Below are positions 1 to 64,000 of a stretch of DNA of 64,000 bases, piece by piece (positions within the stretch are counted from its first letter, which is position 1; each line of letters opens with the position of its first letter). Source of the stretch: Fibrobacter sp. UWB2 (lineage in GTDB: Bacteria > Fibrobacterota > Fibrobacteria > Fibrobacterales > Fibrobacteraceae); contig NZ_MWQK01000006.1 of assembly GCF_002210425.1 (NCBI RefSeq), forward strand, positions 124,001 to 188,000, given 5' to 3'. The translations under genes and the position numbers were made by a program. The notes beneath the pieces are model-generated. The model saw only the letters and a program-made list of their open reading frames with translations. It searched no databases and had not been told where the DNA came from.

Positions 1-1164
1 CTTTTTCTGGAATTTTGTGGCTGCATAAAGGATGCTCCCCATGCGGCTGCGGACGACAGAGTTTTCCTTGCTTTCGCGGTGTTCACCGACAATGCTGATG
101 TTTGTGAGCACGAGCGGGCGGTTGAGCTTTTTTGCAATCGCTTTGGCGAGTTCTGTTTTGCCGGTACCTTCGACACCGTAGAAGAAAAGGTTCAAGCCTT
201 CGCCGACTTTGGCGTGCTTGATCATGTTGAAAGCCAATTCCACTTTCGGGTTATTGTTGCAGAGTTTCTTGAACGGGACGGAATCGCCTTCATAGACTCT
301 AAAATAGAGGCTGTCCAGATCGTTGCCGGAATGACCATCGAGGAACGTGCCGATGCGCTTGGAAATGTCGAGGTCTTCGTCAAGGATGCCCATCTGCTTG
401 AGCGTCCCCTTGTTCGAGACTGCGTTTTCGAAATCAACGTCTGGATAAAGCTGAGGGAAAATGTCCGGAAGCACAGCTCCCCTGAACCTGCGGGAACCGA
501 TTATCTCCAAAAGCGAACTGCATTGTTCCTTGTTGAAGAAAATCCACGAGAACATCATGATTTCCATTTCGTCGTCGGTCAGGTTGAACGACTTCTGCAC
601 GATTTCAAGGCGCTTGTAATACGCGTCGTGCACGTCTTTGTTCTCTTCCAGAAAGCCGAGCAGTTCACGGACGATGCTATCGTAGAAAACCTTTTGCGAT
701 TGCTGGTCAAAAATGCCTTCGCCGCACAGGTAATTGCGCACGAAATCCGTGATTTCGCGGACGGAGCAGGAACGGTCAATGACGTCGTTGAATCGTACGA
801 CAGCCATTTGGCGGCGCTGGTAGGCGACGCTCATTTCTTCGCTCTCTTCGTTGCAGCGGAGTCTCTTGCCGGCATAATTGCCGTTCGATTCCTTGATGAA
901 GCGCTTCTTGGCGTTAATCGGGAGGCTGTCTTCTTCGGCGTTGAGCTTTTCGAAATGTTCAGAGAGGTCTTTTAGCACGCGGGAGGCACGTTCTTTGGAG
1001 ATGATGGCGATGCAGTCGTCGGCATCGGGGTAGCTCTTGCAAATCCGCATCATGCGAATCCAGTATTCATAGCTCTTGAGCGTTACGAAATCGAGCTCAA
1101 AGTTTTTGCGGGTGCACTCAGTATTCAGGGAATTTAAAACGCGACCGAAGTAATTTTCTCTCAT
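1..1164 (-). CDS. AAA-type ATPase, C-terminal end outside the window
   Basis: The 388 residues in the window read without a stop from ATG at 1164, which has a strong ribosome site (AAAGGAGG) four bases upstream. The first roughly 300 residues are charged and helical and match no family I recognise. Near residue 325-333 is a Walker A loop (GVEGTGKT) in the context FFYGVEGTGKTELAKAIA, typical of AAA proteins that remodel protein or nucleic-acid substrates. Walker B and the sensor motifs would lie beyond base 1 and cannot be checked. The gene is monocistronic here; a TATAAT hexamer at 1216-1221 on the minus strand could be its -10 element. ATPase activity is a confident family inference; the substrate is unknown. 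Confidence 0.8.
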   Translation of the reverse strand, partial: MRENYFGRVLNSLNTECTRKNFELDFVTLKSYEYWIRMMRICKSYPDADDCIAIISKERASRVLKDLSEHFEKLNAEEDSLPINAKKRFIKESNGNYAGKRLRCNEESEEMSVAYQRRQMAVVRFNDVIDRSCSVREITDFVRNYLCGEGIFDQQSQKVFYDSIVRELLGFLEENKDVHDAYYKRLEIVQKSFNLTDDEMEIMMFSWIFFNKEQCSSLLEIIGSRRFRGAVLPDIFPQLYPDVDFENAVSNKGTLKQMGILDEDLDISKRIGTFLDGHSGNDLDSLYFRVYEGDSVPFKKLCNNNPKVELAFNMIKHAKVGEGLNLFFYGVEGTGKTELAKAIAKKLNRPLVLTNISIVGEHRESKENSVVRSRMGSILYAATKFQKK

Positions 1165-1300
1165 AAAACCTCCTTTAAACGGCAAATTTTCTCATAGCAA
1201 ACACCTAAAACCGCAATTATATATCGTTTTGCCTATCGAATCTGTAAAACGAAACGGTTGCTTTTTTTTTGCCGTAATTTTTTATGGCTACAATATAGAT

Positions 1301-1331
1301 TTGGGATGCGACAAATATCGTCGTATCCCAA
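1301..1331. repeat. 12-bp-arm inverted repeat
   Basis: TTGGGATGCGAC and GTCGTATCCCAA pair with one G-T mismatch around a 7-base loop. It lies between the AAA gene and the 3' end of the first lipoprotein gene. No T-run follows on either strand, so it is not an obvious intrinsic terminator; it may be an operator or an mRNA 3'-end hairpin. Confidence 0.55.
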
Positions 1332-1374
1332 TGCTATGCAAAAACGGTCGCAAAACCGCTACAAATGTTTTTTT

Positions 1375-2352
1375 CTATTTGAGTTTTTTACTGATGTACT
1401 CGTCGTAGTCGACTGTACCGCACTTCATGGATTCGTTGAGCTTGAATGTTATGTCGATTTTTGGACTTTCTGAAAGCTCTCCGCAGTATTCGAACAGGAA
1501 TCCGACGTGCATGTCAAACGGGCGTGCTTCGTAGGCACAGTTGTCATGGACTTCTGTGATGGCGATGGTGTCCTTTGAAATCTTGGTAAGCACGTGTACA
1601 GCGGGCGATGTGTCGATAACGTTTAGTACATAGAGCGGGCACCCGTCCTGAGTTCTTGAAACAGCTCCGTTGTTTTCATAGAGCTTGTTGCCCATGTTCA
1701 TGGCTGTTCTTAAAAACAGTACGCCTAATCCACTGGCGTTTTCAGCGGTAAGCTTGTGCAGCCCGAGTTCTCTCAGCTTTGCGATGCTTGGACTTTCAAA
1801 ACATGTTTCTTGTGATGCGTCGCAACTTTTAAAAGTCACGTTGTAGCCGAGGACGTTGTCGTCGTAAGAGACATCGGTGATATTGTAATTTTTGAGATAG
1901 TCGTCAAGCGTGTATGCAGACGCCCCGTCTGAACCGCAATAGCATTTTGCGTCGCCTTGGCAATGACAATCGGGGTTGCCGAAACTAGGTGCGCCGCCAC
2001 TGCTGCCGGCTCCGCTATTTCCGGGAACGGAATCGGATAAGGAGGGAGTCGGGTCTATCGTGATTGGCACAAAACCGTCGTATTCCGATTGGGACGACGA
2101 TGAATTATTTGTGGTTGGTGACGGGACTGATGAGGCGCTACTTGTGATAATAGGAAAATCGTTTGGTGTTTCTAGAGATTTGCCGGAATCCGATTCGATG
2201 GAGCGGTCTGTGGAACTGCTTGACTGCGTCCCATAGGCGAACTGGTTTGGCTCTTCGGCAGTTCCGGCTATTTTGTCAGAACAGGCCGAGAGGCTAAATG
2301 CGGAGAATGCCGCGACGCATATAGTCAAGAATTTATTGAACAACTTAGTCAT
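1375..2352 (-). CDS. Predicted lipoprotein with Ser-rich linker, partner of the upstream TIGR02147 gene
   Basis: A 325-residue exported protein of unknown function. The N-terminus is a lipoprotein signal with lipobox LSAC, followed by SDK, a GT..EPN motif and a linker rich in Ser, Pro and Gly up to about residue 125. A Cys-rich stretch follows (CHCQGDAKCYC), then a globular domain with several further Cys that are probably oxidised in the periplasm or at the surface. I chose ATG 2352 over ATG 2358 because AAGGAG is seven bases from the former and only one base from the latter. It overlaps the end of the TIGR02147 gene by eight bases, so the two are translationally linked. The start of the mature protein resembles those of the lipoproteins at 18179 and 20261, also TIGR02147 partners. 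Confidence 0.88.
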   Translation of the reverse strand: MTKLFNKFLTICVAAFSAFSLSACSDKIAGTAEEPNQFAYGTQSSSSTDRSIESDSGKSLETPNDFPIITSSASSVPSPTTNNSSSSQSEYDGFVPITIDPTPSLSDSVPGNSGAGSSGGAPSFGNPDCHCQGDAKCYCGSDGASAYTLDDYLKNYNITDVSYDDNVLGYNVTFKSCDASQETCFESPSIAKLRELGLHKLTAENASGLGVLFLRTAMNMGNKLYENNGAVSRTQDGCPLYVLNVIDTSPAVHVLTKISKDTIAITEVHDNCAYEARPFDMHVGFLFEYCGELSESPKIDITFKLNESMKCGTVDYDEYISKKLK

Positions 2353-3175
2353 TGCCATTCTCCTTCGCCTTTCTTGTGAGAGGGAATAACTGTAAATTTA
2401 GTCTATAAACTTGATCGATGTTTTTGTCGCCTGCGGCAATGCTCACGATTTTGCGGCGGCATTCGTCGAGCTCCTTGACGATTTGTTCGTAAGAGTCCTT
2501 GGATATGCCCATAGTGACACCGGAGAAGTTGCGCTCAGTGCGGGCGAGGTCGAGCGAATTGGCGGCGATTTTGGCCATTTCGCGGTGCATATCGCGGATG
2601 GCAAGCTTAGTTGCTTCGGGGGAACCCTTGATGGACGTTTCTGTCTGGGAGTATGTGTTTTCTCCCTCTTTTTTGAGGAACCCTGCCTTGACCAAAAAAT
2701 CAAGGGACTGCTTGATGTCTGCGGCGGAAACGTCCGTGTAGCACATCTTGGCAAGTTCACCCGGAGTGGCGCCTGGCATAAGCGGGGCGAGTTCTCGTAA
2801 GACTGGGTTTCGCCAGCTTTCGTAAAATTCAAACAGGTCGCCTTCGACGACTCTGACTTTGTGGACTCTTGCGATTTCGAGCATTTCTTCGTAGGCGGCT
2901 TTCTTTTTCACTTCGTCCGTTTCTTGGCCGAAGTTCACCATCGCCCTGAAGTAGTCCATCTCGAATCCGACAAGCCCCATGGCTTGCCCGGTGCGCTCGA
3001 CTCCGATACGGCTTAAATTGCTTTTCCCGTCGCAGACGACCTTCATGTATGAAGATGAGGTAAAGCCTGCGGCTTTGGAAAATTCACGCCACGAGAAAAC
3101 ATGGCGGAGCTTGCGCTCTTCATAAAAGTCGCGCATGTACTGTCGGAAGTCGGAGTATTCGATAATTGCTTTCAT
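2345..3175 (-). CDS. TIGR02147 (DUF4423-like) family protein, putative regulator
   Basis: A protein of about 276 residues, clearly paralogous to that at 17344. Shared blocks include FSWREF, VRELAPLMPGA, the VSA/SLDFL..AGFL region and the C-terminal QVYRLNLQLFPL. The N-terminal 70 residues look like a helix-turn-helix (SWREFSKAAGFTSSSYMKVV), so a transcriptional role is plausible; the family, expanded in Fibrobacter, has no established function. I prefer ATG 3175 to GTG 3178 because it aligns with the paralogue's start (MKAIIEY versus MKPIVEY). The 3' end overlaps the lipoprotein gene at 1375. A promoter (TTGCTT, 17 bp, TATATT) lies directly before the start codon. Confidence 0.9.
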   Translation of the reverse strand: MKAIIEYSDFRQYMRDFYEERKLRHVFSWREFSKAAGFTSSSYMKVVCDGKSNLSRIGVERTGQAMGLVGFEMDYFRAMVNFGQETDEVKKKAAYEEMLEIARVHKVRVVEGDLFEFYESWRNPVLRELAPLMPGATPGELAKMCYTDVSAADIKQSLDFLVKAGFLKKEGENTYSQTETSIKGSPEATKLAIRDMHREMAKIAANSLDLARTERNFSGVTMGISKDSYEQIVKELDECRRKIVSIAAGDKNIDQVYRLNLQLFPLTRKAKENGND

Positions 3176-3183
3176 CACTCCTA

Positions 3184-3212
3184 AATATAAATTGAATTTT
3201 ACGGAAAAGCAA
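3184..3212 (-). promoter_or_regulatory. Promoter directly abutting the TIGR02147 start codon
   Basis: On the minus strand TTGCTT (3207-3212) and TATATT (3184-3189) are separated by exactly 17 bp. The -10 hexamer ends eight bases before ATG 3175, so transcription should start at or next to the start codon. A GGAG lies within that eight-base gap but would be barely transcribed. Confidence 0.65.
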
Positions 3213-3397
3213 TGTTTTTATAAAACGGAAATTTGCAAAAATGAGCTAAAATGGCGTTTTTGATTAAAAATTTGTGTACTTGTGTTGTATATGCAACGTT
3301 TGCGGCTTTCGGACTCGCTTTGTGATGGAAATTATGTTTTTGAGAATAAACAGGGATTTTTGTCCTAATGTAATAGAAATAGAGTATTTTTGTAACT

Positions 3398-4531
3398 ATG
3401 AGCGTTTTTGGATTTTATGTCGAAGTCAATGCGGGATGCGTCGTGATACTGCTGCTGCTTTTGTACAGTATCAAGAGACTCCCGACTCCGCAGGTCAAGT
3501 ATGAACTTTTCCAGACGCTTGTGCTTTGGCATATTGTCTATTTCATAAGTGACTCTGTTTGGGCGCTTGTGAACGATGCTACTATCCCGAAAAATACGTT
3601 TACTGTCTTGGCGGTGAATTATTTCAATGCCATTATTATGCCGGTTGTCGCGTATAACTGTTTTATGTTTGCTGAAATCAGCACGCGCCCGGAAATGACT
3701 CGCATGCAGATTGAACGGTTCCGGTGCAAATTGCGTATCCCGATTATCGTGCAGTTTGTGGCGTTGCTCATTTCTTTTTGGATTGCTCCCGACTTTTGGC
3801 TTGATGACCGGCTAGAACCCATTGGCTTTTATTATTTCATCTTAGCATTCTTGCCGTTAATTTATTGGATGGCGGGAACTATTCGAGGATTGCTCCGTAC
3901 GCGAACTATGCTGAACAGGGCTAATCTTGGAACGTATCTGATTGTGGCGAGTTATACGCCGGGTGTGTTGGTGGCGGGCGGTGCTCAGGTTCTCTTTGCA
4001 TTGACGACTCCGATTTTCTGCTTCTGGTGTACCGCAATTATTTTGTTTGCGTATTTGCATATGCAAAACCAGCTGATTTCGACGGATTCATTGACGATGC
4101 TCAATAACCGCAATCGTCTGCATGATTATTTGCACCAGCCACGTGAAGAGAAGAACTCTTTTGTGATTATGGTGGACGTGGACCACTTTAAGCAAATTAA
4201 CGATACTTACGGCCATGCCGAAGGAGACCGTGCGCTCATTATTGTTTCGCAGGCGCTCAAGAAGGCTTGTGAACGCTTGGGATCTTCGATGTTCCTCTGC
4301 CGTTATGGTGGCGACGAGTTCTTGATGATTGCGCAGACGGAAGTCCCGGACGATGTGGTTAAGGAAGTCCGCGGTTGCTTGCAAGAAGAAGTCGCAAAGC
4401 AGGGCGTGTCACGCTCCTATAAGATTGAGGCGAGCATGGGCTTTGCCCGCTGGGATGGAAATCCTGAAAGCTTCAAGGAAAGCATGATCAACGCCGACAA
4501 GAGAATGTACGAAGACAAGCGCTTGGCGTAG
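3398..4531 (+). CDS. Membrane-anchored diguanylate cyclase (GGDEF)
   Basis: A 377-residue protein that should make cyclic di-GMP from two GTP. The first ~220 residues contain several hydrophobic stretches, about six or seven membrane segments, forming an unassigned sensor. The C-terminal GGDEF domain is intact: the metal/substrate segment DVDHFKQINDTYGH, then RYGGDEF near residue 304. The residues where an inhibitory RxxD I-site would sit read GSSM, so allosteric product inhibition at that site is unlikely. No EAL domain is present. The gene is monocistronic, and its stop is two bases from the stop of the convergent MFS gene. Confidence 0.92.
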   Translation: MSVFGFYVEVNAGCVVILLLLLYSIKRLPTPQVKYELFQTLVLWHIVYFISDSVWALVNDATIPKNTFTVLAVNYFNAIIMPVVAYNCFMFAEISTRPEMTRMQIERFRCKLRIPIIVQFVALLISFWIAPDFWLDDRLEPIGFYYFILAFLPLIYWMAGTIRGLLRTRTMLNRANLGTYLIVASYTPGVLVAGGAQVLFALTTPIFCFWCTAIILFAYLHMQNQLISTDSLTMLNNRNRLHDYLHQPREEKNSFVIMVDVDHFKQINDTYGHAEGDRALIIVSQALKKACERLGSSMFLCRYGGDEFLMIAQTEVPDDVVKEVRGCLQEEVAKQGVSRSYKIEASMGFARWDGNPESFKESMINADKRMYEDKRLA

Positions 4532-4533
4532 TC

Positions 4534-5724
4534 TTATCCCTCAAGCTTGTTTTTCAAATAATGCCTTGAGGTGTAGGCGAGGAACATGACGTCGGCGATA
4601 GCGAGTGCGATGCCGCAGACGAAGAACACTTGCTGGTGCATCCCGAAGTGGTTCGCCATGGCGCCGCCTACGAGAATTCCTGTTCCAATGCCGATGTCCC
4701 ATCCCGAAAGGTAGGTGCTGTTTGCCGTGCCGCGCTGGTCGTGGCGGGCGAGGTTCACGCACATAGTCTGGTAGCCGGGGAAGATAAGTCCGAGGCTTGT
4801 TCCGATAAGGAATGCAGACAAGAAGAACGTAATGGGCCCGTGGCTAAAGGCGAGGATAAAGTAGGCGATGACGATCAGCGTCATTCCGGAACCCACAAGA
4901 TGAATCAGATAACCGCGGTCAATCAAGCGGCCTGTCATGATGCGGTTCAAGATGAGGCCTGTGGCGATGAGCGCGTAGAACCAGCCCGTGCCGCCAATGC
5001 CAAGTTCATTGGCGTAAATGGCGATGTAGTTTGTGACCGGGCCGTACGCAAATCCGACGAAGATGAAATTTGCAAATTGCGGAACCGCGCGCGTGAGGAA
5101 AAATCGGTCGAGCGAAAGCGGGGCGCAGACCTTCTTTTCACGGGGCTTCACCTTGAGCGTCTGCACAAGCACAAGTCCAATCACGCAAAGGATTGTAGAA
5201 ATGGCAAAAACGATCCCGTCGCCGAATGCTTCGTAAAGAAACATTCCGGTCATGGGACCGGTGGCGAAGGCCAAGTTCACGCTGATCCCGAAATACCCGA
5301 TGCCTTCGCCTCGGCGACTTGCGGGCAGAGCATCAATAGCCACCGTATTACTTGCGGTACTCGAAATGCCAAAGAACAGCCCGTGTGCAAAACGCACGAC
5401 CGCTAGAATCGGCAATAGTCCGACCGTCTTATAGCCTAAAAAGCAGAGCGTAAATGCGAAAAACGTCCAAAAGTATAGCGGCTTTCGGCTGAACGTATCG
5501 ACGAGAAATCCGGCAAACGGCCTGCAGACGAGCGCGCCAATCGTGTAGAGCGAAATGATGAACCCTGCGGTTGCGTTGTCTGTCTGGAACTTGTCGATGA
5601 TGTACAACGGCAAAATCGGCAATAGCTGGTAAAAGCTAAAGAACAGCAAAAAGTTCGCCGCAGCGACTGTAATGAACGTGCGGGTCCAAAGTGTATTATC
5701 GGGCGTGTTGGATTTTGTTAGCAT
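4534..5724 (-). CDS. MFS transporter
   Basis: A 396-residue inner-membrane protein with about 12 hydrophobic helices and no signal peptide, matching the usual major facilitator length. The loop between helices 2 and 3 carries the MFS signature as GFLVDTFSRKP, and the repeat-related GRLIDRGY occurs after helix 8. The organisation suggests a drug/metabolite efflux or sugar-efflux type carrier; the substrate cannot be read from sequence. It is convergent with the diguanylate cyclase and divergent from the TIGR02171-type lipoprotein gene, with only 27 bases between the two starts. Confidence 0.88.
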   Translation of the reverse strand: MLTKSNTPDNTLWTRTFITVAAANFLLFFSFYQLLPILPLYIIDKFQTDNATAGFIISLYTIGALVCRPFAGFLVDTFSRKPLYFWTFFAFTLCFLGYKTVGLLPILAVVRFAHGLFFGISSTASNTVAIDALPASRRGEGIGYFGISVNLAFATGPMTGMFLYEAFGDGIVFAISTILCVIGLVLVQTLKVKPREKKVCAPLSLDRFFLTRAVPQFANFIFVGFAYGPVTNYIAIYANELGIGGTGWFYALIATGLILNRIMTGRLIDRGYLIHLVGSGMTLIVIAYFILAFSHGPITFFLSAFLIGTSLGLIFPGYQTMCVNLARHDQRGTANSTYLSGWDIGIGTGILVGGAMANHFGMHQQVFFVCGIALAIADVMFLAYTSRHYLKNKLEG

Positions 5725-5739
5725 GTAAGCAAAAAATAG

Positions 5740-5745
5740 TATATT
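5740..5745 (+). promoter_or_regulatory. TATATT -10 element six bases before the lipoprotein start
   Basis: TATATT is followed by GAGGGT and then ATG 5752. TTGTTA at 5715-5720 is a possible -35 but with a long 19-bp spacer. If used, the mRNA would be leaderless or nearly so. Confidence 0.5.
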
Positions 5746-5751
5746 GAGGGT

Positions 5752-8496
5752 ATGGAGAAAATTATTCGAATTTTAATGTTGTCTTTTTTGACAATTGCGG
5801 TTGCTACATCCTGTTCGGACGATAGCCATTCAGGGGACAATAATTCTGTGGCGCCGGAGCAAGACGAACTGAACGTCGACGGCTTTGTCTATGTGCAGGC
5901 TAAGGGCAAAAAGACGACGCTTGGGACGGATGACGTTTCTGCCAAAACGTTGGAACGTCCGAAAATGACTGCTGAGTTTACCTATGATTTTTATATCGGT
6001 CGCCACGAAGTTATCTGTAGAGACTTCAATGACTTGATGCGCAAAGAAACGGGTGTGAAGCTCTCTTGCAAACAGGATTCTTTGCCTGCTGCAAACGTGA
6101 CGTTTTACGATGCCGTCTTGTATGCAAATGCTTTGAGCAAAAAACATGGGCTTGATACGGCATATGATTATACGAGTGCCGAATTTGATTCCGAAAAGCA
6201 TTGTGTCAAGATGAAAGGTTACAAGTTCAATCCGCAGAAGAAAGGCTTTAGATTGCCGACCGAAGCGGAATGGATTTTTGTTGCGTCGAAAAACTGGAAA
6301 ACGGAACAAAGCTGGAATGGGGCTAACTCGGGTTCGACAGCGCATCAGGTATGTACTTCCAAGAATGCAGGGAATATCTGCGACATGGCGGGGAACATGC
6401 TCGAACTTGTAAATGACCGCTATGCCACTTTTAGGGATACGACTGTATCCAATTTTGTGGGCTCGATTGATGGCGATGCCATTGGTTCTTGCGTGGTGAA
6501 GGGCGGTAGCTACTTGAGCTCCCCGACGGCGATGTATTTGTATAGCAGGGGAGATACTTATCCTATCTTGAGTTCGACAAAGGGTGATTACATCGGGTTC
6601 CGCTTGGTGAGTGGTGAAATCCCGGATGCAACGTGGTTTACGGATAACGGAAGCACCGTGTCTGCTCCGATTACGCCGCTAATCCAGCCGTCTGAACTGC
6701 GACAGCTTACAAGTTCTTATAATGTAAAGCTTGCGTTCCGAAATGACATCAGCGGGAACTTGGCTTATGTGGACTTTGCTAAAACGGCGAAGGTTGTTGA
6801 AATTGAAGATAAAATAGATGTCTATCACCCGGATATTTCTCCGGATGGTAAGCATGTGGCTTTCTGCACGTCGATGGAAGGCGTGCTGAAGGAATCTGAA
6901 GTCTATGTCCGCGACTTGAATGAATCGGGAAGCAACCTAGTGAAGTTGCCGGTGGAAAATGCGGCGGTCCCGCGCTGGCGTGTGAACCCGAATGGCGATA
7001 CCGTGATTGTGTACGTGACTTCGGCAAGGAACAATAAAGGCGAAGAATTTATGAAGGAGAGCACGTGGCAAGTCAAGTTCTCGAAGGGCAAATTTGGAAC
7101 GCCGCAAAAGCTTTTTGACGGCGCTTACCATGGCGGTGTCGAAAAGGATAATAGCTTTGGAATTTCTTCTTCGACGTTGTTGCGTGCGCATTTGACTGAT
7201 GTGCTTACGGGTACAGATGTGATTTGGTACAATGGCGAACAGGCGTGCAATGCGTCTCTGACGAAGGACGGAACGAAGCGTACGCTGTTCCTTGATTTTG
7301 GTGGTACGCGTGGACGCGATTTTGTGGGCGTGAATTATGGCGTTCACGAACGAATTCTCGTAGCGGATAGCACGGGGCATTTGGTGCGCACGGTGGCGTC
7401 TCCTGCGAAATACACGTTTGACCATACCGAATGGGCTGTAGGTATGTTGAACGGTGAACCGAGCAATTTGATTGTCGCAAGCCTTACGGATTACAATGGG
7501 GCGCATCGCCAGCTGGCGCTTGTGAACTTGGACAATGGTGACGTGACTCCGCTTGTGGAAGGCGAGGAACTTTGGCACCCGTGCTTGTGGGTTTGGCAAG
7601 ATGGTGAAGACCACCCGAAGCCGACCGTGGATGTGGATAGTGCCGGTGCGTATTACGACAACAATGCACCGAGCCCGTACCCGTTTGCGGTGGTTGAGCT
7701 GGGCATGAGGTTGCAATCGTTCTGGAATCAGAGCGACAAAATTGAAGTTGCGACTTTCGGTAGCTCGATGCTTTTGAACGCCGTGATTGAAGATTCCATC
7801 AAATCTTACAAGGTGATTAACATGGGTGTGACTTTGTCTGATATCCACCTGTTTGATTACCTGATTCGTAATTATGCAATCCCGTATGCACCGAAACTCA
7901 AGTACGTTGTGATTGAACTTTCGCCGGGATTCCTTTACAGGACCTACAATGAAATGACGGGGCCGGTTCTTGAAAATTCTCCGGGCATCCGCTATGACGA
8001 AAATCACTTGTCAAACGCTACGAAAAATGAAATTGCGGCGCTCAGTCAGGAACAGCAATTCCCGCAGGTGTTGCTTGGACAGCAGTATTTAGAAGGAACA
8101 TTCCTGTTGCCGGTGGGCGAGTGGGGCGTGCCGATTGTGAATGTGGATCTTTCTCTGTTGCCGTTCGATTCGCCGTCCTTGCAAGAGAACTTGGAAAAGA
8201 TTAAGGCGCTGAAAAAGTTTACAGATTCGAAGGGCGTCAAGCTGATTGCCGCGATTCCGCCACGCAACCCGGGTTACAAGGATACAGAGGCGTTCGACCC
8301 GTATGGCCCGAGTTGGGATGATGCGCATAAGATTATTGATGCGGTGAAAAATATGGGCATCGAGATTTTCGATGAATATAAAGATGGCCATCACGACTAT
8401 TCAGACGAGATGGCCAATAATCCGAATCATGTGAGCTATCTAGGGGCGGCTCAGTTCAGTGTAAGGCTTGATGCCTTCCTGAAGAAATTGAAATAG
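5752..8496 (+). CDS. TIGR02171-type giant lipoprotein: FGE-sulfatase, beta-propeller and SGNH-like domains
   Basis: A 914-residue lipoprotein (lipobox ending in TSC, then SDD). Residues ~40-290 form a formylglycine-generating-enzyme/sulfatase-modifying-type fold, with HEV near the start, GFRLPTEAEWIFVA, CDMAGNMLELVND and a closing GFRLVSGE. Residues ~330-620 contain TolB/WD-like repeats (YHPDISPDGKHVAF). The C-terminal ~260 residues look like an SGNH/GDSL hydrolase: FGSSM could hold the catalytic Ser and NPNHVSYLGAAQFS the catalytic His. Length and architecture match the Fibrobacter paralogous family TIGR02171, of unknown function. It is probably outer-membrane or surface anchored. The third-domain assignment is inference. 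Confidence 0.82.
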   Translation: MEKIIRILMLSFLTIAVATSCSDDSHSGDNNSVAPEQDELNVDGFVYVQAKGKKTTLGTDDVSAKTLERPKMTAEFTYDFYIGRHEVICRDFNDLMRKETGVKLSCKQDSLPAANVTFYDAVLYANALSKKHGLDTAYDYTSAEFDSEKHCVKMKGYKFNPQKKGFRLPTEAEWIFVASKNWKTEQSWNGANSGSTAHQVCTSKNAGNICDMAGNMLELVNDRYATFRDTTVSNFVGSIDGDAIGSCVVKGGSYLSSPTAMYLYSRGDTYPILSSTKGDYIGFRLVSGEIPDATWFTDNGSTVSAPITPLIQPSELRQLTSSYNVKLAFRNDISGNLAYVDFAKTAKVVEIEDKIDVYHPDISPDGKHVAFCTSMEGVLKESEVYVRDLNESGSNLVKLPVENAAVPRWRVNPNGDTVIVYVTSARNNKGEEFMKESTWQVKFSKGKFGTPQKLFDGAYHGGVEKDNSFGISSSTLLRAHLTDVLTGTDVIWYNGEQACNASLTKDGTKRTLFLDFGGTRGRDFVGVNYGVHERILVADSTGHLVRTVASPAKYTFDHTEWAVGMLNGEPSNLIVASLTDYNGAHRQLALVNLDNGDVTPLVEGEELWHPCLWVWQDGEDHPKPTVDVDSAGAYYDNNAPSPYPFAVVELGMRLQSFWNQSDKIEVATFGSSMLLNAVIEDSIKSYKVINMGVTLSDIHLFDYLIRNYAIPYAPKLKYVVIELSPGFLYRTYNEMTGPVLENSPGIRYDENHLSNATKNEIAALSQEQQFPQVLLGQQYLEGTFLLPVGEWGVPIVNVDLSLLPFDSPSLQENLEKIKALKKFTDSKGVKLIAAIPPRNPGYKDTEAFDPYGPSWDDAHKIIDAVKNMGIEIFDEYKDGHHDYSDEMANNPNHVSYLGAAQFSVRLDAFLKKLK

Positions 8497-8509
8497 GACG
8501 CGGTACCTA

Positions 8510-9670
8510 TTACTTTTTCTCAAGTGCGACGAGCGTTTCGAGGTGCGGCGTGCCGGGGAACAGGTCCATCGGCAGCACTTCCTTGACGCGGTAGCCGTAA
8601 CGTTCCCATTCGGCGAGAGCTGCTGGGATTTCGTCGGTGCCGCAGAAAATGTGGAGCACGCGCACAGGCTTACGCATCGCGAGAGCGCGGATGACGCCCG
8701 GTTCAGTTCCCTTGCGCGGCGGGTCCAACAAAATGCGTTCCGGTTCGCCAGGGATCGGCCGCGGAAGTCTCATTTGCACAAACGTCTCGTCAATCTTGCC
8801 GGCGATGAACTTGTAGTTCTTCTTCAAGAATCTTGCAGAAGCCTTCGCACAGTCGATGGACGGACCTTCCCATTCCACACCGAGAACGGACTTGGCGGCT
8901 TCACCGAGAGCAAAGCTGAAGAGACCGTAACCGCAGTAAAGATCTAAGAAATGGTCGCCCTTTTCAAGACCAAGCAAGCGGCTTGCGGACTTGATGAGGT
9001 TGTGGATCTGGCTTTCATTGATCTGGCTGAATCCCGTTACCGGGTACTTGAGCCTGAAATGGCCGAGGTCAAGCGAGAGTTCGCGCGGGCCGTAAAGTTG
9101 CTTGAAGTTGAGCGTGTCTGTCGGGCGCTTTGCTTCGAGATAGTAGTTGGAACCAGTCGGGTCCACGTAGGCATGTGCTGCGGTCACGTGGTACGGGCTC
9201 TGCTGCAAGACTTCGGAAATCTGCTTGAGCTTGCGCACGATGCTTGCGTCCAGCTTTTTCACGTTGAAAATCACGATGCGGTACTTGTACGTGCCGCGGA
9301 TGATGAGCCAGTTGAGCGCGTAAGCGAGCGGCTTGTATGCCGGCGTGATGAGCTTGTCGAACAGCAGACGGTAAATAGCGTTGTGTTCTTCGGGCTCCAA
9401 GATGCTATCGTATTCGTTAAAGCGGAGGTCGCCCGGCTTCATTTCAACTTGGCGCTTGGACGTCGTGCGATAATTGCGCGGCATGGGACTAGCCACAATC
9501 GGCTGCGGACCGCGTGCAAGGCGGTTGACTTCCCAAAATTCGCGGATGGCTTCGTTCTTGACCTTAAGTTCGTCCTTGTAATCGAGCGGAGCGAGGGTCT
9601 CGCCGTAGGCGGAATCCGATTCCTTCGTATAATTCGGGAGGTTATGGGCTATTGCTTGTTCAAAAAACAT
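8510..9670 (-). CDS. TrmA/RumA-family 5-methyluridine methyltransferase
   Basis: A SAM-dependent RNA m5U methyltransferase of 386 residues. The SAM-binding motif is DLYCGYGLFSFALGEA. The motif DPPRKG is followed by the catalytic Cys in HIFCGTDEIP, and the C-terminus HLETLVAL supplies the general-base Glu. I chose ATG 9670 because AGAGGA lies four bases upstream; an in-frame TTG at 9694 has no ribosome site. The N-terminal region lacks both a TRAM domain and the Cys cluster of iron-sulfur RumA enzymes, so the RNA target (23S rRNA or tRNA) is unresolved. Convergent with the preceding lipoprotein gene, 13 bases apart. Confidence 0.9.
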   Translation of the reverse strand: MFFEQAIAHNLPNYTKESDSAYGETLAPLDYKDELKVKNEAIREFWEVNRLARGPQPIVASPMPRNYRTTSKRQVEMKPGDLRFNEYDSILEPEEHNAIYRLLFDKLITPAYKPLAYALNWLIIRGTYKYRIVIFNVKKLDASIVRKLKQISEVLQQSPYHVTAAHAYVDPTGSNYYLEAKRPTDTLNFKQLYGPRELSLDLGHFRLKYPVTGFSQINESQIHNLIKSASRLLGLEKGDHFLDLYCGYGLFSFALGEAAKSVLGVEWEGPSIDCAKASARFLKKNYKFIAGKIDETFVQMRLPRPIPGEPERILLDPPRKGTEPGVIRALAMRKPVRVLHIFCGTDEIPAALAEWERYGYRVKEVLPMDLFPGTPHLETLVALEKK

Positions 9671-9785
9671 GAAATCCTCTTTTTCTAACCTCAAATTTAA
9701 AAAGTTCCCGGAAAGTTTAAAGTGGATATTTATATTATCTACTGGTAGCCCAAAAATTTTGGCATAAAATGAGTTGGAGAATCTT

Positions 9786-10334
9786 ATGAAAACGCCTTTT
9801 TTCTTGAAATTTGCCGTAATTATTGTCGCTGGTATCCTTGCGGCTTGTGCCGGTAATTCGCAGCAACCAGTAAGTGAACCTGTACCAACAACTGCAACGC
9901 CGCATGATGAGTCTGCTTCTGAAAGTAAGGTGGCTGAAGCTCCAAAGGATACATCGAGTGCTCAAGGACGTTCCTCCGAAAAGATCATGGAGGTTGTCAG
10001 GGCTAATACCCCGAATCGTCTGAAACCTTTGTACAATAATTTCTTGCGGACAAATCCAGGTTTTGAAGGCAAGATTACGGTGAAGTTTAAAATACTCCCG
10101 GATGGCAATATAGAAACGGGAGAAATTGTCAGTGCAACCACGAATTTTCCTGAATTTGAAAAGGCCGTGCTGAATGATATTTTGCAGTGGAAATTTGATG
10201 CGGGGGATTATAAGAATTGTACCGTTACGATTCCGTTTACGTTTGCCGATGATGGTAAGCCTGCTAAAAAAGCCCCGGTCAATCAGGGACCGGCCGAAGA
10301 TGCGTGGTATGGCGCTAGCCAGGGCTGGTATTAA
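9786..10334 (+). CDS. Small lipoprotein with TonB-type C-terminal domain
   Basis: A 182-residue lipoprotein: signal helix, lipobox LAAC, an acidic Ser/Pro/Thr linker of about 50 residues, then a domain of ~90 residues resembling the TonB or AgmX/PglI C-terminal fold (GKITVKFKILPDGNIETGEIV ... FEKAVLNDILQWKF). In TonB proteins this domain follows a transmembrane anchor; here it would be tethered by lipid instead. ATG 9786 has GGAG six bases upstream; TTG 9774 is an inferior start. It is followed after 14 bases by another small lipoprotein gene, so the three genes to 11565 are probably co-transcribed. Confidence 0.82.
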   Translation: MKTPFFLKFAVIIVAGILAACAGNSQQPVSEPVPTTATPHDESASESKVAEAPKDTSSAQGRSSEKIMEVVRANTPNRLKPLYNNFLRTNPGFEGKITVKFKILPDGNIETGEIVSATTNFPEFEKAVLNDILQWKFDAGDYKNCTVTIPFTFADDGKPAKKAPVNQGPAEDAWYGASQGWY

Positions 10335-10348
10335 TCAAAAGGAGTAGT

Positions 10349-10756
10349 ATGAATTATTTTAGTTTGTCTGTTGTTTCTTTGGCGTTGGTCTTTGTAGCTT
10401 GCGATGATGGTAATTCTGCCACTCAGGCAGATGAACCTTCGCCGTCGCTAGAAACAGAGGGTGTTGCTAAAACTTGCATTGAACTGCCGGCTTGCGATGC
10501 TATGGTCAAGTCCGACGTGAACACTTGGCACTTTGTGCGTAAGGACGCGTTCGGTGACGATGCCGAATACACCTACAAGGCTGATGGCCGAGACCTGATT
10601 GTGACCATCAAGGACGCTCATGGTTCAACCGATACCAAGACTTATTCCATGTACAATATGGAATCTGAAGTCGGAGTGGAGATGGCTTATAGTGCGGCGA
10701 AAGCCACCTGCAGGGACGGTGGCGGCAACGACAGGAAGACGAAAGTGTGCTCTTGA
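10349..10756 (+). CDS. Small predicted lipoprotein, unknown function
   Basis: A 135-residue protein with a short signal and lipobox FVAC followed by DDGNS, a pattern common to the other lipoproteins here. The mature part has six further Cys and a segment rich in Asp, Lys and Thr that could form a small beta domain. AAGGAG precedes ATG 10349 at a normal distance. Its TGA stop shares one base with the ATG of the next gene (TGATG), indicating translational coupling. I recognise no family. Confidence 0.75.
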   Translation: MNYFSLSVVSLALVFVACDDGNSATQADEPSPSLETEGVAKTCIELPACDAMVKSDVNTWHFVRKDAFGDDAEYTYKADGRDLIVTIKDAHGSTDTKTYSMYNMESEVGVEMAYSAAKATCRDGGGNDRKTKVCS

Positions 10757-11565
10757 TGGTGTTGCGAAAAATTTCAAAAGTCCTAATGGCGTTGGTTATG
10801 GCTTGTTCGACACTTTGTTGGGCGGACTGCCATACCCTTGATCTTTCTGTAATGATTGCAAAGGATTTTATGGTCGTTGGCGCTAAGGGCGGTTTTTCGC
10901 CTAATATTTTTTATACAACATTGTCTGACCGATATGGAAAGCGCTATGTGACGCTCCATCGCGAAAGCGCTGATGATCCTGGACGCATTATGTGGGCGTT
11001 GTACTCTGAAAAGAATGGTGTGCTTGATAGCGTAATCGTTGATAAGAACCATAAGATGTATAATGCTGTTGGGCTTGGAGAAGGTGGAATAATGCCGCCT
11101 CCATTGAAGAAAAAGTTGAAACTCCGTAGCGACAATGTTGTTGTGGCTCCGTTGTCTGCTCTTGATGAAGTTGCCTGGAATTTGGTTGAATATCGCAAGA
11201 ACGCCGAAGACCGTCCTGATACGAATGATATTCTTTTTGTGTTGGAACCAAATGGTAATCGTGAAGAATTCCTCCAGTGGCTTCGTTCTTATAAGCCGTT
11301 GGTGCAAGCGGCTAAAAATATTGGATTCTCGTTTTTGACGTTTGGATTGTTGAATGACACTGATTCTAGCTATGGCGATTGGGCGACTCTGTCCAAGGAT
11401 ATGTACGATGCCGTGGGTGTGAGAATGCCGTCTCAAGACGAACTAAAAAAGCATAAGAGGTGTTCCTGCACTCTAGGGGATGCACTGGAGGCGGTTCCTG
11501 CAACACCATATTCAAGAGGGGTGCTTGAGATTTTGAAAGGTGTAGGAAACCCTCAAAACAAGTGA
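10756..11565 (+). CDS. Exported protein of unknown function
   Basis: A 269-residue protein beginning with a signal peptide (MVLRKISKVLMALVMACS..CWA, probable cleavage after Ala), so it should be periplasmic. The mature part has no motif I recognise; it carries paired Cys (CSC) near residue 230. Start selection uses the overlap with the upstream stop; GTG 10747 is an alternative nine bases earlier. It is the last gene of the run starting at 9786, followed by the tRNA-Gly transcript on the other strand. Confidence 0.72.
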   Translation: MVLRKISKVLMALVMACSTLCWADCHTLDLSVMIAKDFMVVGAKGGFSPNIFYTTLSDRYGKRYVTLHRESADDPGRIMWALYSEKNGVLDSVIVDKNHKMYNAVGLGEGGIMPPPLKKKLKLRSDNVVVAPLSALDEVAWNLVEYRKNAEDRPDTNDILFVLEPNGNREEFLQWLRSYKPLVQAAKNIGFSFLTFGLLNDTDSSYGDWATLSKDMYDAVGVRMPSQDELKKHKRCSCTLGDALEAVPATPYSRGVLEILKGVGNPQNK

Positions 11566-11590
11566 CTTGCTAAAAATGCTGTTGAAAAAC

Positions 11591-11617
11591 AAAAAAAAAG
11601 ACCTCTCGTGAGAGAGG
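11591..11617 (-). terminator. Second of two tandem terminators after tRNA-Gly
   Basis: On the minus strand ACCTCTC pairs with GAGAGGT across a four-base loop, followed by nine T. It lies just beyond the first terminator and serves as a backup. Confidence 0.8.
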
Positions 11618-11624
11618 TTGGTGC

Positions 11625-11652
11625 AAAAAAAAGACCTCCCAAAGGGAGGTCT
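11625..11652 (-). terminator. Intrinsic terminator of tRNA-Gly
   Basis: On the minus strand GACCTCCC-TTT-GGGAGGTC is followed by eight T, three bases beyond the tRNA 3' end. Confidence 0.88.
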
Positions 11653-11655
11653 AAG

Positions 11656-11727
11656 AGCGGCGGACCGGGATCGAACCGGCAACCATTAGCTTGGAAGGCT
11701 AAGGCTCTACCATTGAGCTACCGCCGC
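11656..11727 (-). tRNA. tRNA-Gly (anticodon UCC)
   Basis: The minus strand folds into a cloverleaf: acceptor GCGGCGG/CCGCCGC, D arm GCTC..GAGC, anticodon stem TTAGC/GCTAA with loop CTTCCAA (anticodon UCC), and T arm GCCGG/CCGGT with TTCGATC. The discriminator is U, as usual for tRNA-Gly, and CCA is not encoded. Two terminators follow directly. Confidence 0.96.
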
Positions 11728-11857
11728 GAGCATGGACAATTATACAAAAATATTGCGCTTTTTAAAGGGGTTCTTAAAAAAAGTTGTTGGAAAAATATGA
11801 AAAAAATTCTAAATTTACGCTCGCATTAACAAAACAATCATATCAGAGGTAGCATAC

Positions 11858-12469
11858 TTGTTCCCTAATCCGCGCGATCGTCGCATGCCCAACCGTCCCA
11901 GCGATGGGACCCGTATCAACGAAGATATCCATATCTCTCCGATTCGTCTCGTGAAAGAAGATGGCGAAGCTATCATCATCGAGACGAGCAAGGCATTGCA
12001 GATGGCGAAAGACGCCGGACTGGACCTTGTGGAAGTCTCCCCGAATGCTAAGCCGCCTGTCTGCCGCATCATCAACTACGGCAAGTACAAGTTCGAACAA
12101 CTGAAGAAGGCTAAGGCCGCAAAGGCCAAGCAGCACGTGGTGAAGCTCAAGGAAATCAAGATGCACCCGAAGACTGCCGAGAACGACTACCAGTACCGCA
12201 TCAAGCAGGCTGGCGAGTTCTTGCAGGACGGTATGAAGGTGAAGCTTATCATGCAGTTCCGTGGACGCGAAATGGCGCACATGGACTACGGCAAGCGCCT
12301 TATGGAACGCGCCAAGGAAGACTTGGCCCCGTTTGGCGATTTGGAAATGGATTCGCGGGTGGAAGGCAACACAATGCTTTCTATCTACGGTCCAAAACGT
12401 GGTGCCGGTAAGAAACAAGACCAGGCACCGAAGCCCGTAACCGAGCCAAAGGCAGCAGGTGAGGCTTAA
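11858..12469 (+). CDS. infC: Translation initiation factor IF-3
   Basis: A 203-residue protein that binds the 30S subunit and checks start codons. The N-terminal domain starts at RINEDIHISPIRLV, and the C-terminal domain contains KEIKMHPKTAENDYQYRIKQA and QFRGREMAHMDYG. The first codon appears to be TTG at 11858, with AGAGGT seven bases upstream; ATG 11885 lacks a comparable site. Non-standard infC starts are known to allow autoregulation by IF-3 in other bacteria, so the same may apply here (inference). First gene of the infC-rpmI-rplT operon. The Lys/Pro/Ala-rich tail of about 20 residues is longer than in E. coli. Confidence 0.96.
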   Translation: MFPNPRDRRMPNRPSDGTRINEDIHISPIRLVKEDGEAIIIETSKALQMAKDAGLDLVEVSPNAKPPVCRIINYGKYKFEQLKKAKAAKAKQHVVKLKEIKMHPKTAENDYQYRIKQAGEFLQDGMKVKLIMQFRGREMAHMDYGKRLMERAKEDLAPFGDLEMDSRVEGNTMLSIYGPKRGAGKKQDQAPKPVTEPKAAGEA

Positions 12470-12490
12470 CTATTAACCTACGAGGTAAAA

Positions 12491-12688
12491 ATGCCTAAGA
12501 TGAAAACTCACAGCGGTGCTAAGAAGCGCTTCCGCGTGACTGGTTCCGGCCATGTCAAGTTCAAGCGCGCTGGTATGCGCCACATTCAAGCTAAGATGAA
12601 CACTAAGCGTAAGCGTAACCTTCGTAAGGGCGCTCTCGTTAAGAAAGTCGATACCTATCATGTCAAGCGTCTGCTTGTCGTAGCATAA
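12491..12688 (+). CDS. rpmI: Ribosomal protein bL35
   Basis: A 65-residue, highly basic protein with the bL35 start [14 protein letters not shown] and the block [12 protein letters not shown]. It binds 23S rRNA in the large subunit. It lies 21 bases after infC with a GAGG ribosome site. Confidence 0.97.
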
Positions 12689-12699
12689 GGAGAGTAAGA

Positions 12700-13050
12700 A
12701 TGCCACGCGCAAAAACTAGAGTTCCTTCCCGCGAACGCCGCAAAAAAATCCTCAAGGCCGCCAAGGGTTACTATGGCCGCCGCAAGTCGAACCTTCGCCT
12801 TGCTATTGACGCCGTTGCCCACGCTGGTCAGTATGCCTATGCACACCGCCGCGACAAGAAGGGTGATTTCCGCTCTCTGTGGATCACTCGCTTGAACGCT
12901 GCTGTTCGTGAATTCGGCATCAGCTATAGCCAGTTCATTTACAAGCTTTCCAAGGCTAACATCAACATGAACCGCAAGGTTCTCGCTGACTTGGCCGTCG
13001 CCGATCCGGCAGCATTTGCTAAGGTCGTCGAAATCGTGAAGGCTGCTTAA
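12700..13050 (+). CDS. rplT: Ribosomal protein bL20
   Basis: A 116-residue basic protein with bL20 hallmarks: [20 protein letters not shown] near the N-terminus, then [18 protein letters not shown]. It is an early 23S rRNA assembly protein, and in several bacteria also represses its own operon. Eleven bases separate it from rpmI, with AAGGAG in the gap. The last 57 bases of the gene and 22 bases beyond are duplicated at 13231. Confidence 0.97.
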
Positions 13051-13079
13051 GTTCTGACTTAGCGAAAACGCGAGAAATT

Positions 13080-13110
13080 CGCCCTGCTCCTTGCGAGTGG
13101 GGCGTTTTTT
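13080..13110 (+). terminator. Terminator of the infC-rpmI-rplT operon
   Basis: A ten-pair stem (CGCCC..CTC with GAG..GGGCG, two wobble pairs) with loop CTTGC is followed by six T. Confidence 0.85.
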
Positions 13111-13230
13111 ACATTTAAGGCGATGGCCAAGTGTGAGCCGGAGTCGCCAGGCGTAAGCTGGCGATGTAGGCGAGAGCATGCGAATGGTCGGAGTCTCGTT
13201 TTTTGATCAATGAGCATGCGGTCGTGTCCC

Positions 13231-13309
13231 GCCGTCGCCGATCCGGCAGCATTTGCTAAGGTCGTCGAAATCGTGAAGGCTGCTTAAGTCCTGACTTAGC
13301 GAAAACGCG
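13231..13309 (+). pseudogene. Duplicated 3' tail of rplT
   Basis: A 79-base copy of 12994-13072 with a single difference (C for T at one position). It repeats the last 18 codons of rplT, the TAA stop and the following 22 bases. It has no start codon or ribosome site and cannot be expressed as L20. The 158 bases between the copies hold the operon terminator and a second hairpin (TCGCCAG..CTGGCGA). The rest of 13051-13371 holds no gene. Confidence 0.9.
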
Positions 13310-13340
13310 GGGTACTTTTTGTATTTGCGTTGAAAATACC

Positions 13341-13368
13341 GTCCCCGGAACGGAGTCCGGGGTGACAC
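13341..13368. repeat. REP-like palindrome (CCCCGGA..TCCGGGG plus TGACA)
   Basis: A GC-rich hairpin followed by TGACA, in the style of the other intergenic palindromes in this window. It lies just past the stop of the M16 peptidase gene and could help terminate or stabilise that transcript. Confidence 0.55.
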
Positions 13369-13371
13369 GTG

Positions 13372-14643
13372 CTAGAACAAATCTATGTCGAGGACGGTCT
13401 TCTTTTTGCTCTTGGGTTCGACTATAGCGATGGAATATTTTGCCGTACTGAGCAAGCGGTTGACGGTTGCGAGGACTTCGTCTTCGGTGATGGAACGTAT
13501 TTGCTTTTCGGCGTATTCCATGGTGTGGAACTCGCCGAGGTGGAGCGTCTGTTCCGCCATGCGGATTACGCGCTTTTCGGGACTGTCTGCACCGAGGTGG
13601 AGCCCGCCGAGAATGTTCGTCTTGGTGCGTTCGAGTTCATCCTTGATGAACCCGTGACGCAGGAACTTCTTGACTTCGGCGATAGAAAGCGCAAGGGCGG
13701 TCTTGAGCTGGTGCGGCTCGGTTGCAAGCGAAATGCCCCAGTCCACGCAGTCCTTGTAAAGGTCTGCGGTGGAATACACGGAGTAGGCGAGGCCTTTGTC
13801 TTCGCGAATTTTTTGGAACAGGCGCGATGCCATGCCGGCACCCATCGCAACGTTGAAAAGCGAGAATGCACAACGGTCGCGGTCGCTCATCAGCGAACGG
13901 TCGAAACTCAAACCCCAGAAAAGGTTCGATTGTGTGATGTCGCTTTTCTGTACAATCTTGATACCTTGATTCGGCGTATAGATATCTTCGGGGGTTGTTC
14001 CGTTGATCTTTTTTTGTTCAAATTTTTTAGCACAAAGTTCTACGAGTTCTTCGTGCTTGACTTTACCCGAAGCGCAAACGTAGAGCGGAATTTCGTCGGT
14101 GACTTGATGCCCGTACTTGAGCATTTGCTTGCGCGTGAGGGACTGGACTTGCTTGACGTTCCCGGTGATGGAATGCGCGATGCCGCAGCCCCTGAAATGA
14201 ATGGCGTTAAAGATGTCACCTACGAGTTCTTCGGGAATGTCATCGTAGCTGTGGACTTCCTCGATGATGACGTGGCGCTCCTTTTCCATTTCTTTCTTGT
14301 CGAAGCGCGGGTGCATGAGCATGTCCGAAATCACGTCAATGGCAAGCGGCATGTCGCTGCTTTCGACTTGCGCATAAAAGCCTGTCTCCTGGCGGGTCGT
14401 GTACGCTTCGAGATTCCCGCCGCGGTCTTCGATGGCGTGCGCAATTTCAAGCGCAGTGCGGTTCTCTGTTCCCTTGAAAACGAGGTGCTCGTAAAAATGG
14501 CTGAGTCCGAATTCATCGCTTGCTTCGTGACGGCTCCCGCGCGGGACCCAAACACCGACGGCTGCCGAATAGGCGTGCGGCATGTAATCTGTTAAGATGG
14601 TAATTCCGTTTTCGAGGACTGTCTGTTTGATGTTTTGTTTCAT
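13372..14643 (-). CDS. M16-family zinc peptidase
   Basis: A 423-residue protein of the insulinase/pitrilysin/processing-peptidase family. The inverted zinc motif HxxEH is present as HFYEH at residues 49-53 in the context HLVFKGTENRTA, with the distal zinc ligand probably in the HVIIEEVHSYDD segment. The C-terminal half is the second, non-catalytic M16 domain with the substrate-binding region. There is no signal peptide, so it is probably cytoplasmic, as in B. subtilis MlpA/YmxG. Monocistronic; upstream is the maeB promoter region on the other strand. Confidence 0.93.
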   Translation of the reverse strand: MKQNIKQTVLENGITILTDYMPHAYSAAVGVWVPRGSRHEASDEFGLSHFYEHLVFKGTENRTALEIAHAIEDRGGNLEAYTTRQETGFYAQVESSDMPLAIDVISDMLMHPRFDKKEMEKERHVIIEEVHSYDDIPEELVGDIFNAIHFRGCGIAHSITGNVKQVQSLTRKQMLKYGHQVTDEIPLYVCASGKVKHEELVELCAKKFEQKKINGTTPEDIYTPNQGIKIVQKSDITQSNLFWGLSFDRSLMSDRDRCAFSLFNVAMGAGMASRLFQKIREDKGLAYSVYSTADLYKDCVDWGISLATEPHQLKTALALSIAEVKKFLRHGFIKDELERTKTNILGGLHLGADSPEKRVIRMAEQTLHLGEFHTMEYAEKQIRSITEDEVLATVNRLLSTAKYSIAIVEPKSKKKTVLDIDLF

Positions 14644-14812
14644 TTTTTGTAATACGCGCGTCGTATGGGAGCTAAAAGTATTATTTGCGGCTTAACTATA
14701 GCAATTTTGGGTAAAAATGTAACAAAAAACACATTTTTGGCACCCTTTTATTGTTGTGTAAATTTTTCTAAATTTTGCGCGAAAATAATGTTATGACTCA
14801 CAGGAGAACGAA

Positions 14813-17134
14813 ATGGGAAAAGACTTAAAGGAAATGGCTCTCCAATACCATTCCATGGGCAAGCCGGGCAAGATCGAAATCGTGCCTACCAAGCCGCACA
14901 GCACACAGACGGACTTGGGCCTTGCATACACGCCGGGCGTGGCTTCACCGTGTCTTGAAATCGAAAAAGACCAGAACCTCGCTTACGAATACACGGGCAA
15001 GGGCAACCTCGTCGCTGTGATTAGTAACGGTACGGCTGTGCTTGGTCTCGGCGATATTGGCGCACTCGCTGGTAAGCCGGTGATGGAAGGCAAGGCCTTG
15101 CTTTTCAAGATTTATGCGGGCATTGACGTGTTCGACATCGAAATCAACGAAAAGGATCCGAAAAAGTTTATCGAAATCGTGAAGGGCATTGCCCCGACGT
15201 TTGGTGGCATCAACCTCGAAGACATTAAGGCTCCGGAATGCTTTGAAATCGAAGACACGCTCAAGGCTGAGCTTGATATTCCGGTGATGCACGATGACCA
15301 GCATGGTACGGCTATCATTTCTTCTGCAGGCCTCTTGAACGCTATCGAAGTTGCTGGCAAGAGCATTCGCAACGTAAAGATGGTTGTGAACGGCGCAGGC
15401 GCTGCCGCTTGCGCTTGCACGAGACTTTATCTGTCTCTCGGTCTCAAGAAAGAAAATCTTGTGATGTGCGATAGCAAGGGCGTTATCCGCAAGGACCGCA
15501 AGGGCCTCACCGAAGCAAAGGCTTTCTTTGCTACGGAACGCACCGACATCGAAACTCTCGAAGATGCCATGAAGGGCGCAGACGTGTTCGTTGGCCTCTC
15601 CAAGGGTAACATCCTCACTCGCGAAATGGTCCGCAGCATGGCCGACCAGCCGATTGTCTTTGCTCTTGCAAACCCGACTCCGGAAATCAGCTACGAAGAA
15701 GCTATGGCAAGCCGTGGCGACCTCATCTTTGCAACGGGCCGTAGCGACTATCCGAACCAGGTGAACAACGTTATCGGTTTCCCGTACATTTTCCGTGGCG
15801 CTCTCGACGTGCGTGCAACGACGATTAACGAACACATGAAGCACGCCGCTGTCCGCGCGATTGCCGCTCTCGCTCACAAGCCGGTTCCGGATGTGGTGAA
15901 CATTGCATACAATGCACAGCGCTTCACGTTCGGTAAGGAATACTTGATTCCGAAGCCGCTTGACCCGCGCCTCCTCACGGAAGTTTCTATCGCTGTGGCT
16001 AAGGCTGCTATCGAAAGTGGTGTGGCTCGCAAGCCGATTACCGATTGGGATGCTTACTACGATCGCCTCCGCGACATGATGGGTTATGACAACAAGCTCA
16101 TCCGTCAGTTCAGCGATACCGCTCGCAGCAACCCGAAGCGCGTCGTGTTTGCCGAAAGCAACCTCAATATGCTCAAGGCTGCTGTCCAGGCTCAGGCCGA
16201 AGGCATTGCACACCCGATTATGCTTGGCAACCCGGAACGCATCCAGATGATTGCCCAGCGCGAACAGCTCGACCTCACGGGCATCAAGATTGTGAACCCG
16301 CGTTCTCCGGAAGAATTCGAACGTCGCCGCAACTACGCCGCTATCTACGCTGAAGAAAACGGCCGCAATGGCGTGACCTTCGAAGAAGCTCGTGACGATA
16401 TGTTTGAACCGAACCACTTCGGTATGATGATGGTGAAGGTCGGCGATGCCGATGCGCTCATTTCCGGTGGCTATTCCAAGTATTCCGAAACGATTGAACT
16501 TGCTAAGGAAATTATCGGTATTCGTCCGGAATACAAGCACTTTGGCGCTATGCATATCCTCAGCACTAAGAAGGGTACGTTCTTCTTGGCCGATACGCTC
16601 GTGAACCGCGATCCGGATGCCGAAACGCTCGTCGATATCGTGAAACTCACGCACGATGCTGTCCGCTTCTTCGCTCACGAACCGGTGATGGCAATGCTTA
16701 GCTACGCAAACTTCGGTAGCGACAAGGAAGCTGCTCGCGGCACTGTGAACAAGGTCCGCGAAGCCGTGAAGACGATTCACGAACAGTATCCGGATTACGT
16801 TCTCGATGGCGAAATGCAGGTGAACGTGGCTCTTGACAAGGATCTTCGCGATACGAAGTATCCGTTCAACAAGATCAAGGGCCAGACCGTGAACACGCTT
16901 ATCTTCCCGTGCCTATCTTCTGCAAATACCACTTGCAAGATGCTCTTGGAAATGGGCGTTGGCGAATCCATCGGTCCTGTGCAGATGGGCTTGAACAAGC
17001 CGGTTCACTTCACCGACTCCGACGCTTCTGTCCACGATATCTTCAACTTGACCGTTGCCGCTGTCATCGACGCCATCGTTCAGGAAAAGAAGGACGAAGA
17101 AAAGAGCAAGAAGAAGTTCGACAAGATCTGGTAA
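14813..17134 (+). CDS. maeB: NADP-type malic enzyme fused to a phosphotransacetylase-like domain
   Basis: A 773-residue protein with two parts. Residues 1 to about 430 are the malic enzyme, which decarboxylates malate to pyruvate: [38 protein letters not shown] and an NAD(P) fold at [12 protein letters not shown]. Residues ~440-773 match phosphotransacetylase ([23 protein letters not shown]). In MaeB proteins this second domain is usually regulatory, binding acetyl-CoA. AGGAGA precedes the start at a good distance. It fits fermentative carbon flow between C4 acids and pyruvate in a succinate producer. Confidence 0.96.
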
Positions 17135-17175
17135 TCGGCGCATTTCGCGCTCGCGATTCTAGTCGCTTTTTAAAA

Positions 17176-17205
17176 GTCGCCGCGGGTAAAACTGCGGCGA
17201 TTTTT
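17176..17205 (+). terminator. Terminator of maeB
   Basis: TCGCCGC and GCGGCGA pair across GGGTAAAACT, followed by five T. Confidence 0.85.
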
Positions 17206-17306
17206 GTATACAGTACAGTGTGTACTATATGGTATAAAATTGCGTTTTTATATTAAATAAAATTGCTTAAAATTGAAGAATTTTAAAGAAATTGTACTAT
17301 GAAATA

Positions 17307-17336
17307 TTGACGTGGAAATAGTCGGAAAGGTATATT
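17307..17336 (+). promoter_or_regulatory. Promoter abutting the second TIGR02147 start codon
   Basis: TTGACG (17307-17312) and TATATT (17331-17336) have an 18-bp spacer. Only seven bases (TATAAGT) separate the -10 element from ATG 17344, and no ribosome site fits between, which implies a leaderless mRNA. Confidence 0.7.
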
Positions 17337-17343
17337 TATAAGT

Positions 17344-18177
17344 ATGAAGCCGATTGTTGAATATCAGGACTACCACGCTTTTTTGAGCGACTACTATGAA
17401 GAACGTAAGAGAACTTCTGCGTTCTCGTGGCGCGAGTTTGCCAAAATTGCGGGTTTTGTCTCGCCGTCGTACCTCAAGATGGTTTGCGAGGGCAGGACGA
17501 AATTGAGCAAGGTGACCATGGGGCGTGTGGCCCAGGCAATTGGGCTTGTGGGTTACGAGGTCGAATATTTTGAAACGATGGTGCTGTTTGGTAATGCCAA
17601 GAATGACGAACAAAAGAAAACGTTCTTGGAACAAATGCATTCGATATCTTTGGCCCATAAGGTCCGCATTGTAGATAAAGATGCGTTTGAGTATTACGAT
17701 ACCTGGAAAAATCCGGTGGTGCGAGAGTTGGCGCCTTTGATGCCGGGAGCGATGCCGGGCGATATTGCAAAGGCCTGTGCGCAAGATGTTTCGGCGCTAG
17801 ATGTCCGCAAGTCGCTCTCTTTCCTGGAACGTGCAGGATTCCTGAAACAAGTTCGCGAGAATGTTTACGAACAAACTGAAAAGTCTGTGGAAGGCTCCAA
17901 GGAAGGATTGCCGCTTGCCATCCGCTCCATGCATCGTGCCATGGGAAATTTGGCGGTAGATTCTCTGAACCGCTTTACGCCGGACGTGCGAAACGTTACG
18001 GGAATTACGATGGGTGTGAATCGTGAGGCGTACGAAAAAATTGTCGCAGTGCTTGACGAGTGCCGCAAAAAGATTACTGAAATTGCAAATGAGTGTAGCG
18101 ATATCACGCAAGTTTACAGATTGAATTTACAGCTGTTTCCGCTGTCAAAGGAAATTGTGAAAAAAGAGGAGGCGTAA
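17344..18177 (+). CDS. TIGR02147 (DUF4423-like) family protein, putative regulator of the following lipoproteins
   Basis: A 277-residue paralogue of the protein at 2345, similar over its whole length. Residues ~25-70 form a helix-turn-helix-like segment (SWREFAKIAGFVSPSYLKMV); the middle has FEYYDTWKNPVVRELAPLMPG; the end is QVYRLNLQLFPLS. There is no signal peptide or membrane segment, so it is cytoplasmic. Its stop is one base before the ATG of the 690-residue lipoprotein, and a third gene follows nine bases after that, making a three-gene operon. Function is not established; DNA binding is inferred from the N-terminal fold. Confidence 0.92.
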   Translation: MKPIVEYQDYHAFLSDYYEERKRTSAFSWREFAKIAGFVSPSYLKMVCEGRTKLSKVTMGRVAQAIGLVGYEVEYFETMVLFGNAKNDEQKKTFLEQMHSISLAHKVRIVDKDAFEYYDTWKNPVVRELAPLMPGAMPGDIAKACAQDVSALDVRKSLSFLERAGFLKQVRENVYEQTEKSVEGSKEGLPLAIRSMHRAMGNLAVDSLNRFTPDVRNVTGITMGVNREAYEKIVAVLDECRKKITEIANECSDITQVYRLNLQLFPLSKEIVKKEEA

Positions 18178-18178
18178 A

Positions 18179-20251
18179 ATGGAGAATAAACTTTATGCGG
18201 CGTGCGGTGCTGTGGCGCTAGCGTTGTGGGCTGCAGCCTGTTCGGACGATAGTGTCTCTGGGACATCGGTGGAACCGAATACGATTGCGCTTAGCTCGTC
18301 AAGTTATTCGTCGAGCAGCGGGACTTTCCCAAGGGATGGTCAACCAAGACTATGTCGCTTGTCTGAAATGGAAAATGCGCCTGCCGGTTGCGACTGGTTT
18401 GCAGAAATGTGGAATCCGGAATCTGGAAACCGCGTCCATACTGGTTTTGATAACGGAACGAATACGTCTGGTATTTGGTATTGGACGTTGGATACAAACG
18501 AAGTTCTGATTCCAAGTGTTTTATGGACGGGAACTGCTCGACAAGATTACGATTCTTTGGCCATGAGCGATGTGATTGAACTTTGCGGTGGTTCTATTTG
18601 CGGCAAGGCGCGTTTTAATGCGGTTGATGGCGTAAATGGTTTTGACTATGAATTTATGAGTGTGGAAAAGCCTGCGTCCGTTGATATCGCTTTTAGCATG
18701 GCAGGTAAAAACGCATCTGGGCGATTTGATCAAGTTGACGCTAGTGGGTTAGGCGGTTTTTGTGTGGGCTATGCGTCAAACGGCTTAATCACGATGTCTC
18801 TTGATTTTAGCGATTCTGTCGATGCTTTGTTGGGTGATGAAATTTATAGAGTAATACTGAATAGAACTACGGTCAATGAAAAATTGAACGACTCGGACTA
18901 TCGTGAAGAATGCTTTGCGTGGGCCGATTTTGCGAATTATGCCAAAAACGTTGTACGTGATGGTGAGCCTGCCGTTAGCGTTGAAAATGCGGTAAAGCAT
19001 TTAGTTGGAGTCCACTTTAAGATAAACGGCTATTACGATAAGTCGACTTTGTCTTTTAAGATTGTTCGATTCGGGCGCTTTGCTACTGCGAATGGTCGAA
19101 AAGCGCTGGATGGTGAAAGCCTCCCGGTAGTTGATGAATCCTGCCTTACTCCGACTGTTGTTGAACATTTCTGCGAGTGCAATTATGCGGATTCCAATGC
19201 TGCCTATGAAGGTACCCGTTTAGGGCATTTGAATGCGGTTGATGAGGCTAGGGGAATTTGGGGGCAGAGCTTGTTAGCAGAAAATACATGCGTCAATGCA
19301 ATGTGGATGCGTTCTACATTGGAAATGCCTCTCATCACGACGGAGAATCGGCCTTGCGACAATGCGCAACCCAAGATTATGCAATGCGCCGACGGCTCGT
19401 TCCGTTATTCTCCAGAATTTGCGTCTGTGAAATCGCGATATGATGATATTGTTGAAGAAAATGCACTTGCCAGAAAGCAGGTTCTTTTGGATCGTGTTGA
19501 TAGCTGCATGAATTTGTCCTCATCATCGGTTAGCAACTCGAGCAGTTCTTCGTTCTTCCCGTGTTGCACGCTTCCTTCGGGCGATGGAGATTTGTGGAAC
19601 GGGTATACTGTAGATGTTGATGTCGGGAACTTTGTTGAATCGCGCAGGGATGACGTGAAATATGGGGTCTGGTTCTTGGCTACTGATACCATTGATGGGG
19701 GCAAGTCCGATGTGTATTGGCCGGTGAATTTTGGCGATGACTTTAATGAAGGTGCGATTGAACCGTTGATTGATCATTGCGGAGGTGTCTGCGGAACGGC
19801 TGTCTTGGATGAGGGAACGTTGTCTTACCAGCCGTATGTGGTTATTGGATTTTCGTTGGCGATTGATGAATATGGAGCGGGCAAATCTATCCCTATTGAT
19901 GTTTCGAATTGGGGTGGAATTTGCGTTAGCTATACGTCGACTATTTCGCTTAATGTTGAACTGGATGTGGGTGATTCGTTAAGCTTTTTGCTTGGCTTTG
20001 CTTTGCCGACGGCGCCTCTTTCGAAGTCTGCAAGCTTTAACAAAAAATGCTTTGAATGGAGTGATTTTAAATTGCCTTCGTGGGCGAAATCTTCACCTAA
20101 TGTAGACCAGGATTGGCTAAAAACTTCTGGATGGCTGGATAGCGCTGGTGTGTTGGCGTCCAAGCATTTGGCGAAGGTGAATTTCAAGATGCAGTCAGCA
20201 CCTGGGATGTATGAGTTCAATATTATGTCGATTGGAACGAATCGCAAATAG
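18179..20251 (+). CDS. Large lipoprotein with two copies of a W/Cys-rich module
   Basis: A 690-residue lipoprotein (signal helix, lipobox AAAC, SDD, GTSVEPN, then a Ser-rich linker). Two related domains of about 200 residues follow, around 75-300 and 475-690, separated by an insert and a second Ser linker. Each module has a W near the start, a C-G-G..CG pair, a W.G.C..Y strand, DS..LLG, then CF.W.DF and a K-L-x-x-x-x-F-K segment. The second copy ends GTNRK. The pattern suggests beta-sandwich domains like carbohydrate-binding modules, but no family is certain. GAGGAGG precedes the start. It is probably surface exposed and controlled together with the upstream TIGR02147 gene. Confidence 0.85.
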   Translation: MENKLYAACGAVALALWAAACSDDSVSGTSVEPNTIALSSSSYSSSSGTFPRDGQPRLCRLSEMENAPAGCDWFAEMWNPESGNRVHTGFDNGTNTSGIWYWTLDTNEVLIPSVLWTGTARQDYDSLAMSDVIELCGGSICGKARFNAVDGVNGFDYEFMSVEKPASVDIAFSMAGKNASGRFDQVDASGLGGFCVGYASNGLITMSLDFSDSVDALLGDEIYRVILNRTTVNEKLNDSDYREECFAWADFANYAKNVVRDGEPAVSVENAVKHLVGVHFKINGYYDKSTLSFKIVRFGRFATANGRKALDGESLPVVDESCLTPTVVEHFCECNYADSNAAYEGTRLGHLNAVDEARGIWGQSLLAENTCVNAMWMRSTLEMPLITTENRPCDNAQPKIMQCADGSFRYSPEFASVKSRYDDIVEENALARKQVLLDRVDSCMNLSSSSVSNSSSSSFFPCCTLPSGDGDLWNGYTVDVDVGNFVESRRDDVKYGVWFLATDTIDGGKSDVYWPVNFGDDFNEGAIEPLIDHCGGVCGTAVLDEGTLSYQPYVVIGFSLAIDEYGAGKSIPIDVSNWGGICVSYTSTISLNVELDVGDSLSFLLGFALPTAPLSKSASFNKKCFEWSDFKLPSWAKSSPNVDQDWLKTSGWLDSAGVLASKHLAKVNFKMQSAPGMYEFNIMSIGTNRK

Positions 20252-20260
20252 GGAGGGAAT

Positions 20261-21802
20261 ATGAATAAGAAACTTTATACGGCATGCGGTGCGGCGGCAA
20301 TTGCGCTTGTGGCATGTTCCGATGATAACGGCCGCCTTGTCGGAACTTCGGTCGAACCGAATACAATCGGGGAGCTTTCATCAAGTTCGGTGGATACTCC
20401 TTCGTCCAGTTCTTTTGATGCTCGCGAAGGCGACTTGTGGAATCCGAGCGCAGGCGGCTTCTCGCTCAATGTCGCTCGCTACGCCGCAAAGCTTCCCGCG
20501 AATGCAAAAGCGGATGGCCATTGGACTTTGGAATCGGATGCTGAAAAGGGCGGAACGTCTTCTGTGGTCTGGCCGACTGATTTGGTCGGTGTACAGGATG
20601 AACGGACCGTTGTCGAATCGTGCGATGGCATTTGCGGAACGGTATCCTTGGCGAAGCATTCCTTGACTTATAATCCGTTTGCGGGTGTTGGCTTTACGCT
20701 TGCAAAGGACGACAATGGCAAGCCTGTTCCTGTCGATGTTACGGATTGGGAAGGCGTTTGCATTACGTACGAATCGGAGGCGGCACCTGCTTTGGAATTG
20801 GATTTGGGCGATTCCGTGAATGCGTTGCTTGGAGAAGCGTTGCCTGCGGTTGCCTTGTCCAAGACGGTAACTACGGGGCCTGTGACAAAGTGCTTTAAGT
20901 GGAGCGATTTTAAGTATCCTGCTTGGATTGCCGCCGTTGCGGGTGTCCCGGAATACTGGCTTGAAAATTCTGGAGAAAAGGCCGCTAAGCAACTGGTCGC
21001 ATTCAGATTCGTGATCTCAGCCTCTCCTGGAGAGTACAAGTTCAATATCAAGAGCTTGGGAACGCTTGCGGATTTTCAGGCGAATCAAGGCGAAAGCTCG
21101 TCAAGTGCGGAACCGGCTGTGGTAAATCCTGCGGACCTGTGGGACGGAGCTGCGGGTGATAAGACTGTCAAGACGGGGCTCTATGCGGATGATTCCTGGA
21201 AATCTCTAGCAAAGGGCAAGTGGTATGACTATACGGACCAAAATTCGTCTTTTGGCTGGTGGAAGTACAAGGCGTATGATGACCATAACGGCTTTTACTT
21301 TGAACAGGTGATTGATGAATGTGGCGGCCTGTGCAGTAGCGTCAAGCTTGTTGGGACGGCTGAGGTGGATCCGGTGGCGCTCTTCGGTTTCCAACTGGTG
21401 AATAATGAATCGGGCGTGGTCAAGGCTGTCGATATCACAAACTGGAACGGCGTCTGCGTTACTTATAAAACGGATATTCCCATAGTGCTCGATTTGGATC
21501 CTGTTTCGCTGGAGGTGGATTTCGATACGGCATCGGCAGGATTTGTAGTTGAAGAAGATGACTATGAAATTTACAAGTGGCCATCTGTAACGTTACCGGT
21601 GACTTCTGGAGAATCGACCATGTGCTATGCGTGGGATGATTTTAAACAAGCTTACCTGGACAAAGTTCCGAATGGCGAAAAGTATAAAACAACAGTTGAA
21701 AATGTGCTCAAGCGAGTCGTTACCATAAGGTTCATTATAACGGGTAAAGCGGGCGATAAAGGAAACTTCTTCCTGAAAGCGCTTGGAACGAATCGCAAAT
21801 AG
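20261..21802 (+). CDS. Lipoprotein with two copies of the same W/Cys-rich module
   Basis: A 513-residue lipoprotein with lipobox LVAC, SDD, GTSVEPN and a Ser linker, evidently duplicated from the upstream gene. Two modules (about 65-275 and 295-513) carry the hallmarks DLW, CDGICG or CGGLCS, W.GVC.TY, K CF.W.DF or CYAWDDF. The last 20 bases of the coding region are identical to those of the 18179 gene, both encoding GTNRK, and the spacer linker is again Ser-rich. The start follows GGGAGG. Final gene of the TIGR02147 operon; its terminator lies at 21834. Confidence 0.85.
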   Translation: MNKKLYTACGAAAIALVACSDDNGRLVGTSVEPNTIGELSSSSVDTPSSSSFDAREGDLWNPSAGGFSLNVARYAAKLPANAKADGHWTLESDAEKGGTSSVVWPTDLVGVQDERTVVESCDGICGTVSLAKHSLTYNPFAGVGFTLAKDDNGKPVPVDVTDWEGVCITYESEAAPALELDLGDSVNALLGEALPAVALSKTVTTGPVTKCFKWSDFKYPAWIAAVAGVPEYWLENSGEKAAKQLVAFRFVISASPGEYKFNIKSLGTLADFQANQGESSSSAEPAVVNPADLWDGAAGDKTVKTGLYADDSWKSLAKGKWYDYTDQNSSFGWWKYKAYDDHNGFYFEQVIDECGGLCSSVKLVGTAEVDPVALFGFQLVNNESGVVKAVDITNWNGVCVTYKTDIPIVLDLDPVSLEVDFDTASAGFVVEEDDYEIYKWPSVTLPVTSGESTMCYAWDDFKQAYLDKVPNGEKYKTTVENVLKRVVTIRFIITGKAGDKGNFFLKALGTNRK

Positions 21803-21833
21803 AAAGCGGAAAATTGTTAGGAGGAAAAGAAAA

Positions 21834-21860
21834 AGGGCTCGGCGATTGCCGAGCCCTTTC
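21834..21860. terminator. Bidirectional terminator between the lipoprotein operon and the GH5 gene
   Basis: GGGCTCGGC-GATT-GCCGAGCCC is followed by TTT on the plus strand and TTTTTCTTTT on the minus strand, so it can serve both convergent transcripts. A further hairpin (CCTTGCA..TGCAAGG) lies at 21896-21926, between it and the GH5 stop. Confidence 0.82.
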
Positions 21861-21933
21861 CCCTAAACAACAGGAGATTTGTCTCTCTGTTATTCCCTTG
21901 CAGTAAACACTCCAACATGCAAGGGGTTTTAAG

Positions 21934-24114
21934 TTAGCGGAGGCGGACTTGCTGTACGCTCTTCTGGCTGCCCATCTTGACGATGAGGACTGCAGCGCCG
22001 CGTGCACTTGTGCTCAACTGGACTTCGTTTGCACCGACGTGGGCATTGAAGTTCTTCTGAGCGATGACCTGGCCCATGGAGTTCATGAGCATAGCCGTAC
22101 CGCGAGTAGCTCTGTTGGCATTGAACATTGCCGTGACGGAGCCTTGAGCGACGTTCAGGCGGAGACCCGTTGCCTTGGCGGCGACGGCCTTGATGGCGGA
22201 GGAGCCGGAACCGGAGACGGCGACAATCTTGCCAGATGCGGTACCTTCAGTAGAGGGCTTCTTGTCAAAGTCGTCAATCATTTCGGTCGTGCCGTCAGCC
22301 TTGATGCCCTTGATGTAGTCAATCGTAATGGTGCCGGAAACCTGCGTGCCGTAAAGGTTGAGGCCGATAGCGTTAGCAGAGTTGAGGCCTGTGGGTTCGG
22401 TGCGGAAGTCTGTCCACTTGATCTGGAATGTCTGGAACGTGGTGGCGTCAAGTTGCTGGTCGGCCTGTTCCAAAACGCTAGCGTCGAACCATGCCCATGC
22501 GCTGCCAGTCATCATGAAGAGGTCCATGGAGGTCCAGCCGTATTCGCCGCAGCCGTCGCTTGCGCCAGTGCAAGGACCTGCAGAAGCGACTTCGCCCTTC
22601 ATGCGGATTTCGAGGCCGACGTACTTGGAAAGATCCTTAGCGGTGCCGGAGAGGTTGATGCGGAGTGTGCCGGTTTCGCTAGAGTCAGCGGTCTTGCTCG
22701 TGTAGGTGATGAGGACGCCCTTGCCGTCTGCGGTTTCAGGAACTTCGTTTTCTTTGACGAGGCTGTCGAGGTTGCTCTTGTTGTTGCCTTCCATGCCGTA
22801 TGCCTTCTGCAAAGCGTTCAGGACATCCGGGTCGAGAATTTCATAGGTGCCCTTCTGGCGGGTGATGATGGTCATGTTGCCGTCGTCTTCAGCACCGGTG
22901 TCCCAAACGTAAGGAACGATGCCGTTAGCCTTGGCGTTCTTAGCGACTTCACCGTAGAAGAGGGCGCGGCCCTGCAAATGGAGCTTGAGGTTTGCGGCGT
23001 CGGTAATCTGACCGGTGCGCTTGATGGCGCCGAGTTCACCGATAATTACAGGAATGCCCTTGTCGCAGAACATCGTCTTGAGTTCGCCGAAAGCCTTTGC
23101 AATCTGGTTCGGGGTGCCGAGAGCGGAGTTGTCGATGCTCTTGCTGTAAACGTTCCAGCCCATGTTGTGTTCCTTGTCATTCGTGCTGGAAAGTCCGGTG
23201 TAGTAATAATACTGCTTGCCCCAATCTTCATCGGCGGTCATGAGGGAGTACTGATACGGATAGTAGTGGACTTCGGCCATCATGTAGCCTTCGCCAGCCG
23301 GGTCGGTCGGCCAGCTAGTGCTGAGCATCGGAGCGTTATCCATTTCGGTACGCGGAGCCTGCACAATCAAGGTACGGGTGTCGTTGTTGCCACCTGCGCT
23401 ACGCACGGAAGTGATGAATGCGTCGTAGTAGCCCTTCAAAATCTGCATACGGGAGTTATCGAATGCCCACTGGCCGCTGGAACCCCACGGGTCGTTCACG
23501 CCCGGTTCGTTGGCGCCTGCGAAGAGGAGGTGTTCATCATAGTCTTTGAAGTAAGATGCAATCTGAGACCAGAAAGCGGCTTGGCGAGCCTTGGTCGTTG
23601 CGGAAGAGTTGGCGATGTCGCCGGAACCGCTACGCGGATTGGCCGTGCCTTCATAAACGCGGTCTTCGAGCCAGCCTTCGTCCCAGTGGGAGTTCAAGAC
23701 GACGTACATGCCTTCGGCGATGACCATGTCCACCACGTCCTTCACCTGCTTGAGCCATGCGGCGTCAATGGTCGGGGTGGTAAAGTCGGCGGCCTTGCCT
23801 ACGTGAGTGTAGCTGCCGTTGTCTGCGGTACCGCCGTTTGCGGCGATGTCTTTGGTAAGAGCGTCAGAATGAGAATACCAGGCACAAGGAATACGCACGG
23901 TATTGAAACCGGCTGCCTTGATGGCCTTGATGTAGCCGGCGGTCGGGAGCGGGTTGCCCCATGCAGTCGGATTTTCCGGCACTTCCATGGTGTTGCCGAT
24001 ATTATAACCCATGCCCATCGGTTCGACCAATGCGGTTGCCTTGGGGAGGGCGGCGAATGCTGATGCTGCCATGAGAAGCGAGCTGCATGCGATGCCAAAG
24101 GTATTCAATCTCAT
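21934..24114 (-). CDS. Secreted GH5 endoglucanase with C-terminal carbohydrate-binding-like and basic terminal domains
   Basis: A 726-residue secreted enzyme that should hydrolyse beta-1,4-glucan chains. A signal peptide ends near residue 21. The GH5 barrel covers about 30-440: YNIGNTME near its start, the acid/base Glu203 in GANEP and the nucleophile Glu360 in IIGELG, with W146 and Y/W residues lining the cleft. Residues ~455-640 resemble a beta-sandwich binding module. The last ~90 residues are basic and end in a sorting-like segment (GQVIAQKNF..VQQVRLR), like the basic terminal domains of Fibrobacter cellulases and type IX-type signals. AAGGAG precedes the start. Subfamily not assigned. 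Confidence 0.93.
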   Translation of the reverse strand: MRLNTFGIACSSLLMAASAFAALPKATALVEPMGMGYNIGNTMEVPENPTAWGNPLPTAGYIKAIKAAGFNTVRIPCAWYSHSDALTKDIAANGGTADNGSYTHVGKAADFTTPTIDAAWLKQVKDVVDMVIAEGMYVVLNSHWDEGWLEDRVYEGTANPRSGSGDIANSSATTKARQAAFWSQIASYFKDYDEHLLFAGANEPGVNDPWGSSGQWAFDNSRMQILKGYYDAFITSVRSAGGNNDTRTLIVQAPRTEMDNAPMLSTSWPTDPAGEGYMMAEVHYYPYQYSLMTADEDWGKQYYYYTGLSSTNDKEHNMGWNVYSKSIDNSALGTPNQIAKAFGELKTMFCDKGIPVIIGELGAIKRTGQITDAANLKLHLQGRALFYGEVAKNAKANGIVPYVWDTGAEDDGNMTIITRQKGTYEILDPDVLNALQKAYGMEGNNKSNLDSLVKENEVPETADGKGVLITYTSKTADSSETGTLRINLSGTAKDLSKYVGLEIRMKGEVASAGPCTGASDGCGEYGWTSMDLFMMTGSAWAWFDASVLEQADQQLDATTFQTFQIKWTDFRTEPTGLNSANAIGLNLYGTQVSGTITIDYIKGIKADGTTEMIDDFDKKPSTEGTASGKIVAVSGSGSSAIKAVAAKATGLRLNVAQGSVTAMFNANRATRGTAMLMNSMGQVIAQKNFNAHVGANEVQLSTSARGAAVLIVKMGSQKSVQQVRLR

Positions 24115-24420
24115 GTCTAAGACTCCTTGTTGAGACTTGTGATTGGGTGCCTTATTTTGTGAAATTTAAGTGATTTTAGAAATTTTTTGAGAACATTTTC
24201 GAGCGTTTTTGCCCAATTTCAAACATCCCTTTTCTCATACACTCAAGAATACACCCGTTGTACGCCTAGTAATATATATGAAAAAGGCTTGAAACGCAAC
24301 TGAAAAATTATTTACATAGAAATAAATAACAAGTTTGTAAGAACAAACGTGGTTAAAATCACATTCGTTTGAGAACTTTTTTTGAGAACATTTGGAGCAG
24401 CGCGGGTGAGATTCGCCGCC
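24115..24420. other. Intergenic region between GH5 and polA with a 16-bp direct repeat
   Basis: These 306 bases hold no gene. They contain the GH5 leader and promoter region (minus strand) and the region beyond the polA stop. A sequence of six T followed by GAGAACATTT occurs twice in the same orientation, at 24183-24198 and 24378-24393. Confidence 0.5.
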
Positions 24421-27294
24421 TTAATGCGCCTCTAACCAGTTTTTGCCGAATCCGACGCTAGCGACGAGTGGAACTTTAAGTTCCATTGCACCTTCCATTT
24501 CGGACTTGACCATGGCAGAAAGTTCTTCGACCTGGTCCTTCGGGCATTCGAACACGAGTTCATCGTGCACCTGGAGCATCATGCGGAGCGGGAGGTTCTC
24601 ATCGTTGATGCGCTTTTGGATACGGATCATGGCAATCTTGATGAGGTCGGCGGCGCTCCCTTGCACGGGGGTGTTCACGGCCATGCGTTCGGCCATTTGC
24701 GATTCCATGCGGTCGGAACTGTCGATGCCTGCAATGTAGCGGCGGCGGCCGGAAAGCGTTTCGACATAGCCGTTTCGGTGGGCGGCGGCCTTGGTGTCGT
24801 CGATGAACTTTTGCACGCCCTGGTACATTTCGAAGTAGCCATCGATGAAGCTCTTGGCCTGTGCCATCGGGATTTTCAGGTCGCGGGAGAGACGGAAGGC
24901 GGTCATGCCGTAGAGCACGCCGAAGTTCACGACCTTCGCGTCGCGGCGCATATCGGCGGTTACGTCTTCGAGGCTTACGCGGTTGATGGCTGCTGCCGTG
25001 CGGGCGTGGATGTCGATGCCTTCCTTGTAGCTTTCGATGAGCGCTTCATCTCCGCTCAGGTGGGCAAGCATGCGGAGTTCAATTTGCGAGTAGTCTACCG
25101 CGAGAATCACGTTGTTCGGATTCTGCGGAACGAATGCGGCGCGGATTTGCTTGCCGAGGTCGCTACGGACGGGGATGTTTTGCAAGTTCGGGTCGCGGCT
25201 CGAGAGGCGGCCTGTTGCTGTACCCCACTGGATAAAGCTCGTGTGGATGCGCTTGGTATCCGGATTCACAAGTGTCGGGAGCACGGAAACGTAGGTGCTC
25301 TGCATCTTCTTGAGTTCGCGGTACTCGATGACGGCGAAAACAATCGGGTGTGCGCTGCGGAAGCTGAGTTCTTCGAGGACGGCGGCATCGGTGCTGCGCT
25401 TTTTGATTTCGGGGAGGCCGAGCGTGTCAAAGAGAACTTCGCCGAGCTGCTTGGGAGAGCCGATGTTAAATTCGCAGCCTGCCATGTCGCAGATTTCTTT
25501 TTCGAGCTTTTCGATGCGGTGTTCCAAATCGGTCTGCAATTTCTTGAGAATCTTCGTGTCGACGAATGCGCCAACGCCTTCCATCTGGTAAAGTACCTTG
25601 AGGAGCGGCATTTCCTGGCTGAAGAAGTACTTTTCGTAGTCGTACTTCTGGAGCTTGGCGCGGAGCGGTGCCCAGAGGCGGAGCGTATACACGGCGTCTT
25701 CGGCGCCGTATTCGGTCGCGTCCTTGATGGGCGTGCGGTTGAACGTGATTTGGTTCTTGCCGCGTCCGATGAGATTCTCGATCGGGATCATCTCGTGCTG
25801 CAAAAGCTGCATGACCTGATTGTCGAGACCGAGCCCGGTTTGGCCTGGCGAGAGCATCCAGGCGGCGATGAGCGTATCGATGATGTTGGCGGAATCGATT
25901 TGCTTTTGCGTGAGTCCAAAGGTGCGGGCGAGAACGTGTAAGTCGAATTTGGCGTTGTGGAATACAAGGGAACGCTTCGATTTTTTGTCGGAGTGTGCGC
26001 AAGAATCGTTCCAGAATTCAACGAACCACTTCTTTGTTACGTTAAAGTCGAAGTTGCCACCTTTGCCGGCGGGGTACGGGAATCCGATATCGTCGGTATG
26101 CCCGAGCGGAATGTAGTAGCCCTTGGGAACGCTACCGTCTTTTGCGGCGGCCGCAAGGCAAAGCCCGACAATGTTGCATTGCATCGGGTCGAGTCCGTCT
26201 GTTTCGGTGTCAATGCCGATTTCGGTCGCTTCGTCGAATTCCTTTTTCATCTGTTCGAAAGTTTCTTCGTTATCAACGCAGATGTAGGTGGGCGGGAGGT
26301 CGGCCGGGAAACTTGCTTTTACGACTTTGCCGGATTCGCTAGAATCGCCGGCCGCGTCGTCGGAAGAGTCGCTAGATTCGCCGCTATCGTCTTTGCGCAC
26401 AAAACCGGTTTTGCTCGGAACGTTTTCGAGCAAGCGAATCAGGCTGTTGATTTCGTGTTCCCTGAAAATGTTCTCGAGAGTATCGCTGTGGATACCGCAG
26501 AATTCGAGAGCGTCGAGGTTACCGTGGTAGGCGCGCTTTGTTTGTAGCGTCACGAGTTCGCGGCTGAGGAACGCTTGTTCTTTGTTGTTCGCGAGATTGT
26601 CGTGCAAACCTTTCTTCTTGATGTTGTCGAGGTTTGCATAAATGTTGTCCATATCGCCGTATTCGGTCAACAGCTGGATGGCGGTCTTTGGGCCGACTTT
26701 CGGGACGCCTGGGACGTTGTCACTCGAGTCGCCCATGAGGGCGAGGTAGTCACGGATTTTTTCAGGAGGAATGCCGTATTTTTCGAGGACTTGCTGCGGT
26801 CCAAAATCGATGCCGTCGGCGCCTTTTTCCAAATGGAAAAGGTGGATCTTGTCGGTCACGATTTGCGACATGTCCTTGTCTTTGCTGATGATGACAACGT
26901 GGTCGAAACCGGCGTTGACGGCGGCTTCGGCGGCACTTGCCATCACGTCGTCGGCTTCGTAGCCGGGTTCCGACAAAAGTGGGATGCCGCTGGCTTCCAT
27001 CGATTCGCAGAGAAGCGGCATCTGTGCCGCCATTTCTTCGGGCATGGGGCCGCGATTGGCCTTGTAGTCCGGGTAAAGTTCGTGGCGGAAAGTCTTTGTG
27101 TGCGCGACATCGCGGGCAATCGCAAAATGCGTGGGCTTGTGCTTTGCTAAAATGCGGAGAACTGCACCCCAGTAGCCGTGCATCATGGAAACGTCTTCGC
27201 CCTTGCTGTTGACGAGCGGGTTCTGGCTGTAAGCGTAGAACATGCGGAACGCAAGTGCGAAAGAATCGAGAAGTAGTAAAGTCTTTTCTGCCAT
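24421..27294 (-). CDS. polA: DNA polymerase I
   Basis: A 957-residue polymerase with three domains. The 5' nuclease covers ~1-290 (LLLLDSFALAFR, GYEADDVMA, GDSSDNVPGVPKVGPKTA). The 3'-5' exonuclease appears active, with IGIDTETDGLDPM and FHNAKFDLHVL. The family A polymerase has motif A DYSQIELR, motif B RRDAKVVNFGVLYG and motif C QVHDELVF. Residues ~310-330 are an acidic Ser/Asp linker. I chose ATG 27294; an in-frame TTG 24 bases upstream has no ribosome site. TACATT lies seven bases before ATG with TG in the extended -10 position. It follows the NAD(P)HX repair gene by 51 bases in the same direction. Confidence 0.96.
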   Translation of the reverse strand: MAEKTLLLLDSFALAFRMFYAYSQNPLVNSKGEDVSMMHGYWGAVLRILAKHKPTHFAIARDVAHTKTFRHELYPDYKANRGPMPEEMAAQMPLLCESMEASGIPLLSEPGYEADDVMASAAEAAVNAGFDHVVIISKDKDMSQIVTDKIHLFHLEKGADGIDFGPQQVLEKYGIPPEKIRDYLALMGDSSDNVPGVPKVGPKTAIQLLTEYGDMDNIYANLDNIKKKGLHDNLANNKEQAFLSRELVTLQTKRAYHGNLDALEFCGIHSDTLENIFREHEINSLIRLLENVPSKTGFVRKDDSGESSDSSDDAAGDSSESGKVVKASFPADLPPTYICVDNEETFEQMKKEFDEATEIGIDTETDGLDPMQCNIVGLCLAAAAKDGSVPKGYYIPLGHTDDIGFPYPAGKGGNFDFNVTKKWFVEFWNDSCAHSDKKSKRSLVFHNAKFDLHVLARTFGLTQKQIDSANIIDTLIAAWMLSPGQTGLGLDNQVMQLLQHEMIPIENLIGRGKNQITFNRTPIKDATEYGAEDAVYTLRLWAPLRAKLQKYDYEKYFFSQEMPLLKVLYQMEGVGAFVDTKILKKLQTDLEHRIEKLEKEICDMAGCEFNIGSPKQLGEVLFDTLGLPEIKKRSTDAAVLEELSFRSAHPIVFAVIEYRELKKMQSTYVSVLPTLVNPDTKRIHTSFIQWGTATGRLSSRDPNLQNIPVRSDLGKQIRAAFVPQNPNNVILAVDYSQIELRMLAHLSGDEALIESYKEGIDIHARTAAAINRVSLEDVTADMRRDAKVVNFGVLYGMTAFRLSRDLKIPMAQAKSFIDGYFEMYQGVQKFIDDTKAAAHRNGYVETLSGRRRYIAGIDSSDRMESQMAERMAVNTPVQGSAADLIKIAMIRIQKRINDENLPLRMMLQVHDELVFECPKDQVEELSAMVKSEMEGAMELKVPLVASVGFGKNWLEAH

Positions 27295-27345
27295 GCTAGG
27301 GAATGTAGCAATTTGCAAAAAAGAGCCGAGGCGAGGAAAAAGAAA

Positions 27346-29013
27346 TTAAAACGCTTTGTGCAAATTCTTGATGATGTCGCTCGGGAGCATGCTGAATGCG
27401 CCGAGTTCTTCGCGCGTGATGCGACCTGCTTTCTGGTGCAAAAGAGCGCCGAGTACGGCCGCTTCGGTTGCTGCCAAGCCTTGTGCAAGGAGTGCTACGA
27501 TGATGCCGGAAAGAACGTCGCCACTACCGCCCTTTGCCATACCGGAATTCGCAACGGGAATGATATAAATGTTGCCATCGGGGGAGGCGATATACGTTGG
27601 GGCGCCTTTTAGCAAAATGACTTTGTTTGTGCTGGTGGCGATTTCTCTTAAACGGTTCGGAATGGCGGTGCTGTTTGGAAGCTCTCCGAAGAGTCTTGCG
27701 AATTCTCGCACGTGCGGCGTCAGAATGGCGGGCTGCTGTAAATTGCGCAGGTATTCGTTGACTGCCTGAATTGTTGACTTCTCGTCATGAAATACCATGC
27801 CGCATCTGGGTTCTGCGTCGTCTAACATTGCGATTGCATTTAAAGCATCGGCGTCAATGACTGTTGGAACCTTGAACTGCGGGAGTAATGCGAGGACTGC
27901 TTCAACCGTGCCGAAGTTTGTTGAAAGGCCTGGGCCAATGGCGATTGCGCTTGCGTGTTTTGCTCGATCCAATAACGTTGTAATGTTTTCGTGCCGTAGC
28001 GTTCCGCGGTGCACTGAGTCTTTGCCGAAATCGTCTAGACTGCAAAAAACGGGTTCAGAAAGTTTTGCTTGGATAATCGGCGCAATAGCTTCGGTCGTTG
28101 CGAGCGTCACAAGTCCTGCACCACTGCGGAGGGCTGCCTCAGTGCAAAGCGTTGCGGCGCCCGGCATGTCCTTGGAGCCTGCGATGATAAACGCCGTTCC
28201 TTGATTTCGCTTGTCTCCCCATTCGTTACGTTGGGGTAAAAGTTGCGAAATAGAATTTTCTGTGATGAGGTAATTCTTTTCATCAAATTGCTTGATGACT
28301 TCGTCGGGGTAGTTCAGTGGAGCGACGACAGCTTTCCCGAATGCAGGGCCGCCTTCTTTTGTGTAAGCGTCCAAACGCGGAAATCCGAACAACATTGTTT
28401 CATTCGCTTGAATGCAAATGTTGTTTCGAACATGCGTTGCAGAATCGTAACCGGTAGGGGCGTCTGCGGCGATGACGGGTAGCCCGCTTTCATTGATGAT
28501 TTGTGCCGCAGTTGCAAATTCCGTGCGGAGCTCGCCTTTGGCTCCGTTTCCGAGCATGCAATCGACGATGAGCTTGAATCCTTCGTGCAAAAGGAGTGAG
28601 GCTTGCTTGGGTTCTTCGGTGATTTTCTTGAAATCAAAAAGAGAACCACCTGCTTGCGAAAAATCGTCAAGAGCTAATTTGGCTTCGTTCTTGAATTTGC
28701 TTTCTGGAGCAAGACTAAAGACGGTGCTTTGAATACCGGCCTGCAAAAGGTGCTTCGCGAGTACAAGTCCGTCTCCGCCATTATTCCCACCGCCAATAAA
28801 AATTGCGATGGGGGCGAGCGCTTTTGCTTGAACGAACTTAAATAGCGCAAGCCCGGCCTCTTGCATTAACGTGTATCCGCTTTGGATGACGTCTTTTTCA
28901 GAAGGTTCGCTCGTGGTCTCTTTTGCTAAAAATTCTTTTGATGCGGCATCGAGCTTGCGCATGCCTTCGGTAGAAAGAATCGGTTGCAAATTTAAAGACA
29001 GGAGCGAACGCAT
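27346..29013 (-). CDS. nnr: Bifunctional NAD(P)HX epimerase / ADP-dependent dehydratase
   Basis: A 555-residue enzyme that repairs hydrated NADH and NADPH. The N-terminal YjeF epimerase domain (about 10-240) includes MQEAGLALF and IFIGGGNNGGDGLVLAKHLL. The C-terminal ribokinase-like dehydratase (about 265-555) includes GSKDMPGAATLCTEAALRSGAGLV, AIGPGL and the closing KGGSGDVLSGIIVALLAQG. The domain order matches E. coli Nnr. No clear ribosome site is visible before ATG 29013. The upstream beta-barrel gene ends 12 bases earlier, so the three minus-strand genes from 29838 to 24421 may form one transcript. Confidence 0.95.
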   Translation of the reverse strand: MRSLLSLNLQPILSTEGMRKLDAASKEFLAKETTSEPSEKDVIQSGYTLMQEAGLALFKFVQAKALAPIAIFIGGGNNGGDGLVLAKHLLQAGIQSTVFSLAPESKFKNEAKLALDDFSQAGGSLFDFKKITEEPKQASLLLHEGFKLIVDCMLGNGAKGELRTEFATAAQIINESGLPVIAADAPTGYDSATHVRNNICIQANETMLFGFPRLDAYTKEGGPAFGKAVVAPLNYPDEVIKQFDEKNYLITENSISQLLPQRNEWGDKRNQGTAFIIAGSKDMPGAATLCTEAALRSGAGLVTLATTEAIAPIIQAKLSEPVFCSLDDFGKDSVHRGTLRHENITTLLDRAKHASAIAIGPGLSTNFGTVEAVLALLPQFKVPTVIDADALNAIAMLDDAEPRCGMVFHDEKSTIQAVNEYLRNLQQPAILTPHVREFARLFGELPNSTAIPNRLREIATSTNKVILLKGAPTYIASPDGNIYIIPVANSGMAKGGSGDVLSGIIVALLAQGLAATEAAVLGALLHQKAGRITREELGAFSMLPSDIIKNLHKAF

Positions 29014-29025
29014 TTTTATTTTAGC

Positions 29026-29838
29026 TTAAATGAACCAGTAGGTAATGCCAAGCTTGAACATCATCGTGTGGGCGCCCTTCAAGTTGGAGAAGGAACACTT
29101 GACGCTACGCTTGGGCTTAGAACCTTCAAAATCATCTGCGTTGAGTTCGTCAAAATATTTTACATCGGGGAATACTTCGTTGAATCCCATGTACCAACGG
29201 AAGCCGACGCTTAAATTGTCGAGGATGTAGTATCCGCCACCGATGTTGATACCAAGTTCAACAGGAGATGCTTCGATGTTTTCGAAATTGTCGTAAGCAC
29301 CACTTTCGTTTTCGATTTTGTAGTTTCCGCTAGTGTTGATGGAAATCTGCGGGCCGACTTCAAGATAGAATGCTTTCGTGATTTCGCCACGCACGTAGAA
29401 TGCGAAGTCGAGGAAAGTCATGTCGAAGTTTCTTGTGTAATCGTCATCGCCGTGATCGAGGTAGAAAAGACGGAAGGCGATTTCTGGAGTGAATGTGAGT
29501 CCGCTAATGATGGGGAATTTGGCTGCAACGCCGAAATCACCGCCGAAACCAGTGGGCTCGTCAAGGTCGTCGAGGTTCTTGAATCCCCAGAAGTTGCCGT
29601 AGATGAACGAGGCTCGTGCACCGAAACCGATAGTTTTTTTCTTCGGAGCGACGGTTGCTTGCTGATCGTCGATGGGCATGGCTTCGTTGTTTTGTGCTTC
29701 AGGAGCAACTGCTTGCTGGTTGGTTACTTGAGCCGGGGCGGCTTGCTGTGTGTACTCGGTGGGCTGATCAATCGGTTGTGCCGTTGCGATTGCCGTTGCG
29801 CAAAGCGCGGTCAAAATACCTGCTGCGAATTTCTTCAT
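29026..29838 (-). CDS. Outer-membrane beta-barrel protein
   Basis: A 270-residue protein with signal peptide (cleavage after ATA or nearby), then a Gln/Ala/Pro-rich periplasmic segment to about residue 65 and a barrel region with alternating aromatic strands (GFGARASFIYGNFW, LTFTPEIAFRLFYL, VELGINIGGGYYIL, FKLGITYWFI). It ends in an aromatic residue followed by Ile, close to the usual C-terminal barrel signature. It resembles OmpA-like or PorT-like eight-strand barrels, but no function is evident. AAGGAG precedes the start. First gene of the run leading to nnr and polA. Confidence 0.82.
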   Translation of the reverse strand: MKKFAAGILTALCATAIATAQPIDQPTEYTQQAAPAQVTNQQAVAPEAQNNEAMPIDDQQATVAPKKKTIGFGARASFIYGNFWGFKNLDDLDEPTGFGGDFGVAAKFPIISGLTFTPEIAFRLFYLDHGDDDYTRNFDMTFLDFAFYVRGEITKAFYLEVGPQISINTSGNYKIENESGAYDNFENIEASPVELGINIGGGYYILDNLSVGFRWYMGFNEVFPDVKYFDELNADDFEGSKPKRSVKCSFSNLKGAHTMMFKLGITYWFI

Positions 29839-29960
29839 AAAAACTCCTTTTTATGGCGTCCCTAGTGGTGGACCCTAACTTGTAATGAAAATATAATAAA
29901 GAAAAACTTTGGTTTGTGTCGTAATAGACGTTATTGCGCCATTTTGGAGTGGATAATCCC

Positions 29961-29989
29961 TTGCCGTATTGAATGAAAATATGTATATA
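29961..29989 (+). promoter_or_regulatory. Promoter of the arsR-permease operon
   Basis: TTGCCG (29961-29966) and TATATA (29984-29989) are separated by 17 bp. The -10 element overlaps the palindromic operator, so repressor binding would block RNA polymerase. Confidence 0.7.
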
Positions 29990-30008
29990 TGAATTGTTGT
30001 TCATATAT
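29985..30008. promoter_or_regulatory. ArsR/SmtB-type operator
   Basis: A perfect inverted repeat, ATATATGAA - 6 bases - TTCATATAT, 26 bases before the arsR start. It matches the ATA..TGAA..TTCA..TAT form of known SmtB/CzrA operators and covers the -10 element. Confidence 0.82.
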
Positions 30009-30033
30009 TTAAACTATTAAAACAGGTATAAAT

Positions 30034-30354
30034 ATGCATAAAGAACCGAATACGCAAAATATTTCGCTCGATACGCTTTTTGAACTGTCTGAATTTTTCA
30101 AGTTCTTTGGCGATACGACGCGCATTCGCGTGATTCATTTGCTGCTTTCGGGCGAGATGTCTGTAAGTGCCATTGCCGAAAAGCTGAATCTTGAACAGTC
30201 CGTGGTGAGCCACCAGCTGCGCATCTTGCGCACGGCGAATCTTGTGAAGCCGACTCGTGACGGCCGCAAGATTTATTACTCGCTAGATGATGAGCACATT
30301 GGTGAGATTTTCAATACGGGTCTTGCTCACATTTTGCATAAGAAGAGGGTCTAA
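30034..30354 (+). CDS. ArsR/SmtB-family metal sensor repressor, CzrA-like alpha-5 zinc site
   Basis: A 106-residue winged helix-turn-helix repressor. The recognition helix is in LNLEQSVVSHQLRILR, and the wing is TRDGRKIYYSL. It lacks the alpha-3 Cys motif (ELCVCDL type) of arsenic and cadmium sensors. It has D86-x-H88-x10-H99-x2-H102, the exact spacing of the alpha-5 site of CzrA and SmtB, so Zn(II) or Co(II) is the expected inducer. It is followed after two bases by the permease gene and preceded by a matching operator, fitting autoregulated metal-responsive efflux. Confidence 0.92.
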   Translation: MHKEPNTQNISLDTLFELSEFFKFFGDTTRIRVIHLLLSGEMSVSAIAEKLNLEQSVVSHQLRILRTANLVKPTRDGRKIYYSLDDEHIGEIFNTGLAHILHKKRV

Positions 30355-30356
30355 AA

Positions 30357-31886
30357 ATGAACTTGGTTACTGATTTTGTCTGGGAGTTTATCACACTTTT
30401 TTCGGAGATGGCTCCGTTTTTGCTGCTAGGTTTTTTGCTTGCGGGAATTTTGCATGTCTGGGTGCCGAATCATTTGTACGTGCCTAAAATTGCAAAGTCA
30501 AATTTTGCGTCGGTGCTCTGGGCGGCAATCTTTGGCGTCCCGCTCCCGATTTGTAGTTGCGGCGTGATTCCGACTTCGATTGCAATTCGCAAGGAAGGCG
30601 CTAGCAAGGGCGCTAGCGTGAGTTTCTTGATTTCGACTCCTGCGACGGGAGTGGATTCCATCTTGGCAACGTATTCGCTGTTGGGACTCCCGTTCGCTAT
30701 TTTGCGCCCTGTGGCTGCGTTTGTGACGGCGTTGTTTGGCGGTGTGCTGACGAACTTTGCAACTCGCGGAGAAACGGATCGTAACGAATCTGCTGGGAAT
30801 GCGGCTGTGGGTGCGCATGGCGATTCGGCAAAACACGAACATCATCATGAACATCATCACGATCACGAACATCATCATGAACACGAACATTGCGGTTGTT
30901 GCTGTGAAGATGATTATGACGCGCCTGCAACAACGTTCTCGAGAAAGATTAAAGAGACGTTCCGCTATGGCCTTGTGAATATGGTGGGCGATGTGAGCAA
31001 ATGGCTCATGATTGGTCTTGTGCTTGGTGCATTAATCTCTGCTTTTGTCCCAAATGAACTGTTCCTTGCATTGCGTGAATACCCAATTCTCTGCATGGTC
31101 TGCGTGCTGCTTTTGGCAATGCCGATGTACACGTGCGCCACGGGTTCTATCCCGCTTGCACTTGCGCTTGTGGCGAAGGGGATTACTCCGGGTGCAGCTC
31201 TTGTGCTTTTGATGGCTGGGCCTGCAACGAGTATCGCTTCGATGCTTGTGGTCGGTAAGGCTTTTGGCAAGCGTACGCTCGTGGCATACTTGTTCTCGAT
31301 TGCTTTTGGCGCGATGTTCTTTGGCTTTATCGTCGATACGTTCTTTATGGATACGTTCCTCTCGGCGATGCTCCCGCAAGGTGCTGCAGATTGCCATGGG
31401 CACGGGGCTTTAGGCGTGTTCGATTACGTTTGCGCTGGACTCTTGGCCGCATTTATGCTGTATGCAAAGTTTGCGCACAAGGGGTGTGACGGTCATTGCG
31501 GTTGTGGCTGCGGTTGCGGAGATTCTTGCAAGTGCGCGGACTCTTGCGAAGATGATCACGATCATGACCACTGCGAATGCGGCGAATCTTGTGAATGCCA
31601 TGAACACGGCGAACATGACCATCATCACGGCGCTTCGGCAGGCTCAGCGACCTTGGCGCATTCCGAGCCTGTCTCTAAAACGTATCGCGTGAACGGCATG
31701 AATTGCAGCCACTGCAAGGCGTGCGTTGAAAAGGCGGTTCGCCCGCTCGATGGAGTCGTATTTGCCGAAGCCGATGTTGCTAGCAAGTCGTTGCACGTGG
31801 AATGGCACGACGATGATGATATCGACATGGCCTCTTTAAAGACTGCTGTTGAAGAAGCTGGCTTTGAATTTGTCGGCGAGGCTTAA
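30357..31886 (+). CDS. SO_0444-type Cu/Zn efflux permease with C-terminal HMA domain
   Basis: A 509-residue permease (DUF318/ArsP-like family). The first half has four membrane helices with the conserved GVPLPICSCGVIPTSIA and the second half repeats the theme (AMPMYTCATGSIPLALAL). Residues ~160-190 form a His-rich cytoplasmic loop (repeated HHEHHHDH) followed by CGCCC. A second Cys/His-rich cluster lies near residues 375-430. The last ~70 residues are a heavy-metal-associated domain with MNCSHCKAC, the CxxC metal site. The pairing with a zinc-type repressor argues for divalent metal rather than arsenic export. Start is two bases after the arsR stop. Confidence 0.9.
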   Translation: MNLVTDFVWEFITLFSEMAPFLLLGFLLAGILHVWVPNHLYVPKIAKSNFASVLWAAIFGVPLPICSCGVIPTSIAIRKEGASKGASVSFLISTPATGVDSILATYSLLGLPFAILRPVAAFVTALFGGVLTNFATRGETDRNESAGNAAVGAHGDSAKHEHHHEHHHDHEHHHEHEHCGCCCEDDYDAPATTFSRKIKETFRYGLVNMVGDVSKWLMIGLVLGALISAFVPNELFLALREYPILCMVCVLLLAMPMYTCATGSIPLALALVAKGITPGAALVLLMAGPATSIASMLVVGKAFGKRTLVAYLFSIAFGAMFFGFIVDTFFMDTFLSAMLPQGAADCHGHGALGVFDYVCAGLLAAFMLYAKFAHKGCDGHCGCGCGCGDSCKCADSCEDDHDHDHCECGESCECHEHGEHDHHHGASAGSATLAHSEPVSKTYRVNGMNCSHCKACVEKAVRPLDGVVFAEADVASKSLHVEWHDDDDIDMASLKTAVEEAGFEFVGEA

Positions 31887-31909
31887 ATTTAAACTTCGCT
31901 TAAAACGGA

Positions 31910-31937
31910 GATGCCCGCTTTCGCGGGCATGACAATG
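31910..31937. repeat. REP-like palindrome (GATGCCCGC..GCGGGCATGACA)
   Basis: ATGCCCGC and GCGGGCAT pair around TTTC, followed by GACAATG. It lies between the convergent permease and helicase genes and may stabilise both 3' ends. Related copies occur at 43124, 44365 and 60681. Confidence 0.75.
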
Positions 31938-31939
31938 TA

Positions 31940-34558
31940 TTAAACTTCGCCGATTCTTGCAAGCTTTAACAATGGCATTCCGGCTTCTCGGCTTTCGTCG
32001 AGATTGACCGTGAAATCAATGCTCCAGTCGTTGAATCCTTCTTCGTCCTGGAGCATTTGCTGTATCTGCATAATGTTCCCTTCGTACGTGACGATGGTAT
32101 GGGTGAGGGAGCGTCCTTCCACATCCATGCGGAACTTGTGATGCTCGGCAGTGTAGGCGGCCATCGTTTCGATGAGCCGTTTTTCTGTCCACGGGGTTCC
32201 TTCATCATCCGCCAAAAGTTCGCCTTCGGCAAGGTCGTCGGCGAGGCTGTCCAGTACATCCGAGAAATCTTGCTTTTGCAAGCTCATCATAATCTGGAAA
32301 ATGCGCTGGCGTACCATGTTGAGGAATCGCTTCTTGTCGTAGGTAATGTCGGCGGCAGCCTTGTCTGCACCGAATGCCTTTTCGACTTCGTCTTCGGAAG
32401 CGCCTTCGTCCAAGCGTTTCTGGTAATCTTCCGGGTGTGCCATCTTTTCCCATTCTTCGAGCAAACTGGAGTCCACGCGACGGATCATTTCGCCGAGGTA
32501 GTCCTGCATTTCCAGGAGTTCTTCGTTCTTGTAGCCGTCAGGCACAGTCTGCGAAAGTACTTTGTAAACTCCGTTCAAGTGGCGGAGCAAAATCGCTTCC
32601 ATGCGCTGCAGGTTGTACTGCTTCACGTAACCGCTAAACGTCGTGAAATTCTCGAACATCTCGCGCACAATGGACTTGGGCTCAATGTTTTCATCCACCC
32701 ACGGGTGGATATCGGCGAATGCGTTGAAGGTGTCGTAAATGAAGTCTCGCAACGGCTTCGGGTATTCGACTTTTTCAAGTTCTTCGAGGCGCTGGTTGTA
32801 TTCCATGCCTTGCGCCTTGAGCTCGTTCATGCGGGCATCGCGAGCCTTGCTCTGCTGGATGCGCAAAATCGCTTCGGGATTCTCGAGAATACTTTCGCAC
32901 AAGGTAATCACGTCCAGTGCGTATTCCGGCGAATCTTTGTCGAGCTTTGGTAGCGTGTCGAGCAGGTAAAGCGAAAGCGGTTGGTTCATCGAGAAGTCGT
33001 CTTGCAAGTTCATGTTCACGCGCAAGTGGCTGTAGCCTTCGGCAACAGCGGGCACGAACTCGATAATCTTTTTTTCGACGAGACTCCTGAACAGCAAAAA
33101 GGCGCGGTGCTGCAACTGCTTCTTGCTCGCTGCACTTTCGTGGCAATCCTTGAGGAGCGCACGCATGGCGCGACAACCGTCCGTCGGGCGGCTCAAGATG
33201 TTCAAAAGCATCCCGTGATTCACCTGGAAGCTTGATGTCAGCGGTTCCGGAGATGCGTCAATCAATCGCTTGAACGTGTTCTCGTCAAACGGAATGTAAC
33301 CGTGTTCAGGCGGCTTTCTCTTTTGGAATTTTTTTCCTGTCGTACGCGACTTCGCTTCGAGTTTCAGATTTTCGATGACATGTTCTGGCGCTTGTGCGAC
33401 AACGTAGCCGACATTGTCAAAACCTTTACGGCCTGCGCGACCTGCAATCTGGTGGAAATCTCGTGCTGTCAAAATGGCGGTCTTGTCGCCGCTGTACTTG
33501 CAGAGCTGTGTGAAAAGGACTGTGCGGATTGGAACGTTCACGCCCACGCCAAGCGTGTCTGTTCCGCAAATGACCTTGAGCAAACCTTGTTGGGCGAGCT
33601 TTTCGCAGAGAATGCGGTACTTCGGCAAAAGCCCCGCGTGGTGGAGTCCGATGCCCTGCTTGAGCCAGCGCTTGACATCCGGACCATACGGGCTTGCAAA
33701 ACGGACTTCCTTAATCGCTTCGTTGATCTTGACTTTTTCTTCTTTGGTGCAGAGGTCAAGACTCATAAAGTTTTGCGCATTGCTTGCCGCAGCCGCTTGC
33801 GTAAAATGGACGACGTAAACAGGAGCCTTGCCCTCGTTCACAAGCTTTTGCACTTCGGTCGAAATTTCGGTGGTGCTGTAGCTAAAGTCGAGCGGTACCG
33901 GGCGTTGCGTGGAGCGGACGGTTACGGACTCGCGGCCCGTGTGCTTAGTCATGTCGCGTTCGAAAAATTCCGTAGCGCCAACGGTGGCACTCATCAAGAG
34001 GAATCTCGATTGCGGGAGCGTCAAAAGTGGAACTTGCCAGGCGACACCGCGTTCCTTGTCGCTATAGTAATGGAACTCGTCCATCACGATGTCTGTAATG
34101 GTGAGTGTTTCGCCTTCGCAGAGCGCCATGTTCGAAAGAATTTCTGCTGTGCAGCAGATAATGGGGGCGTCGCGGTTGACGGTGGCGTCGCCGGTCGAAA
34201 GCCCGACGTTTTCTGCGCCGAATTCCTTGCAGAGCGCCATCCACTTCTCGTTCACGAGCGCCTTGATGGGGCAGGTGTAAACGCTACGGCGGTTGTGCAC
34301 AAGACTATCAAAATGGAGCGCCAATGCGACCATGGACTTTCCGCTTCCGGTGGGCGTATTTAGAATGACGTTCTTGCCGTCCAAAAGTTCCAAAATAGCT
34401 TCTTCTTGCGCTGGGTACAACGTAGTCCCACGGGCTTCTGCCCATGCCATAAATTGTTCCAAAACGTCTTCAGACGAAATATCGGAACGGTGTCCATTGA
34501 ACTTTTCGACCAGTTCGTTCAAAAAATCTTTGAGAATCCGCTTGTTTTGCTCTGCCAT
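31940..34558 (-). CDS. Ski2/Mtr4-like DEAD/DEAH helicase with DUF3516-type C-terminus
   Basis: An 872-residue superfamily 2 ATP-dependent RNA helicase. Motif I is NTPTGSGKS, motif II DEFH (VMDEFHYY), motif III SAT and motif [12 protein letters not shown]. The second RecA domain includes the [10 protein letters not shown] and [10 protein letters not shown] segments of the Ski2-like branch. The C-terminal ~400 residues are helical and match the region of DUF3516-containing bacterial helicases. It probably unwinds structured RNA during turnover or ribosome maturation; the substrate is not known. Convergent with the permease gene; divergent from rfbA. Confidence 0.9.
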
Positions 34559-34621
34559 AATGGCTCAAAGATAATATTAATCGTAAGAAGTTTTCTATTT
34601 TCGAATGTAAGGAGATTTGTT

Positions 34622-35509
34622 ATGAAAGGAATCGTACTTGCTGGAGGCTCCGGCACTCGTCTGTATCCGCTCACGATGGTCACATCGAAGCAACTTTTGC
34701 CGGTCTATGACAAGCCCATGATTTATTACCCGCTTTCGACCTTGATGTTGGCGGGCATTCGTGACATTCTCATCATCTCGACGCCGACGGATTTGCCGAA
34801 CTTTGAACGCTTGCTCGGTGACGGCTCTGCCATGGGCCTCAACTTGAGCTACAAAGTGCAGCCGAGTCCGGATGGACTTGCCCAGGCTTTCATTTTGGGC
34901 GAAGAATTTATCGGTAACGATTGCTGCGCGATGGTTCTCGGCGATAACATCTTCTACGGAAACGGTTTCAGTCAACTTTTGAAGGCTGCTGTCAAGAACG
35001 CCGAAGAAAATGGCCGTGCAAGTGTGTTCGGTTATTACGTCGAAGACCCGGAACGTTTTGGCGTTGTGGAATTCGACGATAACGGCAAGGTGATTTCTGT
35101 TGAAGAAAAACCGAAGGAACCGAAGAGCAATTACGCCATTACGGGGCTTTACTTCTATGACAATCGCGTGGCCGGATTTGCCAAGGTGCAAAAGCCGAGC
35201 GCTCGTGGTGAACTTGAAATTACCGACCTCAACAAGACGTACCTCGACAAGGGCGAACTTGACGTGAAACTCCTCGGCCGCGGTTTTGCTTGGCTCGACA
35301 CCGGCACGATGGATAGCCTTATCGAAGCCGGTGAGTTCGTGAAAATGGTCGAAAACCGCCAGGGCATCCAGATTTCTGCCATCGAAGAAATTGCATACAA
35401 GAACGGCTGGATTAGCAAGGAAAAACTCTTGGAATCTGCCGCCAAGTACGGCAAGTCTCCTTACGGCCAGCACCTCAAGAAGGTCGCCGAAGGCAAGATC
35501 CATTACTAA
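34622..35509 (+). CDS. rfbA: Glucose-1-phosphate thymidylyltransferase
   Basis: A 295-residue enzyme making dTDP-glucose from dTTP and glucose-1-phosphate, the first step to dTDP-rhamnose. The nucleotide-binding signature is [16 protein letters not shown]; the sugar-site residues are in [12 protein letters not shown] and VLGDNIFYG. The start ATG 34622 has AAGGAG seven bases upstream and gives the normal family length; a longer reading to 34406 runs antisense into the helicase gene and is not credible. First gene of a run of six co-directional polysaccharide genes. Confidence 0.96.
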
Positions 35510-35516
35510 AGAAATT

Positions 35517-36662
35517 ATGAATAACGCAAAAAGAACAATCGTAATCACGGGCGGCGCTGGCTTTATTGGTAGCCATGTTGTTCGCCTGTTTGTCAACAAG
35601 TATCCTGAATACAATATCATCAACCTCGACAAGCTCACGTATGCGGGCAACCTCGCAAACTTGAAGGATGTCGAGGGTAAGCCGAACTACAAGTTCGTGA
35701 AGATGGACATTTGCGACTTTGATGCTTTCTACAAGCTCATGCAAGATGAGCATGTCGACGGCATCATCCATCTCGCGGCGGAAAGCCATGTGGACCGTTC
35801 CATCAAGGACCCGTTCACATTCGCCCGCACGAACGTCATGGGTACTTTGAGCCTCCTCCAGGCGGCAAAGCTCTATTGGGAAAGCCTCCCGGAAAAGTAC
35901 GAAGGCAAGCGTTTCTACCACATTTCGACCGACGAAGTTTACGGCGCCCTCAAGATGAACCACCCGGAAGGCATCACGCCTCCGTTCACGACTACGGCGT
36001 CCAGTTCGGAACACCATTTGGCCTACGGTGACGACTTCTTTTACGAAACGACGAAGTACACTCCGCACAGCCCGTATTCCGCATCGAAGGCTGGCTCCGA
36101 CCACTTTGTGCGTGCGTTCCACGACACCTACGGCATGCCGACGATTGTCACGAACTGCTCCAACAACTACGGCCCGTACCAGTTCCCCGAAAAGCTTATC
36201 CCGCTTTTCATCAACAACATCCGCCACAAGAAACCGCTCCCGGTTTATGGCAAGGGTGAAAACGTCCGCGACTGGCTCTTTGTCGAAGACCACGCCCGTG
36301 CGATTGACGTGATTTTCCACAACGGAAAGATTGCCGAAACTTACAATATCGGCGGCTTCAACGAATGGAAGAACATCGACATCATCAAGGTCGTCATCAA
36401 GACCGTCGATAAGCTTCTCGGCCGCGCCGAAGGCGAAGACCTGAACCTCATCACGTATGTGACGGACCGCCTCGGTCACGATGCTCGCTACGCAATTGAC
36501 TCCACCAAGCTCCAGAAGGAACTCGGCTGGGAACCGTCGTTGCAGTTCGAAGAAGGCATTGAAAAGACCGTGCGCTGGTACTTGGACAACCAGGAATGGC
36601 TCGACAATATCACGAGCGGCGACTACGAAAAGTATTACGAAAAAATGTACGGAAACAGATAG
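35517..36662 (+). CDS. rfbB: dTDP-glucose 4,6-dehydratase
   Basis: A 381-residue extended short-chain dehydrogenase that converts dTDP-glucose to the 4-keto-6-deoxy sugar. The NAD-binding loop is VITGGAGFIGSHVVRLF. The catalytic region has STDEVYGAL and the YSASKAGSDH motif with its Tyr and Lys. NNYGPYQFPEKLIPLFI matches the RmlB substrate loop. ATG 35517 is seven bases after the rfbA stop. An internal insertion around residues 145-170 makes it slightly longer than the E. coli enzyme. Confidence 0.96.
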   Translation: MNNAKRTIVITGGAGFIGSHVVRLFVNKYPEYNIINLDKLTYAGNLANLKDVEGKPNYKFVKMDICDFDAFYKLMQDEHVDGIIHLAAESHVDRSIKDPFTFARTNVMGTLSLLQAAKLYWESLPEKYEGKRFYHISTDEVYGALKMNHPEGITPPFTTTASSSEHHLAYGDDFFYETTKYTPHSPYSASKAGSDHFVRAFHDTYGMPTIVTNCSNNYGPYQFPEKLIPLFINNIRHKKPLPVYGKGENVRDWLFVEDHARAIDVIFHNGKIAETYNIGGFNEWKNIDIIKVVIKTVDKLLGRAEGEDLNLITYVTDRLGHDARYAIDSTKLQKELGWEPSLQFEEGIEKTVRWYLDNQEWLDNITSGDYEKYYEKMYGNR

Positions 36663-36665
36663 CCT

Positions 36666-36693
36666 ACGTCATCCTGAGCGAAGCGAAGGATCT
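36666..36693. repeat. Dispersed repeat GTCATCCTGAGC..GCGAAGGATCT between rfbB and rfbC
   Basis: The element contains the weak palindrome AGCGAAGCG. A near copy lies at 49341-49375 and a diverged one at 60586-60632. Here it ends immediately before the GGAG of rfbC, so it sits within the operon. Confidence 0.65.
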
Positions 36694-36707
36694 ATAGGAG
36701 ATTTATA

Positions 36708-37271
36708 ATGGGAAAGTTTAACTTTATAGATACAGAAATCGAAGGCGTTAAGATTATTGAACCGACGGTGTTCGGTGATGCCCGCGGTTATTTTATGGAA
36801 ACCTACAGCCGTCGCGACTTTGCCGAAGGCGGCATCGATGTAGACTTTGTTCAAGACAACGAGTCCCGCAGCAAAAAAGGCGTTCTTCGCGGTCTCCATT
36901 TCCAGAAGCAGAATCCGCAGGGCAAGCTCGTCCGCGTGATTGAAGGCGAAGTTTTTGACGTGGCAGTGGACCTCCGCAAGAACAGCAAGACTTTTGGCAA
37001 GTGGGTGGGCGTCACGCTCTCCGCCGAAAACAAGAAACAGTTCTACATTCCCGAAGGTTTTGCTCACGGCTTCGTGGTCCTTTCTGAAACGGCATCTTTT
37101 GTTTACAAGTGCACTCGTTTCTACGCACCGGGCGACGAAGGTGGCCTCATGTGGAACGATCCGGAAATTGGCATCAAGTGGCCGGTGGGCGACGGTTTTG
37201 AACCGCTCCTCTCCGAAAAGGATACCAAGAACCCGTGCCTCAAGGACCTTGGTTTCGCTTTTGACCTTTAG
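36708..37271 (+). CDS. rfbC: dTDP-4-dehydrorhamnose 3,5-epimerase family protein
   Basis: A 187-residue cupin-fold epimerase acting on the RfbB product. Conserved blocks include EPTVFGDARGYFMETY, the catalytic His in GVLRGLHFQ, and FYIPEGFAHGFVVLSE. GGAG precedes ATG 36708 by seven bases. No dTDP-4-dehydrorhamnose reductase (rfbD) follows in this run, so the pathway must be completed elsewhere or the epimerase product used differently. Confidence 0.95.
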   Translation: MGKFNFIDTEIEGVKIIEPTVFGDARGYFMETYSRRDFAEGGIDVDFVQDNESRSKKGVLRGLHFQKQNPQGKLVRVIEGEVFDVAVDLRKNSKTFGKWVGVTLSAENKKQFYIPEGFAHGFVVLSETASFVYKCTRFYAPGDEGGLMWNDPEIGIKWPVGDGFEPLLSEKDTKNPCLKDLGFAFDL

Positions 37272-37304
37272 AATGTAAACTTATTTTTCTATTATTTACA
37301 TATC

Positions 37305-37751
37305 ATGAAGAATATTCTTGTCGTTTGTACTGGGAACATTTGCCGTAGCCCTACAGGGGAGTATCTTTTGAAAAAGGAACTCGGACCGGACTTCCATGTG
37401 ATGAGCGCCGGTCTCGGTGCATTGGTGGATAACCCTGCCGATAAAATTGCCCAGAAAATTGCCTTGCAACATGACATTGACATGAGTGCTCATAGGGCTC
37501 GCCAGATCAATTTGGACATTCTTAAATGGGCTGACTTGATTTTAGTGATGGAAAACGGCCATAAAAGGGAACTTTTGCATAAGTATCCGTGGCTCGATGG
37601 TAAGGTGTTCCGCTATGGTGAATCCCACCAGGTCGATATCCCTGACCCGTACAAGAGGCCCGAAAATGCTTATGTGTTGGCCTGGAATTTTATTTCCAAG
37701 CTGACTCCGTATTGGGTAGAAAAGATTAGGCAAAGTGAAGCCGCAAAATAA
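37305..37751 (+). CDS. Low-molecular-weight protein tyrosine phosphatase
   Basis: A 148-residue phosphatase with the P-loop VVCTGNICRSP at residues 6-16 (nucleophile Cys8, Arg14) and the general-acid Asp in DIPDPY near residue 110. Its place directly upstream of a Wza-like exporter matches Wzb-type phosphatases that control capsule or exopolysaccharide export by dephosphorylating a tyrosine autokinase. No Wzc kinase gene is next to it in this window. Confidence 0.93.
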   Translation: MKNILVVCTGNICRSPTGEYLLKKELGPDFHVMSAGLGALVDNPADKIAQKIALQHDIDMSAHRARQINLDILKWADLILVMENGHKRELLHKYPWLDGKVFRYGESHQVDIPDPYKRPENAYVLAWNFISKLTPYWVEKIRQSEAAK

Positions 37752-37768
37752 ATCTAAAAAGGAAACGT

Positions 37769-38995
37769 ATGAATAAAATTGGTATTGCTCTTTGTGGAGT
37801 TGCCGGCGCTATCTTGAGCGGTTGCTTTGCAGCTCCGCAGATGCGAATGGATATCCCCACAGATTCCACGACCTACAATGGAATTACTTTCAAGTTGCAT
37901 TCCATTGAAAAGGGCGACATGGGTGAACCTGTGGAAGTCGCTCCGAATCCGTCCGAAGGCAACCTGACTGATTTGATGGTCGATTCCCTTCCGGACTTGG
38001 AATACAGGATTGGACCTCTGGATATGGTGCAGGTGGTTGTCTGGGAACACCCGGAACTCACTTCCCCGATGGGCCAGTATCAGCCGGCAGGCCAGAAGGT
38101 GACGACCGATGGCAAGCTTTTCTACCCGTATGCGGGTGAACTTCAGGTTGCAGGTCTTACCGCCCAGGAACTCCGTAAAGAAATTACCAAGCGTCTTTCG
38201 GACAAGATTCTTAACGACCCGCAGGTGGATGTCCGTGTGACGGGTTACCACAGCCGTAAGGCTTTTGTTTCGGGTGCCGTGAATCGTCCGGGCTATGTGC
38301 ATTTTGATGAAAACCCGATGACCATCCCCGACGTGATTGCCTACGTGGGTGGCTTCGATGAAAAGGCTGATCCTTCTTTCGTCCAGCTCCGCCGTGGCGA
38401 TAAGGTCTATAACATTGATTACGTCCGTGCGTTCAAGGAAAACATTCCTATAGACCGCATCCTCGTTAAGCCGGGAGACCAGCTCTTTGTCCCGCTGAAA
38501 GAAGAAATGGAAAGGGATAGAAAGGTCTACGTCCTTGGTGAAGTGAACAGAACGGGCATTGTCCGTATGGATAACTACATCTCCTTGGCCGAAGCTCTCG
38601 CTGCAGCCGGTGGCGTCAACGCTATGAACGCTGCTCCGAGCGACATCTATGTTATTAGAAATACGTCTAAGGAAAAGATCGATATCTATCAGCTCGATGC
38701 CAAGAACGCCATGGCGCTTGCAATGGCCGACCGCTTTGAACTGAATCCGCGCGATATCGTCTACGTCGATGCTTCTGGCATTGCAACGTGGAACCGCCTT
38801 CTTAGCTTGATTACCCCGACCATGAGCGCTATTTATCTTGGTACGAATATCGTTCAGAACGTCCAGGAAATTAATAATACGGGTTGGAAGACTCCGTCCC
38901 AGAAGCGTGCTTCTTCGACATCTTCTACCACTTCAACTTCTACGAATACGGCGAACAGCGCTGCTAATAACGCCACAAATGCAACGGGTAACTAA
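37769..38995 (+). CDS. Wza-like outer-membrane polysaccharide export lipoprotein
   Basis: A 408-residue lipoprotein (lipobox LSGC). The Poly_export domain begins near residue 80 (EYRIGPLDMVQVVVWEHPEL). Two SLBB domains follow, starting near AFVSGAVNRPGYV and KVYVLGEVNRTGIV, and a predicted amphipathic helix (LLSLITPTMSAIYLG) near residue 350 is where Wza crosses the outer membrane. The tail is low-complexity Ser/Thr/Asn/Ala. GGAAACGT precedes ATG; the TAA stop overlaps the ATG of manC (TAATG), showing coupling. Forms the outer-membrane channel for exported polysaccharide. Confidence 0.93.
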   Translation: MNKIGIALCGVAGAILSGCFAAPQMRMDIPTDSTTYNGITFKLHSIEKGDMGEPVEVAPNPSEGNLTDLMVDSLPDLEYRIGPLDMVQVVVWEHPELTSPMGQYQPAGQKVTTDGKLFYPYAGELQVAGLTAQELRKEITKRLSDKILNDPQVDVRVTGYHSRKAFVSGAVNRPGYVHFDENPMTIPDVIAYVGGFDEKADPSFVQLRRGDKVYNIDYVRAFKENIPIDRILVKPGDQLFVPLKEEMERDRKVYVLGEVNRTGIVRMDNYISLAEALAAAGGVNAMNAAPSDIYVIRNTSKEKIDIYQLDAKNAMALAMADRFELNPRDIVYVDASGIATWNRLLSLITPTMSAIYLGTNIVQNVQEINNTGWKTPSQKRASSTSSTTSTSTNTANSAANNATNATGN

Positions 38996-40374
38996 TGATT
39001 AACTTGATTTTGTGCGGTGGTAGCGGAACGCGCCTTTGGCCGATTAGCCGCTCTCTCATGCCGAAGCAGTTCGCTCGTCTTTTTGACGGTGCGTCCCTGT
39101 TCCAGCGTACGGTAAAGACAAATTCTCGCATTTGCAGTGCCCAATACATTGTAAGCAATGCTGATCAGTACTTCTTGGCCAAGGACCAGCTCGAAGAAGT
39201 GGGCGCCAATGATGTCCGCTTCCTTTTGGAACCGGTGGGTCGCAACACGGCTCCGGCAATCGCTCTCGCTTGCCTTGGCCTTGATCCGGAAGATGTCGTT
39301 CTCGTATCTCCGTCGGACCACGTGATCCGTAAGGCTGAAGCTTACGAAGAATGCTTGCGCAAGGCTGAAGAATTTGCAAAGAAAGGTTTCATGGTCACGT
39401 TCGGCATCACGCCGACCGGTCCGGAAACCGGTTACGGTTACATCGAAGCTAATGGCGAAGATGTCAAGCGCTTTGTCGAAAAGCCGGACCTGGAAACCGC
39501 CAAGAAGTATGTCGCTTCCGGAAGATTCTTCTGGAACAGCGGTATTTTCTGCTTCAAGGCTTCGACGTTCCTCGATGAACTTTCGACGTACTCTCCGGAT
39601 ATCTTGAACGCCGCAAAGATTGCTTTTGCAAACGCCAAGAAAGAAAACAAGGATGCTCTCGTCCGTGTCGATTACGAAGACATGATGAACATTCCTTCGA
39701 ATTCGATTGACTACGCCGTGATGGAAAAGTCTGCCAAGGTAAAGGTCGTGCCGAGCGATATCGGTTGGTCTGACCTCGGTGCTTTCGATTCCCTCTATGG
39801 TGAATTCGACCACGACGAAAATGGCAATAACATAAACGCAAAGCACTTGGCTATTGGTTCCAAGAACTCTCTCGTGCTCGGTGGCCAGCGCCAGATTTGC
39901 ACGATTGATTTGGACAATATGCTCATTGTCGATACGCCGGATGCTCTCTTGGTTGCTCCTCTTGCTAGCAGCCAGAAGGTCAAGAAGGTTGTCGACGAGC
40001 TCAAGGCTCGTGGCTCCGATTTGCCGAAGGTCCCGCAGACGGTCAACCGCCCGTGGGGGACGTACTCCGTGCTCGAATCTAGCGACCGCTACAAGATGAA
40101 GCGCATCGTGGTTCGCCCGGGCGAACGCCTCTCATTGCAGAAGCATTTGCACCGTTCGGAACACTGGGTCGTTGTAAGCGGTACTGCTACGGTGACCGTG
40201 GGCGACAAGGTGTTCTACGTGCGTCCGAATGAATCGACCTACATTCCGTCCGGAACGATTCACCGCTTGCAGAACGAAGGCAAGCTCCCGCTCGTGATTG
40301 TTGAGGTCCAGGTCGGCGAATACACCGGCGAAGACGACATCATCCGCGTGCAGGACGACTACAAGCGTTCTTAA
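38995..40374 (+). CDS. manC: Mannose-1-phosphate guanylyltransferase / mannose-6-phosphate isomerase
   Basis: A 459-residue bifunctional enzyme producing GDP-mannose. The N-terminal nucleotidyltransferase has NLILCGGSGTRLWPISR, the family motif LLEPVGRNTAPAIALA and FVEKPD. The C-terminal type II isomerase cupin has RPWGTYSVLE, the metal ligands in LSLQKHLHRSEHWVVVSG and the closing ESTYIPSGTIHRLQNEGKLPLVIVEVQ. Last gene of the polysaccharide run; its terminator follows directly. Confidence 0.96.
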   Translation: MINLILCGGSGTRLWPISRSLMPKQFARLFDGASLFQRTVKTNSRICSAQYIVSNADQYFLAKDQLEEVGANDVRFLLEPVGRNTAPAIALACLGLDPEDVVLVSPSDHVIRKAEAYEECLRKAEEFAKKGFMVTFGITPTGPETGYGYIEANGEDVKRFVEKPDLETAKKYVASGRFFWNSGIFCFKASTFLDELSTYSPDILNAAKIAFANAKKENKDALVRVDYEDMMNIPSNSIDYAVMEKSAKVKVVPSDIGWSDLGAFDSLYGEFDHDENGNNINAKHLAIGSKNSLVLGGQRQICTIDLDNMLIVDTPDALLVAPLASSQKVKKVVDELKARGSDLPKVPQTVNRPWGTYSVLESSDRYKMKRIVVRPGERLSLQKHLHRSEHWVVVSGTATVTVGDKVFYVRPNESTYIPSGTIHRLQNEGKLPLVIVEVQVGEYTGEDDIIRVQDDYKRS

Positions 40375-40384
40375 ATATGAGACA

Positions 40385-40406
40385 GGCGGGCTTTAGCCCG
40401 CCTTTT
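40385..40406 (+). terminator. Terminator of the polysaccharide operon
   Basis: GGCGGGC-TTTA-GCCCGCC followed by TTTT, ten bases after the manC stop. Confidence 0.85.
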
Positions 40407-40418
40407 GTCGTTTATATC

Positions 40419-41906
40419 CTAATTAGAAACCTTGAATTGTTTCGGTGCGGCGTAAGCCATTTGCACAAGAATGTCCTTGCCGGTTTCCATGAGTTTTTTG
40501 GCTTGCTCGGCAAGCGTATCGCTGTCGTTTTCCTTGATGACCTTGCTCAAGTGCTCCATAGCCGCATTCACATCGGACTTTGTCTGGATGCGGAGCTCGC
40601 CAATGTCAAAGTGGGCACGGCGTATGATTGTTGCATCGGTTTCCTTGGCAAGACCCTTTTCGAGTAGCGTAATTGCCGCTTCCGGAATTTTCTTTTGCTT
40701 TGCCGCTGCACCCCATTCAATCCATTGCGTGCTCGGAATTTCAACATAGCTTGTTACGACTTTGTTCACGGTGTCCTTGACTTCCATGAACTTGACCGGT
40801 TCTTCTTGCAACAGCGATGTCAGCCCGTAACGCAGTAATCTAGCCGCGTTCTCGTTTTCTCCATTCTTTGCTGCCTGCAGCCCGTCTTCAATCATTTTGC
40901 GAGTGCGTTCGCCAGGGGTGACTGTTTCTTCGAACCTTTGTTCGACAACAACCTTTTGCTTAGCGCTTCCATCGGCGCGGTGTGGCATGTAATAACCGGC
41001 GAGCCCGCCTAGAGCAAAGAAAATCGGCGATTCTACCGCAACCGCATTGAAAATTCCCGGATTCAAAAACCAGTCAATCGCCATGCTCCCGGCAAGCGCG
41101 AATTGCGAAATCTTGCTCACGTAAGACGGGATGGCGTCTTTCTCCTTGTCAAACGTATTGGCACCAAACAAGAAGCAGAGCATCAGGCTTACGCCCATGT
41201 ACTGCTCCGTCGCAAATTGCCAAAAGAACGATGTGTCCACGAGCAAGTCCACAAAGAACCCGCTGATAATTGCAATGACAACGGCGTACACATAAACGAA
41301 GAATGCGTGCCAGCGCTTTTCGAGTTGCATAAGTGCGAACATGAAAAATACAACGAAGAAAATATAGGACCAGAGGCTCGGCAAGAGCAGGCTGCAAGTG
41401 AGCCAACTCTCGGTGTTGCCACGGCTGGGCTGGTATGCCCAACGGTAACGGATGAACTTATCCGTATATTTGTAAATCCATTTTTTGAGCTCCGCCTCGT
41501 ACTGCTTGTCGGTGGGGTAGCTGCCGTGCTCCGCGGCATACTGTTCCTTTCCGCCCTGGTTTTCCCACCATTCGAGGAATTCTCCCTTCATTTCCTCGAT
41601 GCGGTCTTCAATGACTGGTGTCGGATTTTCGACCTGGTAGCGCTCCCTGTAAAGTTCGAATTCCTGTTTTTTGATGGTGTCGTTAGGCGTGAGGCCCACG
41701 TTTCGGAATTCCTGGGCGCGTTCCTCTTCCCACCACTTGTCGAAGGATTCGTGAATGTCCTTCTCTTGACGGATTTTTTGTATCGTCGGATTGAAGGTCG
41801 TCTGGAAGTTGAAAACCCCGAGGAGCGCAAGCGCTAAAAGCGTCACGTAATGGTGGAATTTGAAAAACCGGAACGGTTTTAGAATTATGCTCAATATTTT
41901 CTTCAT
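40419..41906 (-). CDS. Membrane protein with rhomboid-like core and C-terminal TPR-like helices
   Basis: A 495-residue protein. Residues ~20-38 form the first membrane helix, then a ~130-residue acidic extracytoplasmic or loop segment rich in Glu/Lys/Trp. About five further helices lie between 165 and 320. The string FALMQLEKRWHAFFVYVYAVV and the following YMGVSLMLCFLFGA resemble rhomboid helices L1-TM4 (GxS present), but the histidine of the last helix is absent (FFALGGLAGYYM), so protease activity is doubtful. The last ~150 residues look like TPR repeats. I chose ATG 41906 over an upstream TTG; TATATT lies seven bases before it. Neighbours: Ser/Thr kinase and LOG-family genes. Confidence 0.75.
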   Translation of the reverse strand: MKKILSIILKPFRFFKFHHYVTLLALALLGVFNFQTTFNPTIQKIRQEKDIHESFDKWWEEERAQEFRNVGLTPNDTIKKQEFELYRERYQVENPTPVIEDRIEEMKGEFLEWWENQGGKEQYAAEHGSYPTDKQYEAELKKWIYKYTDKFIRYRWAYQPSRGNTESWLTCSLLLPSLWSYIFFVVFFMFALMQLEKRWHAFFVYVYAVVIAIISGFFVDLLVDTSFFWQFATEQYMGVSLMLCFLFGANTFDKEKDAIPSYVSKISQFALAGSMAIDWFLNPGIFNAVAVESPIFFALGGLAGYYMPHRADGSAKQKVVVEQRFEETVTPGERTRKMIEDGLQAAKNGENENAARLLRYGLTSLLQEEPVKFMEVKDTVNKVVTSYVEIPSTQWIEWGAAAKQKKIPEAAITLLEKGLAKETDATIIRRAHFDIGELRIQTKSDVNAAMEHLSKVIKENDSDTLAEQAKKLMETGKDILVQMAYAAPKQFKVSN

Positions 41907-41977
41907 ACTAATGAATATAAACAAATCATTAGTAATATGTAATTGGGCTAGGGGGTTAAATGTAGGCTAAAGACGTG

Positions 41978-43084
41978 CTAAAAGGAGCGCTTTCCGTATT
42001 CGTTCAGCTGGTTCCACAGAAAATCGGTATTTACGTCCCGGAATCCCTGGGCGTTTACCTCTTCGCGGAGCTTGTGGGCGAGGGCAAAAAGGTTCGGGCT
42101 CTTTTGCATGCGCTCGTTCACATCGAATGTGGTGAGGGCGTCAATCCATTCGTGAATTTCCGGGAACCGGTCGTCGTTGAACACGTTTTCGCGGCCGCTC
42201 TCGATGTATTCCATGTAACGCTTGGTAATCAGGCGACCCTCTTCGGTGTAGATTTCCTTCGCCTTGGGGTAGAGCTTTACGCCGGTCAGGTATTCGTGCA
42301 TCACGGCGCCGAAACTAAAGTAGTCCACTGCGTATGTGATGTTTTCGCTAGACTGGGCGAGTTCCGGTGCGCTGTAGCTAGGCGAAAAGACTCCGCCGCC
42401 TTCGGTAACGGATTCGCGCATCTTGGCCTGTGCGTAACCAAAGTCGCAAATCAAAATCTTGTGGTTGTTCTTATGCGCCGGATTCTGGCAAAGGAGCAAG
42501 TTCTTGGGCTTGATGTCCTTATGCACAATTTGGTAGTAATGGAGCTGGCTGATAGTGTTTGCAAGGTAGGCTATTTGTGCCACGCGCTGCAAAAGTTCTT
42601 CGTCAGTGAGCTTGGGCTTGATGACTCTGTCGAGTGCACAACCCTTGATGAACTCCAGCTTGAGGTAGGGGTGGCGGCCAGCGATGCCTCCGCCAAAAGA
42701 CTGTACCACGCCTTCGATGTTTGTGGCACGGACGAGGTTGTTGATGCGGATTTCGTCTTGGAATGCGCTCAGGAGCATGTTCAAACGGTGCAGGCGGTTC
42801 TTGCCTGGGGGTGCCCAGTACTTGCATATCTTCACGACGATTTCTTTTTCGTCGTAGTGCTTTTCGTCGCGCGGGTGTTTAATCCAGAGCTTTGCGCGGT
42901 ATAGCTGGTTTGTGCCTACGAGCGAAAGCGGCTCGATAAGCTCGATGCGTTCTGCATTGCCGTTGTGCTTAAAGTCAGGATTGTGGTCGAACCACCGCTG
43001 GTATTCTTCCATGGTGTAGTTCGGACGGAGCGCCAAATTGCGCGCAACCCTGTCCATCATTTCTGCCAGATTGTTCCAGAACAT
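41978..43084 (-). CDS. Serine/threonine protein kinase (Hanks type)
   Basis: A 368-residue kinase with catalytic residues intact: Lys in IVVKICKY, catalytic loop VHKDIKPKN, metal-binding DFG (ICDFGYA), APE in YSAPEL and the DYFSFGAVMHEYLTG helix. The glycine-rich loop is atypical (SLVGTNQLYRAKL). There is no membrane helix or extracellular sensor domain, so it is a soluble kinase. The N-terminal ~45 residues are an extension of unknown role. It follows on the minus strand from the LOG-family gene and precedes the rhomboid-like gene after 71 bases. Confidence 0.92.
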   Translation of the reverse strand: MFWNNLAEMMDRVARNLALRPNYTMEEYQRWFDHNPDFKHNGNAERIELIEPLSLVGTNQLYRAKLWIKHPRDEKHYDEKEIVVKICKYWAPPGKNRLHRLNMLLSAFQDEIRINNLVRATNIEGVVQSFGGGIAGRHPYLKLEFIKGCALDRVIKPKLTDEELLQRVAQIAYLANTISQLHYYQIVHKDIKPKNLLLCQNPAHKNNHKILICDFGYAQAKMRESVTEGGGVFSPSYSAPELAQSSENITYAVDYFSFGAVMHEYLTGVKLYPKAKEIYTEEGRLITKRYMEYIESGRENVFNDDRFPEIHEWIDALTTFDVNERMQKSPNLFALAHKLREEVNAQGFRDVNTDFLWNQLNEYGKRSF

Positions 43085-43123
43085 GGCAAAAATTTAACAA
43101 AATGCAAAGGAATGTGCAAAAAA

Positions 43124-43188
43124 GATGCCCGCTCAGCGGCGGGCATGACAGTGTCGCAATGTCACCCCGGCCTTTGTATCGGGGTTGG
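43124..43188. repeat. Two adjacent REP-like palindromes
   Basis: GATGCCCGC..GCGGGCATGACAGTG at 43124-43153 and CACCCCGG..CCGG-type hairpin at 43161-43188, between the kinase and the LOG-family gene. Same family as the elements at 31910, 44365, 44413 and 60681. Confidence 0.7.
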
Positions 43189-43192
43189 TATT

Positions 43193-44035
43193 CTATTTCT
43201 TTTTCTCTTGGTCTTCGGCGTGGGATCGTGCGAACGTGACCGATTCTTCGCTCTGTTCTTCGAGCCTGGAGGTGATGAAGTCGTAAGCCTCGTCGACCGT
43301 GTCGCAGAACTTGAAGAGCTTGAGGTCTTCCGGGTTGATCATACCTGTTTCGGCAAAGAATTCCCAGTTCAGGGCCTTCTTCCAGAAGTTCGAATCGAAA
43401 ATCACGACCGGCATCTGCTGCGCGTACTTATCGGTCTGGATAAGCGTGAGCATTTCGAAGGCTTCGTCGAGCGTGCCGAATCCGCCTGGGAAAATCACGA
43501 GCGCACGAGCCATGCGCAAGAACCAGTACTTACGGACAAAGAAATAACGGAACTGCAAGTTCAGTTCGTCATCGATGTACGGGTTGCAGTGTTGTTCGAA
43601 AGGCAGCTTGATGTTCAAGCCGACAGAAGGCGTACCCACGTCAGATGCACCGCGGTTGCCGGCTTCCATAATGCCCGGACCACCGCCCGTCATGATGGCG
43701 TAGCCGTGGTGGCGTTTGTTGATCCACTTGCCGAGCTTGGCAGCGAGTTCACGAGCGGCATTGTAAGAATCAGCGACTTTGGAGAGTCGGTCAAGCCTTG
43801 CTAGTTCCTTTTTATCCTTGCATCCCTTGCGGCGTTTTTTGATTTCGTCGGGCGGGAGTGTACGTGCTGAACCAAAGAACACGATAGAATTCTTGATCTC
43901 TTCTTGTGCAAAAACTTGTGCAGGCTGGAAAAATTCAGAAAGGAATCGAATGGGGCGTGCGGCATCGCTTTCCATGAATTCGGCGTTGTGGTATGCCATC
44001 TGCCCTGGAATCGTGCGTACTTTTTTCGGTGCCAT
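43193..44035 (-). CDS. LOG-family protein (cytokinin riboside 5'-monophosphate phosphoribohydrolase-like)
   Basis: A 280-residue Rossmann-fold protein. The LOG/lysine-decarboxylase-family signature is MTGGGPGIMEAGNRGA, then the nucleotide-binding PGGFGTLDEAFE, with the substrate Arg in FFVRKYWFLRMARAL. The family cleaves nucleoside monophosphates to base and ribose-5-phosphate. The N-terminal ~50 residues and the charged insertion KKRRKGCKDKKEL are extra relative to small LOG proteins and resemble the longer bacterial type. A GAGG ribosome site precedes ATG 44035. Confidence 0.92.
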   Translation of the reverse strand: MAPKKVRTIPGQMAYHNAEFMESDAARPIRFLSEFFQPAQVFAQEEIKNSIVFFGSARTLPPDEIKKRRKGCKDKKELARLDRLSKVADSYNAARELAAKLGKWINKRHHGYAIMTGGGPGIMEAGNRGASDVGTPSVGLNIKLPFEQHCNPYIDDELNLQFRYFFVRKYWFLRMARALVIFPGGFGTLDEAFEMLTLIQTDKYAQQMPVVIFDSNFWKKALNWEFFAETGMINPEDLKLFKFCDTVDEAYDFITSRLEEQSEESVTFARSHAEDQEKKK

Positions 44036-44134
44036 AATAAACCTCTTTTTCGTTATATATGGAATAATATACGTTAAAAAGGCTTTGTGGGCGAAAAAAT
44101 AACGTTTTTATCTTCTTACTTGGACTAACATTTA

Positions 44135-44140
44135 TATATT
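44135..44140 (+). promoter_or_regulatory. TATATT six bases before the 70-residue ORF
   Basis: TATATT, then AGTGGT, then ATG 44147. No good -35 hexamer is visible at 17 bp. This spacing recurs before several other genes in the window. Confidence 0.4.
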
Positions 44141-44146
44141 AGTGGT

Positions 44147-44359
44147 ATGCTAGTAAAAATGTGGACAGATAATTTTGTCATTACGGGCGAAATCGACACG
44201 TTGCGTGACGAACGCCTCACGGACTATATCCGTGAAAACAAGGACTTTATTGCGGTGACGCAGGTGCGCGTTTGCGACAGGAATGAGAAGGACCTGTTCC
44301 GTACGCACTTCCTCAACGTCAGTACCAATCACATTGAAATAATCCTGCCTGCTGAGTAG
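44147..44359 (+). CDS. Small conserved-looking protein, unknown function
   Basis: A 70-residue soluble protein, KMWTDNFVITGEIDTL at the start and THFLNVSTNHIEIILP at the end, with the alternating pattern of a small beta-rich fold. No signal peptide. I recognise no family with confidence. It is short but has coding-like codon use, a promoter element directly upstream, and flanking REP-like elements just past its stop, so I treat it as real. Confidence 0.65.
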   Translation: MLVKMWTDNFVITGEIDTLRDERLTDYIRENKDFIAVTQVRVCDRNEKDLFRTHFLNVSTNHIEIILPAE

Positions 44360-44364
44360 GACTT

Positions 44365-44440
44365 GTCATGCCCGCCTCCGAGCGGGCACCTCCTTTTCAT
44401 AGACAAGAGGGGGATTCCCGATCAAGTCGGGAATGACAGT
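44365..44440. repeat. Pair of REP-like palindromes after the small gene
   Basis: CATGCCCGC..GCGGGCAC at 44365-44389 and GATTCCCGA..TCGGGAATGACAGTG at 44413-44440. They separate the convergent small gene and the radical SAM gene. Confidence 0.7.
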
Positions 44441-44445
44441 GTTGA

Positions 44446-47019
44446 TTACCACTCAATTGCAATCTTCGCGACGAGGAAGCGGCGGGAGACTTCATCGAGC
44501 TTGGCCGGGTCAATCTCAATGCCAAGCAGCCCTGCAAAAATGACAAACGGACTAGGGGTTGTCCCCTGGTTGTTGCACTTGACGCGCACGACCATCGTGC
44601 CGTTCTGAATATCAATACCCAAAATCTGCTCGTTCAAGTCCATCTGCTGACCGCGGTGGTTCGTGACAATAGGCAATTGCTTTTGTTCGAACTTTTGCAT
44701 AAGGTCGGCGGGGATGCTTTCGGGCGTGTGGCGGTAGACCATCGCTTTCGGGAAATGCTTCGAGAGCTTTTCCTTCAAAGGCTCGATGTCCACGATTTCC
44801 ATACCGCGCGGAAACGGAGCGCTGAGCTTTGCGATAATGGCGGGTTTGCCTTCGGCGGAGAGGTCGAGCTTTTGCAATAAATCAACGCTGATGACTTCGC
44901 AGTAAGTTTCAAGTCCAAGCGGCAAGGCCCCCATGTTCACAATGCGGGGCTTCGGGCTGAATCCCTCGCTGAACTTGATCGGGATGCCTGCGCAAATGAA
45001 CGTGCGTTCGAAGAAACTGAGCATGTTGTGGTGCGGCAGGAATCGGCTGATGCCGGACTTCTTGAACGTAATCTTGTAGCTGTAGCTCACCTTCTGGCTC
45101 GGACGGCGTTCTGCCACGAGCTTCTTGATTTCTTCAGGGGTACGGCTCGGCGCCTTGTGGCGCACAGGGTCGTCGGCGAGGACAATTTCTTTGCCGAATC
45201 CCGGGATGCCGCAAGCTTGGCAATCACCCCATTTGCAGTTTGGCACAGGTGCGGAATTTGGATCGAAAGCCTTTTCCCATTCGCGGCGCAAGTATTGCTT
45301 TGTCGTGCCCGCGTGAATAAAGTCCCACGGGAAGACTTCGTCCTTATCGCGTTCGCGGTAGACCCAGTTTGTGTCGTAGCCGCATTCTTCCCAAACTTGG
45401 AGCCACTTGTCAAAGTCAAAACGGTAGCTGTCGCTTTCGAAGATAATGCCCTTCTTGTAGGCGGCGTAAATGACTGGACCGAGGCTGCGGTCGCCACGGC
45501 TGTAGACTGCTTCCAAGAAACTTGTTTCCCAGGCCGCCCAGTTGATTTTCACGTTCGGGTGCTTGAAAAATTTTTCGCGCACGTAGCGGATGTGTCCGAG
45601 AGCTGTTTCTTTGTCCATAAACGGAGCCCATTGCAGGCCCGTAAACGACTTCGGGATGAGAATGCCGATGCTCACTGCAATTTGAATGCCGCGGTTGTAC
45701 TTGCGTCCGATTTTCACGAGATTGAAGATGAGTTCGCAGAACGCCTGCATGTCATCGAGGTTCTCGGTCGGGAAGCCAATCATCGTGTAAAGCTTAATCT
45801 TGTTGAACCCGCTAGAAAATGCGTGTTCAGCGGCGTCGTACATGTCCTGGTCGCTGATGGTCTTGTTGATCATCTTGCGGATGCGCTCGGAACCTGTTTC
45901 CGGTGCGAACGTGGCACTGCGACCGCCTTTGAGCGCTGCTACTTTTTCAGCGAGACTTTGTCCAAAACTGTTGACGCGGATACTCGGGAGGCTTACGTCT
46001 ACGTTATCGTAAAACGGGTCGTCAATAATGGAGTCCGTGAGCGCTTCGACCGGTTTGTAGTCAGCGGTAGAAAGCGACAAAAGACCAAGTTCGCGTTCGC
46101 CAGTTGCTTGAATGCCCGCTTTTGCAATGTCCAAAACATCGTCCGGATTGAGCTCGCGGCACGGTCTGTACCAAATGCCTGCCTGGCAGAACCTACAACC
46201 CTGCGCGCAACCACGCATCACTTCCACGCTAAAGCGGTTGTGAACAAGTTGCATGTTTGCAATCAAGTTCTTGATGGGGTAGTCTTTCGGGTCGAGTTTT
46301 GGGATAAACTGACGGCGTACACCGTTTGTCTTTTCGTAAGAGCCTTTTGCAGGTTCCGCTGGCACAATCACGCCGTATTCGTTCTTGACAACTTTCATCA
46401 AGCTCGGAACGTAAACGCCATCGAGTTTAGACAAATTTTCTAGAATCTGGGCGCGCTTGAGACCTGCCTTGCGGCCTTCTCCCACACAACGTACAAAATC
46501 AACAACAAGTTTTTCGCCATCGCCAATCATGAACGCGTCAAAGAAATCCGCGACTGGCTCGGGGTTCCCCATCGAGGGTCCACCCGAAACGACAATCGGG
46601 TCGCTTTCGGCACGGTCTTTTTGCCATGCCGGAATCCCTGCAAGTTCAAGCACGTACGGCACGTTTGTAAAGTTGAGTTCAGTCTGGAGCGTAAGCCCCA
46701 CGACTTCGTAATCCTTGACCGCCGTATAGCTTGCGTGCGTATAAAGCGGAATATCGTACTTCTTCATCTCGGCGGCCATGTCGTCCCACGGCGCAAAAGC
46801 CACTTCGCAAAGCAAATCCGGTTCGCGGTTCAGCACATGGTACAAAATTCTGAGCCCGTTGTTGCTCATGCCGATTTCGTAAGTGTCCGGGAACACAAAC
46901 GCCATGCGTGCAAGCATTTTGCTGTGGTCTTTGATGACGCTGTTCGCTTCGCCGCCCATGTAACGAGCGGGGGATTCTACTGCGGGGAGTGCAAGTGCGA
47001 TTTTCTCAAGGATTGTCAT
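44446..47019 (-). CDS. TIGR03960-type radical SAM protein fused to DUF2344
   Basis: An 857-residue protein. The N-terminal ~200 residues resemble a B12-binding-like domain (YEIGMSNNGLRILYHVLN). The radical SAM core has the cluster motif CAQGCRFCQAG (CxxxCxxC) near residue 270 and continues to about 600 (FAPETGSERIRKMINK). A zinc-like Cys pair lies in CKWGDCQACGIPG. The last ~210 residues match DUF2344 (KSGISRFLPHHNMLSFFERTF). Such fusions are conserved and often sit near ribosomal protein genes, but the reaction is unknown. TATATT lies seven bases before ATG 47019; divergent from the DUF3791 gene. Confidence 0.92.
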   Translation of the reverse strand: MTILEKIALALPAVESPARYMGGEANSVIKDHSKMLARMAFVFPDTYEIGMSNNGLRILYHVLNREPDLLCEVAFAPWDDMAAEMKKYDIPLYTHASYTAVKDYEVVGLTLQTELNFTNVPYVLELAGIPAWQKDRAESDPIVVSGGPSMGNPEPVADFFDAFMIGDGEKLVVDFVRCVGEGRKAGLKRAQILENLSKLDGVYVPSLMKVVKNEYGVIVPAEPAKGSYEKTNGVRRQFIPKLDPKDYPIKNLIANMQLVHNRFSVEVMRGCAQGCRFCQAGIWYRPCRELNPDDVLDIAKAGIQATGERELGLLSLSTADYKPVEALTDSIIDDPFYDNVDVSLPSIRVNSFGQSLAEKVAALKGGRSATFAPETGSERIRKMINKTISDQDMYDAAEHAFSSGFNKIKLYTMIGFPTENLDDMQAFCELIFNLVKIGRKYNRGIQIAVSIGILIPKSFTGLQWAPFMDKETALGHIRYVREKFFKHPNVKINWAAWETSFLEAVYSRGDRSLGPVIYAAYKKGIIFESDSYRFDFDKWLQVWEECGYDTNWVYRERDKDEVFPWDFIHAGTTKQYLRREWEKAFDPNSAPVPNCKWGDCQACGIPGFGKEIVLADDPVRHKAPSRTPEEIKKLVAERRPSQKVSYSYKITFKKSGISRFLPHHNMLSFFERTFICAGIPIKFSEGFSPKPRIVNMGALPLGLETYCEVISVDLLQKLDLSAEGKPAIIAKLSAPFPRGMEIVDIEPLKEKLSKHFPKAMVYRHTPESIPADLMQKFEQKQLPIVTNHRGQQMDLNEQILGIDIQNGTMVVRVKCNNQGTTPSPFVIFAGLLGIEIDPAKLDEVSRRFLVAKIAIEW

Positions 47020-47026
47020 GTTGGTA

Positions 47027-47032
47027 AATATA
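47027..47032 (-). promoter_or_regulatory. TATATT seven bases before the radical SAM start
   Basis: Minus-strand TATATT, then TACCAAC, then ATG 47019. No ribosome site is present between them. Forms a divergent pair with the promoter at 47051. Confidence 0.5.
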
Positions 47033-47050
47033 GAATAGAATGGGGAAGGG

Positions 47051-47079
47051 TTGTCTTTTTACGAGTGATAATCTATATT
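47051..47079 (+). promoter_or_regulatory. Promoter abutting the DUF3791 gene
   Basis: TTGTCT (47051-47056), 17-bp spacer, TATATT (47074-47079), then CAGGAT and ATG 47086. Confidence 0.65.
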
Positions 47080-47085
47080 CAGGAT

Positions 47086-47304
47086 ATGGCTGACAAATAC
47101 AAAATCCCATATGTGAATATGTGCATCCGGCTTTTTGCGAAGCGTTTTCGATTGTCGCTTCAGACTGCAGCAAGTTATTTATGTGATTTCAAAGGCGTTC
47201 GTTTTCTCGATGAATGCTATTCTTCGGAACACCTTCTTCCTGTAGAAGATGCATTGAATGACTTGGTTGTTGTTTGCAAAAATAATGGGGGCACAATTGG
47301 ATGA
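47086..47304 (+). CDS. DUF3791-type small protein of a toxin-antitoxin-like module
   Basis: A 72-residue helical protein matching DUF3791: ASYLCDFKGVRFLDECYSSEH in the middle and the hallmark end ALNDLVVVCKNNGG. In other genomes DUF3791 genes lie next to DUF3990 genes in small operons thought to act as toxin-antitoxin or defence modules. The next, truncated DUF3990 piece continues in the same reading frame directly after the TGA stop. A second DUF3791 copy is at 54063. Confidence 0.78.
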   Translation: MADKYKIPYVNMCIRLFAKRFRLSLQTAASYLCDFKGVRFLDECYSSEHLLPVEDALNDLVVVCKNNGGTIG

Positions 47305-47586
47305 TTTCAATCAAATCAATTGAGATTATTACGATTTGAAAAAGTGTGTGTTGAATGGGCTGAATTTATTTATAAAAATAGAAGTAGTTCTGCTAAGTTT
47401 ACTCATAACTATGATATTGTTGTAGGTCCGATTGCTGATGATGGAGTCGCTTATTTGCTGAATATGTATGAAGACGGCCTACGTACGTTAGAAGAGTTGG
47501 CTAAGGAACTTGAGTATAAAGACTTGAATAGTCAATATTGCTTTTTAACAGAAAAGGCTGTTTCTCTTTTGCGGAGGGTTAAGTAA
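47305..47586 (+). pseudogene. N-terminally truncated DUF3990 gene
   Basis: About 90 codons encoding the C-terminal part of a DUF3990 protein: VEWAEFIYKNR, then the characteristic YDIVVGPIADD and YCFLTEKAVSLL. The N-terminal half of the family (with its LYHGS-like start) is missing, and the frame is fused in phase to the end of the DUF3791 gene with only the TGA between. TTG 47320 could serve as a start but has no ribosome site. It probably arose by an internal deletion; expression by readthrough is possible. Confidence 0.7.
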
Positions 47587-47804
47587 TGACTGCGGCTCAA
47601 AGCGAATCATTGGTTTCGAGGATTGTTGAAAAAAATGTTCAATCTTTGATGAATGAGTTTTCTTTGGATATGGAAACTGCTTTCAATTTTGTTTATAAGT
47701 CAAAGATTTTTGATTCTTTAAATGATCCTAGTACGGGATTGCGGGCTCGAAGTGCTGATTACATCTATGAATTCGTTCGCGAAGAGTTTTTGCAAAAGGG
47801 CTAA
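47586..47804 (+). CDS. Third small gene of the DUF3791/DUF3990 module
   Basis: A 72-residue helical protein: LVSRIVEKNVQSLMNEFSLD, AFNFVYKSKIFDSLNDPSTGL and a C-terminal YIYEFVREEF. The ATG overlaps the stop of the truncated DUF3990 frame by one base (TAATG), so it was co-translated with it. A homologue carrying an in-frame stop lies at 54298. I recall similar small proteins beside DUF3791/DUF3990 genes in other genomes but cannot name a family. Confidence 0.7.
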   Translation: MTAAQSESLVSRIVEKNVQSLMNEFSLDMETAFNFVYKSKIFDSLNDPSTGLRARSADYIYEFVREEFLQKG

Positions 47805-47935
47805 GTTTTATATCGCACATTAATAGTTCCATCCTTTTTGTATCAATGAGTATCGTAGAGGAACTTCGCTTTTAAGGGGCTGTTTTAAAAATTCTTTACA
47901 GCCATGCCCTGTAATATTTTAATATTATTTATGGT

Positions 47936-49291
47936 ATGAATATCGTTAAATATATCTTTTGGTTGGTCGCCTTTTTGATGGGCGTTATTGCTGCATATGT
48001 CGTCCCCGAAGAGACTATGTCCGTCGGGGCCAAGTTCATATTTGTCGGAGCTTGGGGCGCAGTGCTCGGCTTCGTTTTTTATACCGTCTGCAGCAGGCAG
48101 ATTGAAGCCATCGAAAACGATTTTAACGAGGTGCTGAACAAGCCGCAGCCCAAGGACACACAGTTCGTGTCGGTCCGCCTCCAAGAAGAAAAGAAGAACC
48201 CGCTCCCGCCGGGTGCAATCCCCGCCGCCGAAGCCCTCAAACAGCAGCCCGTGCCCGCCTCCATCAAGAAGCTCGATGCCGCCGCCCTCAAGGTCGGGTT
48301 CCCGCTCGAAGCCTGGAACGGCTTTAAGCTCGGAATTCTGCGCAACCGTCCGTTCACCGAAGTCATCGACGCCATGCAAAAGCTCTTGCCGGAACTTTTC
48401 CCCGAAGCTTCTGGCGTACTTTATATGTACGGTGGCGTGCAGACCGAACTCTCTCAGATTTTCCGCTTTGGTCCGAACGTCATCAGTGACGAAACCGTGC
48501 TCCCAGCCGAATGCGCAAGCTTCAATACCGGCGACATCGTCGTGACTGACTATAGCTCTCCTGAAGTCTCTAGCGGTTGTACGCACTTGCACCACCGCCC
48601 GAAGGGCATTGCCATTTGCGCCCCGATCGAAGGCCTCGAAGAACACTTCGGCATTCTGACACTCCAGGTCGATAAGCTCCCGGAAACCGAAACCAAGGAA
48701 TACTGGCAGGCCAAGGTGAGCATTGTCGCTACCGCGTTTGGACTTTACGTGGCGAACCAGGACCTCAGCATGCGCTTTGAACAGCACAGCATCCGTGACG
48801 TGCTGACCGGTCTTTTTAACAAACGTTATATGGAAGAATCGCTCAGCCGCGAAATCACTGCTGCCGTGCGCCACAAGTCGCCCATTGGCATCGTGATGCT
48901 TTACCCAGACGCCATCCCTGCAGTGCAGAACGCTCAAGGCCGCCACGCTGTGGAACAGCTCTTCTGGGAACTTGGACAGCGCTTGCCGAGCTACATCCGT
49001 GGCGAAGATATCCCGTGCCGCTATTCCGATGACGTGTTCTGCGTGATTATGCCGGGCGCTGACCTCCAGATTACCAGGAACCGTGCCGAACGCATCCGCA
49101 ACGAAATCTCGCAGCTCCAGATTGCCTACGGCGAAGGAATCCTCGCAACCACGCTCAGCATGGGCGTTGCCGTGATGCCGACCCACGCAAACGATGCCGG
49201 TTCGCTCATCTACACCGCAGAAGCCTCCCTCCAGATGGCTATGCAGGCCGGTGGCAACCGCGTCGTCGTCGCAAACTCCATCGTGAAGTAA
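47936..49291 (+). CDS. Membrane protein with GAF-like and degenerate GGDEF domains
   Basis: A 451-residue protein with two N-terminal membrane helices (about 5-22 and 30-50), a Pro/Lys-rich linker, a GAF-like domain (about 110-280) and a GGDEF fold (about 290-445). The GGDEF signature is replaced by SDDVF (CRYSDDVFCVIMPG), and the usual substrate segment DxxHFKxxND is VMLYPDAIPAVQNAQGRHA, so cyclase activity is unlikely. Fold markers such as RDVLTGLFNKRYMEE and TLSMGVAVMP are retained. It may bind c-di-GMP or GTP or signal by protein contact. Followed by a terminator at 49382. Confidence 0.88.
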   Translation: MNIVKYIFWLVAFLMGVIAAYVVPEETMSVGAKFIFVGAWGAVLGFVFYTVCSRQIEAIENDFNEVLNKPQPKDTQFVSVRLQEEKKNPLPPGAIPAAEALKQQPVPASIKKLDAAALKVGFPLEAWNGFKLGILRNRPFTEVIDAMQKLLPELFPEASGVLYMYGGVQTELSQIFRFGPNVISDETVLPAECASFNTGDIVVTDYSSPEVSSGCTHLHHRPKGIAICAPIEGLEEHFGILTLQVDKLPETETKEYWQAKVSIVATAFGLYVANQDLSMRFEQHSIRDVLTGLFNKRYMEESLSREITAAVRHKSPIGIVMLYPDAIPAVQNAQGRHAVEQLFWELGQRLPSYIRGEDIPCRYSDDVFCVIMPGADLQITRNRAERIRNEISQLQIAYGEGILATTLSMGVAVMPTHANDAGSLIYTAEASLQMAMQAGGNRVVVANSIVK

Positions 49292-49340
49292 TAACGTTTA
49301 TTACTTCATGGCGTAATCGTCATTCTGACACCGACTATTA

Positions 49341-49375
49341 CGTCATCCTGAGCGCAGCGAAGGATCTAGTAAAGT
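49341..49375. repeat. Dispersed repeat (GTCATCCTGAGC..GGATCTAGTAAAGTCT)
   Basis: Near-identical over its first part to the element at 36666 and over its end to 60612-60632. It lies just upstream of the terminator of the degenerate-GGDEF gene. Confidence 0.65.
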
Positions 49376-49381
49376 CTTGAA

Positions 49382-49406
49382 AGCCTCCTTCGGGAGGCCT
49401 TTTTTA
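49382..49406 (+). terminator. Terminator after the degenerate-GGDEF gene
   Basis: GCCTCC-TTC-GGGAGGC followed by six T. The 505-base gap 49292-49796 otherwise holds the pilin control region and no gene. Confidence 0.85.
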
Positions 49407-49500
49407 TATGTATAGCCGTGCTAAAATGGAAGTGGACTTCCTGTTTTGCATGAAAAAGTCTTTAAAAGTAAAGATTCTTAAACAAATGGGCCTAAAAACC

Positions 49501-49518
49501 ATGTGACAACCATCACAT
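49501..49518. promoter_or_regulatory. CRP/FNR-like site upstream of the pilin gene
   Basis: ATGTGA-CAACCA-TCACAT has perfect six-base arms and fits the CRP consensus TGTGA-N6-TCACA. It lies about 200 bases upstream of the -35 element. Confidence 0.6.
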
Positions 49519-49527
49519 TTCTTGGAC

Positions 49528-49550
49528 TTATATTCCAAATTGGAATATAA
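49528..49550. promoter_or_regulatory. 23-bp perfect palindrome upstream of the pilin gene
   Basis: Arms TTATATTCCAA and TTGGAATATAA flank a single A. No T-run follows, so it is more likely an operator for a dimeric regulator than a terminator. Confidence 0.6.
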
Positions 49551-49671
49551 AAAACAGATGAAAATCTCTTTTTCGTAAAAAATTATCTATATATAGTTCA
49601 TCGGAAAGTTTGGTTAATATTTGCGAATTTTTGCGAAAAACGGCACTTTTTGAATCAAACAAACTAAGCCA

Positions 49672-49701
49672 TGACAAAAACGTGACAAAAGTTTGACAAA
49701 A
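49672..49701. repeat. Three TGACAAAA iterons at 11-bp intervals
   Basis: TGACAAAA occurs at 49672, 49683 and 49694, in phase with one helical turn and ending three bases before the -35 element. This is the placement of activator binding sites. TTGCGAA also repeats just upstream at 49621 and 49631. Confidence 0.65.
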
Positions 49702-49704
49702 GTA

Positions 49705-49733
49705 TTGCTTTTCGGAAAAAAAGTGGATATATT
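49705..49733 (+). promoter_or_regulatory. Promoter of the expressed pilin gene
   Basis: TTGCTT (49705-49710) and TATATT (49728-49733) with a 17-bp spacer. Unlike many genes here, a leader of about 57 bases follows, with AAGGAG before ATG 49797. Confidence 0.75.
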
Positions 49734-49796
49734 ACTGAATGTAAACGAGCAATAACGCTCAAAAAGAATGTGTAACTAAAAACAAGGAGATACACT

Positions 49797-50324
49797 ATGA
49801 AGAAGCAAGGTTTTACCCTTATTGAATTGATGGTCGTGATCGTTATCATGGGCATCCTCGCCGCCGTCGCAGTTCCGAAACTGTTCGGTATGATTGCTAA
49901 GTCCAAGGCCTCTGAAGTCGGTCCGGCAGCCGGAACCTACGTGAAGTTGCAGGATGCTTATGCCGCAGAATCCAACCAGCTTGGTACATGGGCTCTTATC
50001 GGCTATACAGCTCCGGGTACAAAGAACTCGGATGGAACATTCGAATCCACCGTGTATAAGTATTCTGGAGCAATGACTGGTGCAGTCGCTCTTAAAGAAA
50101 CGGGTGCAACCGCACAGGCAAAAGCATGGTTAGCCGTTGCTCAAGTCGCCTTGAACGATTGTAAAAAAGACTCGGAATGGAGAATTGCTGTTACCGGTGC
50201 AACAACTGGCGTGACTTATGAAAACACTTATTCTGATCAGCCCAACTGCGAAGCTTTGACTCCGAACTTCAAGAACATCGGTACCAAGGCTTCTACCTCC
50301 ACCACAACCGGTGGCAATGGCTAA
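49797..50324 (+). CDS. Type IV pilin, complete (expressed) gene
   Basis: A 175-residue prepilin. The leader MKKQG precedes Phe6, the methylated residue after peptidase cleavage, and Glu at mature position 5 (FTLIE) is present. The hydrophobic helix LMVVIVIMGILAAVAV follows. Residues 44-58 form the conserved block AAGTYVKLQDAYAAE, after which the sequence is variable. Two Cys (122 in LNDC and 151 in NCEALTP) are likely to form a C-terminal disulfide, and the tail is Thr/Ser/Gly-rich. A strong promoter, control region and AAGGAG point to high expression. The DNA encoding its conserved block recurs at the 5' ends of the two cassettes at 52443 and 53657. Confidence 0.95.
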   Translation: MKKQGFTLIELMVVIVIMGILAAVAVPKLFGMIAKSKASEVGPAAGTYVKLQDAYAAESNQLGTWALIGYTAPGTKNSDGTFESTVYKYSGAMTGAVALKETGATAQAKAWLAVAQVALNDCKKDSEWRIAVTGATTGVTYENTYSDQPNCEALTPNFKNIGTKASTSTTTGGNG

Positions 50325-50351
50325 TTCGTAATTCCATTACAATTAAAGCTT

Positions 50352-50386
50352 AAAAAGAGAACTCCAACCGGGGTTCTCTTTTTTTG
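50352..50386 (+). terminator. Pilin gene terminator (repeated at cassette 2 and at 55529)
   Basis: AGAGAACTCC-AACC-GGGGTTCTCT followed by seven T. With its upstream flank (GTAATTCCAT.AC) it is repeated, inverted, after the cassette at 53657. Confidence 0.88.
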
Positions 50387-50520
50387 TAGACAACGAAGAG
50401 AATAACTTGAATTCAGATATTTAATGGCGTTAGTCGAATTAGTGTTACGACATACTTTCTTATGAAAAAGACTCAGACATCAACCTTACAAGTAAATCAT
50501 CTGATTAAAGCAGTATGCTC

Positions 50521-51498
50521 TCAAACCGTAGATTTCATGGCTATGACATAAAGCAGTTCCTTTAAATCATCACCCCAAATTATTTTGACATTTTTACTTG
50601 CCGCATATCGCTCAAAGTTGGAATTCAGCTGCTTTTTGCAGCCTGTAAGAACGACCCACTTTTCAAGCAACATATTCTGACCATTATTCCATTCATCAAA
50701 GGAATCAGCCTTTGAAACCTGATCAATCGGTCCATAACCAACAACATTGTTATAATCTTTAACCTGTATCGCTATGATATAATAGGATTCATCGTAAGTG
50801 AGCGGCGACGGAATTTTAATAATGATGTCCGCTCCATGTTCCTTTTCTATTTTGCCTCCCACTCGTTCAACCTTATAATGGGGGTACAATCTCCGTAAGC
50901 CATGGACTAAAACAAATTCCCATTCCGATTCTGAAAACTGAGAATACATTTTATCATAAAGGATTCTTTTGAAAGTCTCTGCAAAAGCGTCAAAAACAGA
51001 CTCTTCTACTTCCTCATACCGATTGATATAGTCCTTGACCTCTAGCAAGGACGCCCTTGGTGCAGCAATCAACTGTTCAATGATTTCCGCAAAATCATCA
51101 AGGCCCCAAAATCGCATGGGTGTACGAAGTGATGCCTTAAGCTTGCCGACAAGTGAATTGTGGCGGCGAAACTCCGTAACATATTCAGCAGGAAATATGT
51201 GACCAAAATCTTTCAAGGTCGGATCTATTTCAAACCGATAGCCAGTTGCAAAATCTTGCGTAGCACGGACAACCGCAACAGTATCTGGAGAACAAAGGCT
51301 GGGGACAAGAAGAATGTCCCCCTGTTTAACCTTAAACATACTCCTATTACGAGATGCTCCTTCATTTACAGTCATATTTCTTAAATCTTGCCCTGGGTCA
51401 TACCCCCAACCTTGACGAAGATGTTTATGTTCCAACAATTCTTTTTTGAAGAATTCTCTTTGTGAAGTATTTATTCTATAACCATAATAATGTGTCAT
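50521..51498 (-). CDS. Mrr-like restriction endonuclease with N-terminal PUA-like domain
   Basis: A 325-residue protein. The N-terminal ~115 residues look like a PUA/EVE-type base-reading barrel (KQGDILLVPSLCSPDTVAVVRAT). The C-terminal half has an Mrr-like PD-(D/E)xK core: Glu in EWEFVLVHGLRRLYPHY, Asp224 in HGADIIIKI and the QxK variant Q245-V-K247 in IIAIQVKDY. Such reader-plus-Mrr fusions are type IV restriction enzymes that cut modified foreign DNA; I infer this role. No methyltransferase accompanies it, which fits type IV. AGAGG precedes ATG 51498. It lies between the expressed pilin gene and the silent cassettes. Confidence 0.78.
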   Translation of the reverse strand: MTHYYGYRINTSQREFFKKELLEHKHLRQGWGYDPGQDLRNMTVNEGASRNRSMFKVKQGDILLVPSLCSPDTVAVVRATQDFATGYRFEIDPTLKDFGHIFPAEYVTEFRRHNSLVGKLKASLRTPMRFWGLDDFAEIIEQLIAAPRASLLEVKDYINRYEEVEESVFDAFAETFKRILYDKMYSQFSESEWEFVLVHGLRRLYPHYKVERVGGKIEKEHGADIIIKIPSPLTYDESYYIIAIQVKDYNNVVGYGPIDQVSKADSFDEWNNGQNMLLEKWVVLTGCKKQLNSNFERYAASKNVKIIWGDDLKELLYVIAMKSTV

Positions 51499-51577
51499 AA
51501 AACCTCTTTTTTTAAGTTGAATGCTCTTTTTCTGAACAATTGAGCGCGAAGAAAATTCCGCCTGAACATATTGTTCT

Positions 51578-51604
51578 CCCCCCCCCCAAAAAAAAATTGG
51601 GGGG
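51578..51604. repeat. Homopolymer tract C10-A9-TT-G6
   Basis: Ten C, nine A, TT and six G in a row, in the gap between the nuclease gene and the small PUA-like gene (both minus strand). A G8 run lies at 52299-52306. Such tracts are prone to slippage. Confidence 0.85.
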
Positions 51605-51683
51605 AAACTAGAAACGGAACGCTTTAAACAAGAGTCGATGGCTATATTATCGGCTCTTGCTCATTTGGGAAAGTACTGATGGG

Positions 51684-52100
51684 TTATTTACGGTCGAAAC
51701 GCGCTATTTTATCCAAAATAGCTTTTTGAACTTGTTCATGGAACTCTATGTAAAGAGCGCATCCTCGTACGCAGTCCATTTTATCATCTAAACGTCCGAA
51801 CCACAACCATTCTGAAGCATTTTTGGCGGCGAAAAGCCATTTTACTTCGCGAGCTGTACCAAGATCGTTTTCAACAAGCTTATCAGATTTCACAATGCCA
51901 ATAGCCTTGATGTAAAGACCAGCTCTGGGAGAAAAGCTCTTGATAAAGACTATACTACCAACAGAAATTGTCGATAGCATTTGATGATAACTAGGTGATT
52001 GCTGCTTATTCCAGCCAATATAAGCTAGCCCTTGATGAATAAAGGATTCCGTGTTGTTTACGGTTCCATTATCATAAAAAGCGCCAAATCCATAAAACAT
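51684..52100 (-). CDS. Small PUA/EVE-like protein
   Basis: A 138-residue soluble protein. The block VGSIVFIKSFSPRAGLYIKAIGIVKSD has the strand pattern of PUA-like domains such as EVE and of the reader region in the neighbouring nuclease. Aromatic residues (YGFGAFYDNG, WLWFGRLDD) could form a base-binding cage. AGGAGG precedes ATG. No catalytic motif is present. I infer a nucleic-acid or modified-base binding role, perhaps with the neighbouring nuclease; the family is not certain. Confidence 0.65.
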   Translation of the reverse strand: MFYGFGAFYDNGTVNNTESFIHQGLAYIGWNKQQSPSYHQMLSTISVGSIVFIKSFSPRAGLYIKAIGIVKSDKLVENDLGTAREVKWLFAAKNASEWLWFGRLDDKMDCVRGCALYIEFHEQVQKAILDKIARFDRK

Positions 52101-52442
52101 AAGAACCTCCTATTGCTTTGTTCATTGTCGGCTATTAAGCACGTCTACTTGCATAGTTTTGCTCAAATAATAGGGAGCGATTAGAAAATGCAAAGTATAG
52201 TTTCAACAACCTTTACTAGCAATAATAGCAAAAACAAATCCACTTTGCAAGGTTGTTTTTATTCTTTTACGTAGCATTTCTGAAATTATTTTCTAGGAGG
52301 GGGGGGAACAGTCCAATTTTGAGCCCTTTTATTGAATTTTGTCGGGATAGCGACTAGGAAAATGAGCGTTCTGTCGAATAAAGCGACTAAAAAAAAGACC
52401 TTCCCGTGGGGGAAGGCCTAAAAGCTTTTAGCGGTTTGCTAA
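52101..52442. other. Gene-free gap with G8 tract and cassette 1 terminator
   Basis: These 342 bases contain the upstream region of the small PUA-like gene, a run of eight G at 52299-52306 and, on the minus strand, the hairpin CCTTCCC..GGGAAGG with eight T (52393-52421) that follows cassette 1. Confidence 0.6.
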
Positions 52443-52803
52443 TTACTTACCGATCTTATCGAAAGACGGGGTAAGTTGAGAACAATTAGCAGCAACTGCA
52501 GCGGTATAAGTCACGCTATTGCCGTTTGTTGCTGCTGCGGTTGTAACCGTCCACACGTTGTCATTTGCGACAGCGCAATCGTTTAAAGCGACTCTATTCT
52601 TAGCTTGCCATGTAATCGCATTGAATTCGGCAATATCTACTGCAGCTGCAGTGAGTGCCAAAGTTTCACCTGCGGTATAGTCAAAGTTAGTGGTTTGACC
52701 GGCTGTAGATGCGCTCGTGGAACCCGGAGCAACATAGCCGATAAGCTTCCAAGAACCGACCTTATTAGCTTCAGACACATATGCATCCTGCAACTTCACG
52801 TAG
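52443..52803 (-). pseudogene. Silent pilin cassette 1 (no start, leader or N-terminal helix)
   Basis: The minus strand encodes 118 residues homologous to the variable part of the pilin at 49797, beginning YVKLQDAYVSE. Its first 21 bases, starting CTACGTGAAG, are identical to bases 49937-49957 of the expressed gene. Upstream there is no leader peptide or hydrophobic helix, and the frame hits a stop 17 codons back. The two Cys are kept (LNDC and NCSQLTP), as is the end LTPSFDKIG. GTG 52799 has no ribosome site. It has its own hairpin terminator. Best explained as a donor cassette; a decayed pilin gene is the alternative. Confidence 0.82.
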
Positions 52804-52861
52804 TATCTAATGATTTTTCCCTGTTTTTTCGCGAAAAAAGGGCCTTTTTAACAGACGATTA

Positions 52862-52890
52862 TTGACTTAAACGAATCTTTTTTTTATATT
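52862..52890 (+). promoter_or_regulatory. Promoter of the AbrB/PIN pair
   Basis: TTGACT (52862-52867), 17-bp spacer, TATATT (52885-52890), then a palindrome at the expected transcription start. Confidence 0.78.
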
Positions 52891-52894
52891 AAAA

Positions 52895-52909
52895 GTAAGA
52901 AAGTCTTAC
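52895..52909. promoter_or_regulatory. Probable antitoxin operator
   Basis: GTAAGA-AAG-TCTTAC is a perfect palindrome just downstream of the -10 element. AbrB-type antitoxins commonly repress their own operon from such sites. Confidence 0.65.
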
Positions 52910-52918
52910 GGAGGCTCT

Positions 52919-53173
52919 ATGGAAACCTTGGAAATCACAAGTCTCTCAACAAAGGGACAAGTTGTCATTCCTAGAAACATTCGAAATCAATTGAATCTAG
53001 ATATCGGGGATAAGTTGATTGTCGTTTGCGATGGCTCGAACATCTTGCTCAAGCCGGTTCTCAAGCCTAGTATGTCCGAATTCAAGTCTCTTATTGAAGA
53101 AACTGACAAAATAGCAAAGGATCTTGCAACGACGCCTGAAATGTTGAGCACATTCATCAAGGATAATCGATGA
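52919..53173 (+). CDS. AbrB/MazE-type antitoxin
   Basis: An 84-residue protein with an N-terminal SpoVT-AbrB swapped-hairpin domain (TSLSTKGQVVIPRNIRNQLNL, then GDKLIVVCDGSNILLKP). The C-terminal ~35 residues are helical and would wrap the toxin. GGAGG precedes ATG. Its last four bases overlap the PIN gene (ATGA), the usual antitoxin-first order. Confidence 0.9.
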   Translation: METLEITSLSTKGQVVIPRNIRNQLNLDIGDKLIVVCDGSNILLKPVLKPSMSEFKSLIEETDKIAKDLATTPEMLSTFIKDNR

Positions 53174-53586
53174 ATGTTGTTATCGACACGAATGTTCTCA
53201 TTTCAGGTATTTTTTGGAATGGATCACCGCGAAAGTTTTTATCGCTCGTTTTTCGACAGGATATAAAGCCGTATGCAACAATAGACATGATGGCGGAATA
53301 TTGCCGTATCATAGACAAAATTGCAAAAAAGCGCCCTGACATCGCCGCAAAATGGAAAAGCCAAATTGCAAAGGTGATGACCATTATCGAAAAAAGTGAA
53401 ACGGTCGACATATGCAGGGATCCCAAGGACAATATGTTTTTGGAATGTGCTATTGCGGCAAGCGCTTACTATTTGGTAAGTGGTGATTCAGATTTACTAG
53501 TATTAAGGGAATTCAAGAAGATTCCAATCGTTACAGTAAATCAATTTTTTGATGCGCACCCAGAATACGAAGTGACTGAAGCTTAA
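53170..53586 (+). CDS. PIN-domain toxin
   Basis: A 138-residue predicted Mg-dependent ribonuclease of the TIGR00305-like toxin family. Acidic residues are in place: VVIDTNVLISG at the start, CRDPKDNMFLECA in the middle and SGDSDLLVL near the end. It is coupled to the AbrB antitoxin gene. It lies between the two silent pilin cassettes, and may stabilise this region against loss (inference). Confidence 0.9.
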   Translation: MNVVIDTNVLISGIFWNGSPRKFLSLVFRQDIKPYATIDMMAEYCRIIDKIAKKRPDIAAKWKSQIAKVMTIIEKSETVDICRDPKDNMFLECAIAASAYYLVSGDSDLLVLREFKKIPIVTVNQFFDAHPEYEVTEA

Positions 53587-53602
53587 TGAATGATTAACTA
53601 TA

Positions 53603-53638
53603 CAAAAAAAGAGAACCCCGGTTGGAGCTCTCTTTTTA
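53603..53638 (-). terminator. Cassette 2 terminator, copy of the pilin terminator
   Basis: Minus strand: AAAAAGAGAGCTCC-AACC-GGGGTTCTCTTTTTTTGTA, one mismatch to 50352-50386. The AbrB/PIN operon converges on it. Confidence 0.85.
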
Positions 53639-53656
53639 AGTTCGTTCGTTATGGAA

Positions 53657-54023
53657 TTACGTGCCGGAATTATTGCCAATTGCAGTAAAGCTAGGAGTCA
53701 GAGTGCCGCAAGCACCAGTAGCTCCGTCAGGGGTTGCTGCAACATGTGTAAGGGTTCCCGATGTAGCTGTGTTTTCTGCACCTGTTTTAGTGGTTGTGAC
53801 AGTCCAGCTTTGACCTGATGCGCAATCATTCATCTTACCATTGGATGTTGCAGTCCAAACTTCGCTAGTACTTGCTGTGAGCACTTCTGTATAAGTGAAT
53901 GTATTTGTCACCCAACCGGCATCACCCTTCTTTCCAGGAGGAACATAACCAATTGCGGCGAAGTTGCCGATTTCTTCCTTTTCCGCAGCATACGCATCCG
54001 CCAACTTCACGTAGGTTCCGGCT
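53657..54023 (-). pseudogene. Silent pilin cassette 2 (no start, leader or N-terminal helix)
   Basis: The minus strand encodes AGTYVKLADAYAAE and about 110 further residues homologous to the expressed pilin's variable region. Its 5' edge shares a 22-base identical block with 49928-49949, starting AGCCGGAACC. Its 3' edge shares GTAATTCCAT.AC and then the whole terminator with the expressed gene. The two Cys (MNDC and ACGTLTP) and the end LTPSFTAIG are retained. No leader, hydrophobic helix, promoter or ribosome site is present. Homology at both edges makes it a well-formed donor for gene conversion into 49797. Confidence 0.85.
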
Positions 54024-54027
54024 ATTA

Positions 54028-54055
54028 TTGACCATTTTTTCCCATTTTATATATT
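54028..54055 (+). promoter_or_regulatory. Promoter abutting the second DUF3791 gene
   Basis: TTGACC (54028-54033), 16-bp spacer, TATATT (54050-54055), then seven bases (TCTCAAT) and ATG 54063. It starts only five bases from the 5' edge of cassette 2, on the other strand. Confidence 0.65.
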
Positions 54056-54062
54056 TCTCAAT

Positions 54063-54275
54063 ATGGAAAAACAAATAGCGTGGACGGTCGCTGCTATTAG
54101 TGAATTTGCTAAGGCGAAAGAGCTTTCACCCAAACAAGCTTTTAATTATCTGAGACTTTTTAAAGGAATGGATTTTCTAGAAAAGCATTATGAGGCAGAA
54201 CATTTGCTCTCTTTTGACGATACCGTTGATGATTTGACCGCAATCTGTCAAAGAAACGGTGGACTCATTCAATGA
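54063..54275 (+). CDS. DUF3791-type small protein, second copy
   Basis: A 70-residue protein: QAFNYLRLFKGMDFLEKHYEAEH and the DUF3791 end TVDDLTAICQRNGG. It resembles the copy at 47086 along its length. The DUF3990 gene expected next is absent, leaving only 22 bases before the remnant of the third module gene. It may be an orphan remnant of a toxin-antitoxin-like module. Confidence 0.72.
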   Translation: MEKQIAWTVAAISEFAKAKELSPKQAFNYLRLFKGMDFLEKHYEAEHLLSFDDTVDDLTAICQRNGGLIQ

Positions 54276-54297
54276 TTTTTGATCGCGGATTTCATGC

Positions 54298-54531
54298 ATG
54301 ACCCCACAACAGGAATTTCTCGTTGAGGGAATTGTCAGCGACATGGCCAAATGGTTGATGGAAGATCGCAATCTATCGCTATAGGCTGCGCTAAGTCTCA
54401 TCTACAATTCAAAAACTTTTGAACTATTGCAAAATCCAGCAACAGGCCTTTGCACGGAAAGTTCTGCTTACAATTACGATTTGTTAGATTCTGAGTTAAA
54501 AAACGGAAAAATAATTCAGATGGATTTTTAA
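54298..54531 (+). pseudogene. Broken copy of the third module gene (in-frame TAG)
   Basis: Translation gives EFLVEGIVSDMAKWLMED.. then TAG at 54382-54384, followed in the same frame by AALSLIYNSKTFELLQNPATGL. Both halves align with the intact protein at 47586 (AFNFVYKSKIFDSLNDPSTGL), so a sense codon has become a stop. The C-terminus has also diverged. Confidence 0.78.
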
Positions 54532-54649
54532 CAATCCCGTCCGAAAATAATGTTGCGGCATCTCACGTTATTAGGTAAAATGTTTTTGTGTCCGCCCTTT
54601 TTTGCCGTCAATTAATTATTTTTATTGAGTCAGATTTCAAGGACATTTT

Positions 54650-55177
54650 ATGCATAGCAAATCGTTGCTGGGGAGCGCGATGAAAAAGCAAGGATTCACT
54701 CTTGTCGAGTTGATGGTTGTGATTGTAATCATAAGCATCCTCAGTACTGTTGCCGTTCCAAAGCTGTTCGGCATGATTGCCAAGTCGAAGGCTTCCGAGC
54801 TTAGCCCTGCGGCCAAGACCTACATTAAACTGCAAAACTCCTACATAGGCGAGAGGCATATGCTAGGCTCCTGGGCTGTCATTGGGTACATCAGCCCTGG
54901 CACAAGGGTATCGGCGGACTCCTCTGTAACCACTAACTTTTGTTATGGAAGTGGTGATATAAGGGGGAATGGTGCCGACGCTTCTGTCGCTATTGAGGCG
55001 AATTCCGTTACTGTTGGCTGGGTTGCGACAAGCCGGGTTGCACTGAACGATGTTCCCAAGAACTCATCCTGGACGGTTTCTATCGCGGTTGACAACGCAG
55101 GCGTGTTCCGGTACACGGCGACAGTTCCGACGGATGGTGAAGTTCTAACTCCGACATTTACCCAGATAGTGCATTGA
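54650..55177 (+). CDS. Second complete type IV pilin, divergent
   Basis: A prepilin of 175 residues from ATG 54650, or 165 from ATG 54680. The pilin core is MKKQGFTLVELMVV with Gly-Phe cleavage site and Glu at mature position 5, then VPKLFGMIAKSKASE as in the pilin at 49797. ATG 54650 has AAGGA six bases upstream and gives a 15-residue leader; ATG 54680 gives the usual short leader and has GGGAG four bases upstream. The variable region aligns at IGYISPGT, SRVALND and VLTPTFTQI, but both Cys found in the other copies are replaced. No strong promoter is visible. It may be a minor pilin or a decaying copy. Confidence 0.85.
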   Translation: MHSKSLLGSAMKKQGFTLVELMVVIVIISILSTVAVPKLFGMIAKSKASELSPAAKTYIKLQNSYIGERHMLGSWAVIGYISPGTRVSADSSVTTNFCYGSGDIRGNGADASVAIEANSVTVGWVATSRVALNDVPKNSSWTVSIAVDNAGVFRYTATVPTDGEVLTPTFTQIVH

Positions 55178-55201
55178 TTAAAGGCTTTCTATCGCAAAGG
55201 G

Positions 55202-55272
55202 AATATTCCCGTTCGGGAATATTTTAGAAATTTCTGTATAGTGGAACGTTGATTTTCCCGTTCGGGAATATT
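55202..55272. promoter_or_regulatory. Two operators flanking the hipB-like promoter
   Basis: AATATTCCCG-TT-CGGGAATATT (55202-55223) is a perfect palindrome; a second copy at 55251-55272 keeps the right arm and most of the left. A TATAGT -10-like element lies between them at 55237-55242. This fits autorepression by the encoded helix-turn-helix protein. Confidence 0.75.
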
Positions 55273-55283
55273 ATGTTTAGAGT

Positions 55284-55502
55284 ATGGAAATTCAATCGCT
55301 CAAAGATATATCATCGCAGATTAGGGCTCGCCGGAAAAGTCTTGGGTTTACTCAGGCTGAGTGCGCTGCATTTTGTGGGGTCGGAGTCCGTTTTCTTTCT
55401 GAATTGGAAAACGGCAAAGAGTCCATACACTTGGGAAAAACGCTTCAAGTGTTGAAAATGCTAGGCTTGAAATTGCAATTGTTTGAGAATGGAGCTGAGT
55501 GA
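55284..55502 (+). CDS. HipB-like helix-turn-helix antitoxin/regulator, orphan
   Basis: A 72-residue XRE-family protein: LKDISSQIRARRKSLGFTQAECAAFCGVGVRFLSELENGK, then KTLQVLKMLGLKL, the pattern of HipB/Y4mF-type antitoxins. Its TGA stop overlaps an ATG (TGATG) as in hipB-hipA pairs, but the following frame gives only MKLAVL before running into a terminator repeat and the antisense of the GH3 gene. The toxin kinase is therefore missing. Confidence 0.82.
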   Translation: MEIQSLKDISSQIRARRKSLGFTQAECAAFCGVGVRFLSELENGKESIHLGKTLQVLKMLGLKLQLFENGAE

Positions 55503-55528
55503 TGAAATTAGCGGTTTTGTTCTTTTTC

Positions 55529-55563
55529 AAAAAAAGGAGAACCCCAATTGGAGTTCTCTTTTT
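55529..55563 (-). terminator. GH3 terminator, third copy of the pilin-type terminator
   Basis: Minus strand AAAAAGAGAACTCC-AATT-GGGGTTCTCCTTTTTTT, three differences from the pilin terminator. It serves the GH3 gene and marks the right edge of the island. Confidence 0.8.
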
Positions 55564-55567
55564 CTTT

Positions 55568-57631
55568 TTAGTACCTCAACCCAAATCCGTATGGGTAGAG
55601 TCCCTTTTTCCCATCGCCAACGTTGATCGGGATTTGCTTGGCGTCTTTGGGCCAAGTGTGGGGGAGTTTGCCCGTGGGCTTGACTTTGCCAAAGAGCACG
55701 TCTGCAACACCTGCGCCTTCGCTGCCGGGGAGCCATGCGACGACGAATGCGTCGGCGGCGTTGATGAGCGAGGTGATGGGGAGCGGGCGACCGGTGATGA
55801 GTACGACGGCGACTTTGTGGCCTGCTTTTTGCCATTCTTTAATTTGTGCGATGTCGCTGTCGGTGCTGTTGAACGACATGTCGGTTCTGGCTTTCTTGGT
55901 GATGATTTTGTTGTTGAAATCGTCACCGCGGTAGTCGCCGAACCACTCGGCGTACGGAACTTCGCCGATAACATAAATGATGGTCTTTGCTTCTTCGGCG
56001 GTGGCGACGCGTGCGCCATTGGCAACTTCGTCGAAGCCTGCTTGGATTGATGTTGCGCCGGGGACGTTTTCCATGGTGCCTTGCCAGCCTTGTGTCCAAG
56101 CTCCGCACTGTAAGCCGGAATTGTTGGCATGTGTTCCGGTCACAAAAATCTTGTCTGTAGTCTTGAGCGGGAGAACCTTCTTATTCTTGAGAATGACGAG
56201 ACTCTTCTGCACGGCTTCGCGGGCGAGTTGGCGGTGAGCGGTACTGCCGATGTTCTTTGTGACGCCAACGTAAGCGGCTGGGCCGCTTGGATTGTCAATC
56301 CTGCCCGCGCGGATTTTTGCACGTAAGATTCTGCGGCAAGCGTCCTTGACGCGTTCTTCGCTAATCGCACCCGATGCAACGAGCTCCTTCATGCTGCGGA
56401 CAAATGCTTCTGCTGATTGCGGAACCATTGCCATGTCGAGGCCTGCGTTGATGGCGTTCTTGATGGCGTCCTTCGAAGAAATCCCGGTGACGAGTCCGGG
56501 CGAGTAGTCGCCTGCGGCGCCTGGCGTTGTCGAGCTTTCGATGCCTTCCCAGTCGGCGATGACGTAGCCGTCAAATGCAAGTTCGGTTTTGAGAATGCCC
56601 GTAATTTTTGCGGAGTCTACGTGCTGGTGGATGCCGTTTACCTGGTTGAAACTTGCCATGACGCTGAGTGCGCCTTGTTCAACGCCCGCTTCGTAAGGCG
56701 GTAAATACTTTTGACGAAGGATTTTGTCTGTCATGATGGCGTTCCCGCGGTCGTAACCGTTATCTGTGGCACCGTCGCCAATGAAGTGCTTGAGCGTGGT
56801 GATGACGCGCCATTCGGCATCATTGTTGTCGCCTTGCTGGCCTCGTACAAATGCCGCACCGAGGTCTACGGCGAGTTCTGTAGTTTCGCCAAAACCTTCG
56901 TACACGCGGCCCCAGCGTTCGTCTTGCGGAACAGTGATGGCGGGGGCGAAGTTCAAGTCGATGTGCGCGGCCCACATTTCTTCGGCGACGGCCTGTCCGA
57001 TTTTACGAACGAGTGCGGAATCTCGCGTGGCGCCGAGCCCGATGTTATGCGGGAAGATTGTTGCGTTATTCACGTCAGCGACGCCGTGGACGTTGTCCTT
57101 GCCGTAGGTGACCGGAATTTTTTGTTTCCAGGCGTTCGCGTAAAAGTCTGCCGTGTAAGCGCCGCCGCCTTCAAGAGCAGAACCGCAGATGCTGTTGCCG
57201 CATTTTACGGCCGGTGCTTTGGCTTGTGTCATTTGGGCAATCATGTCGTCGAGCGTCATTTTAGCCATGATGCTATCGATGCGGTTTTCAATCGGGTCGC
57301 GCTTGAGGGTGATGTTGCCGTAATTCTTGTTGGGGACGACGCTGAGCGTTTCGGGGAGGAATCCCGTCTTGCGCACGATGAGGCTTTGGCCTCTTTTTTT
57401 CAATGCTTTTTTGCCGGCGGTGCTCAGCTTGGCTTTGTCGAAGTCGAAAGCGCCTTTTTCGTCCGAGAGAGTACGCGCGCTTGATAGCAGGTTCGGGAGA
57501 GCCCTAACGGTAACGGTGGCGTCCTTGATCGGTGCGCCAGATTCGTCGATGACGGTCCCCTTGATTCCTGCGTGTGTGAGCGCGAAAGATGCGACTGCGA
57601 AAAACCCAATAGCTGATAATTTCATATTCAT
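55568..57631 (-). CDS. Secreted GH3 beta-glucosidase with N-terminal carboxypeptidase-regulatory-like domain
   Basis: A 687-residue exported enzyme. A signal peptide (about 1-21) is followed by a regulatory-like beta domain (GTVIDESGAPIKDATVTV, to ~110). The GH3 barrel covers ~115-460 with KHFIGDGATDNG and the nucleophile Asp360 in GYVIADWEG. The C-terminal alpha/beta sandwich starts near VQKSLVILKNKKVLPL and contains VVAWLPGSEGAGVADVLFGKVKPTGKLPHTW. It should release glucose from cello-oligosaccharides, complementing the GH5 enzyme. ATG 57631 (MNMK) has TATATT six bases upstream. Confidence 0.94.
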   Translation of the reverse strand: MNMKLSAIGFFAVASFALTHAGIKGTVIDESGAPIKDATVTVRALPNLLSSARTLSDEKGAFDFDKAKLSTAGKKALKKRGQSLIVRKTGFLPETLSVVPNKNYGNITLKRDPIENRIDSIMAKMTLDDMIAQMTQAKAPAVKCGNSICGSALEGGGAYTADFYANAWKQKIPVTYGKDNVHGVADVNNATIFPHNIGLGATRDSALVRKIGQAVAEEMWAAHIDLNFAPAITVPQDERWGRVYEGFGETTELAVDLGAAFVRGQQGDNNDAEWRVITTLKHFIGDGATDNGYDRGNAIMTDKILRQKYLPPYEAGVEQGALSVMASFNQVNGIHQHVDSAKITGILKTELAFDGYVIADWEGIESSTTPGAAGDYSPGLVTGISSKDAIKNAINAGLDMAMVPQSAEAFVRSMKELVASGAISEERVKDACRRILRAKIRAGRIDNPSGPAAYVGVTKNIGSTAHRQLAREAVQKSLVILKNKKVLPLKTTDKIFVTGTHANNSGLQCGAWTQGWQGTMENVPGATSIQAGFDEVANGARVATAEEAKTIIYVIGEVPYAEWFGDYRGDDFNNKIITKKARTDMSFNSTDSDIAQIKEWQKAGHKVAVVLITGRPLPITSLINAADAFVVAWLPGSEGAGVADVLFGKVKPTGKLPHTWPKDAKQIPINVGDGKKGLYPYGFGLRY

Positions 57632-57735
57632 CCCTTGAATATAAAACTATACTCAAATTTTCCATGGGGCGAAAAAAGAGTAAAGATTCTTGTGTACTTT
57701 AGGAAACGAATAAAATTGTCTGTGTTTTTCAGAAT

Positions 57736-57770
57736 AAAAAAATAGCGCCATCTTGTGAGATAGCGCTATT
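57736..57770 (-). terminator. Terminator of the CAU tRNA
   Basis: Minus strand AATAGCGC..GCGCTATT stem followed by a run of T, starting two bases after the tRNA. Confidence 0.8.
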
Positions 57771-57772
57771 AG

Positions 57773-59270
<1,498 letters not shown>

Positions 59271-59427
59271 TGGTTTTTATACACTCCAAATAAAAATTTA
59301 CCTACAAAAATAGGTATGTATAAATTTATTTATTTAAATTTCAATCGAAAGGGTGTATCTTATTTTTTTTCGTAATAAAGCGTCCTTTTCAACGTTTTCT
59401 AAAATAACTTCATCTGAAGGATACAAA

Positions 59428-60483
59428 ATGAAGAAGATTTTCATTGCTGCTTTGGCTACTGCCGTCGCCCTGACGGTGACTGGCTGTAAGGGTACGAACG
59501 AAAAGCGCGGCGACGAACACCTTAAGGAAGGCCGTTTCCGCAATGCCATCAACTCCTATATTGAAGCAAAGAAGAAGGGCAAGATGTCCGATGAATTCTT
59601 TGACAACTTCACCCTCGCTCTTGTGCGTGCGGGTGATATGGAATCCAAGAAGGACTTGAGCAGCGACCTTATCAACAACTACTTTGACAAGGCTACAACC
59701 AATATCCCGAATGTCAAGGAAGACGCTACTATTGAAGAATACGTGAAGACGCTCGGCGAAATCGGTAAGCGCCAGGCCGCACAGGAAGGTGTTGACTTCG
59801 CTACGATTATCAACGCTTTCGCAAAGATTGACTCTGCTGAAAAGGTTGCAAAGACCCGCCACGTTGGTGAAGCAGCCATCAAGAGCATCCGCGAAGAAAC
59901 CGAAAAGCTTTATGTTGCTCGTAACCTTCCGGAAGCTAATTCCGAAGACGATCCGGTCGTGAAGGAATACATGCTCCTCCGCATGGAAGCTATGGCTCCG
60001 ACGAATCAGGACGTCCAGACGGCCTTGAACAAGAGCCGTAAGACTACTCGTGGCTACTTCCTCATCTTCGGTGAAAACATTCCGGATTTGAGCGGTAAGC
60101 ATCTCGTGGACAAGTGGGGCTACGTGATGGCTCTCCCGAGCATCAAGCCGTCCAAGAATGGTTTCTCTTGCGAACTCCAGTTCTGGGCAACGACGGGTAA
60201 CAACACTGATCTCGATCCGTCCAAGATCAAGCTCGTCTCTACCGATGGCAAGGAAGTCTATGCCAAGGGTAATACGGGTTGGTGCGAAGCCGAAGTTCTC
60301 GTTGGCAAGAAGGGCGACGAAAAGATTGAAAAGAAGCAGAAGAAGTTCAAGGGCAAGGGCAAGTTGATGAACGAATTCCAGTGCTCTGTGAATGTCAGCT
60401 TCTCTTACCCGAAGGGCTTCGTTCCGGACTACATCCAGTACAAGGATGAATATAGCGAAGGCAGAAAGTACCTCGGTCACTAA
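59428..60483 (+). CDS. Predicted lipoprotein, unknown function
   Basis: A 351-residue lipoprotein with lipobox VTGC followed by KGTNEKRG. The N-terminal half is helical and TPR-like (GDEHLKEGRFRNAINSYIEAKKKG). The C-terminal half (about 215-350) is a beta-rich domain with a Cys pair (CELQFW, GWCEAEV, FQCSVNV) and a very basic loop KKGDEKIEKKQKKFKGKGK. AAGGA precedes ATG 59428; an upstream in-frame start gives no signal peptide. Followed by a strong terminator, monocistronic. I recognise no named family beyond the repeat-like segment. Confidence 0.83.
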   Translation: MKKIFIAALATAVALTVTGCKGTNEKRGDEHLKEGRFRNAINSYIEAKKKGKMSDEFFDNFTLALVRAGDMESKKDLSSDLINNYFDKATTNIPNVKEDATIEEYVKTLGEIGKRQAAQEGVDFATIINAFAKIDSAEKVAKTRHVGEAAIKSIREETEKLYVARNLPEANSEDDPVVKEYMLLRMEAMAPTNQDVQTALNKSRKTTRGYFLIFGENIPDLSGKHLVDKWGYVMALPSIKPSKNGFSCELQFWATTGNNTDLDPSKIKLVSTDGKEVYAKGNTGWCEAEVLVGKKGDEKIEKKQKKFKGKGKLMNEFQCSVNVSFSYPKGFVPDYIQYKDEYSEGRKYLGH

Positions 60484-60511
60484 TTCATAACGGAATTTAA
60501 AGAATTGCTAA

Positions 60512-60547
60512 GGGCTCGCCGCGCGGATGCGCGGCGGGTCTTTTTTT
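60512..60547 (+). terminator. Terminator after the TPR-like lipoprotein
   Basis: CGCCGCGC-GGAT-GCGCGGCG followed by GGTC and seven T. Confidence 0.85.
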
Positions 60548-60585
60548 GTGCGTGCGGTAAGATTGTTTGCGCTGCCTCCGTCACC

Positions 60586-60632
60586 TTGAGACCCGTTAGG
60601 GGCGAAAGGTCCAGTAAAGTCTCGCCATACAA
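60586..60632. repeat. Diverged copy of the GTCATCCTGAG..AGTAAAGTCT repeat
   Basis: GTCACCTTGAG, then GCGAAAGGTCCAGTAAAGTCTCG, related to the elements at 36666 and 49341. Confidence 0.5.
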
Positions 60633-60659
60633 AAAAAATCCCCGGCGTTTACCGGGGAG
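60631..60659 (-). terminator. Terminator of the porin-like gene
   Basis: Minus strand CTCCCCGG-TAAACG-CCGGGGA followed by eight T. Confidence 0.82.
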
Positions 60660-60680
60660 CTAAAACGTTTTCAAGAGGGC

Positions 60681-60708
60681 GATGCCCGCTCGGAGGCGGG
60701 CATGACAA
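60681..60708. repeat. REP-like palindrome (GATGCCCGC..GCGGGCATGACA)
   Basis: GATGCCCGCTCGGAGGCGGGCATGACAAAT just beyond the stop of the porin-like gene and before its terminator. Confidence 0.72.
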
Positions 60709-60711
60709 ATA

Positions 60712-61845
60712 CTAGAAATCTGCGTGGGCGCTCATACCAAGGGAGAACTTGGTAGCTTCGCCGACGACCGGGTTCTTGTCCTTGCTGAAGTTGTAGCCGA
60801 ACCAGAACGTCACATTCGTATTGAGTGTCGGGTAGAGGTAGAAGTTCATGCCGAGGAACTTGAATTCGTCCTTGCTGACTTCGGCATCCGGATCGTGGTA
60901 TTCAAAGCTTACGCCAAGTGCGAACTTCTTTGTGATGTTGAAGCTCGGTTCGATAGCGAAGAGCATCTGGTCATCCGTGAAGATCTGGTCTGCTGCCTTG
61001 TAGTCTTCGCCCTTGTTCACGATAGCGTAGTAGTAGCTGAAGCCCAAGTTGAAGATGTCGTAGTTGAGGCTCGGTTCCACGAGGAAGGAGTGGACGGCGT
61101 CGCCCTTGTACGGGTGGAGACCGTAGACGGCGTAAACGCTGTAGTTGAGGATGTCGAGGCTCTTGGAGTAGTCAAGTTCTGTGCCGAAGAAGTAGGTGTA
61201 ACCACGGCCAACTTCAGAACCGAAAACCCAGTCTACGCTCGGGGTGATGGTCAAGTGTTCGTCCGGACGGTTCAAAAGCTTGAGGGCATAAGTACCGAAT
61301 ACGGCGATGGATGCCTTGCTGTCGTCCGTTGCGCCGATGTAGAACTTGCCATCGCCAAACTTCTGGTTGCCGACTTCGACACCGAAACCGCGGATGCTCT
61401 GGTCGCGGGAAATTGCCGCATAACGGCTCGGGTCGCGCCAGAAGTAATAGTTGAAAGTACCTGCGTTGTAAGTCAAGTCACCGAAGATGAAGCTTACGTC
61501 CTGGAACGGCTTCCAGCGGAGTTCGACACCGTCAAAGTTGAATGCGGTGTAGCGGTCCTTATCGCTTGTGATTGCTGTTGAACGCGGAAGGCCGTGACGG
61601 ATTTCGGAAGCCTGGTCGGAGTTCGTGATGTTGCTCTTGGTGTTCGTGAAAACGGTCACAGAAACATTTTCGTCGAGATTTGCCGTCACAGACAAGTCGA
61701 TGTCCTGGTTTGCGGCGTTGGTGGGGTCAAAATCCTTGTCGAAATAGCTGGCAAAGTCAAAATCGACGTTTCCGTGGATTTCGACGTCGGCGGCCATGGC
61801 AAAACCGGTTGCGGCAAGGGCGATCGGCAAAATGAGTTTACGCAT
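60712..61845 (-). CDS. Porin-like outer-membrane beta-barrel protein
   Basis: A 377-residue exported protein: signal peptide ending in AMA, then ADVEIHGNVDFDFASYFD and repeated amphipathic strands with aromatic girdles (GRGYTYFFGTELDYSKSL, FNLGFSYYYAIV, FWFGYNFSKDK). The C-terminal residue is Phe, as required for Bam-dependent barrels. The size suggests a barrel of 14-16 strands, comparable to general or specific porins; substrate is not evident. AAGGA precedes ATG 61845. Monocistronic with its own REP and terminator. Confidence 0.85.
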   Translation of the reverse strand: MRKLILPIALAATGFAMAADVEIHGNVDFDFASYFDKDFDPTNAANQDIDLSVTANLDENVSVTVFTNTKSNITNSDQASEIRHGLPRSTAITSDKDRYTAFNFDGVELRWKPFQDVSFIFGDLTYNAGTFNYYFWRDPSRYAAISRDQSIRGFGVEVGNQKFGDGKFYIGATDDSKASIAVFGTYALKLLNRPDEHLTITPSVDWVFGSEVGRGYTYFFGTELDYSKSLDILNYSVYAVYGLHPYKGDAVHSFLVEPSLNYDIFNLGFSYYYAIVNKGEDYKAADQIFTDDQMLFAIEPSFNITKKFALGVSFEYHDPDAEVSKDEFKFLGMNFYLYPTLNTNVTFWFGYNFSKDKNPVVGEATKFSLGMSAHADF

Positions 61846-62007
61846 ACAATCCTTCCAAAAAGATTTGTTTGAATTTTACGAGCAAAAGATAGAAATATCT
61901 CGGCTGTAAGACCAATGTTTTGTGACATGAACCCCAAAAATACGGATACGCAAAGTTTTACGGGCTCTAGTTTTGTAAATTTAATAACGTCTTTAACAGA
62001 GGTGGAT

Positions 62008-62640
62008 ATGAAATTTTCCCCCCGTTTTTTTGTTTTTTTATCGCTTGCCTTGGTGCAGGGTGTTTTTGCGTTGACGGCGGACCAGGTTTTGGACAAGTCC
62101 AAGGCTTGGTTCAAGTCGGGCAAGGCGTGGAGCCTTAATTTCAGGGCGCAGGTTTTTCAGGTGGATTCTCCGGATGTCCAGACGCAGTCGGGTAGCCTCG
62201 TGGTTGCCGAAGGGGACAAGTTCAAGCTGGACCTGCTTGGAATCAAGTTCTATAGCGATGGCGAGAGCCTTTGGCAATGGAATGTGGAACAGAAGCAGGT
62301 GCTTATCAAGGCGGTGGAGGACTTGTCAAGTTCGCTTCATCCGTCCGAACTTTTGTTTAAGTACCTGAACTGCAAGGTGCTCGAAATGGGCGAGGGTGAG
62401 TTTGCAGGGCAAAAGCTCTGGGTCTTAAAACTCGATCCGTCGAAATATGCGGGCCAGTTTACCAAGATGGAAGTATGGCTATCCAAGAAGGATTATTCCC
62501 CGGTGCGCCTTTTTACGGAAGATCCGGCGGGGAATGCGACGTGGTACGGCATTATCGATATGAAAGTGGTGAAGAAAGTTTCTAACGATGATTTCAAGTA
62601 CAAGCCTGTTGCGGGTGTTGACGAAATCGATATGAGGTAG
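62008..62640 (+). CDS. LolA-like outer-membrane lipoprotein carrier
   Basis: A 210-residue periplasmic protein. The signal peptide ends in FALT or nearby; the mature half-barrel has AWSLNFRAQVFQ, GSLVVAEGDKFKLDLLG, FYSDGESLWQWNVEQKQV and VWLSKKDYSPVRL, the strand order of LolA/LolB-type folds. It should shield lipoprotein acyl chains during transit to the outer membrane, which fits the many lipoproteins in this genome. ATG 62008 has AGAGGTGG just upstream; longer readings lack a signal peptide. Another exported protein follows at once. Confidence 0.85.
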   Translation: MKFSPRFFVFLSLALVQGVFALTADQVLDKSKAWFKSGKAWSLNFRAQVFQVDSPDVQTQSGSLVVAEGDKFKLDLLGIKFYSDGESLWQWNVEQKQVLIKAVEDLSSSLHPSELLFKYLNCKVLEMGEGEFAGQKLWVLKLDPSKYAGQFTKMEVWLSKKDYSPVRLFTEDPAGNATWYGIIDMKVVKKVSNDDFKYKPVAGVDEIDMR

Positions 62641-62643
62641 CTT

Positions 62644-64000
62644 GTGAAATTGGGCTCGATGAAAAAGATTATAGCGGGGATGGCTCTGTGCGGAACCGCT
62701 TTTGCAGGCGAAACGCTGTTCGGCAACTGCGTGTATGCTATTGCCCCGGGCGGTTCAAATGGAACGCTTTGGGCGTTTTCCCATGACAATACGTATAGCG
62801 GCGTGACGCGCCTGAACTTTAATGTTTCGGATAAGGGCTTTGTGTCGGTGGAATCGACCGGGCAGGCTCAGGTCTCGGATACGCTCACTGCGGTTCAGAC
62901 GGGCCTATTTGACGATGACCTTGCGGAACGTAGACGTGTCCCTGCAATTTATACGGATTCGAAGCTTGGATTTGTGCTTCCGATGTATGCGATGGACAAT
63001 AACGACCGCTTTATGCAGCCTGCAGGGTATTTTAATATCCGCGACCTGAATAGCGTTATTGAAAATCCGGTGGAAGCCCCTGCTGCGGCTGATGACTTGG
63101 AAAAGCCGATGCAGTACGCCATGACTGGCTTTGCCTATGACTCTACCGCAAAGCGACTGTGGATTGCTCGCGGTGCCTTGGGCGTGATGGTCCATGATAT
63201 ATCCGGAAAAAAGAATACGGATACAACGTTTGTCCTGAATACGAAGACGAACAAGCTAGAAAAGCTTAAGGACAATGCTCAGCTGGATTTGGAAAACAAT
63301 CCTGAAGTTTTCGATGTCCGCCTGCATCCGGAAACGGGCGAACTTTGGCTCGCGACGGCCAAGGGCATTTGGGTGAATACTTCGAGCGGTCTTAAAAACA
63401 TCTCCAAGAATCTCAAGGATTCTCGCGTGACAGGACTTTGGATGGGCGGCTCTCCGCTCCAGATTATCGCTGAAACGGGCTATAAAAAGGACGACAACGT
63501 GGTGGGCGCCCTTTGGCGCATTTACGGCAACAAGACTAGCGATTTTGCCAAGGTGGATTTTTTGGACACTGCAGGCAAGGTGCAAAAGAAGGACATTTAC
63601 GACGAATCTGATTACACGGTGGGCGATGTCGCCTTTATCGGTAAGACTGCGTATGTTCTGGTCCGTGCCGTGGGTAGCCGAAACAGCAGTGGTTACCTTA
63701 AGCTGGATTCCCTTGGCGCCCATGCGTGGGAACAGGATGATGACGGCAAGAACCATTGGCTGTATGGCTATGAAACAGGAGCCACCGACCGTAAGATGAT
63801 TATCACGTCGATGTGTGCTTTCCCGCTCTCCAAAAATAGGATGGGCCTTGCCATTGCGACGGAAGGAAACGGCATCTCCGTGTCGGCGGACTCCGGTGCA
63901 ACTTGGAATGTTTTTTTGAACCGTGCTAGGCTTAGCAATAACCTGGGTTCAATCCGCATGGTGCCTTCGGTGATCCTTGCGCCGGGCGAAGAATCGCTTG
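62644..64000 (+). CDS. Exported beta-propeller-like protein, C-terminal end outside the window
   Basis: About 450 residues are visible, open to the window edge. The signal peptide is KKIIAGMALCGTAFA. The mature part has repeated blade-like segments (GFAYDSTAKRLWIARGALGVMVHDI, VRLHPETGELWLATAKGIWVNTS, AIATEGNGISVSADSGATWNVF) like YVTN, BNR or two-component-regulator propellers. GTG 62644 has GAGG six bases upstream; ATG 62659 is the alternative and leaves the signal peptide intact. It starts three bases after the LolA-like stop, so the two are co-transcribed. Confidence 0.8.
   Translation, partial: MKLGSMKKIIAGMALCGTAFAGETLFGNCVYAIAPGGSNGTLWAFSHDNTYSGVTRLNFNVSDKGFVSVESTGQAQVSDTLTAVQTGLFDDDLAERRRVPAIYTDSKLGFVLPMYAMDNNDRFMQPAGYFNIRDLNSVIENPVEAPAAADDLEKPMQYAMTGFAYDSTAKRLWIARGALGVMVHDISGKKNTDTTFVLNTKTNKLEKLKDNAQLDLENNPEVFDVRLHPETGELWLATAKGIWVNTSSGLKNISKNLKDSRVTGLWMGGSPLQIIAETGYKKDDNVVGALWRIYGNKTSDFAKVDFLDTAGKVQKKDIYDESDYTVGDVAFIGKTAYVLVRAVGSRNSSGYLKLDSLGAHAWEQDDDGKNHWLYGYETGATDRKMIITSMCAFPLSKNRMGLAIATEGNGISVSADSGATWNVFLNRARLSNNLGSIRMVPSVILAPGEESL

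Follow-up and report, generated by a model that had tools for sequence, protein, structure and literature searches.

Two open reading frames, P0001 and P0002, lie next to each other on the minus strand within a type IV pilin cluster of Fibrobacter sp. UWB2 (Table 1; all positions refer to the window, i.e., the whole 64,000-nucleotide stretch of DNA analyzed here). Their extents are exactly those given in the original prediction, as are their ribosome sites (AGAGG-TTTT-ATG for P0001 and AGGAGG-TTCTT-ATG for P0002). That prediction also placed the two genes between pilin expression and donor sites. A full-length pilin gene and truncated pilin cassettes do flank them; the expression role of the former and the donor role of the latter are inferred from the anatomy of the cluster. 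Pilin genes and cassettes have a common seam, terminator-like repeats recur throughout the cluster (49797-55177), and the homology-search match of the first cassette runs through one in-frame TAA. A literature search on pilin antigenic variation in Fibrobacter gave just a general review and, in the text retrieved, nothing on this cluster.

Table 1. Features of the pilin cluster and of the genes carried within it (window positions; residue numbers for the domains of P0001).
Feature	Position	Strand	Basis or remark
P0001, 325 aa, predicted solo reader-nuclease	50521..51498	-	ORF, Mrr_cat profile, alignment, AlphaFold2 fold
P0001, predicted YTH/EVE-like PUA domain	residues ~1-150		
P0001, long helix	residues 157-187		
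P0001, predicted PD-(D/E)XK domain	residues ~173-325		Mrr_cat, D-QxK
Spacer between P0001 and P0002, 185 nt, structured	51499..51683	-	C/G hairpin around C10 run, + strand 51578-51587
P0002, 138 aa, predicted stand-alone EVE/YTH-like PUA protein	51684..52100	-	ORF, AlphaFold2 fold
Type IV pilin ORF, full-length	49797..50324	+	putative expression copy, one cargo flank
Pilin cassette, N-terminally truncated	52443..52799	-	putative silent donor, opposite cargo flank
MazE-type antitoxin and PIN_3 gene pair	52919..53586	+	low-GC cargo at the same pilin site
Truncated pilin cassette no. 2	53657..54010	-	
Full pilin no. 2	54650..55177	+	

The spacer between the two genes is structured (z -2.79). Within the window, G or C runs of at least 7 occur just twice, at 51578-51587 and 52299-52306, in the spacers either side of P0002; the C6...G8 pattern is found a single time genome-wide. 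We make no claim for these tracts as switches, since 12 of 13 relatives' loci have no G or C run of that length and the remaining one (L013) has a single run far from the gene.

Sequence evidence for P0001 as a nuclease comes from its C-terminal half. D224 and Q245-V246-K247 are present, and in a 13-member family alignment (the 12 others being 27-86% identical to P0001) E194, G222, D224, Q245, and V246 do not vary; K247 is almost always kept, with R in its place in one member (L022). The Mrr_cat profile (PF04471; curated cut-off 21 bits) covers residues 208-316 with 20.1 bits by hmmscan and 21.6 bits in the genome search, and matches 10 of the 13 family members at E <= 0.1 (best 1.9e-8). A second Mrr_cat protein encoded in the same genome (G000:C11:3681-4043, locus L001) is a far clearer match (E 6.9e-36). 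The N-terminal domain of P0001 also has residues that are invariant across the alignment—LRQGWGY (27-33), D97, H100, R129, and W131—and is recognized by no sequence profile of Pfam, NCBIfam, PADLOC, or PHROGs. No EVE or YTH Pfam match appeared in the alignment at E <= 0.1, and the likeness to these domains is one of fold only. Searches of the PDB (phmmer and hmmsearch) gave no credible sequence match, those of PHROGs and of the INPHARED phages no match to P0001, and IMG/VR no relative. The sole PADLOC match of P0001 itself was to BrxB (E 0.0024, residues 170-248), an identity that we dropped because the match was partial and marginal. Across the family, PADLOC assigned PDC-S02 to up to three members (best E 2.9e-7) and ZorD to one (E 1.4e-5); we rejected membership in either, reading these matches as the common nuclease core. 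By eye, no partner methyltransferase was seen among the ORFs around P0001 in the window, and an ORF near the P0001 relatives in two other loci (L023 and L034) reads as a DNA cytosine methyltransferase.

Structure prediction extends the description to both halves of the protein. The AlphaFold2 model of P0001 has a mean pLDDT of 88.1 and a pTM of 0.58, which makes the individual domains more reliable than the way they are arranged. Its top PDB match by Foldseek is MspJI (E 1.8e-6), with a TM of 0.30 and an rmsd of 20.6 across both domains. When the domains were aligned separately with VIA-align, for which a Z of 8 to 10 is moderately above the tool's reported background, residues 173-325 placed four nucleases in a tie or near-tie: AF1548 (Z 9.9, rmsd 2.7, 113 aligned), MspJI (Z 9.7, rmsd 3.6, 139 aligned), LlaBIII (Z 9.6, rmsd 3.4, 126 aligned), and AspBHI (Z 8.9, rmsd 3.8, 137 aligned). 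EndoMS-type repair nucleases scored like MspJI on this core (Z 9.2 and 9.0). Residues 1-150 aligned with YTHDC2 (Z 9.0, rmsd 2.9, 115 aligned) and with the EVE domain of VcaM4I (Z 8.6, rmsd 3.8, 126 aligned). The model thus supports a YTH/EVE-type PUA barrel at 1-150 and a PD-(D/E)XK core at 173-325, in agreement with the PUA-like N-terminus and Mrr-type core originally read from the sequence.

For P0002, profile searches were silent: neither Pfam, PADLOC, nor NCBIfam matched the protein, and its 8-member alignment gave no EVE or YTH Pfam match at E <= 0.1 and none in PHROGs. Its AlphaFold2 model (pLDDT 87.6, pTM 0.84) aligns best, over the full length, with PH1033 (Z 11.3, rmsd 2.9, 116 aligned) and, as the fourth match, with the VcaM4I EVE domain (Z 11.0, rmsd 3.4, 122 aligned); four EVE-type entries score from 11.3 to 11.0 and the next entry 9.1. 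The fold predicted for P0002 therefore supports a stand-alone EVE-like domain, as had been proposed, and structure prediction, suggested at the outset as a check, returned PUA barrels in the models of both proteins and a nuclease core in that of P0001. Relatives of P0002 occur in two Fibrobacter genomes (53% identity), on Priestia and Thiothrix plasmids, the former near a type I RM operon, and in four viral contigs (L035, L036, L037, and L040). In L035 the P0002-like EVE gene directly follows the terminase large subunit, and in L037 it is flanked by terminase and portal genes, both of which L036 also has.

P0001 is under purifying selection, with a dN/dS of 0.070 between the window copy and that of genome G008 and of 0.051 between those of G008 and G058; dS is saturated in the remaining pairs among the four close copies, and pairs with the distant L020 copy give 0.10 to 0.34, their dS being either 1.5 to 5.3 or saturated. 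The dS of P0002 from the window is saturated as well. Because both genes have homologues and P0001 a low dN/dS, neither ORF is a chance one. Where this can be checked, P0001 moves as a single gene: window DNA matches G008, G058, and G009 across P0001 alone (50560-51459, 50557-51491, and 50534-51502, respectively), and the similarity to these three relatives stops within ~40 bases of either end of the gene. The five window genes with the lowest GC, out of 45 listed, all lie in the pilin cluster and include P0001 and P0002. A GTDB scan with two P0001 peptide patterns matched 34 stretches, 16 of which encode a relative (a lower bound, given two patterns), under record titles that include Fibrobacter, Capnocytophaga, Alistipes, Pseudovibrio, Acidobacteria, Deltaproteobacteria, and others.

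The surroundings of these copies vary, and when neighboring ORFs were clustered across 19 loci and the window, no family besides that of P0001 occurred in more than three loci. In G008 the relative sits behind ORFs that match PADLOC ZacA, ZacB, and ZacC (E 4e-64, 3e-110, and 3e-278), i.e., by sequence behind a ZacABC-like defense operon, and a NERD protein is encoded two genes after it; a literature search on the Zac names gave nothing relevant. In G058 it lies behind a PLD-like ORF that scores below the Pfam cut-off. In G009 (L015, ~1600-19400) the homologue is part of a prophage, which has genes for terminase, portal, and baseplate and also encodes QueC, FolE, a radical-SAM ORF, and a queuine tRNA-ribosyltransferase-like ORF; this sequence context suggests that the phage may modify its own DNA while carrying the putative reader-nuclease. 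Another relative is on a plasmid, annotated "restriction endonuclease." Neighbors could be identified as defense genes in a minority of P0001 loci, with profiles run at few of them.

The original prediction joined the two proteins into a two-component type IV defense system and proposed their co-occurrence in other genomes as a check. Among 80 Fibrobacter genomes, five carry P0001 (the genome studied here, G008, G058, G009, and G118) and three carry P0002 (the genome studied here, G018, and G005), and only the genome studied here has both; 40 of the 80 are >= 90% complete with <= 5% contamination, and these 40 include four P0001 and two P0002 carriers. When family profiles were run over flanks of up to ~10 kb (less where a contig ended), none of the 19 other distinct P0001 loci contained P0002, and none of the 8 other P0002 loci contained P0001. 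Here the duplicates L018/L010 and L019/L013 were taken once, L019 lying wholly inside L013, and the G118 copy is L020. A match to the P0001 profile in L017 (9e-6) was not counted as co-occurrence because it belongs to a different, 767-aa protein. In hhalign, the P0001 and P0002 families share a match of only 23 columns (prob 14.7), so beyond a common fold we do not claim that the two readers are related.

These distributions weigh on any scheme that needs both proteins. If P0002 read a modified base and then recruited or licensed P0001 to cut, one could explain why the genes are adjacent, on the same strand, 185 bp apart, and both endowed with reader folds; however, the partner is missing from all of the 19 and 8 other loci and the two genes meet in one of the 80 Fibrobacter genomes, P0001 has a reader of its own, a structured spacer separates the genes, and the two families hardly align, which makes such a division of labor very unlikely. 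What survives of the original proposal is that P0001 may have a type IV-like role, which is plausible given the fusion of a predicted reader to an Mrr-type core; its two-component form does not fit the lack of co-occurrence. An alternative in which P0002 restrains a P0001 nuclease that attacks host DNA, as in a toxin–antitoxin pair, draws on the presence of such cargo at this site in the window and in relatives (MazE/PIN_3, DUF3791, DUF3990, and a sub-cut-off HipA_C) and on the apparent lack, judged by eye, of a partner methyltransferase around P0001. Yet the same lack of co-occurrence applies, and P0001 relatives persist without P0002; we regard this reading as a shade less probable still.

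The pilin setting was examined in the stretch downstream of a conserved 451-aa ORF, in the nine relatives closest by that ORF among 61 genomes (the L074 stretch being ~4 kb only). A full pilin is kept in eight of these nine equivalent loci and truncated cassettes in six (L071-L075 and L077), and L079 has neither. P0001 and P0002 are absent from all nine, and also from elsewhere in the same nine genomes. Other cargo is found there instead: PDDEXK_2, DUF3990, AAA_14/DUF4143, and HipA_C-like proteins, as compared with MazE/PIN_3 and DUF3791 at the window site. Three of the nine loci (L072, L073, and L075) have a PDDEXK_2 gene, for a transposase-type nuclease. Since the relatives' loci hold other cargo and neither P0001 nor P0002, the cluster is a site whose cargo varies, and the idea that it might form an island of phage-related functions is not borne out. 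In gonococcus, two RM modules are reported, in the text retrieved, to drive pilin gene conversion and variation (PMC12871193). With this Neisseria precedent, and with its gene flanked by a full pilin and by truncated cassettes that have seams in common, P0001 could be imagined to cut pilin copies and so to drive gene conversion. By analogy, the nuclease might be used in place, its cutting of (possibly modified) pilin copies feeding conversion and the cassettes helping to swap nuclease cargo between strains, which would be a strain-specific equivalent of the gonococcal variation; we consider this variant just as improbable. Pilins and cassettes persist at the relatives' loci in the absence of both genes, and a search with the window pilin gave no relative within the fetched extent of the 19 other P0001 loci; the wider stretch of the Nitrosococcus plasmid (L018) holds one weak pseudopilin match (E 8e-4), ~14 kb from the P0001 relative. 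The absence of both genes from nine loci and the absence of pilins next to other P0001 copies disfavor the conversion reading, which we hold to be the least probable of those considered. A nuclease-fold protein with a role other than restriction, e.g., in DNA repair, finds some support in the scores of the EndoMS-type enzymes on the P0001 core. It is unlikely, if less so than the readings above, given that a reader domain is fused ahead of the nuclease and that the patchy single-gene spread, prophage and plasmid included, is unlike that of a repair gene.

We therefore consider it probable that P0001 works alone as a modification-dependent (type IV-like) restriction endonuclease, that P0002 is an independent EVE-like reader, and that both are acquired cargo between pilin cassettes. 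As in type IV enzymes, P0001 has a nuclease core with intact catalytic residues, seen in the alignment and in the predicted fold, and, at the level of fold, a fused reader of a modified-base-binding type. Its N-terminal YTH/EVE-type PUA barrel would recognize a modified base on DNA entering the cell, probably by flipping it out, and the Mrr-type PD-(D/E)XK domain (D224, Q245-x-K247) would then cut near the base so read, which may protect the cell from phages or plasmids whose DNA is modified. P0002 would act on its own, as a reader of a kind known from phages and beside an RM operon. The P0001 family thus appears as a set of scattered, compact reader-nucleases, borne on chromosomes, a plasmid, and a prophage, whose reader half escapes every Pfam, NCBIfam, and PADLOC profile; if active, such enzymes would serve as small tools for detecting modified bases. 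The Fibrobacter pilin locus, in turn, may be viewed as an exchange site of toxin–antitoxin-like and defense-like genes beside pilin cassettes.

Among known enzymes, MspJI and AspBHI are modification-dependent and combine a D-QxK-type nuclease with an SRA-like reader. They provide some of the nearest solved nuclease cores to that of P0001, and all three join a reader and a PD(D/E)XK nuclease in a single chain, whereas the predicted reader of P0001 resembles YTH/EVE domains and its sequence has no credible match to a PDB chain. The candidate defense nucleases of PADLOC PDC-S02 match up to 3 of the 13 P0001-family members, but not P0001 itself. Stand-alone EVE proteins have the fold and size of P0002; P0002 differs in its lack of a Pfam EVE match, and some of its relatives lie in phage contigs, by terminase or portal genes. 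The EVE-HNH enzyme VcaM4I, as described in the text retrieved, likewise couples a PUA-superfamily reader to a nuclease, and both P0001 1-150 and P0002 are similar to its EVE domain, but the VcaM4I nuclease is of the HNH type rather than PD-(D/E)XK (PMC7897488). Escherichia coli Mrr, from the part of its description consulted, shares the Mrr_cat core and PD-QxK site with P0001, though its reader is a winged helix and that of P0001 a predicted PUA barrel (PMC12707154). Closest in design are the EVE-PD(D/E)XK putative type IV enzymes and the YTH-like domains fused to PD(D/E)XK nucleases named in the retrieved sections of Bell et al. (2020; PMC7641849): these enzymes and P0001 both pair an EVE/YTH-superfamily reader with a PD(D/E)XK nuclease and are predicted to be modification-dependent, and the LRQGWGYD subfamily of P0001 is matched to them by architecture. 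That architecture is already described, and P0001 adds another example of it.

Follow-up and report, generated by a model that had tools for sequence, protein, structure and literature searches.

Several systems that vary pili by DNA rearrangement have been described. The Moraxella enzyme Piv is of the DEDD/IS110 type and acts on one two-ended segment. In the R64/IncI shufflon (PilV, Rci, sfx), a constant pilin N-terminus is combined with variable C-terminal parts and the recombinase gene lies beside the array; sfx is a short asymmetric junction site, in which core and right arm are conserved and the left arm varies, cassettes occur in both orientations, and such regions are hard to assemble (PMC11852207, PMC5430464).

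In Fibrobacter succinogenes, pilins have been implicated in cellulose adhesion (PMC3079729, PMC4668043), and a type IV pilin was reported to be absent in cellulolysis-deficient mutants (PMC6851124). The literature searched contains no description of a shufflon or of pilin gene conversion in Fibrobacter, and inversion and recombinases go unmentioned in the main text of the S85 genome paper.

Here, we analysed a pilin locus in a stretch of 64,000 nucleotides (the window), assigned to Fibrobacter, a fibre digester of the rumen, by the names of its closest matches. Judging from sequence comparisons, the variable domain of a pilin is very probably exchanged at this locus by a shufflon-like inversion system on the chromosome.

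Anatomy of the pilin locus

The expressed gene encodes a type IV pilin, the N-terminal 46 aa of which show almost no variation across 27 relatives, and is accompanied by two silent cassettes on the opposite strand (Table 1). As originally predicted, these are headless pilin cassettes homologous to the expressed pilin; a Pfam N_methyl match is absent from cassette 1. A plasmid search with the pilin as query gave no match.

Table 1. Features of the pilin locus, with positions in the window
Feature	Position	Strand	Remarks
Expressed type IV pilin gene	49797..50324	+	175 aa, N-terminal methylation motif; PF07963 N_methyl E=8.8e-10
Constant part of the pilin gene	49797-49937	+	
Variable part of the pilin gene	49938-50324	+	
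Putative recombination site, 19 bp	49934..49952	+	AACC followed by TACGTGAAGTTGCAG; constant/variable junction; logo of 79 cassettes
Candidate recombinase site sequence			AACCTACGTGAAGTTGCAGGATGC
Intrinsic terminator that moves together with the expressed variable part	50349..50388	+	39/40 identical to 53601-53640
Silent cassette 1, headless pilin variable domain	52443..52806	-	~119 codons
Cassette 1 site	52788-52806		
Cassette 1 terminator	~52391-52419		own terminator
Silent cassette 2, headless pilin variable domain	53657..54017	-	118 codons
Cassette 2 site	53999-54017		TACGTGAAGTTGGCG
Cassette 2 terminator	53601..53640	-	common to expressed gene
Predicted invertible segment 1	49938..52802		expressed site x cassette 1 site, inverted; predicted by in silico inversion
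Predicted invertible segment 2	49938..54013		expressed site x cassette 2 site, inverted; predicted by in silico inversion

Flipping predicted segment 1 in silico yields a complete in-frame pilin of 166 aa, and flipping segment 2 one of 165 aa. According to the mechanism that we propose, one pilin gene would hold the constant N-terminal part and, at the constant/variable junction, a 19 bp recombination site, with spare variable parts nearby, each possessing the same 5' site and its own terminator and most of them being inverted. A dedicated tyrosine recombinase, encoded elsewhere in this genome and often beside the outermost cassette in relatives, would then act on the expressed site and one of the inverted cassette sites, recombining them, and the DNA between the sites would flip, so that a new variable domain, together with its terminator, is joined in frame to the constant N-terminus. 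Such inversion would be expected also in the strain of the window.

Further genes lie within or next to this region. A MazE-type antitoxin and PIN-domain toxin pair is located between both cassettes (52919-53586), and DUF3990, DUF3791 and HipA-like genes are repeatedly found within the cassette arrays of relatives; therefore, the arrays may gather toxin-antitoxin-like cargo. The predicted invertible segment also holds a small orphan ORF (51684-52100) with long homopolymer tracts on either side, i.e. C10 then A9 at 51580-51600 and G8 at 52296-52308, which are possibly slippage tracts or insertion residues. A second full-length pilin gene (54680-55177), conserved in a relative (L086), lacks the site block and, as far as seen, stands outside the switch.

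A conserved block at the constant/variable junction

The sequences shared at the 5' edge were confirmed by repeat search: positions 49928-49970 pair with the reverse complement of 53981-54023 over 43 nt (88 %), the first 22 bases being identical in cassette 2 (AGCCGGAACCTACGTGAAGTTG), as the original prediction had stated, and cassette 1 and the expressed gene have 21 identical bases in common at this edge (CTACGTGAAGTTGCAGGATGC), cassette 1 being followed by a different terminator. Within the 3.53 Mb genome, exact copies of TACGTGAAGTTGCAG are limited to the expressed gene and cassette 1, and cassette 2 carries a form of it with two mismatches (whole-genome search). Since this block and the terminator sequence CTTAAAAAGAGNNCTCCAAYCGGGG are so restricted in the genome, the shared edges are not due to chance.

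The block extends well beyond the window. Searching genomes of the same genus with the pilin gave many matches starting at query residue 42-48, and profile analysis of the loci showed these to be headless cassettes that all open at one codon (TYVKLQDAY), with unrelated DNA upstream. In the non-redundant set covering Fibrobacter and its family, 79 such cassettes were found in 31 genomes; aligned at their edges, they reveal a conserved block that spans -4 to +15, i.e. AWCC followed by TACGTGAAGTTGCAG. Third codon positions hardly vary as far as +15 (1.3-2.0 bits), and most of those past it approach randomness; therefore, conservation acts at the DNA level and not at the protein level, in line with the original view that the shared edges reflect DNA-level exchange instead of protein selection. 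Moreover, variant blocks tend to agree between the expressed gene and the cassettes of the same genome (mean distance 0.61 vs 1.82 when shuffled, p=1e-4). The 5' block behaves like a target of site-specific recombination, tracking with a tyrosine recombinase, having inverted outermost copies and bounding an invertible contig (see below). Upstream of it, the 79 sites show a weak A/T-rich patch at -15 to -12 and a C at -8 (relative to the TAC codon), which could together represent a degenerate left recombinase arm.

The arrays themselves vary in layout. Other genes intervene between cassettes in many of them, so that tail-to-tail pairing as the sole layout was rejected. At L248 3321-16954 (G115, a one-contig genome), a large array comprises nine cassettes and also encloses the recombinase gene, which makes it a suitable reference locus.

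One could regard the cassettes as inert remnants, i.e. decayed tandem pilin duplicates that have lost their 5' ends and do not switch, given that they have neither start nor signal region and that some (in L238 and L091) are broken. This is highly improbable, considering that an uninterrupted frame of 80 codons or more follows the site in 77 of the 79 cassettes, and that the truncation point is identical genus-wide. In addition, silent and expressed roles are swapped between species. The orthologue of cassette 2 is the expressed pilin variable region in L076/G077 (86 % DNA identity over 53605-54023, 91 % in the 5' flank), with the variant site of cassette 2 at the L076 expression site, while the variant expressed in the window is a silent cassette in L041/G004; in both swaps, homology is limited to the stretch from site to terminator. 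The dN/dS of 0.27 between cassette 2 and its expressed orthologue likewise speaks against decay, and suggests that the silent copy is kept functional.

At the 3' edge, GTAATTCCATNAC and CTTAAAAAGAG agree with what had been stated before, and the terminators of the expressed gene and cassette 2 pair on opposite strands over 40 nt (98 %, repeat search). Dispersal of this terminator behind unrelated genes as the cause of the match was rejected, since CTTAAAAAGAGNNCTCCAAYCGGGG is found in the genome at these two places only, even allowing three mismatches; looser relatives are few, i.e. one at 55532-55553 (3 mismatches over 22 nt) and another on contig C2. The former is part of a third and less exact pilin terminator (55530-55563), flanked by an HTH gene and, on its other side, the end of an opposite-strand gene; this copy is perhaps the remnant of a lost cassette.

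The terminator type of the expressed gene also stands behind a silent cassette in L041. Across the arrays, hairpin terminators differ from cassette to cassette, each having its own, and several tail-to-tail pairs have one in common. Since the terminators of the cassettes differ, although they travel with them, a 3' terminator as universal second crossover site was rejected. Homology past the stop codon ends just after the hairpin in four of five comparisons and fades shortly after it in the fifth (L100), which makes the terminator part of the exchanged unit and sets it apart from a universal anchor such as the 3' repeat of Neisseria. The original interpretation of the 3' flank as such a conserved anchor is therefore probably wrong: across the genus only the 5' block is universal, the flank being common to only 13 of 67 same-locus pairs of expressed gene and cassette.

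Inversion geometry and the candidate recombinase

Lone cassettes are inverted relative to the expressed gene in all ten cases, and 26 of 30 arrays have an inverted outermost cassette. In three of the four exceptions the array runs into a contig end, and in the fourth (G072) a broken inverted copy lies farther out; in every uncut array the outermost cassette is inverted. This geometry favours inversion.

An assembly signature of inversion is present in one relative. In the near-complete genome G069, contig C7 (7908 bp) starts and ends exactly at inverted sites, and its ends are overlapped by 95 bp each, at one end by the contig of the pilin N-terminus and at the other by a flank contig, the upstream sequences of which share only AACC, where C7 starts. 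The assembly graph thus branches at the sites, as we infer would be expected if both orientations coexist and unexpected for a single unbranched path. Contigs ending in or beside a site were found in several other genomes.

A census of neighbouring gene families revealed a protein of ~278 aa repeatedly located beside cassettes, i.e. a tyrosine recombinase with PF00589 and PF13102 domains, the catalytic residues of which (R, K, HxxR, H, Y) are all intact. In linked arrays its gene is usually separated from the outermost cassette, at the 5' edge of the latter, by no more than ~100 bp. Exactly one copy exists in the genome of the window (G000:C4:361206-362036), which is intact and unlinked to the pilin locus. 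Among 151 genomes from the phylum, close homologues are confined to Fibrobacteraceae.

Of the near-complete genomes, 22 of 23 with the recombinase and 1 of 17 without it possess cassettes (Fisher p=4e-9), according to a table of 80 genus genomes with a partly hand-compiled cassette column, in which, as in all our counts and statistics, shared ancestry is left uncorrected. Likewise, 20 of 36 recombinase-bearing genomes have an exact edge block in the expressed gene, vs 2 of 23 without the recombinase (p=3e-4; Mann-Whitney 9e-5). It would be this enzyme that acts on the 19 bp site.

Some observations weigh against the shufflon reading. The recombinase is unlinked not only in the genome of the window but throughout its clade. 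The cassette 2 site is two positions off the expressed site, though the same variant occupies the expression site of L076. Furthermore, G009 and G041 have contigs ending in a site and no close recombinase, and apparent cassettes or extra sites without the recombinase occur in G093 and probably G018.

The original prediction had favoured gene conversion of the Neisseria type. In such a mechanism, silent sequence would be copied in a RecA-dependent manner by way of short end blocks in common, the donor remaining unchanged. Consistent with it are the two edges that cassette 2 has in common with the expressed gene, a pair of loci (L062/L068) differing mainly in the variable region with conserved flanks, and L091, where the expressed region and a cassette are 96 % identical from site to terminator and not beyond. 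However, the 3' edge is mostly not common to expressed gene and cassettes, and gene conversion predicts neither a sharp 19 bp edge nor a dedicated recombinase, an orientation bias or the inverted-contig signature. In view of the recombinase co-occurrence, the inverted outermost copies and the site-bounded contig of G069, this reading is probably wrong; as sole process gene conversion is unlikely, while it may contribute.

Nevertheless, pure inversion would not give the 96 % copy in L091 or the shared 3' flanks, which show copying. In L100, a tail-to-tail segment bounded by inverted sites was copied as a unit (846 bp, 96 %); together with L091, this indicates that copying of cassettes also happens, and some conversion or duplication may contribute alongside inversion. 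Both processes could be combined, the recombinase inverting and occasional homologous or intermolecular exchange duplicating and homogenizing cassettes, which would account for shared terminators. The evidence for inversion, the duplicated segments (L100, L248) and the shared flanks fit this reading; copying, however, may be a rare evolutionary duplication outside the switching mechanism. We consider it possible, at somewhat short of an even chance, an estimate that overlaps with that for the shufflon-like inversion system, of which it is a variant. Transcript-based copying, prompted by the sharp 3' ends at terminators, was dropped, as inversion accounts for the 5' edge and the gene families that the census showed to recur beside cassettes included no noticeable reverse transcriptase.

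Comparison with known systems

If true, the shufflon-like inversion system would be a heritable switch of the exposed part of the pilin, making clonal cultures mixtures. Studies of adhesion, as well as assemblies, could be confounded by this, and systems that vary pili would then extend to a case that is neither from a pathogen nor on a plasmid. The switch might alter adhesion or recognition properties of the pilus, and it is tempting to speculate that a cellulose-degrading commensal thereby gains a clonal pilus repertoire, perhaps for escape from phages or host antibodies or for binding of different plant fibres. The recombinase and site pair provides a specific candidate invertase.

Like the pilE/pilS loci of Neisseria, the Fibrobacter system comprises silent headless pilin cassettes beside one expressed pilin. 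In contrast to these, there is no conserved 3' repeat across cassettes, and a dedicated site-specific recombinase and strong inversion geometry are found. With Moraxella tfpQ/tfpI it would have in common that the pilin is chosen by inversion at a site within the pilin gene; unlike Piv, the enzyme is a tyrosine recombinase (PF00589), and up to nine cassettes are available.

The resemblance to R64 concerns the constant N-terminus with alternative C-terminal parts, each behind the same short junction site (asymmetric, its core and right arm being conserved and its left arm variable), the presence of cassettes in both orientations with the outermost site inverted, the difficult assembly of such regions, and the tyrosine recombinase beside the array in many relatives, albeit present and unlinked in the genome of the window. 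On the other hand, the Fibrobacter system is chromosomal and concerns an ordinary type IV pilin of 165-175 aa and not a PilV tip adhesin; it has its own site sequence, other genes between cassettes and a terminator for each cassette, and its PF13102 and PF00589 recombinase, sometimes unlinked, has close homologues only in Fibrobacteraceae. Membership of the PilV/Rci family by homology was rejected, as the pilins match only PF07963 and the best curated models of the recombinase (XerC, XerA and XerD) all score well below cut-off. The locus would therefore work like the R64 shufflon, yet includes no PilV or Rci family member by sequence. It is likely that a chromosomal shufflon exists across the Fibrobacteraceae, with an adhesion pilin, a lineage-specific recombinase workable from afar, a new 19 bp site and at most nine spare domains.
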